A stretch of DNA of 45,194 nt from Bacteroidia bacterium (GTDB lineage: Bacteria; Bacteroidota; Bacteroidia; AKYH767-A; OLB10): the NCBI GenBank assembly GCA_016788185.1, contig JAEUTF010000181.1, forward strand, positions 1-45,194, read 5' to 3'. A model generated the notes under the pieces. That model had not been told where the DNA came from, did not search any database, and was given only the letters and a program-made list of their open reading frames with translations. The position numbers and the translations under genes are program-made. This document shows positions 1 through 45,194 of this stretch, piece by piece. Position 1 is the first letter of the stretch, and the number at the start of each line of letters is the position of its first letter.

Positions 1-1
1 T

Positions 2-1612
2 TACGGACAAGAATTTTCCAAAGCAGACATTGATGCCGGCAATGCGTCGGCACATGTGGACCAGACGGCGCACGGCACCCATGTGGCCGGCATAGCTGCC
101 GCGAATGGCGACAGCATTGCCGCTTATAAAGGCGCCGCCCCAAAAGCCGGAATCATCGCCGTCTCCCTGAACTTTAACCAGGGCGACGATACCTGGCTGA
201 GCAGCATTGCCGACGCGGTGGATTATATCTTTTCAAAGGCAGACTCCCTGAATCAACCCTGTGTCATCAACATCAGTGCTGGCACCTATCTGGGTTCACA
301 CGACGGAAAGGATCTTCAGGCACAAGCCATCGACAACCTCATCACGGCACAAAACGGCAGGATGGTGGTGGCGGCGGCCGGGAATGCTGGAAATTATCCC
401 CTGCACCTGCGCCATACGCTGAACAATGACACCCTCTTTACCTGGTTTCGCCAAACCTCGGCCAATCCTATTTACATTGAATTCTGGTCTGATACGGCCG
501 ATCTGAATGGCGTGGAATTCACGCTTGGTGCTGACCAAACCAGTCCGGGGTTCCAGGACCGTGCACAGCAAAACTGGACCGGAATCACCTCCCACCTTGG
601 CGTATTGGGCTACGATACCATCTGGAGCTACAACGGGAACCGTCTCGCCACGGTGCAATCCTATGGTCAGCTGGCCGGCGACCGGTATTGTATGTCCTAT
701 GCGATCACTCCCGACTCCGCCACCTACTACTTCCGGCTGATGACCAAAGGCAGCGGAAAAACCGACCTCTGGAGTTTCGAAATGGTTTCTACAGGCCTCC
801 CCAACGTTAGTATCTATCCGGCCATTATCCGCTACAAGCTTCCCGATCTGCAGCAAAACATCTGCAGTTCTTTCCAATGCAGCGATGTGGTGCTTTGTGT
901 AGGGCAATATGTCAACCGTAACAATTACATTGATGTAAACGGGAATGTTCAGACTTTCGCCACGATTGAAGGTGCCCTGGCTGTAAGTTCAAGCCGGGGA
1001 CCCACCCGCGACGGACGCAGCAAACCGGATATTACTTCCACCGGCGAGGTGACGCTTTCAGCACTAAAACTATCGAGTGTCGCCTGGTTCATGGCCAACC
1101 AGCCCTTCAAGCTTGCCCAGAGCGGTATACATATTCGTGACGGAGGAACCTCCTCTGCCGCCCCTGTGGTGGCGGGCGCCATTGCACTCTACTTCCAGAA
1201 AAATCCGCAGGCCGGCTGGCAGGATATCCGCAACAGGGTTCTGCTCTGCTCCAAAAGAGACAATTTCACCGGCAATAATTTACCCAATAATAACTGGGGA
1301 TATGGGAAACTGGATGCCTTGAGTATGACGGCAGGATGTACGGCCCTGAGCCTTGAAGAAAGCAACTCTCCCTTGTTCAGCCTGTTCCCGAACCCGGCCC
1401 ACAGCATGGTTCAAATCGAATATACCGGTACAGAAATGCCGGCCAGTGTCGCCCTGTACAACTCCATCGGACAATTTACCGGAATACGATACAGTTTGAA
1501 CACGAACAAACCGCTGCAACTGAACCTCAGCGATCTCCCGGACGGCTTGTATTTTTTTGTTGTGAGCCATGAAGGCGGCCGCCAAACCAGTATTCCACTG
1601 CTGATCCGCTAA
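2..1612 (+). CDS. Secreted subtilisin-like (S8) serine protease with T9SS C-terminal sorting domain, 5'-truncated
   Basis: The reading frame is open from base 2, so the start, signal peptide and catalytic Asp region lie outside the window; 536 codons are visible. The His motif HGTHVAG is at 71-91, an Asn/oxyanion motif AAAGNAGN near 370-396, and the Ser motif GTSSAAP at 1145-1165, so three of the four expected subtilase motifs are present in order. An insertion of about 200 residues between the Asn and Ser motifs looks like a beta-rich domain inside the catalytic fold. The last 80 or so residues (from about 1372) begin with FPNPA and end in a Gly-Leu-Tyr-Phe strand pattern, typical of type A T9SS sorting domains, so the protein should cross the outer membrane and be released or anchored at the surface. 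No terminator is seen after the stop. The peptidase call is firm; the substrate is unknown. Confidence 0.93.
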   Translation, partial: YGQEFSKADIDAGNASAHVDQTAHGTHVAGIAAANGDSIAAYKGAAPKAGIIAVSLNFNQGDDTWLSSIADAVDYIFSKADSLNQPCVINISAGTYLGSHDGKDLQAQAIDNLITAQNGRMVVAAAGNAGNYPLHLRHTLNNDTLFTWFRQTSANPIYIEFWSDTADLNGVEFTLGADQTSPGFQDRAQQNWTGITSHLGVLGYDTIWSYNGNRLATVQSYGQLAGDRYCMSYAITPDSATYYFRLMTKGSGKTDLWSFEMVSTGLPNVSIYPAIIRYKLPDLQQNICSSFQCSDVVLCVGQYVNRNNYIDVNGNVQTFATIEGALAVSSSRGPTRDGRSKPDITSTGEVTLSALKLSSVAWFMANQPFKLAQSGIHIRDGGTSSAAPVVAGAIALYFQKNPQAGWQDIRNRVLLCSKRDNFTGNNLPNNNWGYGKLDALSMTAGCTALSLEESNSPLFSLFPNPAHSMVQIEYTGTEMPASVALYNSIGQFTGIRYSLNTNKPLQLNLSDLPDGLYFFVVSHEGGRQTSIPLLIR

Positions 1613-1658
1613 GGAAAAGATTCTGAAAACCACAGGTTCCGAAAATACGGCGAATCTG

Positions 1659-1666
1659 TACTTTTG
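1659..1666 (+). promoter_or_regulatory. TAnnTTTG promoter box (TACTTTTG) of the UbiA-like gene
   Basis: Perfect match to the Bacteroidota sigma-A -7 element. It ends only 4 nt before the GTG start at 1671, so transcription would begin at or next to the start codon. No clear TTG -33 element is seen. Confidence 0.6.
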
Positions 1667-1670
1667 TTGT

Positions 1671-2531
1671 GTGTTTAAACGGCTAGGTCATTATCTGTCT
1701 CTGGTAAAATTCTCGCACACGGTATTTGCCATGCCCTTTGCCGTTATCGGCTTTGCACTTGCGTTGCAGGAAAGCGAGGCTTCCTTCACCTGGTGGCTGG
1801 CTCTCAAAGTGTTGCTGTGCATGGTTTTTGCCAGGACGGCGGCCATGGCCTTTAACCGCTGGGCCGACCGGCACATTGATGAAAAAAATCCACGTACGCT
1901 GATCCGAGAGATTCCGGCAGGTCTTATTTCCGCCAACGCAGCTCTCTACTTCACCATCCTCAACTGTTTTGCTTTCATCGTGACCACCTGGTTCATCAAC
2001 TCCTTGTGTTTCGCCCTCTCCTTTGTCGCCCTTGCGGTGGTGTTGGGCTATTCCTATACCAAAAGGTTTACCGCCTTGTGCCATCTTGTATTAGGACTGG
2101 GCCTCTCGCTCGCGCCCATCGGCGCCTGGCTGGCGGTAACCGGATCCTTTGACCTGCTCCCCATTCTATTTTCCTTTGCTGTGCTTTGCTGGGTCAGTGG
2201 ATTCGATATCATTTATGCCTTGCAGGACGAACAATTCGATAAGGCGCATCAATTGCATTCAATACCGGGTTTCTTTGGAACCGTGAAGGCTCTTCACATA
2301 TCCCGGAACCTGCACATCGCTTCTTCCCTTTTTATTATGGCCGCCGGCTTGCAGGGCGGATTCGGAGCGATTTATTTCATCGGTTGGGCCGTATTCAGCG
2401 GCTTGCTCCTGTATCAGCACAGCCTGGTCAAACCGGGAGACCTGAGCCGCGTCAACCTGGCCTTCTTCACCACCAACGGAATCGCCAGCATTGTATTTTC
2501 AGTTTTTGTATTGGCCGACAAGCTGACCTGA
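1671..2531 (+). CDS. UbiA-family polyprenyltransferase (4-hydroxybenzoate/menaquinone type)
   Basis: This 286-residue integral membrane protein should transfer a polyprenyl chain to an aromatic acid during quinone synthesis. The first Asp-rich motif is visible as NRWADRHIDEKNPRT (about residues 62-76) and the second as DIIYALQDEQFD (about 183-194), followed by LHSIP; both bind Mg-prenyl diphosphate in this family. About eight hydrophobic helices can be traced. The GTG start is chosen because LSLVKFSHTVFAMPFA is the family's usual N-terminus and the next Met is inside the first helix. Most Bacteroidota use menaquinone, so a role in the futalosine route (MqnP-like) is more likely than ubiquinone synthesis, but no other quinone gene is in the window. 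The promoter box lies immediately upstream of the start. Confidence 0.88.
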   Translation: MFKRLGHYLSLVKFSHTVFAMPFAVIGFALALQESEASFTWWLALKVLLCMVFARTAAMAFNRWADRHIDEKNPRTLIREIPAGLISANAALYFTILNCFAFIVTTWFINSLCFALSFVALAVVLGYSYTKRFTALCHLVLGLGLSLAPIGAWLAVTGSFDLLPILFSFAVLCWVSGFDIIYALQDEQFDKAHQLHSIPGFFGTVKALHISRNLHIASSLFIMAAGLQGGFGAIYFIGWAVFSGLLLYQHSLVKPGDLSRVNLAFFTTNGIASIVFSVFVLADKLT

Positions 2532-2630
2532 GTCCTTTGGAATACAGGTGCAGGCGCTAAGCCCCTGAGGCAGAGTACACAAAATGCCCTTTACGAGCGG
2601 GAAAAGATGCAGGGATACGTGCACATTTTG

Positions 2631-2638
2631 TAAATTTG
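2631..2638 (+). promoter_or_regulatory. TAnnTTTG promoter box (TAAATTTG) of the E1 fusion gene
   Basis: Perfect -7 element ending 32 nt before the ATG at 2671. It lies inside the longest open frame (which begins at 2584), which argues that the true start is 2671. Confidence 0.6.
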
Positions 2639-2670
2639 TCCATTATACTTTTCGCTCATTACATTCGGAT

Positions 2671-5100
2671 ATGGATATGAATAAACATGCAGGCAGCTTG
2701 ACCACCAAGGATTTATCTTTTGAAGAGTTCAAATCCATTGTGCTGAAAGATTACAGGATCGTACATGAAAGCAGGCAGGCCAGTTTGATAGGCAGGAAAG
2801 AAGTGCTGACCGGAAAAGCGAAATTCGGGATTTTCGGGGACGGCAAGGAACTCGCTCAGATCGCCATGGCTAAAGTTTTCCGGAACGGCGATTTCCGTTC
2901 CGGCTACTATCGTGATCAGACCTTCATGTTTGCCGCTGGATTGCTAAGTGTACAGGAATTCTTTGCGCAGTTGTATGCGCATCCCGATGTACAAGCCGAA
3001 CCTTCATCGGCCGGCCGTTGTATGAACGGACACTATGCCACCCGTTTACTGAATGATGACGGCAGTTGGAAAGATCTCACCGCCTGTAAAAATTCTTCAG
3101 CCGACATCTCCCCCACAGCCGGACAGATGCCGCGCCTGCTGGGACTGGCACTGGCCTCCAGACTATACAGGGAAAGCCCGGACTTGGCCGCCCGCATGAA
3201 AGGATTTACGCTTTCGGGGAACGAAGTGGCTTTCGGCACCATCGGCGACGCTTCCACCAGTGAAGGGCTTTTCTTTGAAACCATTAACGCCGCCGGTGTA
3301 CTTCAGGTACCCATGGCCGTTAGTGTGTGGGATGACGGATACGGAATTTCAGTGCCTGCAAAATACCAGACCACCAAGCAGAGTATTTCTGAAGTGCTCA
3401 GAGGATTTGAAAAGACGGATGAAAAAGACGGCTACATCATCCTCACCGCCAAAGCCTGGGATTATGCGGGACTGATAGAAACCTATGAAAAAGGATTGGC
3501 CATCTGTCGTGAACAACACATCCCGGTTTTATTCCATATACAGGAAGTAACCCAGCCACAGGGCCATTCCACCAGCGGTTCGCATGAACGCTACAAGAGC
3601 AAAGATCGTCTGGCCTGGGAAGAAGAATACGATTGCATCAGGCAATTCCGCGGGTGGATCTTACAAAGCGCCCTGGCCGGTGCCGAAGAACTCGATCAGG
3701 TGGAGAAGGAAGCGCGACAGTCGGCCAACGAAGCCAGAAAATCGGCCTGGGAGCACCATATATCAGCCATCAGGGCGGAACTGAACGAGGCGGTACAACG
3801 ATCTGTGAGTGTATCGGCTTCCAGCCCCAACAAAGCGTTCATTGACCTCTGCATTTCGAAACTGAAAGAAATAAGTGAACCGGAGCGGAGGGACATTCAT
3901 CTCATGGTAAAAAAAGTACTTCGGTATATTCGCGCCGAGGAGAGCCCGGAACGAAATCAATTGCTGGACTGGCTCCGGAACTTTGAAGAAAAAAACAGGG
4001 AACGCTACGATTCCCATCTTTACAGTCAGAGCCGGTGGAGTTTGAAACATATAACGGAAGAGCCTGTACGATATGAGGCAGGAAACACGATGGCCGACGG
4101 AAGAGAAATCCTGCAGGCCAACTGGGATGTACAGTTATCGCGCAAACCGGAGATCGTGATCTTTGGAGAGGATGTGGGAAATATCGGCGGGGTGAACCAG
4201 ACCTATGCCGGCCTCCAGGCAAAACACGGTGCCAACCGGGTGTTCGATACGGGCATTCGTGAGGCAACGATTATCGGACAAGGCATAGGGCTCGCCCTCC
4301 GCGGTTTCAGGCCTGTGGCGGAAATACAATACCTCGACTACCTGGCCTACGCCATTCAGGTTTTGAGCGATGACCTGGCCTGTTTACAATACCGTACCAA
4401 AGGGGGGCAGAAAGCTCCCCTGATCATTGCGACACGAGGACACCGGCTGGAAGGCGTTTGGCACTCCGGATCTCCGATGCAGTTTATTCTGGGCGCCTTG
4501 CGCGGCATCCATGTATTGGTGCCCCGGAACATGACCCAGGCTGCAGCATTTTACAACACCTTGCTTGAAAGCGATGAGCCCGCCCTGGTCATTGAACCGT
4601 TGAACGGATATCGCATCAAAGAGCAAATGCCGGCCAATATGGGCGATTTCAAACTTCAGCCGGGGAAAGCGGAGATCCTGCAGCAAGGGAATGACATCAC
4701 CCTTGTGACCTACGGATCCTGCATCCGCGTTGCGCAGGAGGCCATCCAGGCCCTCCAGGAAACAGGCATCCAGGTTGAACTGATCGATGTTCAGAGTCTT
4801 CTGCCTTTCGACACTGACCATCTGATTTCAAAATCACTCGCCAAGACCAATAAAATAATTTTCCTTGACGAAGATGTTCCGGGAGGCGCCACCGCCTACA
4901 TGATGCAACAGGTACTCGAATTGCAGAATGGCTACCGCTTTCTTGACACTGAACCCAGAACCCTTACGGCGAAGGAACACCGCCCGGCATACGGATCCGA
5001 CGGAGACTATTATTCAAAACCTTCGGCCGAAGATGTATTTGACCTCGCCTACGAGATCATGCACCAGTGCCAGCCGGAACGATTTCCTGCCCTTTATTAA
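2671..5100 (+). CDS. Thiamine-dependent 2-oxoacid dehydrogenase E1, alpha and beta subunits fused
   Basis: This 809-residue protein joins an E1-alpha-like half (about 1-370) to an E1-beta-like half (about 470-809) of the branched-chain 2-oxoacid/pyruvate dehydrogenase family, linked by a charged helical stretch. E1 decarboxylates a 2-oxoacid on thiamine diphosphate and passes the acyl group to lipoyl-E2. In the alpha half the cofactor region reads GDASTSEG followed after about 25 residues by WDDGYGIS, where classical enzymes have GDG and NN. The beta half has VIFGEDVG, the FDTGIREATIIGQGIG region and transketolase C-terminal motifs such as VTYGSCIRVA and LDEDVPGGA. Fused E1 genes occur in Bacteroidota and are usually annotated as branched-chain type. 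No E2, E3 or lipoyl gene is nearby, so the substrate is open. The start at 2671 follows the promoter box. murQ begins 15 nt after the stop, which suggests co-transcription. Confidence 0.88.
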   Translation: MDMNKHAGSLTTKDLSFEEFKSIVLKDYRIVHESRQASLIGRKEVLTGKAKFGIFGDGKELAQIAMAKVFRNGDFRSGYYRDQTFMFAAGLLSVQEFFAQLYAHPDVQAEPSSAGRCMNGHYATRLLNDDGSWKDLTACKNSSADISPTAGQMPRLLGLALASRLYRESPDLAARMKGFTLSGNEVAFGTIGDASTSEGLFFETINAAGVLQVPMAVSVWDDGYGISVPAKYQTTKQSISEVLRGFEKTDEKDGYIILTAKAWDYAGLIETYEKGLAICREQHIPVLFHIQEVTQPQGHSTSGSHERYKSKDRLAWEEEYDCIRQFRGWILQSALAGAEELDQVEKEARQSANEARKSAWEHHISAIRAELNEAVQRSVSVSASSPNKAFIDLCISKLKEISEPERRDIHLMVKKVLRYIRAEESPERNQLLDWLRNFEEKNRERYDSHLYSQSRWSLKHITEEPVRYEAGNTMADGREILQANWDVQLSRKPEIVIFGEDVGNIGGVNQTYAGLQAKHGANRVFDTGIREATIIGQGIGLALRGFRPVAEIQYLDYLAYAIQVLSDDLACLQYRTKGGQKAPLIIATRGHRLEGVWHSGSPMQFILGALRGIHVLVPRNMTQAAAFYNTLLESDEPALVIEPLNGYRIKEQMPANMGDFKLQPGKAEILQQGNDITLVTYGSCIRVAQEAIQALQETGIQVELIDVQSLLPFDTDHLISKSLAKTNKIIFLDEDVPGGATAYMMQQVLELQNGYRFLDTEPRTLTAKEHRPAYGSDGDYYSKPSAEDVFDLAYEIMHQCQPERFPALY

Positions 5101-5115
5101 TATCCCCTACAGCCC

Positions 5116-5931
5116 ATGAATTTTGAACGCATTACGGAATCCGTTTCCAGGTACGATCACCTGGAGGAGATGTCCGTAGCGGATATTTTAAAAAACATCA
5201 ACAGGGAAGATCAAAGCGTTGCTTTGGCGGTGGAAAAAGTAATTCCATCGATTGAGAAACTTGTCGAAGCCATTCTTCCGGGAATGCAGCAGGGAGGTCG
5301 GCTCTTTTACATAGGCGCCGGTACCAGCGGAAGGCTGGGGATTGTGGATGCTTCCGAATGTCCGCCCACCTTCGGTGTGGAACAGGGAGTGGTCATCGGC
5401 ATTATGGCCGGAGGCGATGCCGCGATCAGAAAGGCGGTTGAATTTGCGGAAGACAGCAACCTGCAGGGCTGGAAAGATCTGCAGGAGTTTATGATTAACG
5501 AAAAAGATTCGGTAATCGGCATCGCTGCCTCCGGGAGCACACCCTACGTCATTGGTGCGCTGGAAAACTGCAATGCACACCACATACTCACCGGCTGTAT
5601 CACCTGCAATCCGGGAAGTCCGTTGGCCAGCGTGGCCCGGTACCCGGTGGAAGTCATTACCGGTCCGGAATTTGTTACCGGCAGCACCCGTATGAAAGCC
5701 GGTACCGCCCAGAAACTGGTACTCAACATGCTTTCCACCACCCTCATGATCCGTCTGGGACGGGTTAAAGGCAACAGGATGGTGGACATGCAACTCAGCA
5801 ATAACAAACTGATCGACCGGGGCACCAAAATGGTTATGGAAGCAACAGGTCTCAGTGAGAGCGAAGCCAACCGCTTGCTCCTGCAATATGGCAGTGTAAG
5901 AAAAGCCGTAGAACAGCACAAATCGGCTTAG
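5116..5931 (+). CDS. murQ: N-acetylmuramic acid 6-phosphate etherase
   Basis: The 271-residue product cleaves the lactyl ether of MurNAc-6-phosphate to give GlcNAc-6-phosphate and lactate, a step in cytoplasmic recycling of peptidoglycan sugars. It is a SIS-domain protein of slightly shorter than usual length (the E. coli enzyme is near 298). The sugar-phosphate region YIGAGTSGRLGIVDASECPP (about residues 59-78) and the second motif GPEFVTGSTRMKAGTAQK (about 183-200) are both intact. Helical segments after SNNKLIDRG match the C-terminal region. The gene lies 15 nt behind the E1 fusion, with no promoter box in the gap. No murein-sugar kinase or transporter neighbours it. Confidence 0.93.
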   Translation: MNFERITESVSRYDHLEEMSVADILKNINREDQSVALAVEKVIPSIEKLVEAILPGMQQGGRLFYIGAGTSGRLGIVDASECPPTFGVEQGVVIGIMAGGDAAIRKAVEFAEDSNLQGWKDLQEFMINEKDSVIGIAASGSTPYVIGALENCNAHHILTGCITCNPGSPLASVARYPVEVITGPEFVTGSTRMKAGTAQKLVLNMLSTTLMIRLGRVKGNRMVDMQLSNNKLIDRGTKMVMEATGLSESEANRLLLQYGSVRKAVEQHKSA

Positions 5932-5970
5932 TTTTTTAACAAAAAAAGTCATTCTCCCCCTTTTCCTGTT

Positions 5971-5978
5971 TAATTTTG
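5971..5978 (+). promoter_or_regulatory. TAnnTTTG promoter box (TAATTTTG) of the 5986 gene
   Basis: Perfect -7 element ending 7 nt before the ATG, which predicts a 5' UTR of only a few nucleotides. Confidence 0.6.
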
Positions 5979-5985
5979 TGGCATT

Positions 5986-6552
5986 ATGCAGGATATTGAA
6001 CCCTACTATTCCTGGAGGCATCTTTACATCTCCGCTGAGGATGAGTTGTCGCCCTTTTATGGGAGGGAGTACAGTGAGTTTGAATATTCCAATACCATTT
6101 ACAATTATTACATACATCCCCAATGGGATGATTTCGGTTCCAGCACGCTTTATATGAAAATCCTCTACTCAGACTATGAGGTGGGCTTTGCCATTATTGA
6201 ACTGATCGGTGAGTGGAACGACGCCATCAACAACGACATCATGATGATGAAGCGGGATATCGCTGACCAGTTGATCAGCAGGGGAATCGACAAGTACATT
6301 CTGATTGGAGAAAATGTCCTCAACTTCCACGCTTCCGACGATTGTTATTACCAGGAATGGTTTGACGATACGGAAGACGGCTGGATAGTCGCATTGAATT
6401 TCAGGGAGCATGTATTGCAGGAGTTGAACAAATACAACATCGATTACTACCTGGTTTTCGGTGGTGAACTGGATGAAATGAAGTGGAGAATGTACAGCCC
6501 GCACCAGTTGTATCAAAAAATCAATGACATCATCCGTCATAGATTGGCCTGA
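5986..6552 (+). CDS. Conserved Bacteroidota protein of unknown function, acidic and aromatic-rich
   Basis: This 188-residue soluble protein has no signal peptide or membrane segment. It is very rich in Tyr, Trp, Asp and Glu (for example YYSWRHLYI at the N-terminus, YYIHPQWDDFGS near residues 41-52, and a cluster of Asp/Tyr/Trp at about 124-136). It alternates predicted strands and helices (MKILYSDYEVGFAIIELIG, then IMMMKRDIADQLISRGIDKYILIGE), suggesting an alpha/beta fold. From memory it resembles a protein widespread in Bacteroidota that is annotated only as hypothetical; I cannot name a function or a catalytic motif. It stands alone between murQ and the DPBB protein and has its own promoter box. 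The start is fixed by that box and by the absence of another Met for about 40 residues. Confidence 0.75.
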   Translation: MQDIEPYYSWRHLYISAEDELSPFYGREYSEFEYSNTIYNYYIHPQWDDFGSSTLYMKILYSDYEVGFAIIELIGEWNDAINNDIMMMKRDIADQLISRGIDKYILIGENVLNFHASDDCYYQEWFDDTEDGWIVALNFREHVLQELNKYNIDYYLVFGGELDEMKWRMYSPHQLYQKINDIIRHRLA

Positions 6553-6597
6553 TTTGCTCCGTTTTATTCGCCGCCTTTAGTATTTTTACCCAAACAT

Positions 6598-7287
6598 ATG
6601 CGTGGCTATTTCTTAAATATCGCCCAAATTGTGCTGGTCAGCCTTTTTTTAATCGCTGCGGGAAACAAAGTCCCTCCAAATAAACAATTAGGGAAAGCCT
6701 CTTATTATGGCCGTGAATTTGAAGGGAGAAAAACGGCGAACGGTGAAATATTCAGAAATGCCGATTTTACGGCCGCTCACCGCACCATGGCCTTTCACAC
6801 CATTGTACGGGTCACCAATTTAAAAAACAGCCTGACCATTACGGTACGCATCAACGACCGTGGTCCCTTTGTCCGATCACGGATCATCGACTTGTCGGAA
6901 GCCGCGGCACGAAGAATCGGAAGCTACAAACATGGTCTGGCCAGCGTGAAGGTTGAACCCATGAATCTGCTTCAGAAAAACAGGGAGATCGACAGCCTGT
7001 TTACCTGCGAAGACGTAACCGATTGTCTGGGCAACCCGGAACGTCTGAGCGGAATGTCACTTTCGCTATGGAGAACCAAAGACATTGTTCACATGCTTTA
7101 TGTCGCCAACGAACTTTACCTGCATGAAGATGTGGAAAAAGTATACATCGTAGGGCTCGGCACCGGAAATACCCGAACGTATCACCTCGTTTTAAGCGGT
7201 TACCCCAATAAGCAGAAAACGCTGGAGGCCATTGATTATTTTGAAAGAAAAGGGTTCATGGAAGTCAAATTTCTGCTGAACCGCTGA
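6598..7287 (+). CDS. RlpA-like secreted double-psi beta-barrel protein
   Basis: The 229-residue product has an N-terminal hydrophobic signal segment (about 5-22). It then carries a DPBB domain with the RlpA hallmarks GKASYYGREFEGRKTANGE (about 32-50), TAAHRTMAFHTIVRVTNL and VRINDRGPFVRSRIIDLSEAAARRI (about 82-106). RlpA proteins act in the periplasm on denuded peptidoglycan glycan strands or at the septum. The C-terminal 70 residues (VEKVYIVGLGTG to VKFLLNR) have the size and strand-helix pattern of a degenerate SPOR domain, as in classical RlpA, but I could not confirm this. A near-consensus -7 element (TATTTTTA, 6581-6588) lies 9 nt before the ATG. Its stop codon is 2 nt from that of the convergent Nudix gene. 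Confidence 0.8.
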   Translation: MRGYFLNIAQIVLVSLFLIAAGNKVPPNKQLGKASYYGREFEGRKTANGEIFRNADFTAAHRTMAFHTIVRVTNLKNSLTITVRINDRGPFVRSRIIDLSEAAARRIGSYKHGLASVKVEPMNLLQKNREIDSLFTCEDVTDCLGNPERLSGMSLSLWRTKDIVHMLYVANELYLHEDVEKVYIVGLGTGNTRTYHLVLSGYPNKQKTLEAIDYFERKGFMEVKFLLNR

Positions 7288-7289
7288 AA

Positions 7290-7742
7290 TCAGATGGTCA
7301 CTTCACTTCGAAAAGCAGCAAGCGCCGCCTGATCCATCGGAAAGGTAAATTCCAATTCCGAAACATCGGCCATTTTTACCCAGCGAAAGCGCTGTTCTCC
7401 GTTGATGGCAGGTGCAGGATATTCCTCCCGGTATCGCTCCACCAATTCATCCGGAGCATCAACAATATAATAGATCCCCAGTACCTGGTGCGCCGCGTTA
7501 AAGGCCGACTGGATGAAGGAGCCTGTGGTGTGAATGTGCCTTCCTATTTCCACCTGAACGGAAAGCTCCTCCATCAATTCCCGTTTTAAACAATCCAGAG
7601 GTCCCTCACCAAAATGCAATCCGCCGCCGGGCAACTTGCGCATGAAGGTGTTGAAATGATACTCCTCCGCCAGCAACAATTCCTCCTGCTTATTGACGAT
7701 GAAGCCATAAACACGAACTATAAAATGATGTTCCTTTTCCAT
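7290..7742 (-). CDS. Nudix hydrolase
   Basis: This 150-residue protein hydrolyses a nucleoside-diphosphate-linked or similar substrate; the specificity cannot be read from the sequence. The Nudix box starts at GGLHFGE (about residue 39) and continues to RELMEELSV. It matches Gx5Ex7REUxEExGU except that the final Gly is Ser. The longest frame opens with a TTG at 7763, but a perfect promoter box (7761-7768, minus strand) overlaps that codon, so I take the ATG at 7742, giving MEKEHHFIVRVYGF. The gene is convergent with the RlpA-like gene and ends 2 nt from it with no visible hairpin. Confidence 0.82.
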   Translation of the reverse strand: MEKEHHFIVRVYGFIVNKQEELLLAEEYHFNTFMRKLPGGGLHFGEGPLDCLKRELMEELSVQVEIGRHIHTTGSFIQSAFNAAHQVLGIYYIVDAPDELVERYREEYPAPAINGEQRFRWVKMADVSELEFTFPMDQAALAAFRSEVTI

Positions 7743-7760
7743 TTTTACTGAAATCTTACA

Positions 7761-7768
7761 CAAATATA
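7761..7768 (-). promoter_or_regulatory. TAnnTTTG promoter box (TATATTTG) of the Nudix gene
   Basis: Perfect -7 element on the minus strand ending 18 nt before the ATG at 7742. It rules out the upstream TTG at 7763 as start. Confidence 0.55.
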
Positions 7769-7974
7769 AACAGATTAAAAAGGTTCGATCGGGGTCCTTG
7801 CGTCTGAATCATACACGAAATCCCATCCTGGACACAAAATGCCAGGTGTAAATCGCAAAAACCTTACACGGTACAGAAAACCGGAAACGTTAGAAACGGT
7901 TTGGCGTAGAATGTAATTTACCCGTCACTAAAAATCAATATCACAAACGCTTATCCATAAATTGCATGCATACC

Positions 7975-8859
7975 ATGATGAAAAACCTACTACTCTGCTG
8001 CGGCCTGGCCATAGCCTTTACTTCCTGCCAGAAAGGCGAAGGATCCGAACAGCCGATCAACAACGGCGGTACTACCGGGGGGTTGGCCACCGTACCTGCC
8101 ACATTTACACAAAAGGTACTCATTGAAACCTTTACCGGAGCCGGTCAGCCGCAATGCACCGATGGGTTTGTGAAACTCGACAACATCGTGGCGGGCAATA
8201 CGGCGAAAGCCATTCCGGTTTCTGTACATTTCAGTGATGTGATGGAAATTGCGCAGTATACATCCCTGGCCAATGCCTACAGCAATGGCAACCCTATGAC
8301 CTTTCCATCCGGTATGATTAACCGGACGGCCTCCCTGGGCATGGTCATTCTGAACAGAACCCAATGGCAGTCTAATTTCGATGTGGCCAAAGCAAAGACT
8401 GCCAAATGCGGTCTTGCCATTGAATCCACGATCAACGGAAGCAATGCCAACATTACCGTACATTGCGGTTTCAGCCAGGCATTAACAGGGAACTACACCG
8501 TCACCGTGTACCTGCTCGAAGACCAGGTGAGCGGCACCAACGGAACTTATGACCAACGGAATGCTTACCACACTTCATCCGGACACCCTTACAACGGTTT
8601 GGGTGATCCGATCGTAAATTTCAGCCATGATCATGTATTAAGGAAAGTACTCACCGCTCCGCTCGGTGATGCGCTCAGCAATACGGCGCTGACGACCGGC
8701 GGGAAAGAAATAAAAACCTTCACCACCGGTATCAGTGGTTACAAAACCGGCGATCTGAGTGTGGTGGCCTTTATCACCAAGACCGGCAGTACCGCCACCG
8801 GCTATGAAATCATGAATGCTCAACGAGTAAAACTCGGCAGCACCCAAAGCTGGGATTAA
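7975..8859 (+). CDS. Omp28-related lipoprotein, first of a tandem pair
   Basis: The 294-residue product has a lipoprotein signal peptide (lipobox AFTSC, Cys18) followed by a Gly/Thr linker. The body resembles the Omp28 family of Bacteroidota: a thioredoxin-like first half beginning VPATFTQKVLIETFTGAG and a beta-sandwich second half with SHDHVLRKVLTAPLGD (about residues 219-234). Omp28 relatives normally carry EEFTGTWCGxCP at the first site. Here the region reads ETFTGAGQPQCTDG, so the CxxC active site is reduced to one Cys. A surface or periplasmic, non-redox role is therefore likely. ATG 7975 is preferred over 7966 because it begins directly with the signal peptide. A strong terminator follows. 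Confidence 0.78.
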   Translation: MMKNLLLCCGLAIAFTSCQKGEGSEQPINNGGTTGGLATVPATFTQKVLIETFTGAGQPQCTDGFVKLDNIVAGNTAKAIPVSVHFSDVMEIAQYTSLANAYSNGNPMTFPSGMINRTASLGMVILNRTQWQSNFDVAKAKTAKCGLAIESTINGSNANITVHCGFSQALTGNYTVTVYLLEDQVSGTNGTYDQRNAYHTSSGHPYNGLGDPIVNFSHDHVLRKVLTAPLGDALSNTALTTGGKEIKTFTTGISGYKTGDLSVVAFITKTGSTATGYEIMNAQRVKLGSTQSWD

Positions 8860-8880
8860 AATATAAACCATTCTTGATAT

Positions 8881-8913
8881 AAAAAAGGCTGCATCACCAT
8901 GCAGCCTTTTTTT
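8881..8913 (+). terminator. Rho-independent terminator after the first Omp28-like gene
   Basis: GGCTGCAT and ATGCAGCC pair around a 4-nt CACC loop, extended by a run of A before and seven T after. Begins 21 nt past the stop codon. Confidence 0.9.
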
Positions 8914-9098
8914 GTCCCGTACGTGGCTAAGGCGAACAGTGCACAACCATGACTTCAAGACTCACCACAATTGAAAAACAAGACAGCACAAAGCCCGAAA
9001 GATAAAAGCAAATTGTAAGATTCCGCTTCAATTTGAATACATGGTCCTGCACGGCGGCAGTAACATTGTGTAACAAAATATTCAAACCAATATTGAAA

Positions 9099-9983
9099 AT
9101 GAAAAAACTATTCCTCTATGCTGTAGCCACAGGATTTCTGTTTACAGCCTGTCAGAAAGAAGACACTGCTGACCCGTCCGGCTCCAGCGGCATGAAAGCT
9201 GCGTCGGCCCCGAATGTCAGCCCTGTACCGGCCACATTCGTTAAAAAGGTAATGGTGGAAGAATTCACCAGCGCCACCAACGGATTCGTGCCCGAATCAT
9301 CAAGGGACCTCTACTCCTCTGTGAAAGCCAATCCCGGTCGTGTTTACCTGGCAGGACTGCACCTGAACGACATCATGGCCCACAATCAAACCAACCGTTT
9401 GATGAGCGCCTTCACACCCGGTAACGCCAGCATCCCATGTGCTACCGTAGACCGCGCCAATTTCGCAGGTAACACTTACCTCAGTTCGAATCAATACAGC
9501 AATGCCATCAGTGCCAGCTTGCTGAAGCCGGTCACCTGTGGTGTGGCCATTAACTCCGCCATAACAGGCAATTCGGCCGTTATTGATATACACGCCGGAT
9601 TCGCCGCAACCATGCCCGGCAGTTACAAAATCAGCGCCTATCTCATTGAAGACCGTGTGGTGAGTGGCAATCCCCTGTTTTACCAGGCCAATGCCTTTAA
9701 CAACATGAGCGGAAGTCCGTTTTACAATGCAGGCAACCCCATCACCGGCTTTGTGCACAACAATGTTGTGCGACGGGTGTTGAGTTCTTCCATGGGAGAC
9801 CCGATTAACATCACTGCCCAGGTGGCCGGCGGTTCCGCCGTATTCAATTATAAAATTGATATGCCCCAGAAACACAATCCGAACAGCACCTGGAAAGTGA
9901 TTGCCTTCATCACCAATGACGTCACAAATGAAATCGTGAATGTGCAGATGGGCGACCTCGGAAGTCTGCAGGACTGGAACTAA
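9099..9983 (+). CDS. Omp28-related lipoprotein, second of a tandem pair
   Basis: This 294-residue lipoprotein (lipobox LFTAC, Cys18) is a paralogue of the gene at 7975. It has the same length and lipid-Cys position, the same entry to the fold (VPATFVKKVMVEEFTSAT against VPATFTQKVLIETFTGAG), the same YLIEDRV strand and the same ending (GDLGSLQDWN against VKLGSTQSWD). The thioredoxin-type motif is lost completely: EEFTSATNGFVPES has no Cys. The two copies are clearly diverged, so the duplication is not recent. The longest frame opens with a TTG at 9033, but only the ATG at 9099 gives a lipoprotein signal. A TAACATTG sequence at 9061-9068 is a one-mismatch -7 element. The gene is bounded by terminators on both sides, so it is monocistronic. 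Confidence 0.78.
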   Translation: MKKLFLYAVATGFLFTACQKEDTADPSGSSGMKAASAPNVSPVPATFVKKVMVEEFTSATNGFVPESSRDLYSSVKANPGRVYLAGLHLNDIMAHNQTNRLMSAFTPGNASIPCATVDRANFAGNTYLSSNQYSNAISASLLKPVTCGVAINSAITGNSAVIDIHAGFAATMPGSYKISAYLIEDRVVSGNPLFYQANAFNNMSGSPFYNAGNPITGFVHNNVVRRVLSSSMGDPINITAQVAGGSAVFNYKIDMPQKHNPNSTWKVIAFITNDVTNEIVNVQMGDLGSLQDWN

Positions 9984-10008
9984 ACAAAAAAATAAATACA
10001 GATTTCTC

Positions 10009-10038
10009 AAAAGGGGTGTCAAGAAAGACACCCCTTTT
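10009..10038. terminator. Bidirectional terminator between convergent genes
   Basis: A 12-bp perfect stem, AAAAGGGGTGTC with GACACCCCTTTT, around a 6-nt loop. The A run on one side and the T run on the other let it serve both the plus-strand lipoprotein gene and the minus-strand Nudix gene. Confidence 0.9.
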
Positions 10039-10043
10039 GAATT

Positions 10044-10685
10044 TTACTCTTCAAGCAGGGCAGCCATCTCCGCTATCATCATCGCAGTTGCGCCCCAGAT
10101 TCTGACACCTTCCACCCGAAAGTAGGGAGCCTGTACAGAAAAGCCTTTTGAACTGTGGAAGATACCCTCCTGAATTTCCATACCGGACGAAAACAAATGC
10201 AGGTCAGGCATGAGCACCCTGTTCACTTCCGCGGCGCTGGGGGCCATCTCAGGCACTTCAGGAAGAAACCCCAGGAAGGGCTGCACGAAGAAATTACTCG
10301 CTGGAATGAACAAAGAGGTCATGGGCCCGATCACGGTGACGGCTGAAGCCCTAAGCCCCAACTCCTCTTCGGTCTCCCTTAATGCGGTATCCAGCAATGT
10401 TTCATCGTGCTCCTGTTTACCACCGGGAAAACTGATCTGCCCTGCATGGACATCAGGTCCGGAGGTACGCTCCATCAGAATCACTTTTGCAGGAGGATTG
10501 GCTGCGCCGGGTACCAGCAACACCATCACCGCCGCAGTTTTATAATTTTCGGATCCAGCCAGGTATTCTTCCATACTCTTTCGATGTACAGGGGCCATCC
10601 TTCGCTGTGCGCCATGGCCGGGTAAGGCCTTCCTGTACCGGATTTGCAGGCGGTTTATCAAATCAGGGAAACGATCCTGCTCCAT
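10044..10685 (-). CDS. Nudix hydrolase of the CoA pyrophosphatase type
   Basis: This 213-residue protein carries the extended signature of CoA pyrophosphatases: HAGQISFPGGKQEHDE leading into RETEEELGL (about residues 80-112). The Nudix box (Gx5Ex7REUxEExGU) is fully intact. CoAse-type enzymes split CoA or its derivatives into 3',5'-ADP and phosphopantetheine, trimming damaged or surplus CoA in the cytoplasm. The length is close to the family's usual 190-215. The start codon lies 3 nt after the stop of the ABC exporter gene, so the two are transcribed together; no functional link between them is obvious. The 3' end meets the bidirectional terminator. Confidence 0.87.
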   Translation of the reverse strand: MEQDRFPDLINRLQIRYRKALPGHGAQRRMAPVHRKSMEEYLAGSENYKTAAVMVLLVPGAANPPAKVILMERTSGPDVHAGQISFPGGKQEHDETLLDTALRETEEELGLRASAVTVIGPMTSLFIPASNFFVQPFLGFLPEVPEMAPSAAEVNRVLMPDLHLFSSGMEIQEGIFHSSKGFSVQAPYFRVEGVRIWGATAMMIAEMAALLEE

Positions 10686-10688
10686 CTG

Positions 10689-12455
10689 TTAAAGGGGCTG
10701 TACCATGGGCTCAGGTTTTCGCTCACCAATCTGTTGTCTCCACATGGCATAATAAAGTCCTTTCTGTCCGATCAGGTCAGCATGACGACCGGATTCAACG
10801 ATAGCGCCACGTTCCAGCACATAAATCACATCGGCATGCATCACAGTTGAAAGCCGGTGTGCAATCAGAATGGTGATGTGATTCCGGTTGGTGGAAATGG
10901 AACGAATGGTTCCGGTAATCTCCTCTTCCGTGAGTGAATCAAGAGCGGAAGTAGCCTCGTCAAATACCAGGAGTGAGGGTCGCCTTAGCAAGGCTCTGGC
11001 AATTGACAAACGCTGCTTTTCACCACCTGAAACTTTTACCCCGCCTTCGCCTATCACCGTATCCAATCCCTTGTCAGCTCTTTTCAGCAGCGATTGCATG
11101 GAGGCTTTGTTGAGTACATCGTAACAATCCTCATCACTGGCGCCCGGGGCTACAAAGCGAAGGTTCTCCCGGATGGTTCCGGAGAACAGTTGCGTATCCT
11201 GAGTCACCAAACCGATCTGGGCACGCAACTCGTCCAGGCTGATCTGGTCGGCTTCTATTCCATTGTAACGCAGGGCACCTTCCTGCGGCTTGTAAAGTCC
11301 TACCAGCAACTTCACCAGGGTGGTTTTGCCGGATCCGCTGGGGCCCACAAAGGCCACTGTTTCACCCTCCTCCACCTTGAAAGAAATATCCTGCACCGCA
11401 TTCACCGCAGCGCTTTGATGCCGGAAAGAGACAGCATCCAGTTCGAACGACTGGATGTGGCCCAAGGTCACAGGGTGTAACGGACGGGGCTCAGGCTTAA
11501 TGTTCAGTATTTCCTGAAAATTATGCAAGGATACTTCCGCCTCCCGGTAAATATTGATGATGTTACCCAATTCCTGCAAGGGACCGAAAATGAAAAAGGA
11601 ATAAATAAACATGGTAAAGAACTGGCCGATGGAAATCTGTCGGGTAAAAATGAGATACAACATCATAAACATGATGGCTGTTCGAAGAAAATTAACCATG
11701 GTTCCCTGAATAAAACTCAGGGAACGTATGTACTTCACTTTCTTCAGTTCAAGCTTGAGTATCTTATCGGTGTTGGCATTCAGCCGTGATATCTCCTGGC
11801 TTGACAATCCAAGGCTCTTCACCAGCTCTATGTTGCGCAACGACTCGGTCGTTGAGCCTGCCAGCGCTGTGGTTTCGGCCACAATCACTTTTTGGATTTT
11901 CTTCACCTTCTTGCTCAACACCGAGCTGATGACTCCTAAAATGGGGATCACACCAAAATAGACAGGTGCGATCAGCCAATGTACGGTAGCCGCATATACT
12001 GATACAAATACAATGGCCACCAGCGAAGTAAACAGAATGTTTATAAATGCGCTGATCAGTTTTTCCACATCGGATCTTACCTTCTGGAGCCGGCCCAGCG
12101 TTTCGCCGCTCCGCTGGTCTTCAAACACCTCATAAGGCAATTCGAGGCTGTGCCGGATGCCATCGGCATAAATCCTTGCACCCACTTTCTGCGTGATCAC
12201 GTTTACATAGTAATCCTGGAAATTCTTCGCCACACGACTGACAAATGCCACACCGATGGCCGCCAGTAGCAGCAAACCCACGCCTTTAATAAATTCCTCC
12301 TTGCTTAACTTTTCAAACTGGGTGACGTAGTCATCGATGACATGTTTGAATATATAGGGGTCGAGCAGTGAAAACACCTGGTTCACTGCGGCCAGCCCCA
12401 GGGCAAAAATGATGAGTTTCCAATAGCCACGGAGGTAACCGAGAAGTAGTTTCAT
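10689..12455 (-). CDS. ABC exporter, fused permease and ATPase
   Basis: The 588-residue half-transporter should act as a homodimer in the inner membrane. The N-terminal half holds six predicted transmembrane helices (about 12-310) of the exporter type. The ATPase half shows Walker A GPSGSGKTT (about 366-374), Q-loop VTQDTQLFSG, signature VSGGEKQRLSIARALL, Walker B LLVFDEATSALD and H-loop IAHRLSTV, all intact. It resembles the MsbA/multidrug group, but the substrate cannot be read. Upstream on the minus strand, TTAATTTG (12473-12480) is a one-mismatch -7 element 17 nt before the ATG. It forms an operon with the CoA pyrophosphatase-type Nudix gene. Confidence 0.9.
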   Translation of the reverse strand: MKLLLGYLRGYWKLIIFALGLAAVNQVFSLLDPYIFKHVIDDYVTQFEKLSKEEFIKGVGLLLLAAIGVAFVSRVAKNFQDYYVNVITQKVGARIYADGIRHSLELPYEVFEDQRSGETLGRLQKVRSDVEKLISAFINILFTSLVAIVFVSVYAATVHWLIAPVYFGVIPILGVISSVLSKKVKKIQKVIVAETTALAGSTTESLRNIELVKSLGLSSQEISRLNANTDKILKLELKKVKYIRSLSFIQGTMVNFLRTAIMFMMLYLIFTRQISIGQFFTMFIYSFFIFGPLQELGNIINIYREAEVSLHNFQEILNIKPEPRPLHPVTLGHIQSFELDAVSFRHQSAAVNAVQDISFKVEEGETVAFVGPSGSGKTTLVKLLVGLYKPQEGALRYNGIEADQISLDELRAQIGLVTQDTQLFSGTIRENLRFVAPGASDEDCYDVLNKASMQSLLKRADKGLDTVIGEGGVKVSGGEKQRLSIARALLRRPSLLVFDEATSALDSLTEEEITGTIRSISTNRNHITILIAHRLSTVMHADVIYVLERGAIVESGRHADLIGQKGLYYAMWRQQIGERKPEPMVQPL

Positions 12456-12535
12456 AGTAGATGGTAAAAATACAAATTAACAAATGACTGTTATTTAGTT
12501 CCTTACTTCATGCAGCTATTCCCTGCAATAAGATG

Positions 12536-12543
12536 TAGATTTG
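12536..12543 (+). promoter_or_regulatory. TAnnTTTG promoter box (TAGATTTG) of the 12573 gene
   Basis: Perfect -7 element 29 nt before the GTG start. The longest open frame begins upstream of it at 12510, which would place the start before the promoter. Confidence 0.55.
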
Positions 12544-12572
12544 AAGCGTTACAAGACGAAAAGACGAACAAC

Positions 12573-13076
12573 GTGAGAAAACATTTTATTGCCGTACTGC
12601 TTCTTCTGGCCCCGGCCCTTGCATGGTCACAGCACACCATCATCACCAAGAGCGGGGAGCGTCTGAACGGTGAACTCCAGAAGATTGAGAATAACACCGT
12701 TACCTTCTTTCACAAAGGAAGCCTGGTGACCTTTCAATTGGGCCAGATCAAATCCATTGATTTTGATGGTGAACCCGGAAGCGGCAGCAGTATTTCTGCC
12801 TCCGGACAAAAAGGGGTTACATTCGTTATGCCGGGGCGCAAGATCATTAAGCAGCCCAAGGTGGATAACCTGACCATGGAAAAAGGAGTTGTAGTGGTGG
12901 CTATCACCATCAATAAATACGGTGATGTGGTAAAAGCCGAACCCGGCGTGGAGGGTACCACCACCACCAGTCAATACCTTCTTACCAAGGCCAAGCAGGC
13001 GGCAGAAAGCGCCAAGTTTGACGGAGGTACGACCATGCCCCTCGAGCAAAAAGGCACCATCACCATCACGTTCTGA
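12573..13076 (+). CDS. Small secreted protein ending in a TonB-C-like domain
   Basis: The 167-residue product has a clear signal peptide (hydrophobic IAVLLLLAPALAW, predicted cut after WSQ at about residue 20). A short beta-rich part (HTIITKSGERLNGELQKIE) follows, of the kind seen in proteins that read as membrane or envelope stress components. The last 75 residues (GVVVVAITINKYGDVVKAEPG to GTITITF) match the pattern of the TonB C-terminal domain: two strands around an INxxG turn, a helix rich in Ala and a final strand. Unlike real TonB there is no N-terminal anchor or Pro-rich spacer, so it may bind peptidoglycan or a barrel plug rather than transduce energy. The GTG at 12573 was chosen from the promoter box and the signal peptide. 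No neighbour explains the role. Confidence 0.7.
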   Translation: MRKHFIAVLLLLAPALAWSQHTIITKSGERLNGELQKIENNTVTFFHKGSLVTFQLGQIKSIDFDGEPGSGSSISASGQKGVTFVMPGRKIIKQPKVDNLTMEKGVVVVAITINKYGDVVKAEPGVEGTTTTSQYLLTKAKQAAESAKFDGGTTMPLEQKGTITITF

Positions 13077-13099
13077 TTGTATTAACCCTCCATATTCAG

Positions 13100-13133
13100 G
13101 AAGCTGCCCCGTAAGGCAGCTTCTTTCTTTTTT
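13100..13133. terminator. Terminator between convergent genes
   Basis: A 9-bp stem, GAAGCTGCC with GGCAGCTTC, around a 6-nt loop and followed by a T-rich run. It lies 23 nt after the plus-strand stop and 10 nt before the minus-strand stop. Confidence 0.85.
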
Positions 13134-13142
13134 ACAGAACCG

Positions 13143-14693
13143 CTATTCCCAAATCAATTCATACACGGCAAAGCCAGCCTGAAGGGTGGTTCTTTGCACT
13201 CCTGCAGGACGCGTGATCCGGTACTCCCCACCCTTCTTATCCCGGTACATCACTTCCTGCCGCATGACGTGTGTGGCATTGCTTTTATGAAACAGGACGA
13301 CATAGGGACAATCGTTTAAACTATTTTCCGGTTCGTAGGATGTTCCGTTTACCCGCACTTCCTGCGCATTGTTAAAGTTTCTTTCCGGATCATTCATGAG
13401 GGCAATGGCCCGTGAGGCCAACGGAACACCGTAGCCTATGTAATTATTGCCATAAGGATACAAATGAGAAGAACGAATGATGATCTGCTTCAGTTCAGAA
13501 GCCGTCAAGGCGGGGTTCATTTCGAGCAGGCAGGCGGCAAAGCCACAAACAGCGGGTGCCGACAAAGAGGTGCCTTGCGCCGAATAGGCGGCCACATCCG
13601 GCTTCAGGTACGGTGTAAATCCGGGACCAATGCCGCTGTATCCGGCTTTTTCCATGTGCCCGAGTACGGCTCCCACGGTAAGCGCCGACGCTGCATCCGC
13701 CGGTGTACTGATCAGGCGCCAGTTTTTCTTCGCTCCGTCGTTTCCGGCCGCCACTACCACCAACATATTCTTTTCCGTACATGCTATTTCAACGGCTTTC
13801 GCAATCATGCTCGAACCATTCATATCGGAAGGTTTATAATTGGAGCTCTTGAGCTTTCGGCCCCGGCCATAACCCAATGAGGTGTTGACCACGCGAACGC
13901 CGGCTTTCTCCATCCACTCCAGTGCAGCGATATAATAGTCCTCCTCTTCTTTAAACTCCCTGGTGCCATCTTCCGTACGGGCCAGATAATAACTTGCCTC
14001 AACGGCCAGTCCTCGACGGTACCCCGGCAGGGGATCATGTCCTGCAATCATTCTCAAAACTTCAGTTCCGTGATAATGGTAAATCAGGCGCATATCCCGG
14101 ATTAAATTCAGGAGCCAGAATTTTCGCTCTTTGAACGGCTCCTTCCGTCCGGTATAAAATGTTTCCCGATAAGAAATCGTATCCAGATTTTTTACAAAAT
14201 CACGTGCACCGGCCAATTGCCGGCCTTTCCAGAGATGCTGCAGATCGCCTGCTTTCACAGAATCATCCAGGTACAGAAATCCCGCATCGGTCACCCCGAT
14301 TTTTACTCCCATACCGCCTACTCCCCTTCGTGTAAACGCATCGGCCTGCATCTGCTCCAGGGCTTTTGAATAATCAATCCGACCACTGCCTTGCATTGCA
14401 GATCCCTTCATGGACAGTACCGGAAAGAAATCAAACCTGAACGGCAATGTCAGGATTTCCTCTGTTTGCTGCTTATCCAGCACAACGGAAAGTGCATTCA
14501 GCCAGGACGAACGAACCCGCAGCTGGTAACCACGGGCTTTTACACTATCACTGAGCGCCCCTGCCTCTGATGCCTGATGCGGAACCAACCAATATGCCCT
14601 TTGGGCCGTGACGGGTTCCGCAGTAAAAAACAAGAGAATCAACAAGAGCCAGGGGAACCTGAAGGTGCATTGAATCCGGAGAAGGTACAGCAT
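13143..14693 (-). CDS. Secreted subtilisin-like (S8) serine protease without a T9SS domain
   Basis: This 516-residue protein has a signal peptide (about 1-31, ending PVTAQ) and a subtilase domain with all four motifs: Asp in KIGVTDAGF (about 135), His in HYHGTEVLRM (about 210), Asn in VVAAGNDG (about 320) and Ser in GTSLSAPAVCG (about 380). The residue after the His block and the DAG instead of DTG are slightly atypical. After the catalytic domain comes a short beta-rich tail with no FPNP-type sorting sequence, so it is probably periplasmic or exported differently from the first protease. The longest frame begins at 14759, but the ATG at 14693 starts right at the signal peptide. A one-mismatch -7 element (GATCTTTG, 14719-14726, minus strand) lies between the two. 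Confidence 0.88.
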   Translation of the reverse strand: MLYLLRIQCTFRFPWLLLILLFFTAEPVTAQRAYWLVPHQASEAGALSDSVKARGYQLRVRSSWLNALSVVLDKQQTEEILTLPFRFDFFPVLSMKGSAMQGSGRIDYSKALEQMQADAFTRRGVGGMGVKIGVTDAGFLYLDDSVKAGDLQHLWKGRQLAGARDFVKNLDTISYRETFYTGRKEPFKERKFWLLNLIRDMRLIYHYHGTEVLRMIAGHDPLPGYRRGLAVEASYYLARTEDGTREFKEEEDYYIAALEWMEKAGVRVVNTSLGYGRGRKLKSSNYKPSDMNGSSMIAKAVEIACTEKNMLVVVAAGNDGAKKNWRLISTPADAASALTVGAVLGHMEKAGYSGIGPGFTPYLKPDVAAYSAQGTSLSAPAVCGFAACLLEMNPALTASELKQIIIRSSHLYPYGNNYIGYGVPLASRAIALMNDPERNFNNAQEVRVNGTSYEPENSLNDCPYVVLFHKSNATHVMRQEVMYRDKKGGEYRITRPAGVQRTTLQAGFAVYELIWE

Positions 14694-14899
14694 ACGATTT
14701 AGTGCAGATGGAAGGGTACAAAGATCGGAAACCGGAATAAGTATTTCTACGAATCCCATTCAATGACTATTTGACATATCCAGGTAGAACAAGGTGCAGC
14801 AGTGGCAGTCGTTGGATAAAAAACCTGCCATAATTTCCTTGTTTCAGGCAGCAATTAAAATTGGGTCGTTCTTTGAGCGGGATTGGGAAAAAACACCAT

Positions 14900-17515
14900 A
14901 TGAATTTCAATCAATTCACCATTAAATCACAGGAAGTTTTGCAGGAAGCCCAGACACTGGCGCTTTCTCAGGGTCAGCAGTCCATTGAGCCGGGGCATCT
15001 CCTGAAAGCCATGATTCAAAATGATGAACATGTGATTCCTTTTCTTTTAAAAAGGTTGAATGTAAACATTCAACAACTCAACAAGGAACTGGATGCCCTG
15101 GTATCCTCCTATCCAAAGGTGAGCGGAGGCCAACCTTATTTCGGAAACGACGCACAGGCCGTACTGCAAAAGGCCCTGGTCCTCATCAAAGATTTCAAGG
15201 ATGAATTTGTTTCACTGGAACACCTTCTGCTGGGGCTCCTGAGCGGAAAGGACGCCGTTGCAAAACTCCTCAAACAATCGGGCGTCAACGAAGCCGACCT
15301 TCGTGTAGCCATCAAGGATCTCCGTAAAGGAGCCAGAGTCACCTCTGCCGGAGCCGAAGAAACGTACAATGCTTTAGGAAAATACGCCAGGAACCTCAAT
15401 CAGCTGGCCCGTGAGGGAAAGCTGGACCCTGTCATAGGAAGGGATGAGGAAATCCGCCGGGTACTTCAGATCCTGTCGCGCCGAACCAAAAATAATCCGG
15501 TACTCATCGGCGAACCGGGGGTAGGTAAAACAGCGATTGCCGAAGGACTGGCCCATCGCATTATCAACGGTGATGTTCCGGAGAACCTCAAAAGCAAAGT
15601 CATCTATTCGCTCGACATGGGCGCCCTGATTGCAGGTGCCAAGTACAAAGGGGAATTTGAAGAGCGACTGAAAGCGGTCGTCAAAGAAGTCATCAGCGCC
15701 GAAGGGGAAATCATCCTGTTCATCGATGAAATTCACACCCTGGTGGGAGCAGGCGGTGGCGGTGAAGGCGCCATGGATGCTGCCAACATCCTGAAACCAG
15801 CCCTGGCCAGAGGAGAACTCCGGTCGATCGGCGCCACTACGCTGAACGAATATCAGAAATACATCGAAAAGGATAAAGCGCTTGAACGACGCTTCCAGAA
15901 AGTAATGGTGGAAGAACCGGATGTAAAGGACGCCATTTCCATTTTACGCGGATTAAAGGAAAGATACGAAGCGCACCATAAAGTACGCATCAAGGATGAA
16001 GCGATCATTGCATCCGTTGAGCTCAGCGACCGCTACATTTCCGACCGCTTCCTTCCCGACAAAGCGATTGACCTCATGGATGAGGCCGCTGCCAAACTCC
16101 GCCTGGAAATGGACAGCGTGCCCGAAGAACTTGACGAAATTCAACGGAAAATAATGCAGCTGGAAATTGAAAGGGCCGCCATTAAAAGAGAAGGAGACGA
16201 TAAGAAAATAAAGGAGCTCAGTGAAACGCTTGCTAACCTGAACGAAGACCGGAACACGATCAAGGCAAGATGGGAAGCAGAGAAAGAAATCATCAACAGC
16301 ATTACACAGACCAAAGAGGAAATCGAACAACTGAAACTTGAAGCTGATCAGGCCGAACGTGCCGGTGATTACGGGAAAGTAGCAGAAATCAGGTACGGTA
16401 AAATAAAATTCGCTGAAGAAAAACTACAGGCGAACCAGGCCCGGCTGCTTGAAGCCCAGAAAAACAAGGCGATGATCAAAGAGGAGGTGGAAAGTGAAGA
16501 TATTGCCGAGGTAGTAAGTCGCTGGACCGGCATCCCGGTTAAACGCATGCTTCAGAGTGAACGTGAAAAACTGCTGCACCTGGAGGATGAACTTCACAAA
16601 CGGGTGGTGGGTCAGCAGGATGCCATTGCCGCTTTATCGGATGCGGTACGAAGAAGCAGGGCCGGTTTGCAGGACCTGAAAAGGCCTATCGGGTCCTTCA
16701 TCTTTCTGGGAACGACAGGCGTGGGTAAAACAGAACTGGCCAAGGCATTGGCGGAATTTCTTTTCAACGATGAAAATGCCATGACACGTATTGACATGAG
16801 TGAATACCAGGAACGTCACAGCGTGAGCCGTTTGATCGGTGCTCCTCCGGGCTATGTTGGTTACGATGAAGGCGGGCAGCTTACCGAATCGGTACGGCGC
16901 AGGCCCTACTCCGTTGTGTTGCTGGATGAAATCGAAAAGGCGCACCCGGATGTGTTCAATATTCTCCTTCAGGTATTGGATGATGGCCGACTGACGGACA
17001 ACAAAGGCCGGATTGCCAATTTTAAAAACACCATCATTATCATGACCTCCAACATCGGAGCGCATCTGATCCAGGAAAACATGGAAAAGATGACCGATAA
17101 AAACAAGGAGGATGTATTGGCCAAAACCCGGATTGAAGTGTTTGAGATGCTGAAGAAAACCATTCGCCCTGAATTTCTCAACCGGATAGACGAAATCATC
17201 ATGTTCAACCCCTTAAGCAGGGAGGAAATTCATGAGATTGTTCAGATACAGTTTAATTCCGTCGCCAAAATGCTTGCTGATAACGATATAAAAGTGAGCA
17301 TGAGCGATGAAGCCATCGACTGGCTGGCACAACTTGGCTACGATCCTCAGTTTGGCGCCAGGCCCTTAAAAAGAGTACTGCAGAAAAGGGTGTTGAATGA
17401 ACTCAGTAAACAAATCCTGGCCGGAACGGTTACAAAGGATCAATCGATAGAAATAGACCTGGATAAAAACAACAATTTCGTATTCAGGAACCTGAACGAG
17501 CGTGTTAGTGTGTAG
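14900..17515 (+). CDS. clpB: ClpB/Hsp104 disaggregase
   Basis: The 871-residue ATPase forms a hexameric ring that extracts proteins from aggregates together with DnaK. The N-domain (two Clp_N repeats) covers about 1-150. NBD1 has Walker A GEPGVGKT at about 204-211 and Walker [16 protein letters not shown]. The coiled-coil middle domain spans about 400-530, and NBD2 has Walker A GTTGVGKT at about 603-610 and Walker [14 protein letters not shown]. These positions fall within two or three residues of the E. coli protein, so the gene is complete. The start [12 protein letters not shown] matches the family, rather than the TTG at 14861. I see no convincing promoter in the 207 nt upstream. A terminator follows, so it is monocistronic. 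Confidence 0.97.
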
Positions 17516-17544
17516 TGTTTATGTTTGTAGTTTATTCGTTAGGT

Positions 17545-17574
17545 GAAAGCCCTCCCCAGCCGGGAGGGCTTTTC
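17545..17574 (+). terminator. Rho-independent terminator after clpB
   Basis: An 11-bp stem, AAAGCCCTCCC with GGGAGGGCTTT, around a 5-nt loop and ending in T. It is 30 nt after the clpB stop and may also serve the convergent gene. Confidence 0.88.
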
Positions 17575-17615
17575 ATTTATCGTGCACCGTCATCCTGGTT
17601 TCGCTACCGGACAGT

Positions 17616-18698
17616 TCAGAGGATGCCATTCGATTTTGCCAGTACACCGCAGAGGTGAAACAGCATTCGTGCCCCGACATTTCCATCCCAGTCACCTTTA
17701 CCGGGCGAAACTTCATTCAGATCAAAACTGATGATCTTCTTCTTGCTTTTAGCCAATGCAGATAAGAGGTAGGTGATTTCCTGAAATTCGAAGCCACCCG
17801 GCACCGGGGTACCTGTATTCGGACACAACTTCGGGTCCAGGCCATCAATATCAAAACTGATATGCACATTACCGGGAAGGGCCTCGATGATGGCGTCACA
17901 TTGCTGTTTCCACGATGCGCCCTCATAGCGTTGGGCAGCAAGACCAGCAAAGGAAAATACCTGCACCCTTTTCGGGTGGTTCCGGACATACGCATTTTCT
18001 TCTTCACAAAAATCACGTATACCCACCTGTACAAGTCTGGTGACCTGTTTTATCTGAAGCGCATTGTACATGATGGAAGCATGTGAATAGGTAAAACCTT
18101 CGTATGCCTTCCGTAAATCCATGTGGGCATCGATTTGAAGAATGCCGTAGGTGGGGTATTTTTCGGCGAGCGCCCTGAAAAACCCAAGCGGTGTACTGTG
18201 ATCCCCGCCCACTAAACCCACCAACTTCCCCTTTTTCAACCAATGCATCGTTTGCGCATACACTTCACGTATCATTTCCTCCGATCCGGAGTTCACCGCC
18301 TTTAGTTTTGAAGCCAGTTGCGGAGTACTGTTCAATTCCTGGCCATTTGACAAGGCTTCGATGATTTTTACAGCTTCCTTTTTCAGGGCTTTGGAGGATT
18401 TCAGCAGTCTGCGTGAAACAGGTTCCATGGAAATACCCAACTTCCACAATTCAGGAAATTCGGGGTGATACAAATCCACCTGCGCCGATGCTTCCAGGAT
18501 CGCCTCCGGACCCTGAGCGGTGCCGCCGCCATAACTCACCGTCGCTTCCCAGGGTACGGGGATCAACACAATCTCCGATTCTTCGGAATTGAAAGGCAAA
18601 CCAAAAACATTGGCTTCACCGAGTGCAGGACCGTTCTGATCGAACGATTTGATTTTGGCCAGACGGGCCGGTTTTGCAGATGTATTTCTTTTTTTCAA
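17616..18698 (-). CDS. Agmatinase/arginase-fold ureohydrolase (formimidoylglutamase-like group)
   Basis: The 360-residue protein has the binuclear Mn site of ureohydrolases: GLVGGDHS, DAHMDLR followed by SHAS, and SFDIDGLDP. The opening FGLPFNSEESEIVLIPVPWEATVSYGGGTAQGP is typical of the Bacteroidota branch often annotated as agmatinase-family or formimidoylglutamase. The substrate (agmatine, formimidoylglutamate or another guanidino compound) cannot be settled without neighbours, and none here belong to histidine or arginine catabolism. The longest frame starts with a TTG at 18731, but a perfect promoter box overlaps its first codons. The next plausible start is the TTG at 18698 (MKKRNTSAKPARL), 19 nt after the box; this start is an inference. 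Confidence 0.8.
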   Translation of the reverse strand: MKKRNTSAKPARLAKIKSFDQNGPALGEANVFGLPFNSEESEIVLIPVPWEATVSYGGGTAQGPEAILEASAQVDLYHPEFPELWKLGISMEPVSRRLLKSSKALKKEAVKIIEALSNGQELNSTPQLASKLKAVNSGSEEMIREVYAQTMHWLKKGKLVGLVGGDHSTPLGFFRALAEKYPTYGILQIDAHMDLRKAYEGFTYSHASIMYNALQIKQVTRLVQVGIRDFCEEENAYVRNHPKRVQVFSFAGLAAQRYEGASWKQQCDAIIEALPGNVHISFDIDGLDPKLCPNTGTPVPGGFEFQEITYLLSALAKSKKKIISFDLNEVSPGKGDWDGNVGARMLFHLCGVLAKSNGIL

Positions 18699-18717
18699 GG
18701 GAGAAGGGAATATCTTA

Positions 18718-18725
18718 CAAAGATA
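18718..18725 (-). promoter_or_regulatory. TAnnTTTG promoter box (TATCTTTG) of the ureohydrolase gene
   Basis: Perfect -7 element on the minus strand, inside the longest open frame. It supports a downstream TTG start at 18698. Confidence 0.5.
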
Positions 18726-18764
18726 CTCCAAAAGGAAAAAGCCCGACCATGATGTCTTTCGGTA

Positions 18765-19805
18765 CTATTTACTCTTCCTCAGCGAAAAAGTAAAAACGGT
18801 ACCCTGTCCGGGCTCACTGTTCACATGGATGTTCTCACCATGCGCCTCCATGATGTGCTTGACAATAGCCAGTCCCAAGCCAGTCCCCCCCTGCTCTCTG
18901 GAACGGCTTTTGTCCACACGATAAAAACGTTCAAACAACCTGGGCAGATGCAGCTTTGATATGCCGATGCCATTGTCCGCGACATCCACAATGACCTTAT
19001 CTTCATCCTCGGTAAAACGAACCTCCGTCAGTCCTCCGGCATTACCATATTTTACGGAGTTCACAAGGAGATTGACCAACACCTGACGGACCATATCCTT
19101 GTCGGCATAGACATAGATCGGTTTATCGGGAGAAGCAGAGACCTCCAGTTTAATATTTTTTTCCTTTGCCTGGAATTCCAGCGATTCCACCACATCCCGG
19201 ACAAGTTCACCAAGGTCAAACGTTCTGTATTCTACAATCAATTCTCCGGCTTCCAGACGTGATATCGATTCAAGGTCATCGACAATGCTGATCAGTCGGT
19301 CGATGGATTTGCTGGCCTTGTTCAGATAATGCAGATTGACATCGGGATCATCGATGCCACCGTCAATGAGGGTGTGTATATACCCCTGAACAGAAAATAT
19401 CGGTGTCTTTAGCTCATGTGAAACGTTGCTCAGAAAGTCGCGCCGGTAATTCTCCACCTGTTTCAGGTGATCAATCTCCTCTTTTGACTCATTGCTCCAG
19501 TCAATCAGAATACTGTTTATCTGGGTGGTAATGTCACTGCTGCTTTTGTCTGGCGGACGAACAACGTTTTTGGGATTCCGCAAACGGAGAATGTGTTTGT
19601 AAATCTGGTTCAGGTTCTCATAAATGAACCGGCCATATAAAAAACGAAGCGCCATGCCGAACACGGCAAAAGAAAAAACAAAAAACAACAGATGGACATA
19701 CCAGACGAGCCGGTAACCGGAAATCGCCAGGAATACCGAAACGGCGGCGGTTAATACCACCGCCAGAACAATTGAAGCAATCAGTCCAACCTGTTTGGCG
19801 TTCAC
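18765..19805 (-). CDS. phoR: PhoR-like sensor histidine kinase
   Basis: This 346-residue inner-membrane kinase has two N-terminal transmembrane helices (about 8-28 and 34-54) with almost no loop between them. A linker leads to the HisKA H-box FLSNVSHELKTP (phospho-acceptor His130) and an HATPase domain with N-box NLLVNSVKYG, G1 DNGIGIS and G2 GGTGLGLAIV. The lack of a periplasmic sensor domain fits PhoR-type kinases that read phosphate status through the Pst transporter and PhoU, both encoded nearby. The start is GTG. It lies 153 nt downstream of the response regulator gene, so it may have its own promoter as well as readthrough. The kinase call is firm; the name rests on the phosphate locus. 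Confidence 0.87.
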   Translation of the reverse strand: MNAKQVGLIASIVLAVVLTAAVSVFLAISGYRLVWYVHLLFFVFSFAVFGMALRFLYGRFIYENLNQIYKHILRLRNPKNVVRPPDKSSSDITTQINSILIDWSNESKEEIDHLKQVENYRRDFLSNVSHELKTPIFSVQGYIHTLIDGGIDDPDVNLHYLNKASKSIDRLISIVDDLESISRLEAGELIVEYRTFDLGELVRDVVESLEFQAKEKNIKLEVSASPDKPIYVYADKDMVRQVLVNLLVNSVKYGNAGGLTEVRFTEDEDKVIVDVADNGIGISKLHLPRLFERFYRVDKSRSREQGGTGLGLAIVKHIMEAHGENIHVNSEPGQGTVFTFSLRKSK

Positions 19806-19825
19806 AAAACCTGGATTTAGAATGA

Positions 19826-19853
19826 CTAAAATATGAAATATTCAGGTGACAAA
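19826..19853 (-). promoter_or_regulatory. Possible separate promoter for the phoR-like gene
   Basis: On the minus strand, TTTG (19850-19853), a 16-nt spacer and TATTTTAG (19826-19833, one mismatch to TAnnTTTG) precede the GTG start by 20 nt. It lies in the 153-nt gap between regulator and kinase, which otherwise holds nothing I recognise. Confidence 0.35.
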
Positions 19854-19958
19854 CCGGATGTTGAGGGTAAAACAGCCGGTACGGGAATTCACCTGGTAAT
19901 ATTCCGGACCTTCGTCTCGAGGAGGAACGATTAAAAACTTCTTCCGGCCAGAGGGATA

Positions 19959-20645
19959 TCAGATATCGAACTTGTAACCAATCCCCTTAATGGTCTTGAT
20001 GGACTCATCGCCCAGCTTTTCGCGAATTTTACGGATGTGCACATCGATAGTGCGGTCGCCGACCACGATGTCGTTTCCCCAGACTCTTGAAAGAATATCT
20101 TCCCTGGTAAAAACCTTGCCCGGTTTAGAGGTAAGCAAGGCCAGTAATTCAAATTCCTTGCGGGGGAAGGAAAGGGCCTTTTCATTCTTATAGACGAGGT
20201 AGCTTTCCCGGTCAATGCGCAGATCGCCAATCTGAATAACAGGTATCTGCGTGGCGGGCGCACCGTTTACCCTGCGCAGGAGCGCTTTGATCCGGCTGGT
20301 CAGCACCCGGGGCTTGATGGGCTTGGAGATGTAATCATCGGCACCGACATCAAAGCCGGCAATCTGAGAGTAATCTTCATTGCGGGCCGTAAGAAAAGCG
20401 ACCAGGGTATGTTGCAACTCGGGCACCTCCCGAATGTGACGGCAGGCTTCAATTCCATCCATCACCGGCATCATGATATCCAGAATGATCAAATGCGGGC
20501 GCTCCTTCCTGGCCATTTCCACCGCCTCTTTTCCGTTCTTCGCAAGAAACACCTCGTACCCTTCCTTTTTCAGGTTATACTCCATGAACTCAAGGATATC
20601 CGGTTCATCGTCCACCAGCAGTATTTTAACAGATTCGCTATTCAT
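19959..20645 (-). CDS. phoB: PhoB-like response regulator (OmpR/PhoB family)
   Basis: The 228-residue regulator has a receiver domain with acidic pocket Asp12/Asp13, phospho-acceptor Asp56 in LIILDIMMPVMDG, the switch Thr in FLTARNED and the conserved Lys in YISKPIKP. A winged-helix DNA-binding domain follows (about 130-228), containing FELLALLTSKPGKVFTREDIL and DVHIRKIREKLG. Proteins of this type bind tandem direct repeats with an 11-bp period, and such repeats lie upstream of this gene and of three other transcription units in the locus, so it probably controls itself and them. It is divergent from the TonB receptor, with 255 nt of shared regulatory DNA, and precedes the kinase gene. Confidence 0.9.
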   Translation of the reverse strand: MNSESVKILLVDDEPDILEFMEYNLKKEGYEVFLAKNGKEAVEMARKERPHLIILDIMMPVMDGIEACRHIREVPELQHTLVAFLTARNEDYSQIAGFDVGADDYISKPIKPRVLTSRIKALLRRVNGAPATQIPVIQIGDLRIDRESYLVYKNEKALSFPRKEFELLALLTSKPGKVFTREDILSRVWGNDIVVGDRTIDVHIRKIREKLGDESIKTIKGIGYKFDI

Positions 20646-20662
20646 ACCTTATATTACGGTCT

Positions 20663-20708
20663 CAAAGGTCTTCTTAAGCTGTTATGAAATTGTTAAGTCA
20701 GGATTAAG
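20663..20708 (-). promoter_or_regulatory. Pho-box-like repeats and -7 element upstream of the phoB-like gene
   Basis: On the minus strand three 7-mers lie exactly 11 bp apart: CTTAATC (20708-20702), CTTAACA (20697-20691) and CATAACA (20686-20680). A one-mismatch -7 element, GACCTTTG (20670-20663), follows 9 nt later and 17 nt before the ATG. The arrangement predicts autoregulation. Confidence 0.6.
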
Positions 20709-20824
20709 CCATCCCTATCATTCTTTACAAAGTTCCTGAATGTAATTTACATTCCTAACTTTGAAGTAACATTTAATCCGCTTTGAAGCCCAAAAATTCG
20801 CTGATTATCATTTTTCGGGCCGCT

Positions 20825-20869
20825 CCTTAACATTTAAATAAAACTCCGGTAAACTTAGCGTTTCATTTG
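20825..20869 (+). promoter_or_regulatory. Pho-box-like repeats and -7 element upstream of the TonB receptor
   Basis: 7-mers at 11-bp steps: CTTAACA (20826), AATAAAA (20837), GGTAAAC (20848) and a weak CGTTTCA (20859). The last unit overlaps a one-mismatch -7 element TTCATTTG (20862-20869), 31 nt before the ATG. Further upstream, CTTTGAAG occurs twice, 22 bp apart (20759 and 20781), and TAAC twice, 11 bp apart (20756 and 20767). Confidence 0.55.
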
Positions 20870-20900
20870 AAGGTGTTCTTTGTTAAGGAATTTCTAAGCC

Positions 20901-23717
20901 ATGAAATCAACACTGACAATTATTATTACCGCCTGCCTGTCAATCATTTGCACAGTTACGGCATGGGCCCAGACCGGCGGCATTCGCGGAACGCTGAGCG
21001 ACAAAAACAACGGAGAGACCTTAATCGGCGCCACGGTGACCATTGAAAACACCAGCTTGGGCGCGGTTACGGACATTGACGGCAATTACCAGATTGAAAA
21101 CATCGCAGCGGGTACCTATGCAGTTAAACTCACCTATGTTGGCTACAAACAGGAAATCGTTCCGAACATCACGATCAAGGCCGGAGAAACCATCCGCCTT
21201 GATTTTAAAATGATCAGCAATACACAAACGTTGAAAGACGCCGAAGTGGTTTCGACCAGGATTACCAATACTGAAAACGCGATCCTGGCGGAAATGCGAA
21301 AATCAGAGCAAATCGTAAACGGAGTATCGGCCCAGCAGATTTCCAAAACACAGGACCGCAGCGCTTCTGATGTCATCCGACGTTTGCCTGGTGTCACCAT
21401 CATGGAAGATCGCTTTATCGTGGTCAGAGGACTCAGCGAACGTTACAATGCCGTATTGCTGAACGATGCCATGGCGCCGAGCGCCGAACCAGACAAGAAA
21501 GCCTTTTCCTTTGACATTATTCCCAGTTCCATGCTGGAGCGGGTGCTGATTTACAAAAGCGGAGCGCCGGAACTACCGGGAGAATTTGCAGGAGGCGTTG
21601 TTAAAGTATATACCAAAAATATTCCCGATGAAGATTTTATCAGCGCAGGCATGACCATCGGGGTACGCAGCAACACCACCTTTAATGACTTTAACCGTGC
21701 CTCGCTGAGTAACACCGACTGGTTGGGCATGGACAATGGCAGCAGGGACCTGCCCGGAGACTTCCCGGTTTCCGTTGCGGGACTGAATACCACCCAGCAG
21801 GTGGCCCTCGCCAAATTGCTTCCAAACACCTGGATTGCCCGCGAAAAATCAGCTCCGGTGGACCAACGCTTCAGTCTTGGTTTTGCCAAAAGCTTCAATT
21901 TCGGAAAAGTAAGGGCCTCCAACATCACCGGCATCAATTACAGCAACAGCTACGAAACCCGCGAGGCCGAAAACCTCAATTACAACCAATACGACATCGT
22001 CAACGAAGTCAGTGATACCATTTACAATTTCAACGACCATACCTCGCTCAACAAAGTATCGCTCGGCCTGCTCAGCAATTTCAGCTTTTTGTTCAACCCC
22101 GCCAATAAACTCGAGTTCAGAAACCTGTACAATCAATCCGGAACGAACGGCACCACGATCCGGACGGGTTATAATATTGAAGAAGGAAACGACGTAAAGA
22201 ATTACGCCTTTCGGTATTATGAACGCAAAGTGTATTCAGGACAATTGTCGGGCAGCCATGACTTCAACCAGGAGAAAACAAAGTTTAACTGGACTGCCGG
22301 GTACAGCATGACGCACACCAACGAACCGGATTACAGAAGGATCCGGACGTTCAGAAGCTTAGTCGACAATTTACCGGAATATTATGTTCAGGTTAACAGT
22401 ACGGCTTCACAAGCGGATGCAGGGAGGTTTTATTCAACACTTGACGAGAACAGTTACATGGCCTCCGGAAATGTAGAGCAGGAAGTGAAACAACTTGGTG
22501 AAACAAGGAAGCTCAGGATCAGGGCAGGTTTTTACACCGAAAGCAAAAGCAGAACCTTCAATGCACGTTGGCTGGCTTACACCAAATCAAGGGTTGATAA
22601 GTTTGACAACTCCCTCCTCCAGCTTCCGCTCGACCAGGTATTCAGTTCAGAAAACTTCAATGACAGTACCGGATTTAAGATTGATGAGGGCACCAACGGA
22701 ACCGATCGTTACGAAGCGAACAACAGCCTCGCTGCGGCCTACATCGGTACGACCTGGCCACTCAGCGAAAAAATAATCCTCTCCGGCGGAGTTCGCTTTG
22801 AGTACAACCGCTTGATTCTGGAAAGCGCTGACAACAACGGAAAACCGCTGAAAGTAGACAATCCCATCAGCAGTTTACTGCCTTCGGCCAACGTCAGCTA
22901 CAGTCTTACTCCGAAGTCAATGGTAAGAGCAGCCTATGCCAAAACCCTGAACCGGCCCGAATTCCGTGAAATTGCTCCTTTCGCTTACTATGATTTCGTG
23001 TTTAACAATGTGCTGTTCGGCAACCCGGAACTCGAAACACCTGTGATCAATAATTTCGATCTGCGTTGGGAAAATTATCCTGCAGCAGGTGAACTGATCT
23101 CATTGGGTGTTTTTTATAAACAGTTCAGCAATCCGGTGGAGCAGTACTTTAAACCGGGAGCCGGATCGGGCGGAACCAGGAATTTCGAGTTTAAAAATGC
23201 TGCCGGCGCCTACAGCACCGGTGCAGAAATTGAACTTAGAAAATCACTTGAACCGGTTTTCAAGGCGGGTTTCCTGAGTCGCCTGTCCATCGGCATGAAT
23301 GCTTCTTACATACTAAGCCGGGTGGATCTCGGAAAAGAGGCGATCGGCCAGGACAAAAACCGTATCATGATGGGTCAATCGCTCTATGTGGTAAACACAG
23401 GACTGTATTACAATCAACCTGAACACAAGCTGCAATGCAATGTTCAATACAATGTGATTGGTAAGCGCCTGTTTGCGGTAGGTACCGAAGGCACACCCGA
23501 CGTATATGAATTGCCCCGTCATGTCGTTGACTTCTCCGTGACCAAAGGAATCGGTAAGAACTTTGAAATAAAAGCCGGTGTACAGGACATCCTGAATCAG
23601 GCTACCATCCTTCGCCAGGATTCCAATGAAGACGGAAAAATCACCAATAACGATGAATTAATCTACAGTTTTAAACGTGGCTCGTATTACACACTGGGAT
23701 TCACGGTACGATATTGA
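20901..23717 (+). CDS. TonB-dependent outer-membrane receptor, likely phosphate-starvation induced
   Basis: The 938-residue protein begins with a signal peptide (about 1-24, cut after WAQ). A carboxypeptidase-regulatory-like domain follows (about 27-110: GGIRGTLSDKNNGETLIGA, DIDGNYQIENIAAGTY). Next come a plug domain (about 125-240: SASDVIRRLPGVTIMEDRFI, VVRGLSERYNAVLLND) and a long beta-barrel ending in YYTLGFTVRY with the terminal aromatic residue needed for barrel insertion. It lacks the extra features of SusC and no SusD gene follows. It sits between the PhoB/PhoR-like pair and pstSCAB-phoU, has Pho-box-like repeats in its promoter and is followed by a co-regulated lipoprotein. I infer uptake of phosphate or a phosphorus compound; the ligand is not shown by the sequence. 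Confidence 0.88.
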   Translation: MKSTLTIIITACLSIICTVTAWAQTGGIRGTLSDKNNGETLIGATVTIENTSLGAVTDIDGNYQIENIAAGTYAVKLTYVGYKQEIVPNITIKAGETIRLDFKMISNTQTLKDAEVVSTRITNTENAILAEMRKSEQIVNGVSAQQISKTQDRSASDVIRRLPGVTIMEDRFIVVRGLSERYNAVLLNDAMAPSAEPDKKAFSFDIIPSSMLERVLIYKSGAPELPGEFAGGVVKVYTKNIPDEDFISAGMTIGVRSNTTFNDFNRASLSNTDWLGMDNGSRDLPGDFPVSVAGLNTTQQVALAKLLPNTWIAREKSAPVDQRFSLGFAKSFNFGKVRASNITGINYSNSYETREAENLNYNQYDIVNEVSDTIYNFNDHTSLNKVSLGLLSNFSFLFNPANKLEFRNLYNQSGTNGTTIRTGYNIEEGNDVKNYAFRYYERKVYSGQLSGSHDFNQEKTKFNWTAGYSMTHTNEPDYRRIRTFRSLVDNLPEYYVQVNSTASQADAGRFYSTLDENSYMASGNVEQEVKQLGETRKLRIRAGFYTESKSRTFNARWLAYTKSRVDKFDNSLLQLPLDQVFSSENFNDSTGFKIDEGTNGTDRYEANNSLAAAYIGTTWPLSEKIILSGGVRFEYNRLILESADNNGKPLKVDNPISSLLPSANVSYSLTPKSMVRAAYAKTLNRPEFREIAPFAYYDFVFNNVLFGNPELETPVINNFDLRWENYPAAGELISLGVFYKQFSNPVEQYFKPGAGSGGTRNFEFKNAAGAYSTGAEIELRKSLEPVFKAGFLSRLSIGMNASYILSRVDLGKEAIGQDKNRIMMGQSLYVVNTGLYYNQPEHKLQCNVQYNVIGKRLFAVGTEGTPDVYELPRHVVDFSVTKGIGKNFEIKAGVQDILNQATILRQDSNEDGKITNNDELIYSFKRGSYYTLGFTVRY

Positions 23718-23740
23718 TTTCACTTTGTGGCTTTGAAAGG

Positions 23741-23770
23741 AGACGGAGGAGGCATAGCCTCCTCTTCTCT
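23741..23770 (+). terminator. Rho-independent terminator after the TonB receptor gene
   Basis: GAGGAGGC and GCCTCCTC pair around a 3-nt ATA loop, followed by a T-rich stretch. It separates the receptor from the next gene, which then needs its own promoter. Confidence 0.7.
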
Positions 23771-23787
23771 TTTGGAGCCAGCCGGGA

Positions 23788-23844
23788 ATTAACATTTCCT
23801 TTAAACTGGATTAATACTACAGATACAGGTGAAGGGTAATATTG
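23788..23844 (+). promoter_or_regulatory. Pho-box-like repeats and -7 element upstream of the lipoprotein gene
   Basis: Three 7-mers in 11-bp phase: ATTAACA (23788), CTTTAAA (23799) and ATTAATA (23810). A one-mismatch -7 element, TAATATTG (23837-23844), follows 20 nt later and 32 nt before the ATG. Confidence 0.5.
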
Positions 23845-23876
23845 CAGCGGAACAAATAAAAAGACAAGAAATCAAC

Positions 23877-25262
23877 ATGAAAACATCCATCAGCTTAAGA
23901 AAGCTTAACACGGCCTTCCTGGTATCAATGGGATTGGTCGCAGCCTTATTCAGCTCCTGCAAAAAAGACGAAGAAGACAACACCACACCGTCCAACACCA
24001 TCAACTTTACATTGACTACGCTTGGCGACGGCACCATCCAGGTGGAAGGCAGCACCAATCAAAATACCCAGTTCGACAGCAGCAAAACCTATTTGTTAAA
24101 AGGATTTGTTTATGTAGAAGCCGGTGCGACACTGACCATTCAGCCGGGCACCATCATTAAAGGCGACAAAGCCTCGAAGGGAACGCTCATCATCAAACGC
24201 GGCGGAAAAATCAATGCCAACGGTAGCGCAGTGCATCCGATCATCTTCACGTCTTCCCAAGCCACAGGGTCCAGAAACCCCGGCGACTGGGGTGGCTTGA
24301 TTGTGTGCGGAAAAGCCCCCATCAACCTGCCTGGAGGAGAAGGACAAATTGAAGGAGGCCCCGACGCCCTTTACGGCGGTACGGATGCAGCCGACAATTC
24401 AGGAATCCTTAAATACGTCAGGATTGAATATGCCGGCATTCCCTTTCAGCCCAACCAGGAAATCAACGGACTTACTCTGGGTGGCGTAGGCCATGGTACT
24501 CAGATCGACTATATACAGGTCTCTTATTGCGGCGATGACTCCTATGAAATGTTCGGAGGCACGGTGAACCTGAAACACATCATCTCCTACAAAACCACCG
24601 ACGATGACCTGGACACCGACAACGGATACTCTGGTAAAGTTCAATTTGGTGTAGTACTTCGGGATGCTAACATTGCGGATGTATCGGGATCCAATGGATT
24701 TGAATCTGACAACGACGCAGCCGGATCGTCTCTGACACCTACCACCCGAGCCATCTTTTCGAACATCAGCGTTTTCGGACCCAAGCAAGACACCAGTTCA
24801 ACTGTGAACTCTAACTTTAAACGTGGCGCACACTTGCGACGTAATACGCAAACCTGCATCTACAACTCCCTGATTTCGGGTTATCCGGTTGGATTACTGG
24901 TGGATGGCACCGCCACAGAGGGCAATGCCACTGCGGATGTATTGCAGGTTAAAAATACCGTCGTTGCCTCTTGCAACACCCCACTTGCGGTTGCCAGTGG
25001 TTCGGGCTTTAACATCAGCAACTGGTTTAATACCACCACTTATGGCAATAGCATCCAATATACCAATACCGGACTCTCCAGCGACCCGTATGCCGCCACT
25101 CCGAATTTCCTTCCCCTTGCAGGATCAATTCTTCTGAGCGGCGCAGACTTTAGCAGTTCCAACCTCACTGGCCTGGATCCGGTCAACTTCCGTGGCGCTT
25201 TTGGATCCAGCGACTGGACTTCCGGCTGGGCCAACTGGGATCCGCAAAACACCAATTATTAA
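23877..25262 (+). CDS. Large surface or periplasmic lipoprotein paired with the TonB receptor
   Basis: The 461-residue product has a lipoprotein signal (lipobox LFSSC, Cys28) followed by an acidic KKDEED stretch. Acidic residues next to the lipid Cys in Bacteroidota often accompany surface export. The body looks like a right-handed beta-helix or similar solenoid: GFVYVEAGATLTIQPGTIIKG, GTLIIKRGGKINANGSA and AIFSNISVFGPK are spaced strand-turn repeats. It is rich in Asn, Asp and Gly and contains an acidic segment TTDDDLDTDNGYSG. It has no SusD-like TPR features. From memory, similar proteins stand beside TonB receptors in other Bacteroidota phosphate loci, but none has a defined role that I know of. 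The start at 23877 follows the promoter and signal peptide. A strong terminator follows. Confidence 0.7.
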   Translation: MKTSISLRKLNTAFLVSMGLVAALFSSCKKDEEDNTTPSNTINFTLTTLGDGTIQVEGSTNQNTQFDSSKTYLLKGFVYVEAGATLTIQPGTIIKGDKASKGTLIIKRGGKINANGSAVHPIIFTSSQATGSRNPGDWGGLIVCGKAPINLPGGEGQIEGGPDALYGGTDAADNSGILKYVRIEYAGIPFQPNQEINGLTLGGVGHGTQIDYIQVSYCGDDSYEMFGGTVNLKHIISYKTTDDDLDTDNGYSGKVQFGVVLRDANIADVSGSNGFESDNDAAGSSLTPTTRAIFSNISVFGPKQDTSSTVNSNFKRGAHLRRNTQTCIYNSLISGYPVGLLVDGTATEGNATADVLQVKNTVVASCNTPLAVASGSGFNISNWFNTTTYGNSIQYTNTGLSSDPYAATPNFLPLAGSILLSGADFSSSNLTGLDPVNFRGAFGSSDWTSGWANWDPQNTNY

Positions 25263-25281
25263 AAGAAGCCCCTTGTTTTTT

Positions 25282-25311
25282 AAAGCCCCTGCTGTGGCAG
25301 GGGCTTTTTTT
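25282..25311 (+). terminator. Rho-independent terminator before the pstS promoter
   Basis: An 11-bp stem, AAAGCCCCTGC with GCAGGGGCTTT, around a TGTG loop and followed by seven T. It ends 4 nt before the first Pho-box-like unit of pstS, insulating that promoter from upstream transcription. Confidence 0.92.
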
Positions 25312-25314
25312 GTG

Positions 25315-25371
25315 CTTAACAATTACTTAACACTAATGAAATAAGCAGGTAACATTTTCTTAATCTATTTG
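25315..25371 (+). promoter_or_regulatory. Pho-box-like repeat array of the pst operon
   Basis: Units on one 11-bp grid: CTTAACA (25315), CTTAACA (25326), a non-matching unit (25337), GGTAACA (25348) and CTTAATC (25359). The last overlaps a one-mismatch -7 element TCTATTTG (25364-25371). The start codon is 104 nt downstream, giving a leader of about 95-100 nt. This is the clearest array in the locus. Confidence 0.65.
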
Positions 25372-25475
25372 CAGTGCTGAAACCAGTTAAAAAAGAAATA
25401 TCACTTACTGATTATCAATGCATAATAAGTAAATCTTCCGTTCAAACTCCTTAAACCATTCACAAAAAACATCCA

Positions 25476-26441
25476 ATGAACAAGATCATCCTGGCCGTTG
25501 TCATCACCACCCTGGCAGCATGTGGCGGCAGCAAAGAAGAAAAAACACCTGAATCCGGCACTGAATCCTTGAGTGGCAACATCAGCATTGACGGTTCAAG
25601 TACCGTTTATCCCATATCGGAAGCCGTAGCTGAGGAATTCAGAAAGGAAGCGCCTTCTGTAAAGGTAACCGTAGGGCTTTCCGGAACCGGTGGCGGATTT
25701 AAAAAATTCTCCAGGGGCGAAATTGATATCAATGACGCTTCCCGAACCATCAAAGAAGAAGAAATGGCGCTTTGCAAGGAGCACAACATCGATTACATCG
25801 AACTTGAAGTCGGGTATGACGGCCTCGTGGTGGTCGTTCATCCGCAAAACAACTGGGTGAATGAAATTACGGTGGCAGAACTTAAAAAGATCTGGGAGCC
25901 GGAGGCACAAGGTAAAATCAAGTACTGGAATCAAATTCGTCCGGAGTGGCCCAAGGAAGAAATTCACCTTTACGGAGCCGGTGTGGAATCCGGAACCTAT
26001 GACTATTTCACCGAAGCCATTGTAGGTAAAAGCCATTCCAGCCGCGGAGATTACACCGGCAGTGAAGATGACAATGTACTGGTTCAGGGTGTTTCGGGCG
26101 ACAAAAATTCTCTGGGCTTTTTCGGACTGGCTTACTTTGAGGAAAACAAAGCCAAACTGAAGGCCGTGGCGGTGGATGACCAGAATGATGCTAATGGAAA
26201 GGGCGGTATTTTACCCAGTGTAGAAACCGTTCTCAATAAATCCTATGCGCCGCTATCCCGTCCGCTGTTCATTTATGTGAATTCCAAGGCGGTTCAGCGA
26301 CCTGAAGTCATCCGGTTTGTTGACTTTTACCTGGCTTCTGCACCGGAACTGACCAAAGCGGTGGGATTTGTACCACTGCGCCCGGAGGAGTATAAGGCAC
26401 AACAGGATAAATTCGCGCAATACCATTCGTCAAAAAAATAA
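25476..26441 (+). CDS. pstS: Phosphate-binding lipoprotein of the Pst transporter
   Basis: The 321-residue protein captures phosphate in the periplasm for the PstCAB permease. It has a lipoprotein signal (LAAC, Cys16) and an acidic/Ser-rich linker. The phosphate-loop signature [17 protein letters not shown] is at about 38-54, and the second-site motifs [24 protein letters not shown] and [13 protein letters not shown] are intact. The sequence groups with the larger Bacteroidota/cyanobacterial-type PstS. It is first in the pst operon, behind the Pho-box-like array, and is separated from pstC by 59 nt containing a hairpin. That hairpin may let pstS mRNA be more abundant than the rest. Confidence 0.95.
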
Positions 26442-26456
26442 ACAATTGCTACCGGC

Positions 26457-26491
26457 ATGAAGCCCGTCAAACTATCTTTGCCGGGCTTCAT
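26457..26491 (+). promoter_or_regulatory. Hairpin between pstS and pstC with a -7 box in its loop
   Basis: A perfect 10-bp stem, ATGAAGCCCG with CGGGCTTCAT, encloses a 15-nt loop that contains TATCTTTG (26473-26480), a perfect TAnnTTTG box. The box ends 20 nt before the pstC ATG, and a TTG at 26446-26448 lies 24 nt upstream of it. There is no T run, so it is not a normal terminator; it may cap the pstS transcript, and the box may give pstCAB-phoU a basal promoter. Confidence 0.5.
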
Positions 26492-26500
26492 TACCTGAAT

Positions 26501-27376
26501 ATGAAAATTCCGGAGAAATTTATTGTCGCCCTGCTGGCCTTGTGCGCCGGACTGACAATACTTGTAACGGCCGGAGTCCTTTACACGCTGGCTTCTGAAG
26601 CCATCCGTTTCTTCAGTGAAGTATCCATCGTTGATTTTTTTACCGATACACAGTGGACACCGCTTTTTACCGAAAAGCACTTTGGTATCTTGCCTCTTCT
26701 GAGCGGAACACTCCTGACTTCCTTCATTGCCATTTTTTTTGCATTGCCAATCGGGCTTACCATCGCCATTTATCTGAATGAATACGCTCCGCGCTCGTTT
26801 GCTTTCAGGATCAAACCGGTTCTGGAGATCCTGGCCGCGGTACCTACAGTGGTATACGGTTATTTTGCACTGACCGTAGTCACTCCATTTCTTCAGGGAT
26901 TTATTCCTTCACTCTCCGGTTTCAATGCGCTGGGTGCCGGCTTTGTGATGGGGATCATGATCATTCCATTGATTTCATCCATGAGCCAGGATGCCCTTTA
27001 TGCCGTACCGAAAGCCATGCGTGAAGCTTCCTATGGATTGGGGGCAACACGATTTCAAACCGCCTTCAGTGTTTTGTTGCCGGCGGCCTCCTCCGGCATC
27101 ATTGTATCCGTGATCCTGGCCATTTCCAGGGCGGTAGGAGAAACCATGATTGTGGCCATTGCCGCCGGCATGCAGCCGAGTCTCACGGCCAATCCCCTGG
27201 TGCCGGTTCAAACCATTACCACCTACATTGTTCAGATCAGCATGGGCGACGTTCCGCACGGATCGCTGGAGTACCGTACCATTTTTGCAGCAGGCATCAG
27301 TCTTTTTGTCCTAACCTTTGCGCTGAACAACATCTCCTTCTGGTTTAAAAAGAAATACCAGCAGAAATATGAATAG
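26501..27376 (+). CDS. pstC: Phosphate ABC transporter permease PstC
   Basis: This 291-residue inner-membrane protein has six predicted helices and forms the phosphate channel with PstA. The permease loop that contacts PstB is visible as DALYAVPKAMREASYGLGATRFQT (about 164-187), followed by the helix with ILAISRAVGETMIV. The order after pstS and the 8-nt overlap with pstA are typical for translationally coupled Pst genes. It may also be read from a promoter box 20 nt upstream, within the intergenic hairpin. Confidence 0.95.
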   Translation: MKIPEKFIVALLALCAGLTILVTAGVLYTLASEAIRFFSEVSIVDFFTDTQWTPLFTEKHFGILPLLSGTLLTSFIAIFFALPIGLTIAIYLNEYAPRSFAFRIKPVLEILAAVPTVVYGYFALTVVTPFLQGFIPSLSGFNALGAGFVMGIMIIPLISSMSQDALYAVPKAMREASYGLGATRFQTAFSVLLPAASSGIIVSVILAISRAVGETMIVAIAAGMQPSLTANPLVPVQTITTYIVQISMGDVPHGSLEYRTIFAAGISLFVLTFALNNISFWFKKKYQQKYE

Positions 27377-28226
27377 AATCCAAACCAACCGGATAAAGGA
27401 CAAGGCATTCCAGTATTTCGGAGTGTTCTGTACGTTTTTTGGTTTGGCCATGCTGGCGGTGTTCGTGCTGGATGTGTTGAGAAAAGGCATCCACCGCATC
27501 GACTGGGATTTCATCAGCAATCTCCCCTCCCGTTTTCCTGAAAAAGCAGGGATCTTTACGGCTCTGATGGGCACCTGCTGGATTTTGATTCTGACGGCCA
27601 TCATCGCCATACCCATCGGAGTGGCGGCAGGTATTTATCTTGAAGAATATGGCAAGAGAAACCGCTTTGCCGCGATTCTTGAAATCAACATTACCAACCT
27701 CGCGGGAATTCCTTCTATCATTTACGGCTTGCTGGGTCTTGAAATTTTTGTGCGGATTGCAGGATTGGGCCAAAGTGTACTGGCCGGAGCCCTGACCTTG
27801 TCACTTTTGGTTTTGCCCATCATTATTGTTTCGACCCGGGAATCCATTCGGGCTGTGCCACGCAGTCTGCGGGAGGCCTCGCTGGCCTTAGGTGCCAGCA
27901 AGTGGCAAACCATATGGAACCAGGTATTGCCGGCCGGCGGTGGCGGTATCCTCACCGGGGTGATACTGGCCTTGTCGCGCGCCGTCGGGGAGGCCGCACC
28001 GCTCATTGTAGTGGGTGCACTGGCTTATGTTCCCTTTGCCCCTTCCACACCCTTGGACGAATTTTCTGTATTGCCCATTCAGATATACAACTGGGTTTCC
28101 AGGCCACAACAAGGCTTTGTCACCAACTCGGCCGCCGCCATCATCATTCTCCTCATCGTTACCTTCCTGATGAATGGGATCGCAATTTATTTCAGAAGCC
28201 GCTGGCAGAAAAAAGTAAAATGGTAA
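27369..28226 (+). CDS. pstA: Phosphate ABC transporter permease PstA
   Basis: The 285-residue permease pairs with PstC. Six helices are predicted, and the coupling loop reads ESIRAVPRSLREASLALGASKWQT (about 157-180), followed by ALSRAVGEAAPLIVVGA, which is diagnostic for PstA. The start overlaps the pstC end by 8 nt, indicating translational coupling. The C-terminus ends in a basic stretch, RSRWQKKVKW. pstB begins 20 nt downstream. Confidence 0.95.
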   Translation: MNRIQTNRIKDKAFQYFGVFCTFFGLAMLAVFVLDVLRKGIHRIDWDFISNLPSRFPEKAGIFTALMGTCWILILTAIIAIPIGVAAGIYLEEYGKRNRFAAILEINITNLAGIPSIIYGLLGLEIFVRIAGLGQSVLAGALTLSLLVLPIIIVSTRESIRAVPRSLREASLALGASKWQTIWNQVLPAGGGGILTGVILALSRAVGEAAPLIVVGALAYVPFAPSTPLDEFSVLPIQIYNWVSRPQQGFVTNSAAAIIILLIVTFLMNGIAIYFRSRWQKKVKW

Positions 28227-28246
28227 TCCGTGAATATTAGAAAAAA

Positions 28247-29002
28247 ATGAGCCAGAAACTCGAAGCGAAAAATGTAAATGTGTTTTACGATCAGACGCAC
28301 GTCATTAAAAACGTGAACCTGTCGGTAAAAGCCAATTCTGTGGCCGCCTTCATCGGCCCATCCGGATGCGGCAAGTCCACTTTTCTTCGCCTTTACAACC
28401 GCATGAACGATCTCATTGAAGGTTTTCGCAAAGAAGGCGAAGTGTTGCTGGATGGAAAGGACATTTATGCCAAAGACCTGCGTGTGGAAGACCTGCGGAA
28501 AAAAGTGGGAATGGTCTTTCAAAAACCCAATCCCTTTCCAAAAAGTATTTACGAAAACGTGATATACGGGTTGAGGATCCGCGGCGTCAACAACAAAAAA
28601 CTTTTGGATGAAACGGTGGAACGTTCACTCCGTCAGGCTGCTTTGTGGGAAGAAGTCAAAGACAACCTCAAAAAATCAGCACTGGCCTTATCTGGAGGAC
28701 AACAGCAACGCCTTTGTATCGCCAGGGCCATCGCTACGGAACCTTCTGTATTGCTGATGGACGAACCGGCTTCAGCCCTCGACCCCATCTCCTCTTCAAA
28801 AATCGAGGAGCTGATTTACGAACTGAAGACACAGTATACGATTATCATTGTTACGCACAACATGCAGCAGGCCGGACGCGTTAGCGATACCACGGCCTTC
28901 TTCTACCTTGGCGAACTGGTGGAATACGATACCACTAAAAAAATCTTTATGAATCCCAGCGACGTTCGGACCCAGGACTACATTACCGGGCGTTTCGGCT
29001 AA
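28247..29002 (+). CDS. pstB: Phosphate ABC transporter ATPase PstB
   Basis: The 251-residue ATPase drives PstCA. Walker [10 protein letters not shown] is at about 37-45, followed by the PstB-typical [12 protein letters not shown]. The Q-loop is [16 protein letters not shown], the signature [16 protein letters not shown] (about 147-162), Walker [13 protein letters not shown], and the H-loop VTHNMQQA. Length and motifs are standard. It is probably co-transcribed with pstSCA and phoU (40 nt to the next start). Confidence 0.97.
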
Positions 29003-29042
29003 GTCATGTGGAACCGTTTTCTTACCTTAAACTAAATAAATC

Positions 29043-29717
29043 ATGTCACACCTTGAAGTAGAAATAAAAAACCTGAAATCAGAGATGCTTGAAATGTTCC
29101 TGCTGGTAAAAAGTCAGCTGGAAAAATCCAAGGAATCTTTGGTCCGCCTCGACAAAGACCTCGCCCGCGAAGTGCTGGTCAACGAGAAAAGGGTGAACGG
29201 GTTTGAGTTAAAGCTTGACCGGGACTGTGAGAACATTATTGCCTTGTTCAACCCGGTGGCTATTGATCTTCGCTTTGTACTAGCCTGCATGAAAATCAAC
29301 TCCAATCTGGAACGGATCGGAGACATAGCCGAAGGCATCTGTCAGTTTGTGCTCAACATCAAACTGGAGCCGGAAAAAAAACTTCTTGAGGTTACCCGCA
29401 TGCTTGAAATGTACGATACCTCTATATTAATTCTTAAGGAAGTAACCGAAGCTTTTGACAAAGAAGATACAGGCCTCGCCCGGAGCGTTTTTAAGAAGGA
29501 TGAAATCCTGGATGAGATCAACCTGAATGCCAACCAGGCGGTTGCCGATTTTATCAGAAACAACCCTGACAGGATCAATCAGAGCCTGTACATGCTAAGC
29601 GCCATTCGCAAACTGGAGCGTGTCGGAGATCAGTGCAAGAACATAGCAGAGGAAATCATTTTTTACATTGAAGCAAAAGTGCTGAAACATAAATCAAAAG
29701 AACAAAAGCAGGAATAA
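29043..29717 (+). CDS. phoU: Phosphate signalling regulator PhoU
   Basis: The 224-residue helical protein consists of two three-helix PhoU repeats. Metal-site motifs are visible: FNPVAIDLRFVLACMKINSNLERIGDIAEGI (about 66-96) in the first repeat and LSAIRKLERVGDQCKNIAEEI (about 184-204) in the second. PhoU links Pst transport to PhoR, repressing the regulon when phosphate is plentiful, and limits uptake. It is the last gene of the pst operon. Weak dyad symmetry (about 29731-29762) lies between it and the convergent gene, but it is bulged and I do not call it a terminator. Confidence 0.95.
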   Translation: MSHLEVEIKNLKSEMLEMFLLVKSQLEKSKESLVRLDKDLAREVLVNEKRVNGFELKLDRDCENIIALFNPVAIDLRFVLACMKINSNLERIGDIAEGICQFVLNIKLEPEKKLLEVTRMLEMYDTSILILKEVTEAFDKEDTGLARSVFKKDEILDEINLNANQAVADFIRNNPDRINQSLYMLSAIRKLERVGDQCKNIAEEIIFYIEAKVLKHKSKEQKQE

Positions 29718-29765
29718 TTTTCCGGCTGAGGGGCTTTTCAGGATCTGCCTGCAAAAGGCTTAAGC

Positions 29766-30575
29766 CTATTCTCCGAATGACTTCGAAATGATTTCCTGAA
29801 AGCTGTCGTAGATCCTTGCATTGCAGGCCACGATCTCTTTGCCAAAAAGATAATCCTCACCCCTTTTAAAATCACCGACACGGCCACCCGCTTCGCTAAC
29901 CAGAAAAGCGCCGGCCGCAACGTCCCAGGGATTCAGGCCATACTCGTAAAATCCTTCAAAGCGTCCACAGGCCACGTAGGCCAGGTCCACCGCGGCCGAA
30001 CCCAGCCGGCGTATTCCCTGCGTATGACGCATACAAAAATCAAACACGTCCATATAGGGTTTCATCCTTTCGTAATTCGTGTAGGGGAAGCCGGTAGCAA
30101 GCAAAGATTTTTTCAACTCCTCCTCTCCGGAAACACGAACCTGCTGCCCGTTCAGAAAAACACCACTGCCTTTCCGGCCGTAAAAACATTCATCCAGGTT
30201 CACTTCATGGACGATGCCAAGGACAATATTTCCCTTGTAGGTTAATCCCACGCTAACACAAAAACAGGGCAGGCCGTGTACAAAATTGGTGGTCCCGTCA
30301 AGCGGATCAATGATCCAGACCCAGTCACGGTCTTTGAGAGTAAGCGTGTTCTCTTCCGTAATGAAACCTGCATCGGGAATCAGTCCCTGCAGCCCTTCTA
30401 CCAGAATTTTTTCGCTGCCCTTGTCAACGTATGATACCAGATCGTTAAAGCCCTTGTATTCGACCGCTTCCGCGCGAAAAGAAGCACGCTGCTCCCTTAG
30501 AAAAACAACGGCCTGCTGCACCACACCCCGAGCAGCATCCAGTACATTATCGAGCACGCTGAAGTCCGTCATCAC
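29766..30575 (-). CDS. Inositol-monophosphatase-family phosphatase
   Basis: This protein (269 residues from the first ATG, 268 from the second at 30572) belongs to the Mg-dependent IMPase/SuhB family that dephosphorylates myo-inositol monophosphates or related sugar phosphates. The metal site is intact: FITEENT (about 69-75), WIIDPLDGTTNF (about 85-96) and NPWDVAAGAFLVSEAGG (about 215-231). It does not look like CysQ or FBPase, and Bacteroidota commonly have a single copy. The 5' end overlaps the 3' end of lgt by 29 nt (26 nt if the second ATG is used), so translation is probably coupled. It lies next to the phosphate locus but on the opposite strand and without Pho-box-like repeats. Confidence 0.9.
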   Translation of the reverse strand: MMTDFSVLDNVLDAARGVVQQAVVFLREQRASFRAEAVEYKGFNDLVSYVDKGSEKILVEGLQGLIPDAGFITEENTLTLKDRDWVWIIDPLDGTTNFVHGLPCFCVSVGLTYKGNIVLGIVHEVNLDECFYGRKGSGVFLNGQQVRVSGEEELKKSLLATGFPYTNYERMKPYMDVFDFCMRHTQGIRRLGSAAVDLAYVACGRFEGFYEYGLNPWDVAAGAFLVSEAGGRVGDFKRGEDYLFGKEIVACNARIYDSFQEIISKSFGE

Positions 30576-31716
30576 TTTTTTTCTTGCTGAAGTACATCAA
30601 TCCGCCGACTCCGGCTGAAATCAAGGCCACGGCTATCACTTCCGCCTGCGTAACGCTCATCCCCAGAAGGTCAAACCGGTTGTTGACCCTGATCTGTTCA
30701 ATCAGCAATCGCTCCACCCCGTTAAAAAGCAGGTAAAGTGAAAACAATTGTCCGGGTTTCGGCAACATCGTCCTCATCCGCCACAAAACGAAAAAGAGGA
30801 GGATGCAGGCAAAGGCTTCATACAGCGGAGTGGGGAAAACGTTTTCCGGCAGCACCATGCAATGACGACCTTCACAACCCGGAATCGGAACACCCTCGCT
30901 GATGACATTGTGCGGATAGTTATAAGCCCAGGCCCAATCGGGAAGCCAGGACAACCACTCGGGCTTTGCCGATGTGTTCACGATTCCCCAGTCGCCATCA
31001 CCTGAAATCTGGCAACCCAGACGTCCTGTTCCATAGGCAAGCATCAGGCCGGGCGCAGTAGCATCCGACAATACCAGCGGAGCGATGCCACGTTTGTAGC
31101 CATAACGCATCACCGTGACAGCACCGACGATCAATCCGCCGTACATGGTCAGGCCGCTGAACGATAAAAGCGCATCCAGCGGGTGGTCCTTAAATTCGTG
31201 CAGGTTCTCCAGATTGTGAAAAATCTTTGCGCCGATGATACCGCTCACGGCCGCTACGATCGTAATGTTGGAAACCAGCTGCCAGGGATGGACTTCCTCC
31301 ATCACCGTCTGTGGCTCGGGCAATTTAGACTTTTCTGACTCCCGGTATTGCATATAGGCCATGATGGCTCCCACCAGCAATCCTCCCGGTATACTGCCCT
31401 GCATGGACAGCAGGACACCCTGAGTGTCCTGAACAAACAGGTCATAGTTAAGCAGGGCAAAGACCAGTTTGTAGCCCAGAACAAATCCGATAAGGAAAGA
31501 GCTGAGCAAGTCCATGAAACCGGCGGGTTTCCCCTTCACCACTTTTCTGGTAAACGTATGCAGCAGGCCCAATTGTTCCTTCCGCTTCAGTTCAAGCTGA
31601 AGGGTATAGGCGGCCAGCAAAAAGGAAATGGCCAGCATGAAGCCAAAACTCTGGATCGGCAATGGAATATAGATTCCAAATACATCGTAAATAAGGTCAG
31701 AGATGGTTGGATACAT
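30547..31716 (-). CDS. lgt: Prolipoprotein diacylglyceryl transferase
   Basis: The 389-residue inner-membrane enzyme attaches diacylglycerol to the lipobox Cys of prelipoproteins, the first step of lipoprotein maturation. This window encodes at least five such substrates. The Lgt signature is present as YGTGRLGCQISGDGDWG (about residues 232-248), preceded by the conserved SGLTMYGGLIVG. It is longer than the E. coli enzyme (about 290) owing to insertions after helix 1 and before the second conserved block (GCEGRHCMVLPENVFPT). About eight helices are predicted. It starts 3 nt after the mtaB stop and overlaps the next gene, forming a tight three-gene operon. Confidence 0.93.
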   Translation of the reverse strand: MYPTISDLIYDVFGIYIPLPIQSFGFMLAISFLLAAYTLQLELKRKEQLGLLHTFTRKVVKGKPAGFMDLLSSFLIGFVLGYKLVFALLNYDLFVQDTQGVLLSMQGSIPGGLLVGAIMAYMQYRESEKSKLPEPQTVMEEVHPWQLVSNITIVAAVSGIIGAKIFHNLENLHEFKDHPLDALLSFSGLTMYGGLIVGAVTVMRYGYKRGIAPLVLSDATAPGLMLAYGTGRLGCQISGDGDWGIVNTSAKPEWLSWLPDWAWAYNYPHNVISEGVPIPGCEGRHCMVLPENVFPTPLYEAFACILLFFVLWRMRTMLPKPGQLFSLYLLFNGVERLLIEQIRVNNRFDLLGMSVTQAEVIAVALISAGVGGLMYFSKKKSDDGLQRAR

Positions 31717-31719
31717 ACG

Positions 31720-33057
31720 TCAGATGGCCATCGTAAATTCAGGTTTCACTTCCGGGGATGGAATAACAGTCACCAAACCCGAAGGCCCTACATCTGACAA
31801 TTTACATGGTATTATTTTATTTACAGATTCCGGATCATAGGCCTGCTCCACCCGGATGTAATTCGAAGTGTAGCCATGCATCATGCCCTTGTTATTTTCT
31901 TCTTCAAACAATACCGGAAAGACATCGCCCAGGTGATACATGGTGAAATCGTGCAGTTTTTTCGCCGACAGATTTCTCAGGATCCTGTTCCTTTCCTTGC
32001 GCACCGCCTGCGGTACCACTTCAGGCATGGACACCGCCGGAGTGCGGTCTCTTTCCGAATATGTAAACACATGCAGGTAACTAACGGGCAAGTCATGCAG
32101 AAAATCAAAGGTCTCCCGGAAATGCCTGTCACTTTCCCCCGGGAATCCTACAATAACATCCACGCCAATGGCAGCATGAGGAAGACGCTCCCGGATCAAA
32201 TGCACCCTTTCGGCATACAATTCCCGTTTGTATCGTCGGCGCATCAATGCCAGAATCTCATTGGAACCACTTTGCAGGGGCATATGAAAATGCGGCTGAA
32301 ACTTTGTTGAATGGGCCGTTAATTCAATGATCTCCTTCTCCAGCAAATTCGGCTCAATGGATGACATCCGGATGCGCTGCAAGCCTTCCACCTTGTCGAG
32401 CCCTCGGGCAAGGTCCAGTAAATGAAAGGCATGTTTGCCGTTTTCAGAAATAATACCAAAATCACCAAGATTTACGCCGGTAAGGACAATTTCTTTGACA
32501 CCTTGCCGGACAAGACTCCTGGCCTGCTCCACCACATTTTCGATGGTATTGCTGCGTGAACGCCCCCGGGCCAGCGGAATGGTGCAAAAAGTACAACTGT
32601 AGTCGCAGCCATCCTGCACTTTCAAAAAAGTACGCGTACGGTCACCTGCCGACCAGGCACTGATGAAGGTGTTCGCCTCGTTCACTTCACAAGCCATCAC
32701 CTGTGCCTGATCCTGCTTCTTCAGGCTGGAGAGGTAATTGAGTGCATTGAATTTTTCGGTGGCTCCCAGAACCAGGTCCACCCCCGGGATCGCCGCAATT
32801 TCATCCGGCTTCAATTGCGCATAACAGCCCACGATGATGACTTTACCTTCCGGATTGACCGCCATCGCTCTGTTCACAATCGTTTTACATTCCTTGTCCG
32901 CATTGTCGGTGACCGAGCAGGTGTTCACCACATAAACATCCGCAAAATGCGGAAAATCAACCCGCTCCCAACCAGCGGCACGAAACTGCCTGGCGATGGT
33001 GGATGTTTCTGAAAAATTCAGCTTACATCCCAAAGTATGGAAGGCCACCTTGCTCAT
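31720..33057 (-). CDS. mtaB: tRNA t6A37 methylthiotransferase MtaB
   Basis: This 445-residue radical-SAM enzyme adds a methylthio group to t6A37 of tRNAs decoding ANN codons. The N-terminal UPF0004 domain begins KVAFHTLGCKLNFSE with Cys residues for one iron-sulfur cluster (GCKLN, NTCSVT, VGCYAQ). The radical-SAM CxxxCxxC is in DGCDYSCTFCTIPLARGRSRS (about residues 143-163), written with the MtaB-type CTIPLARG rather than the MiaB CVVPY. A TRAM domain closes the protein. The frame extends to 33171, but MSKVAFHTLGCKLN is the family's normal start. A perfect promoter box lies 6 nt before that ATG. It heads the operon with lgt and the IMPase-like gene. Confidence 0.92.
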   Translation of the reverse strand: MSKVAFHTLGCKLNFSETSTIARQFRAAGWERVDFPHFADVYVVNTCSVTDNADKECKTIVNRAMAVNPEGKVIIVGCYAQLKPDEIAAIPGVDLVLGATEKFNALNYLSSLKKQDQAQVMACEVNEANTFISAWSAGDRTRTFLKVQDGCDYSCTFCTIPLARGRSRSNTIENVVEQARSLVRQGVKEIVLTGVNLGDFGIISENGKHAFHLLDLARGLDKVEGLQRIRMSSIEPNLLEKEIIELTAHSTKFQPHFHMPLQSGSNEILALMRRRYKRELYAERVHLIRERLPHAAIGVDVIVGFPGESDRHFRETFDFLHDLPVSYLHVFTYSERDRTPAVSMPEVVPQAVRKERNRILRNLSAKKLHDFTMYHLGDVFPVLFEEENNKGMMHGYTSNYIRVEQAYDPESVNKIIPCKLSDVGPSGLVTVIPSPEVKPEFTMAI

Positions 33058-33063
33058 TCGACG

Positions 33064-33071
33064 CAAAAGTA
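33064..33071 (-). promoter_or_regulatory. TAnnTTTG promoter box (TACTTTTG) of the mtaB operon
   Basis: Perfect -7 element on the minus strand, 6 nt before the mtaB ATG. It predicts a nearly leaderless mRNA and excludes the longer open frame. Confidence 0.62.
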
Positions 33072-33331
33072 GTGAAACGACTGATTTTGATCGCAGACGG
33101 CGAAGACATCGGGCATACGTGTTTTCTTCGTCTATGCACTGGTCAATTGATGGAGCATTTTCCACATCCATGCTGTATCCGATTGGTCATCCCCTGACAG
33201 TGGCCAGGATTGGTTTCCTGCCTGCTTAGACCTCGCACCGATTTGTTACCATACTGAAAATCATTCACATCGGTTCACGTAAACGAATAAAAAGAAAATC
33301 ACAGGCAGAAATTACAAATGTTTAATCCTTA

Positions 33332-33339
33332 TACTTTTG
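33332..33339 (+). promoter_or_regulatory. TAnnTTTG promoter box (TACTTTTG) of the 33345 gene
   Basis: Perfect -7 element 5 nt before the ATG at 33345. The longer frame beginning at 33318 would start upstream of it. Confidence 0.62.
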
Positions 33340-33344
33340 CCTGC

Positions 33345-34985
33345 ATGCAACAGCGTTTCTTCTATCTGGCTCTGCCAATGCTGCTCTTGTTTTCCTGCCG
33401 GGGCACTGAAAAGGAGAACAAAGGCAGGCCTGTTTTCCGCTACAACGAATCATCCGGAATTACTTCGCTGGACCCTGCTTTTGCCAATAACCAGGCGAAT
33501 ATCTGGGCTTGCAATCATGTATTCAATGGTCTTGTACAACTGAATGAAAAGTTACAGCCCATGCCGTGCATTGCATCCGGCTGGCAGATCAGCCCGGACG
33601 GACTGCGGTACACCTTCTTTCTTCGAACGGATGTTAAATTTCATTCGCATCCTCAACTGGATGCGGGACGAACGGTAAAAGCCGGTGATTTCGTTTTCAG
33701 CTTTATGAGAATTTGCGATGAAAAAACCGCCTCTCCGGGCTCCTGGGTTTTTCAATCTGTCCGAAAAGACGAATCAGGGAAAACGAATGGCTTTGAAGCC
33801 CTCAACGACAGTACCCTCATTATACACCTCCAACAGGCCTTCCCACCCATGCTTGGGCTGCTGGCCTCCTCCTATTGCGCGGTTGTGCCCCGGGAAGTAG
33901 TTGAATTTTATGGAAAGGATTTCAGGAAAAACCCGGTCGGTACCGGACCTTTTCAATTTCATGAATGGCTGGAGCGCACCGCCCTTATTCTGCATAAAAA
34001 CCCAAGCTACTTCGAACGGAGCAAGAGCGGAGAAAAGCTGCCTTTTTTGGATGCCATCATGATCACTTTCATCAATGACAAACAAACCGCTTTTCTCGAA
34101 TTTTTAAAGGGCAACCTGGATTTCATATCCGGTCTGGACGCCAGCTATAAAGATGACCTCTTAACTAATCTCGGTGAGTTGCGGCCAAAATACAAAGGTC
34201 GTTTCAGGATGGAAACCTCTCCTTATCTCAACACGGAATACCTGGGCTTTCTCATGGATCCTCAGTTGCCCTTAATGAAAAACAACCCCCTGCGCGATAT
34301 TCGTATCCGCAAAGCCATCAGCATGGGCTTTGACCGGGCGAAGATGATCCGGTACCTGCGCAACGGGATGGCGACACCGGGTACAGGCGGCATGGTTCCG
34401 GTTGGCATTCCGGGTTTCGACACTATCTGTGTAAAAGGTTTTTCCTATCAACCTGAAGAAGCAAAAAGACTCCTCGCAGAAGCCGGTTTCCCCAATGGAA
34501 AAGGCTTACCGGTCATTACCATGAGCACCACCCATGCCTACCAGGACCTGTGCGAATACATGCAGGGACAACTTGCTGAAATTGGCATTACCATACAACT
34601 CGAAATCAACCAGGCGGCACAACACCGCCAAATGGTGGCCAAGCAACAACTGGCCTTTTTCAGGGGGTCGTGGATTGGTGATTATGGTGATGCAGAAAAT
34701 TATTTGTCCTTGTTCAGGTCCTTTAACAAAGCACCCAAAGGGCCGAACTATACCCATTACGCCAATCCTGAATTCGATCAGTTGTATGACAAAGCTATGC
34801 GTTGCACCAGCGATGCGGAGCGGTTCGCATATTACCGTCAAATGGACGAGCTGATCATGCAATCGGCTCCCGTGGTGGTCCTTTACTACGACAAGGTATT
34901 GCGCTTAACCCGGAATGAGTTACAGGGATTAACCATCAATGCCATGAATTTGCTGCAACTGAAGGAAGTCAGAATGGAAAAGTAA
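33345..34985 (+). CDS. Peptide-type ABC transporter solute-binding lipoprotein (SBP family 5)
   Basis: The 546-residue lipoprotein (lipobox LLFSC, Cys18) belongs to the DppA/OppA family. It has the entry motif GITSLDPAFANNQANIWACNHVFNGL, IASGWQISPDGLRYTFFLRTDVKFH and NPVGTGPFQFHEW, and the C-terminal lobe features PLRDIRIRKAISMGFDR and YSLFRSFN-like pattern LSLFRSFNKAPKGPNY. These proteins bind peptides, nickel complexes or other small solutes in the periplasm. No permease or ATPase genes of the dpp type are nearby, so partners must be encoded elsewhere. The start at 33345 is taken from the promoter box and from the signal peptide, which begins MQQRFFYLALPML. No terminator is visible before the convergent gene at 35055. 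Confidence 0.88.
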   Translation: MQQRFFYLALPMLLLFSCRGTEKENKGRPVFRYNESSGITSLDPAFANNQANIWACNHVFNGLVQLNEKLQPMPCIASGWQISPDGLRYTFFLRTDVKFHSHPQLDAGRTVKAGDFVFSFMRICDEKTASPGSWVFQSVRKDESGKTNGFEALNDSTLIIHLQQAFPPMLGLLASSYCAVVPREVVEFYGKDFRKNPVGTGPFQFHEWLERTALILHKNPSYFERSKSGEKLPFLDAIMITFINDKQTAFLEFLKGNLDFISGLDASYKDDLLTNLGELRPKYKGRFRMETSPYLNTEYLGFLMDPQLPLMKNNPLRDIRIRKAISMGFDRAKMIRYLRNGMATPGTGGMVPVGIPGFDTICVKGFSYQPEEAKRLLAEAGFPNGKGLPVITMSTTHAYQDLCEYMQGQLAEIGITIQLEINQAAQHRQMVAKQQLAFFRGSWIGDYGDAENYLSLFRSFNKAPKGPNYTHYANPEFDQLYDKAMRCTSDAERFAYYRQMDELIMQSAPVVVLYYDKVLRLTRNELQGLTINAMNLLQLKEVRMEK

Positions 34986-35054
34986 TTTTTCAAACTATCT
35001 TTTTAAATGCCTATATAATCCTGAATGGCCGATCTCCATCAGGGTGATCCGGCA

Positions 35055-36161
35055 TCAATCTTTCCAATCGGCAATGAAGAGGTTCGTATCCCTGGTGCCG
35101 TTATTGTTTCTGTTGGAGGAGAAAATAAGTTTCTTGCCATCCGGGGAAAACATCGGAAAGGCATCAAACATGCCATCGAATGTTATCTGAACAAGGTTTT
35201 TCCCATCCAGGTCCACCATCCACAGGTTAAAGGGTAAGCCGCGTTTGGAGGGGTGATTGGATGAAAAAATAATTTTCTTTCCGGAGGGATGAAAAAATGG
35301 AGCCCAGGAAGCATTCGGTAAATCGGTAATCTTTTTCAGATCTGTTCCATCGATATTGCATACGTACAATTCCATGTGCGTGGGTTGTACCAGGTTCTCA
35401 TTGAGTAAGGATTGATAGGTGGCAATCTCTTCGTCGGTCTTTGGTCTGGATGCCCGGAAAATAAGCTTCTTGCTATCAGGAGAGAAAAATGCGCCGCCGT
35501 CGTAACCCAGTCCGGATGTCACCTGCTTTAAATTGCGGCCGTCAATATCCATCACATACAACTCTAGATCTCCGGTCCGCATGCTCGTAAAAACGATTTT
35601 TTTTCCATCCGGAGAAACGGTGGCCTCCGCATCATAGCCCGGCTCCTTGGTCAGCTGCTTCCTGATGTTCCCTTTCAGATCGGCAATGTAGATATCAAAA
35701 TCAGGGTAAATGGCCCAAACATACTTTCCGTCCTCGCGCTTTGCAGGCAAAGGCGGACACGCATCGCCTCCCCCATGGGTGGATGCATAAAGAATCAATG
35801 AATCGCCCGGCATAAAATAGGAACAGGTAGTTCGTCCCTTCCCGGTTGAAACCAGACCAGTGGCTCCATCCTTCATGTTTCCTTTCGCCAAATCAAAATA
35901 ATAGATCTGATCACATTCCACACCCCAGGCTTTGTTGGTAGCCTGAAAGGTGATGGATTTGCTGTCAAAACTGAAGTAGGCTTCCGCATTATCACCGCCA
36001 AATGTCAATTGCCTGACATTGGATAAATGCTTCTCCTCGCCGGCATAAAGCAAGGTAGTCGGATCAAAAGCCGGCCTTTCGAGTGGCGCCTGAGCGAACA
36101 ATAAATTATTAATTACCAATATATTAATAAATACAAGAACTGTTATTACCGGTGTTTTCAT
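35055..36161 (-). CDS. Secreted PD40/TolB-like beta-propeller protein
   Basis: The 368-residue product has a signal peptide (about 1-23, hydrophobic VITVLVFINILVI). A run of PD40 blades follows, as in the TolB C-terminal domain: TVSPDGKKIVFTSMR, FFSPDSKKLIFRASR, FFHPSGKKIIFSSNH and MFSPDGKKLIFSSNRN, each followed by a (E/F)LY/LW-V-MDIDG-LKQVT strand. There is no TolB N-terminal domain and no peptidase domain (unlike the DPP4 relatives that share this propeller), so it is likely a periplasmic or surface scaffold. ATG 36161 is used because it starts the signal peptide. A one-mismatch -7 element (TACTTTCG, 36169-36176, minus strand) is 7 nt upstream. Confidence 0.8.
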   Translation of the reverse strand: MKTPVITVLVFINILVINNLLFAQAPLERPAFDPTTLLYAGEEKHLSNVRQLTFGGDNAEAYFSFDSKSITFQATNKAWGVECDQIYYFDLAKGNMKDGATGLVSTGKGRTTCSYFMPGDSLILYASTHGGGDACPPLPAKREDGKYVWAIYPDFDIYIADLKGNIRKQLTKEPGYDAEATVSPDGKKIVFTSMRTGDLELYVMDIDGRNLKQVTSGLGYDGGAFFSPDSKKLIFRASRPKTDEEIATYQSLLNENLVQPTHMELYVCNIDGTDLKKITDLPNASWAPFFHPSGKKIIFSSNHPSKRGLPFNLWMVDLDGKNLVQITFDGMFDAFPMFSPDGKKLIFSSNRNNNGTRDTNLFIADWKD

Positions 36162-36247
36162 ATACCTGCGAAAGTAGCCAATGCCCCCTACCGGAAAAGT
36201 CATTTTCTTGTAAAAAAGCCCGTTACTGTAAGAATCGGGGTATGATT

Positions 36248-36280
36248 TTTGTCAAGGCTTTTCTAAAATTCGTACATTTG
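36248..36280 (+). promoter_or_regulatory. Promoter of the ECF sigma factor gene (TTTG-N21-TACATTTG)
   Basis: A -33 TTTG (36248-36251), a 21-nt spacer and a perfect -7 box (36273-36280): the most complete promoter in the window. It predicts an unusually long leader of about 155 nt before the ATG at 36442. Confidence 0.65.
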
Positions 36281-36432
36281 GTAAACGATGACGGAAAAGG
36301 GAACACAATATACCTTGTTTCTCTCCGTTTGAACGTTAATCCCATACTCTACAAAAAAATAAGCCTATCGGTCGAAATCTCTACACGTAACCCTCTATTG
36401 CCTCAAAACAAACCAAACTACCTTGTAAAAGG

Positions 36433-36437
36433 GGAGG
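36433..36437 (+). promoter_or_regulatory. Shine-Dalgarno-like GGAGG before the sigma factor gene
   Basis: GGAGG ends 4 nt before the ATG. Bacteroidota genes seldom have such a site and I see none so clear elsewhere in the window. The close spacing makes its use uncertain. Confidence 0.4.
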
Positions 36438-36441
36438 AACT

Positions 36442-37026
36442 ATGTGTAAAGAACAAAAAACCGACCAGGAACTGGTGTCTTCATTTCTCAGAGGAAAGGA
36501 AGATACCTTGCAGGAGTTGATACTCCGGCATGAACGTAAAGTGTTTACCAGCATTTACTTACTGGTAAAGGACCGCGAGTTGGCCGATGATATTTTTCAG
36601 GAAACCTTTATCAAGGTCATCAATACGCTCCGATCAGGGAACTACAACGAAGAAGGTAAATTTCTTTCCTGGGTACTGCGGATAGCGCACAACCTGGTCA
36701 TTGACCATTTCAGAAGTCTCAAACGCATGCCCATGGTATACGATACGGAGGAGTATTCGGTATTCGACACCTTACCCTTGGAAGACAGCAACGTGGAAGA
36801 CCGCCTGATTGAGGAGCAAATCAGACAACAGGTACGTGGCCTCATTGAGCAATTGCCCTACGACCAGCGGGAAGTAGTGATCATGCGCCATTTCGCCAAC
36901 ATGAGTTTCAAGGAAATAGCGGATTGCACCCATGTGAGCATCAATACCTCGCTCGGCCGTATGCGCTATGCCCTGATCAACCTGAGAAAACTGATCCGGG
37001 AAAAGCAATTAGTTTTAAGCCGGTAA
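36442..37026 (+). CDS. ECF-type RNA polymerase sigma factor
   Basis: The 194-residue protein has region 2 (LVKDRELADDIFQETFIKVINTL, then FLSWVLRIAHNLVIDHFRS, about 41-93) and region 4 (LPYDQREVVIMRHFANMSFKEIADCTHVSINTSLGRMRYALINLRK, about 138-183), joined by a short linker, which is the standard ECF layout. It is not followed by a membrane anti-sigma gene of the FecR type. A 78-residue gene comes next, then endonuclease III. The gene has a good sigma-A promoter with a long leader and a GGAGG site, so its control may be partly post-transcriptional. The target regulon cannot be inferred. Confidence 0.92.
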   Translation: MCKEQKTDQELVSSFLRGKEDTLQELILRHERKVFTSIYLLVKDRELADDIFQETFIKVINTLRSGNYNEEGKFLSWVLRIAHNLVIDHFRSLKRMPMVYDTEEYSVFDTLPLEDSNVEDRLIEEQIRQQVRGLIEQLPYDQREVVIMRHFANMSFKEIADCTHVSINTSLGRMRYALINLRKLIREKQLVLSR

Positions 37027-37078
37027 GCAATACGGGCCGCCCTTTCCCGTTTATAGGATGTTAACGCTAACAAAGCCT

Positions 37079-37315
37079 ATGAACGAAACAGTTACTCTAG
37101 ATCATTTAATTCTTTACCTGTATAACGAGACCGAACTTTCGGACACCGTTATGATTCAAAAAGCCATCGATCATGATGAGGAAACAGCTTCAGAGTTTGA
37201 AAACCTTGTAGCAGCCCGGAACCTGATCGACCGGACACTGATGAGCCCTTCGTCGGACAGTTTAGCCACCGTTTTGGCTTATGCTAAACTGACCGCGCCG
37301 CTTCAAAGTGTCTGA
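37079..37315 (+). CDS. Small protein of unknown function downstream of the sigma factor
   Basis: This 78-residue acidic, helical, soluble protein (VTLDHLILYLYNETELSDTVMIQKAIDHDEE) has no membrane segment or recognised domain. It starts 52 nt after the sigma factor stop, and a hairpin follows its stop. The ATG at 37079 is preferred over the frame start at 37058. Its position suggests a partner or regulator of the sigma factor, but that is only inference from adjacency. The aromatic/acidic composition and the absence of better frames support a real gene. Confidence 0.6.
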   Translation: MNETVTLDHLILYLYNETELSDTVMIQKAIDHDEETASEFENLVAARNLIDRTLMSPSSDSLATVLAYAKLTAPLQSV

Positions 37316-37331
37316 AAACAGGATGGAGATG

Positions 37332-37362
37332 ATGCCGCTTGTAATATTTTTACAAGCGGCAT
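37332..37362 (+). terminator. Strong hairpin after the sigma factor operon
   Basis: A 13-bp perfect stem, ATGCCGCTTGTAA with TTACAAGCGGCAT, around a 5-nt loop. The T tract after it is short and interrupted (TCTTATTTA), so termination may be partial, letting some transcripts run into nth 25 nt downstream. Confidence 0.65.
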
Positions 37363-37386
37363 TCTTATTTATGCCCTGAAGGCGGT

Positions 37387-38034
37387 ATGACCCGAAAAGA
37401 AAAATTTGCTTACATCATTCGGTATTTCCGGGAACACCATCCGGATGCGGAAACGGAACTCGTTTATTCCAGTCCTTATGAGTTACTCGTTGCCGTCATT
37501 CTCTCTGCCCAATGTACCGACAAGCGGGTGAACATGGTTACACCGGCCTTGTTTGAAGCGTACCCGTCAGCAGAACACATGGCGCTTGCTTCACCGGAAG
37601 AAATTTTCAGGTACATCCGGAGCATCAGCTATCCCAATAACAAAGCGAAGCACCTGGCCGGGATGGCCCGAAAACTAATGCAGGATTTCAACGGAAAAGT
37701 TCCATCCACTGTTGAAGAACTGGTTCAATTACCCGGTGTAGGCAGGAAAACCGCCAATGTCATTGCTTCTGTGGTTTATAACATGCCGGCCATGGCTGTC
37801 GATACACATGTCTTCCGGGTATCGGCACGCCTGGGTTTAACCATGCGAGCGAAAACACCGCTGGCAGCCGAAAAACAATTGGTAAAATTCATACCTGAAG
37901 GAGACCTTGCCATCGCCCATCACTGGTTGATTTTACACGGAAGGTACATCTGCACGGCCAGAAATCCAGCTTGTGGAAAATGCGGTTTAATTAATATTTG
38001 TTCATATAGAAAAAAGTCAATACATCCGGATTAA
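37387..38034 (+). CDS. nth: Endonuclease III
   Basis: The 215-residue base-excision repair glycosylase/AP lyase removes oxidised pyrimidines. The helix-hairpin-helix LPGVGRKTANVI carries catalytic Lys121, and the catalytic Asp139 is in VDTHVFRVS. The iron-sulfur cluster ligands follow the usual C-x6-C-x2-C-x5-C spacing in CTARNPACGKCGLINIC near the C-terminus. Length and spacing match the E. coli enzyme almost residue for residue. It lies behind the sigma factor and small gene, separated by a hairpin of doubtful strength. No terminator is evident after it. Confidence 0.96.
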   Translation: MTRKEKFAYIIRYFREHHPDAETELVYSSPYELLVAVILSAQCTDKRVNMVTPALFEAYPSAEHMALASPEEIFRYIRSISYPNNKAKHLAGMARKLMQDFNGKVPSTVEELVQLPGVGRKTANVIASVVYNMPAMAVDTHVFRVSARLGLTMRAKTPLAAEKQLVKFIPEGDLAIAHHWLILHGRYICTARNPACGKCGLINICSYRKKSIHPD

Positions 38035-38088
38035 AACAATTTCCATTAATCCATATCTGGCTTTCCAACTTCTATGATGTTTTAAAAT

Positions 38089-38108
38089 TACCCCTATAAT
38101 TAGGGGTA
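38089..38108. promoter_or_regulatory. Perfect palindrome upstream of the giant surface protein gene
   Basis: TACCCCTA and TAGGGGTA, 8 bp each, flank a 4-nt TAAT centre, 89-108 nt before the ATG. A TATCTTTA sequence (38107-38114, one mismatch to the -7 box) begins at its right edge, and TATTTTGG (38119) is a second one-mismatch candidate. This looks like an operator for a dimeric regulator, though a weak nth terminator is also possible. Confidence 0.45.
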
Positions 38109-38196
38109 TCTTTACCCATATTTTGGCTTTATATACCAAAAAATTAAGTGCTTTCAGCTTTTCCGGCCGGAACTTTTCAGTTAAATAATTTCTGCC

Positions 38197-41100
38197 ATGC
38201 AAACAATTTCTACTCTTTTAAAAGAGCAAAAACTCTTTCTGATTTTGCGAAGCAAAACAAGGAAAAACAGGTGCATAACCGTGTTCTTAGCTCTGATCCT
38301 GTCTGTGACAACAGCCTTCGGACAGTCGACACAAACCTTTTCATCATCAGGAACCTGGATCGCACCGGCCGGTGTTACCTCCGTACAGGTAGAATGCTGG
38401 GGAGGAGGAGGACGTGGCGGCTCCACAGTTTTCAGCGGCAATGAAACCGGTGGTGGTGGTGGTGGTGCCTATGTAAAAAAGAACAGTGTTCCGGTGAATG
38501 CCGGTACCAGCTATACGGTCACCGTAGGTGCCGGAAGTTCTTCCAGTGGTGTTGCAGGAGGAGATTCATGGTTCAATACGAACACCACTGTGATGGCCAA
38601 GGGGGGCAGTACGGTGAATGACAACGGGACCTCTGGTGCATCCGGTGGCTCAGCAGCATCATCAATCGGTGATATAAAATTCAGCGGAGGAAATGGTGCC
38701 GCCGGCAGTAGCGGCAACTATGGCGGTGGAGGCGGCTCTTCGGCCGGCACAGCAGCTGCAGGGACCACTGCAACCAACTCAAACGGAGGAGCCGCTCCTA
38801 CAGGAGGAGGTAATGGCGGAAACGGGCGAAGCGGATCCAATGGAAACGGCTTACCGGGCAGTGTGCCTGGCGGAGGTGGAGGCGGTGTACGTTCAGGAAC
38901 GTTAGGATTGCAAACCGGTGGGGCAGGTGCAAACGGCAGGGTGCTCGTTACCTGGACTTGTCCGGTATATGCTCTTACCGGGACGTCTGTTTCCTCTGTG
39001 GTTTGCAGTGGAAGCGCTGCCATAATCAATCTTACCGGCAACGCATCCGAACTTCCTGCAGGAACCTATACGATTAGTTATAATTTGTCCGGGGCAAATA
39101 CTGCCAGCGGCATAACCAGCTCCCTGAATGTTACGGTGGCCGGTAGTGCATCCTTCTCGACCATTGCTTTAACAAATAGCGGTATCACTGACATAACCAT
39201 AACGAACCTGTCGTCCGGAAGCGGATCGGCTACCTGCAGCAATGCGATTTCCGCTTTCAATACTGCAGTTATATCGGTAAGTGCTGTCAGCGCCGGATCG
39301 ATCAGTGGTGCACAAACAACCTGTACAGGTGGTGATCCCGCCACCATCAACAATAACATTTTGGGTACTGGAAGTGGCACCATTACGTATTACTGGGAAA
39401 GCAGCACTTCAGGTCCAGCAGCAGGTTTTTCTCTGATACCAGGTGCCAATGCGGAATCATACGATCCACCAGGCGGTTTGAGTGTTACAACATGGTTCAG
39501 GCGGGTTGCCGTTTCAACCGATGGTTCCACCGTATGTGAGGCTCCATCCACGGCAGTGGCTGTTACCGTGAGCTCAACACAATTGCCGGTGGTTACTGCA
39601 CAGACAGCTTCTTCGGCGGTTTGCCAGGGATCAACAGTGAATTTAATTGCTTCAACCAATGCAAACTTTTCATCCACAGCAAATCCAAATCTGAATATTC
39701 CCGACAACAATTCGACAGGCGTAACATCAACGATTAATGCTACGGGTCTCCCAACCTCCCTTTCCGGCTGGCAGGTAAGAGTTACGGTAAATATCCCTCA
39801 TGCATGGACCAGCGACCTTGAAATTTATCTGGCCAGGCCTGGCGGCGGTTTTGGTGGCGGAAGCGGATCAAACCAGGTTGGCACCATCGCCGGTCAATCC
39901 ATTCGACTTTCTAATGACAATGGGGGTAGCGGCGATGGATACAACAACTGCACCTTCCGGGATGATGCCGCATCCAGTGTCACAACCCAATCCGGCAATG
40001 TAACGATATCAGGCAACTTCATTCCTGAAGAATTACTATCCACCCTATCCGGAAATCCAAATGGAAACTGGACGCTGCGAGTGACTGACGATGCCGGTGG
40101 AGATGTGGGCACATTAACATCATGGACACTTCAGATCATTTATCCGAATGGACTATCATTCTCCTGGAGCAGTTCCCCTTCCGGATTTACCTCTTCTGAT
40201 CAAAATCCTGTAAGCAATGCGGTTACAACCTCCACCGATTACACGGTAATCATGACCGATGCTTTAAGCGGATGTACACAATCTTCACTGGTGAGTGTAG
40301 GGGTTATTCCAAACCCCTCTCCTAAAGTAATCCCGGGGGATACTATCCTTTGCAACGGGTCCAATTACTTTTTACATGTGATCGATACCGGTGCTTACGC
40401 CGCTTCCTACCCTGTTGGTACTACCGTGGATTGGGTAAACATTATCAGCAATCAATCTCCGAACGATAGTCTGAACACCAATGGAAACGGTTCTTCATTC
40501 CAGGCCAAGGTGACACTCCCCTCTGGGTGTTTTGCATTTTCTCCTGTCCGGACCGTATTGTCAAAAGCTATCGTTCCGAATGAAACGATCACGCACGCCA
40601 GTTGCAATCTGAGTAACGGTAAAATAGTAGCCAACATGGTTCTTGGCACTGCTCCCTTCCGTTATGTATGGAAAGCCGGGTTGGTGGTCATCAGAGATAC
40701 CATTTCATTTTCTGCCTTGGATTCAATTTACGCCCTGGCTTCCGGAAGCTATACACTTGAGATTACGGACAACTACGGACTCAATCTGCCTTCAGAACCC
40801 AGTTGCTCCGGCGGTCCCTATGTTTTTGCAGTTAACAACGTGACTCCACCTTCTGTCTCATTAAATCTCACAAACATTTCATGTGCCGGCCAAAATGACG
40901 GAAGCATTACGGCAAACCCGGTTCAGGGAACCAGCCCTTACTCTTTCTTATGGAGCAATGGCGCCGTTAGCTCTGCCATCAACGGACTTACTCCCGGCGT
41001 TTACACCGTGACTGTTACAGATAACGATGGTTGCACAGCCACCGGACAGGGGACAATCATTGAACCAGGCCTTTTGAATCTCTTATTGACTTATGCGGAG

Positions 41101-44100
41101 CCATTGTGTACCGGCACCAGCACCGGAGTAGTAACCGTCAGTGTTGGAGGCGGAACCCCGCCCTTCACCTATGAATGGTTTGATCAGTCGCTGCAACCCA
41201 TAGGAACCAACAATGATAGTCTTTTCAATGTTCCATCAGGAACCTACCACGTCCTGGTGACAGATGCCAATGCCTGCAACACAAATACTTCGATCCTCGT
41301 TGAAGACCCTCCTCTGTTAACGGCAACCTGCTCAGCAGTCGATGCCACGTGTTCAGGTGGCAGTGATGGCGCCGGAAGCGTAATTGCCTTTGGTGGCCGC
41401 GGCTCATATTCCTTTCTTTGGAGTAACGGTGCGAACACCGCTTCACTTTCTTCCTTGTCAGCGGGCAGTTACACGGTAACCGTAACAGATGGTAACGGTT
41501 GTACCGTTCAATGCATCGCAACCGTCAGTGAGCCGGCTCCGGTTGGTGGTATAGTCATTGGAAACGATGTCAACTGCGCCAATGATCAAACCACTGTTAT
41601 CGTTACCGGTACAGGAGGGACTGCACCTTATTCCGGTGAAGGTTCTTTCGTTGTTGGAGTCGGAACCCATTATTTCCCGATCACGGATGTGAACGGGTGC
41701 AGTGGCACAGCTTCCATCACGATAAATAATCTGGACAACCTTGCTCCTGTTATTTCAAATTGTCCGTCTGACATCACGCAATGTGAAAGTATTGTCACAT
41801 GGAACGCACCGGTTGCAAGTGACAACTGCACACTCATAAGCTTTAGCTCCAACTACACACCTGGAACTGCATTCCCGGTTGGGACGACTCAGGTGGTGTA
41901 TACGGCAACTGACAATGCAGGCCTGATCAGCAATTGCATCTTCAATGTTACCATCCTACCAACACCTGTATGGTACGAGGACCTCGACCTTGACGGCTTT
42001 GGAAACCCTGTGGTATCAATTACCTCATGCAATCAGCCAGGTGGATATATTGCAGACAACTCAGATTGCGATGATACACAATTCCTCTATGCCGATGGCG
42101 ACCTTGATGGTTTCGGTGCCGGCGCTCCTGTAGCCTGTGGTGTTGCAACCAGCAACGACTGCAACGACAACGATGCCGCCGTCAATCCGGCTGCCGCTGA
42201 AGTCTGCAACGGTGTGGACGACGACTGTGACGGTACTGCCGACGACGGTCTTACCTTCCTTGATTATTATTCCGATGACGATTCTGATGGATTTGGTGAC
42301 GTGCTCCTGGGCAACTTCTGCCAGGCTCCCGCTTCCAGTTCCCTGCCAAATGGCGACTGCGACGATCTCAATGCCGCCGTCAACCCAGCTGCCGCTGAAG
42401 TCTGCAACGGGGTGGACGACGACTGTGACGGCACTGCCGATGATGGGCAAACCTTCCTCGATTATTATGTAGACGGTGACGGTGACGGCTTCGGTGACGG
42501 CGTGGCCACTTCTTCCTGCAACCCCATTGCCGGTTCCGTAACTGTAAACGGTGACTGCGACGACCTCAATGCCACCGTCAACCCGGCTGCCGCTGAAGTC
42601 TGCAACGGGGTGGACGACGACTGTGACGGCACTGCCGATGATGGGCAAACCTTCCTCGATTATTATGTAGACGGTGACGGTGACGGCTTCGGTGCCGGCG
42701 TGGCCACTTCTTCCTGCAACCCCATTGCTGGCTCCGTAACTGTCAACGGTGACTGCGACGATCTCAATGCCGCCGTCAACCCGGCTGCCGCTGAAGTCTG
42801 CAACGGGGTGGACGATGACTGTGACGGTACTGCCGACGACGGTCTTACCTTCCTTGATTATTATGTAGACGGTGACGGTGACGGCTTCGGTGACGGTGCA
42901 GCCACTTCTTCCTGCAACCCCATTGCCGGTTCCGTAACTGTAAACGGTGACTGCAACGACAACAATGCCGCCGTCAACCCGGCTGCCGCTGAAGTCTGCA
43001 ACGGGGTGGACGATGACTGCGACGGTACTGCCGACGACGGTCTCACCTTCCTTGATTACTATTCCGATGACGATTCTGATGGATTTGGCGACGTGCTCCT
43101 GGGCAACTTCTGCCAGGCTCCCGCTTCCAGTTCCCTGCAAAATGGCGACTGTGACGATCTCAATGCCGCGGTCAACCCGACTGCCGCTGAAGTCTGCAAC
43201 GGGGTGGACGATGATTGCGATGGCGCTATCGACGAAGGACTCATCTTCCTCGATTACTATTCCGATGACGATTCTGATGGTTTTGGTGACGTGCTCCTGG
43301 GCAACTTCTGCCAGGCTCCCACTTCCAGTTCCCTGCAAAATGGCGACTGCAACGATCTCAATGCCGCGGTGAACCCGGCTGCCACAGAAGTCTGCAACGG
43401 TGTGGACGATGATTGCGATGGCGCTATCGATGACGGTCTCACCTTCCTTGATTACTATTCCGATGACGATTCTGATGGTTTTGGTGACGTGCTCCTGGGC
43501 AACTTCTGCCAGGCTCCCGCTTCCAGTTCCCTGCAAAATGGCGACTGCGACGATCTCAATGCCGGCGTCAACCCGGCTGCCGCTGAAGTCTGCAACGGTA
43601 TGGACGACGACTGTGACGGTACTGCCGATGACGGTCTCACCTTCGTAACCTATTATGCGGACGCCGATGGCGACGGTTTCGGTAACAATGCCGTTTCTCA
43701 GTCTACCTGTAACGGTGCTCCGGCGGGATACATACTTAACAATTCAGATTGCGACGACACACAACTGCTCTATGCCGATGGCGACCTCGATGGTTTCGGT
43801 GCCGGCGCTCCTGTAGCCTGTGGTGTGGTAACCAGCAACGACTGCAACGACAACGATGCCGCCGTCAACCCGGCTGCCGCTGAAGTCTGCAACGGGGTGG
43901 ACGACGACTGTGACGGTACTGCCGATGACGGTCTCACCTTCATAACTTACTATGCGGACGCCGATGGCGACGGTTTCGGTAACAATGCCGTTTACCAATC
44001 TACCTGCAACGGCGCTCCGGCGGGATACATTCTTGACAATACAGATTGCGACGACACGCAACTCCTCTATGCCGATGGCGACCTCGATGGTTTCGGTGCC

Positions 44101-45194
44101 GGCGCTCCTGTTGCCTGTGGTGTGACAACCAGCAACGACTGCAACAACAACGATGCCGCCGTCAACCCGGCTGCCACTGAAGTCTGCAACGGGGTGGACG
44201 ATGACTGCGACGGCGCTATTGACGACGGTCTTACCTTCCTCGATTATTATGTAGACGGTGACGGTGACGGCTTCGGTGCCGGCGTGGCCACTTCTTCCTG
44301 CAACCCCATTGCCGGTTCCGTAACTGTCAACGGTGACTGCGACGATCTCAATGCCGCGGTCAACCCGGCTGCCACTGAAGTCTGCAACGGTGTGGACGAT
44401 GACTGTGACGGTACTGCCGACGACGGTCTTACCTTCATAACCTATTATGCGGACGCCGATTTCGACGGTTTCGGTAACAATGCCGCTTCTCAGTCTACCT
44501 GCAACGGCGCTCCGGCGGGCTACATCCTGGACAATACAGATTGCGACGACACACAACTCCTCTATGCCGATGGCGACCTTGATGGTTTCGGTGCCGGCGC
44601 TCCTGTAGCCTGTGGTGTGGTAACCAGCAACGACTGCAACGACAACGATGCCGCCGTCAACCCGGCTGCCGCTGAAGTCTGCAACGGTGTGGACGACGAT
44701 TGCGACGGTACTGCGGACGACGGTCTTACCTTCCTCGATTATTATGTAGACGGTGACGGTGACGGCTTCGGTGCCGGCGTGGCCACTTCTTCCTGCAACC
44801 CCATTGCCGGTTCCGTAACTGTAAACGGTGACTGCGACGATCTCAATGCCGCCGTCAACCCGGCTGCCGCTGAAGTCTGCAACGGTGTGGACGACGACTG
44901 CGACGGTACTGCCGACGATGGTCTCACCTTCATAACTTACTTTGCGGACGCCGATGGCGACGGTTTCGGTAACAATGCCGTTTCCCAATCTACCTGCAAC
45001 GGCGCTCCGGCGGGATACATTCTTGACTATTCAGATTGCGACGATACGCAACTCCTCTATGCCGATAGCGACCTCGATGGTTTCGGTGCCGGCGCTCCTG
45101 TAGCCTGTGGTGTGGTAACCAGCAACGACTGCAACGACAACGATGCCGCCGTCAACCCGGCTGCCGCTGAAGTCTGCAACGGTGTGGACGACGA
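38197..45194 (+). CDS. Giant secreted mosaic surface protein (Gly-rich, P-domain, SprB, HYR and MopE-like repeats), 3'-truncated
   Basis: I read this frame line by line from the ATG to the window end: 2,332 codons without a stop, running off the edge. A signal peptide occupies about 1-43 (hydrophobic ITVFLALILSVTTAFG). Next is a Gly-rich domain (about 47-250) opening with TWIAPAGVTSVQVECWGGG, then Ig-like/beta-sandwich segments (250-510) and a proprotein-convertase P-domain (about 508-648, with SDLEIYLARPGG and GNWTLRVTDDAGGDVGTL). SprB-type repeats with DGSITANPVQGTSPYSFLWS and GVYTVTVTDNDGC begin near 884, and an HYR domain lies at about 1181-1254. From about 1258 to the edge runs an Asp/Cys-rich MopE-like array. 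The C-terminus, where a T9SS sorting domain is expected, is not in the window. Probable role: a large calcium-loaded adhesin or gliding/attachment surface protein. Confidence 0.88.
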   Translation, partial: MQTISTLLKEQKLFLILRSKTRKNRCITVFLALILSVTTAFGQSTQTFSSSGTWIAPAGVTSVQVECWGGGGRGGSTVFSGNETGGGGGGAYVKKNSVPVNAGTSYTVTVGAGSSSSGVAGGDSWFNTNTTVMAKGGSTVNDNGTSGASGGSAASSIGDIKFSGGNGAAGSSGNYGGGGGSSAGTAAAGTTATNSNGGAAPTGGGNGGNGRSGSNGNGLPGSVPGGGGGGVRSGTLGLQTGGAGANGRVLVTWTCPVYALTGTSVSSVVCSGSAAIINLTGNASELPAGTYTISYNLSGANTASGITSSLNVTVAGSASFSTIALTNSGITDITITNLSSGSGSATCSNAISAFNTAVISVSAVSAGSISGAQTTCTGGDPATINNNILGTGSGTITYYWESSTSGPAAGFSLIPGANAESYDPPGGLSVTTWFRRVAVSTDGSTVCEAPSTAVAVTVSSTQLPVVTAQTASSAVCQGSTVNLIASTNANFSSTANPNLNIPDNNSTGVTSTINATGLPTSLSGWQVRVTVNIPHAWTSDLEIYLARPGGGFGGGSGSNQVGTIAGQSIRLSNDNGGSGDGYNNCTFRDDAASSVTTQSGNVTISGNFIPEELLSTLSGNPNGNWTLRVTDDAGGDVGTLTSWTLQIIYPNGLSFSWSSSPSGFTSSDQNPVSNAVTTSTDYTVIMTDALSGCTQSSLVSVGVIPNPSPKVIPGDTILCNGSNYFLHVIDTGAYAASYPVGTTVDWVNIISNQSPNDSLNTNGNGSSFQAKVTLPSGCFAFSPVRTVLSKAIVPNETITHASCNLSNGKIVANMVLGTAPFRYVWKAGLVVIRDTISFSALDSIYALASGSYTLEITDNYGLNLPSEPSCSGGPYVFAVNNVTPPSVSLNLTNISCAGQNDGSITANPVQGTSPYSFLWSNGAVSSAINGLTPGVYTVTVTDNDGCTATGQGTIIEPGLLNLLLTYAEPLCTGTSTGVVTVSVGGGTPPFTYEWFDQSLQPIGTNNDSLFNVPSGTYHVLVTDANACNTNTSILVEDPPLLTATCSAVDATCSGGSDGAGSVIAFGGRGSYSFLWSNGANTASLSSLSAGSYTVTVTDGNGCTVQCIATVSEPAPVGGIVIGNDVNCANDQTTVIVTGTGGTAPYSGEGSFVVGVGTHYFPITDVNGCSGTASITINNLDNLAPVISNCPSDITQCESIVTWNAPVASDNCTLISFSSNYTPGTAFPVGTTQVVYTATDNAGLISNCIFNVTILPTPVWYEDLDLDGFGNPVVSITSCNQPGGYIADNSDCDDTQFLYADGDLDGFGAGAPVACGVATSNDCNDNDAAVNPAAAEVCNGVDDDCDGTADDGLTFLDYYSDDDSDGFGDVLLGNFCQAPASSSLPNGDCDDLNAAVNPAAAEVCNGVDDDCDGTADDGQTFLDYYVDGDGDGFGDGVATSSCNPIAGSVTVNGDCDDLNATVNPAAAEVCNGVDDDCDGTADDGQTFLDYYVDGDGDGFGAGVATSSCNPIAGSVTVNGDCDDLNAAVNPAAAEVCNGVDDDCDGTADDGLTFLDYYVDGDGDGFGDGAATSSCNPIAGSVTVNGDCNDNNAAVNPAAAEVCNGVDDDCDGTADDGLTFLDYYSDDDSDGFGDVLLGNFCQAPASSSLQNGDCDDLNAAVNPTAAEVCNGVDDDCDGAIDEGLIFLDYYSDDDSDGFGDVLLGNFCQAPTSSSLQNGDCNDLNAAVNPAATEVCNGVDDDCDGAIDDGLTFLDYYSDDDSDGFGDVLLGNFCQAPASSSLQNGDCDDLNAGVNPAAAEVCNGMDDDCDGTADDGLTFVTYYADADGDGFGNNAVSQSTCNGAPAGYILNNSDCDDTQLLYADGDLDGFGAGAPVACGVVTSNDCNDNDAAVNPAAAEVCNGVDDDCDGTADDGLTFITYYADADGDGFGNNAVYQSTCNGAPAGYILDNTDCDDTQLLYADGDLDGFGAGAPVACGVTTSNDCNNNDAAVNPAATEVCNGVDDDCDGAIDDGLTFLDYYVDGDGDGFGAGVATSSCNPIAGSVTVNGDCDDLNAAVNPAATEVCNGVDDDCDGTADDGLTFITYYADADFDGFGNNAASQSTCNGAPAGYILDNTDCDDTQLLYADGDLDGFGAGAPVACGVVTSNDCNDNDAAVNPAAAEVCNGVDDDCDGTADDGLTFLDYYVDGDGDGFGAGVATSSCNPIAGSVTVNGDCDDLNAAVNPAAAEVCNGVDDDCDGTADDGLTFITYFADADGDGFGNNAVSQSTCNGAPAGYILDYSDCDDTQLLYADSDLDGFGAGAPVACGVVTSNDCNDNDAAVNPAAAEVCNGVDD
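41968..45194 (+). repeat. Tandem MopE-like modules of exactly 198 or 297 bp
   Basis: In-frame modules each begin with an aromatic pair and DxDxDGFG. After a first, diverged 3-block module (to about 42264) the order is: A 42265, B 42463, B 42661, B 42859, A 43057, A 43255, A 43453, C 43651, C 43948, B 44245, C 44443, B 44740, C 44938 (cut by the edge). A and B modules are 198 bp (66 residues) and C modules 297 bp (99 residues). All share a 33-residue second half containing NAAVNPAAAEVCNGVDDDCD. A carries YYSDDDSDGFGDVLLGNFC, B carries YYVDGDGDGFG with SSCNPIAGSVTV, and C carries YYADADGDGFG plus an extra YADGDLDGFGAGAPVACG block. Copies are nearly identical in DNA, differing mostly at synonymous sites. 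Confidence 0.9.

Follow-up and report, generated by a model that had tools for sequence, protein, structure and literature searches.

Four promoters of a single phosphate locus in a Bacteroidia genome carry tandem CTTAACA-like units that recur at 11-bp steps, in fixed register with a downstream TAnnTTTG box. These arrays most probably represent a Pho box in its Bacteroidota form, to which the PhoB-like regulator encoded beside them binds. The reading comes from sequence comparison, and we discuss below how it fares against chance, in relatives of increasing distance and against other explanations.

Repeat Arrays at the Phosphate Locus

The locus lies in what we call the window, the whole stretch of 45,194 nucleotides that was analyzed (Table 1). 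A PhoR-like kinase and a PhoB-like regulator occupy the minus strand, followed by the divergent receptor, the lipoprotein, pstS, pstC, pstA, pstB and phoU. A Pfam search with the lipoprotein gave no match. The regulator has the features of the PhoB class: a receiver domain and a winged-helix DNA-binding domain, a paired kinase and a pst/phoU cluster. Its DNA-binding domain can be aligned to the E. coli PhoB effector-domain structure 1gxp, and its recognition helix is nearly identical to that of E. coli PhoB (VGDRTIDVHIRKIR versus VEDRTVDVHIRRLR).

A sequence-only reading of this DNA had proposed that 7-mers close to CTTAACA recur at 11-bp steps in the four promoters, that each is followed by four free bases, and that the units in most cases lead into a TAnnTTTG box. 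Direct reading, shuffles and a scan of spacings agree on the repeats, with at least three units at every promoter. The 7-mer was borne out as (G/C/A)TTAA(C/T)A in the fitted unit; the four bases after it are not wholly free, T being favored at positions 8 and 9 of the 11-bp unit. The units do run into the box, and in a fixed register, although the receptor box is likelier at 20875-20882 than at 20862-20869, because the former obeys the register rule and aligns with the box of a congener. A possible fourth unit of the receptor array, CGTTTCA at 20859, is weak. The distance from the phoB array to its box is equal in the congeners L062 and L063. The boxes are taken as putative core promoters by their match to the consensus.

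Table 1. Genes, repeat arrays and putative -7 boxes of the phosphate locus (window coordinates).
Feature	Position	Strand	Details
PhoR-like sensor histidine kinase	18765..19805	-	Pfam HisKA and HATPase_c
PhoB-like response regulator, proposed array binder	19959..20645	-	Pfam Response_reg and Trans_reg_C
phoB -7 box	20663..20670	-	GACCTTTG; 16 nt from start of last unit (phase 5 mod 11)
phoB promoter array	20680..20708	-	CTTAATC-N4-CTTAACA-N4-CATAACA, three units at 11-bp steps: CTTAATC 20708-20702; CTTAACA 20697-20691; CATAACA 20686-20680 (direct reading)
Receptor promoter array	20826..20854	+	CTTAACA 20826; AATAAAA 20837; GGTAAAC 20848
Likely receptor -7 box	20875..20882	+	gttcTTTG; 27 nt from third unit; lines up with congener GTCCTTTG
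TonB-dependent receptor, divergent from phoB	20901..23717	+	Pfam
Lipoprotein promoter array	23788..23816	+	ATTAACA 23788; CTTTAAA 23799; ATTAATA 23810
Lipoprotein -7 box	23837..23844	+	TAATATTG; 27 nt from third unit
Lipoprotein, kin of Flavobacterium phoBR-locus lipoprotein	23877..25262	+	Sequence match
pstS promoter array	25315..25365	+	Five positions at 11 bp, good match at 4 of 5: CTTAACA 25315; CTTAACA 25326; TGAAATA 25337 (poor); GGTAACA 25348; CTTAATC 25359
pstS -7 box	25364..25371	+	TCTATTTG; 5 nt from start of fifth unit
pstS-pstC-pstA-pstB-phoU	25476..29717	+	

The Arrays Against Their Genomic Background

A search of the window's own genome (3.23 Mb) for CTTAACA-N4-CTTAACA found the sole copy with no mismatch and the sole copy with one mismatch at pstS and phoB. 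When as many as three mismatches were allowed, the same consensus gave 141 matches genome-wide against 268 for its reversed control, a level of noise. One match of this search, on contig 34, was judged to be a chance occurrence; it has ribosomal-protein-like and methyltransferase genes as neighbors, with no phosphate gene among them. An exact pattern of two units plus a TTTG box was not enriched in eleven genomes either (22 occurrences versus 27 in the control). Consensus and exact-pattern searches were thus too unspecific, showing no excess over reversed controls, and a weighted matrix was needed.

For this purpose a matrix of the 7-bp unit was trained on relatives only, with the window excluded, and set against 2000 dinucleotide-preserving shuffles. 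The phoB, lipoprotein and pstS promoters outscored all 2000, and the receptor promoter reached p = 0.0015. Each promoter, taken singly, was significant at a spacing of 11 bp alone when spacings of 8-15 bp were tried. Among 212 upstream regions drawn from about 440 kb of the window's genome, the window-free matrix placed the four promoters at ranks 1 to 4, with scores of 17-21.8 and the next region at 9.4. A sequence-only profile model, also trained without the window, returned the same four promoters as its best four matches in the window. Applied genome-wide at E <= 10, it gave five matches among the 150 of 433 candidates scored: one each at phoB and pstS, two ahead of a gene of the phosphate-porin family (Porin_O_P) and one ahead of the gene for an uncharacterized secreted protein. 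The sequence-only reading had named, as the outcome that would count against it, matrix hits as common at random as at phosphate genes; the hits instead have the four promoters at the top of the 212 regions, and those of the profile model fall mostly at phosphate genes. Both the matrix and the profile tests are out of sample, yet they are not phylogenetically independent, because the training set includes a congener (G002, L062) with homologous promoters. A phylogenetically distant test is supplied by Flavobacterium.

Conservation in Relatives

Orthologous loci were drawn from thirteen relatives, and the arrays recur in orthologous promoters among them. Pairs of TTAAY in 26 upstream regions fall 14 times at exactly 11 bp, where shuffles predict 0.23, as well as 7 times at 22 bp (0.22 expected) and 3 times at 33 bp; none is found at 9, 10, 12 or 13 bp. 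Among congeners the array positions agree while the spacer letters drift. Arrays reach some distant pstS genes whose proteins are about 33% identical (L051, L052, L053, and L056); other distant pstS genes are without them. A clear array is absent from the pstS orthologue promoter in four of the thirteen cases (L067, L069, L071, and L073).

The Porin_O_P gene, which lies on contig 7, represents a second locus. It has orthologues in four relatives, and arrays are present upstream in 5/5 genomes. At the porin promoters of three congeners the opposite-strand reading scores higher because TTAA is palindromic; on their forward strand, two TTAA cores 11 bp apart and a TTTG at the expected register can be seen by eye. 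The sequence evidence makes this gene a likely, though not proven, member of the regulon.

Flavobacterium as a Distant Test

Six Flavobacterium genomes were found through the gliding protein SprA; they are close relatives of F. johnsoniae, and its type strain is not included. Each holds one strong match to the PhoB-like regulator, at about 60% identity; its gene diverges from that of a TonB receptor, and a lipoprotein akin to the window's is encoded nearby. In Flavobacterium sp. SLB02, a matrix built without Flavobacterium ranked the lipoprotein and the receptor of the phoBR locus first and second among 220 sampled upstream regions. Arrays that score high only at spacing 11 are present in 6/6 loci at the promoters of the receptor, the lipoprotein and a Porin_O_P gene that lies beyond phoR. 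In the Flavobacterium genomes studied, no pstSCAB genes were seen in the 11.5 kb surrounding phoB.

The corresponding F. johnsoniae locus (Fjoh_0541-0549) groups phoR, phoB, TonB receptor and lipoprotein, and phosphate depletion induces the receptor (Fjoh_0545), the lipoprotein (Fjoh_0546) and phoB (Fjoh_0544) by log2 values of 8.0, 9.9, and 3.1 (PMC8115612). The text of that study, as far as we found, does not speak of an operator motif, a promoter or a pho box. The Flavobacterium phoB arrays are weak, with scores at or below about 8, which fits the lower induction of phoB but could also mean that phoB is not directly controlled.

The porin position is discordant: it has the strongest Flavobacterium array, yet the OprP gene at that position in F. 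johnsoniae is reported not to be induced (PMC8115612). Upstream of a phytase-linked receptor, scored in SLB02 only, no good forward array was recognized; the F. johnsoniae counterpart of this receptor is induced by phosphate depletion (PMC8115612). A search for the PhoX family in Flavobacterium gave two weak matches only.

Register of the Arrays With the Promoter

The relation of arrays to promoters was counted by anchoring on the array alone and then listing every TTTG in the next ~60 nt; for Flavobacterium, the count leaves out the secreted-lipoprotein upstream regions of L181-L183. The TAnnTTTG box starts at phase 5 mod 11 from the start of a unit at 15 of 16 TTTG sites in the window and relatives, and at 18 of 23 in Flavobacterium, counts that do not amount to a probability because many of the promoters are homologous. 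The phase nonetheless recurs in front of different types of gene and in more than one family. Measured from the third unit, the distance to the box is mostly 16 or 27 nt, with 38 or 49 nt also found in Flavobacterium; where the array is longer, as at pstS, its last unit starts 5 nt from the box. Given this phase, the array takes the position of the -33 element and shifts only in whole repeat steps. Such a whole-step register is what one would predict if an activator contacted RNA polymerase from a single side of the helix.

Interpretation and Alternatives

The arrays have at least two tandem direct repeats with an 11-bp period, precede genes for phosphate uptake and for the regulator, are conserved in relatives, and hold a fixed position with respect to the putative core promoter, overlapping its upstream element. 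All of these are features of a Pho box; the half-site is (G/C/A)TTAA(C/T)A rather than the CTGTCAT of E. coli. The earlier proposal of a Pho box is thereby supported, by the top rank of the four promoters and by the arrays in orthologous promoters of relatives and Flavobacterium. PhoB binding and phosphate-starvation induction in this organism are inferred, the latter with indirect support from the F. johnsoniae homologues (PMC8115612).

A model can be proposed as follows. Under phosphate shortage, the PhoR-like kinase would phosphorylate the adjacent PhoB-like regulator. PhoB would then assemble head to tail on the tandem 11-bp units, of consensus (G/C/A)TTAA(C/T)A-TT plus two free bases, probably with one protomer per unit along a single face of the helix, as structural work on PhoB suggests. 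Covering the -33 region in fixed register with the -7 box, PhoB may contact the sigma factor of RNA polymerase and so turn transcription on. Among the predicted members of the regulon are phoB, the divergent receptor gene, the lipoprotein gene, the pstSCAB-phoU genes and the Porin_O_P gene on contig 7, all of which have arrays.

How exclusive the arrays are to phosphate control is a separate matter. They could be a general operator of the OmpR/PhoB family, bound in vivo mainly by another regulator, such as one for envelope stress, or by several regulators in addition to PhoB, which we consider unlikely. TTAA arrays with ~11-bp steps and a TTTG-type box do occur elsewhere in Flavobacterium, at envelope-stress promoters and at further two-component promoters: at the divergent dapF/HtrA-protease promoter in four genomes, ahead of a response-regulator gene from which a sulfatase-family gene diverges, and at genes that resemble histidine kinases. 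Moreover, the TTTAACA core of the PhoP-annotated R. anatipestifer regulator derives from DAP-seq with 583 peaks; its targets belong for the most part to functions other than phosphate metabolism, and pstS went up when its system was deleted (PMC9603813, PMC5399024). Against this alternative, high-scoring sites in the window's genome are nearly confined to phosphate genes, the regulator gene lies within the locus and has an array of its own, and induction of the Flavobacterium homologues is reported for phosphate depletion only (PMC8115612). The simplest reading is that several Bacteroidota regulators of the OmpR/PhoB family share the TTAAC half-site and the 11-bp architecture, so that phosphate specificity would depend on subtler sequence differences, on the number of units and on the regulator involved. 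The sequence-only reading had held that the consensus defines a regulon with an outer-membrane receptor. The receptor array is real; the consensus alone does not define a phosphate regulon, because the 7+4 TTAA-type repeat is probably common to other members of the family.

Two further explanations carry much less weight than a shared operator. The arrays might serve as repressor sites or as RNA-level elements of the 5' leader, and at pstS the last unit does overlap the -7 box, where it could occlude the polymerase. This is very improbable, since an array upstream of the -7 box in fixed helical register has the geometry of activation, the Flavobacterium homologues rise on depletion (PMC8115612), and a search of the window for Rfam families gave no match. 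That the repeats reflect chance or AT-rich intergenic composition is scarcely credible. The consensus is indeed AT-rich, and in its loose form it matches no more often than the controls do, but the dinucleotide shuffles, the other spacings, the genome ranking, the conservation and the -7 register have already refuted this idea. A Pho box read by PhoB stays the preferred explanation.

The rule may be wider. Throughout Bacteroidota, PhoB-type arrays may replace the -33 element in exact 11-bp register (5, 16, 27, 38 nt) with TAnnTTTG, as a general rule of activation by OmpR-family regulators on the unusual promoter of this phylum; the phosphate regulon so defined would take in outer-membrane receptors and lipoproteins dedicated to it. 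We see the case for this generalization as evenly balanced. Bacteroidota are major members of soil, water and gut communities; expression studies have revealed their phosphate-starvation genes, for which we found no description of an operator. A Pho-box matrix with its spacing rule would allow the phosphate regulon to be predicted across the phylum, and the register offers a concrete, testable geometry for an activator on a TAnnTTTG promoter. Through the arrays, phosphate would also control a TonB receptor and a lipoprotein.

Comparison With Known Systems

A literature search, in which many journals were not covered and which is no proof of absence, found no Pho box described for the phosphate genes of Bacteroidota. 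Within the phylum, the core TTTAACA of the R. anatipestifer OmpR-family regulator annotated as PhoP (RAYM_RS09740) comes from DAP-seq, with binding confirmed by EMSA; direct repeats and pst promoters are not mentioned in the text of that paper (PMC9603813). Its core is related to the unit described here, although its phosphate link is doubtful; the likeness noted here is one of motif. The F. johnsoniae locus shows the same grouping of phoR, phoB, receptor and lipoprotein, but near phoB of its Flavobacterium relatives no pstSCAB like that of the window was seen within the 11.5 kb covered.

In other phyla, the E. coli Pho box is described as 11-bp direct repeats of CTGTCAT + 4, with seven conserved and four less conserved bases, upstream of pst/pho genes (PMC4415409, PMC1906773) and about 10 bp upstream of the -10 element (PMC1906773). 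The 11-bp 7+4 architecture, the pst/pho targets and the nearly identical PhoB recognition helix are common to both systems; the unit is TGTCAT there versus TTAACA here, and the core promoter a sigma-70 -10 element versus TAnnTTTG. The B. subtilis PhoP box consists of tandem TTAACA repeats, and Pho boxes of 11-bp period and TTAAC core are established in Bacillus. Core hexamer and tandem layout are the same, in another phylum and with another promoter type and target set. The cyanobacterial SphR Pho box, CTTAACCT, is an 8 + 3 unit with an 11-bp period in three tandem copies, and the target set described includes no TonB receptor or lipoprotein that we could see (PMC1906773). Its unit is nearly the same as here and its period is the same, but the seventh base is C rather than A and the core promoter differs. 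A switch of this type is well known in other bacteria and is found described only in part for Bacteroidota; we rate the promoter register with TAnnTTTG as probably the newest element of the finding.

Arrays outside the phosphate cluster

Two TTAACA arrays lie upstream of a gene of the phosphate-porin family Porin_O_P, which is located outside the window on contig C7 of the same genome (stretches L157, 1345-1600, and L268). Arrays are present upstream of the Porin_O_P gene in four relatives as well, and the gene on C7 is likely a further member of the regulon to which the phosphate promoters of the window belong.

In Flavobacterium, a secreted relative of the window's lipoprotein has a three-unit array upstream of its start codon in all six genomes (L179-L184). 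Visual inspection adds one more TTAACA unit, and a TAATTTTG box without mismatch stands in phase, again in 6/6. In strain CI04, the top genome-wide match of the phosphate model is upstream of a DUF47 (PhoU_div) gene (L161, 1480-1580). Members of this family are frequently paired with Pit phosphate transporters.

Two further arrays were found at divergent Flavobacterium promoters (see table). Between a dapF-like gene and a gene for an HtrA-like protease, a conserved TTAA array with steps of about 11 bp is followed by TACTTTTG; it may be the site of a different OmpR-family regulator. A TTAAT-N6-TTAAT array with TAATTTTG, conserved in three genomes, is common to a response-regulator gene and a divergently oriented gene for a sulfatase-family membrane protein.

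Arrays at divergent promoters in Flavobacterium
Feature	Location
dapF-like/HtrA-like divergent promoter array	around position 1500 of L284, L289, L290, L291
Response-regulator/sulfatase-family promoter array	around position 1500 of L277, L278, L288

A large repeat protein at the window end

One uninterrupted reading frame, longer than 2300 codons, occupies 38197-45192 (+) and continues past the window end. Its product is secreted-looking and ends in long repeats that are nearly identical to one another, of the DCNDNDAAVNPAAAEVCNGVDDDCDG type, with tandem DNA periods of 198-495 bp; they resemble MopE-like metal-binding repeats.
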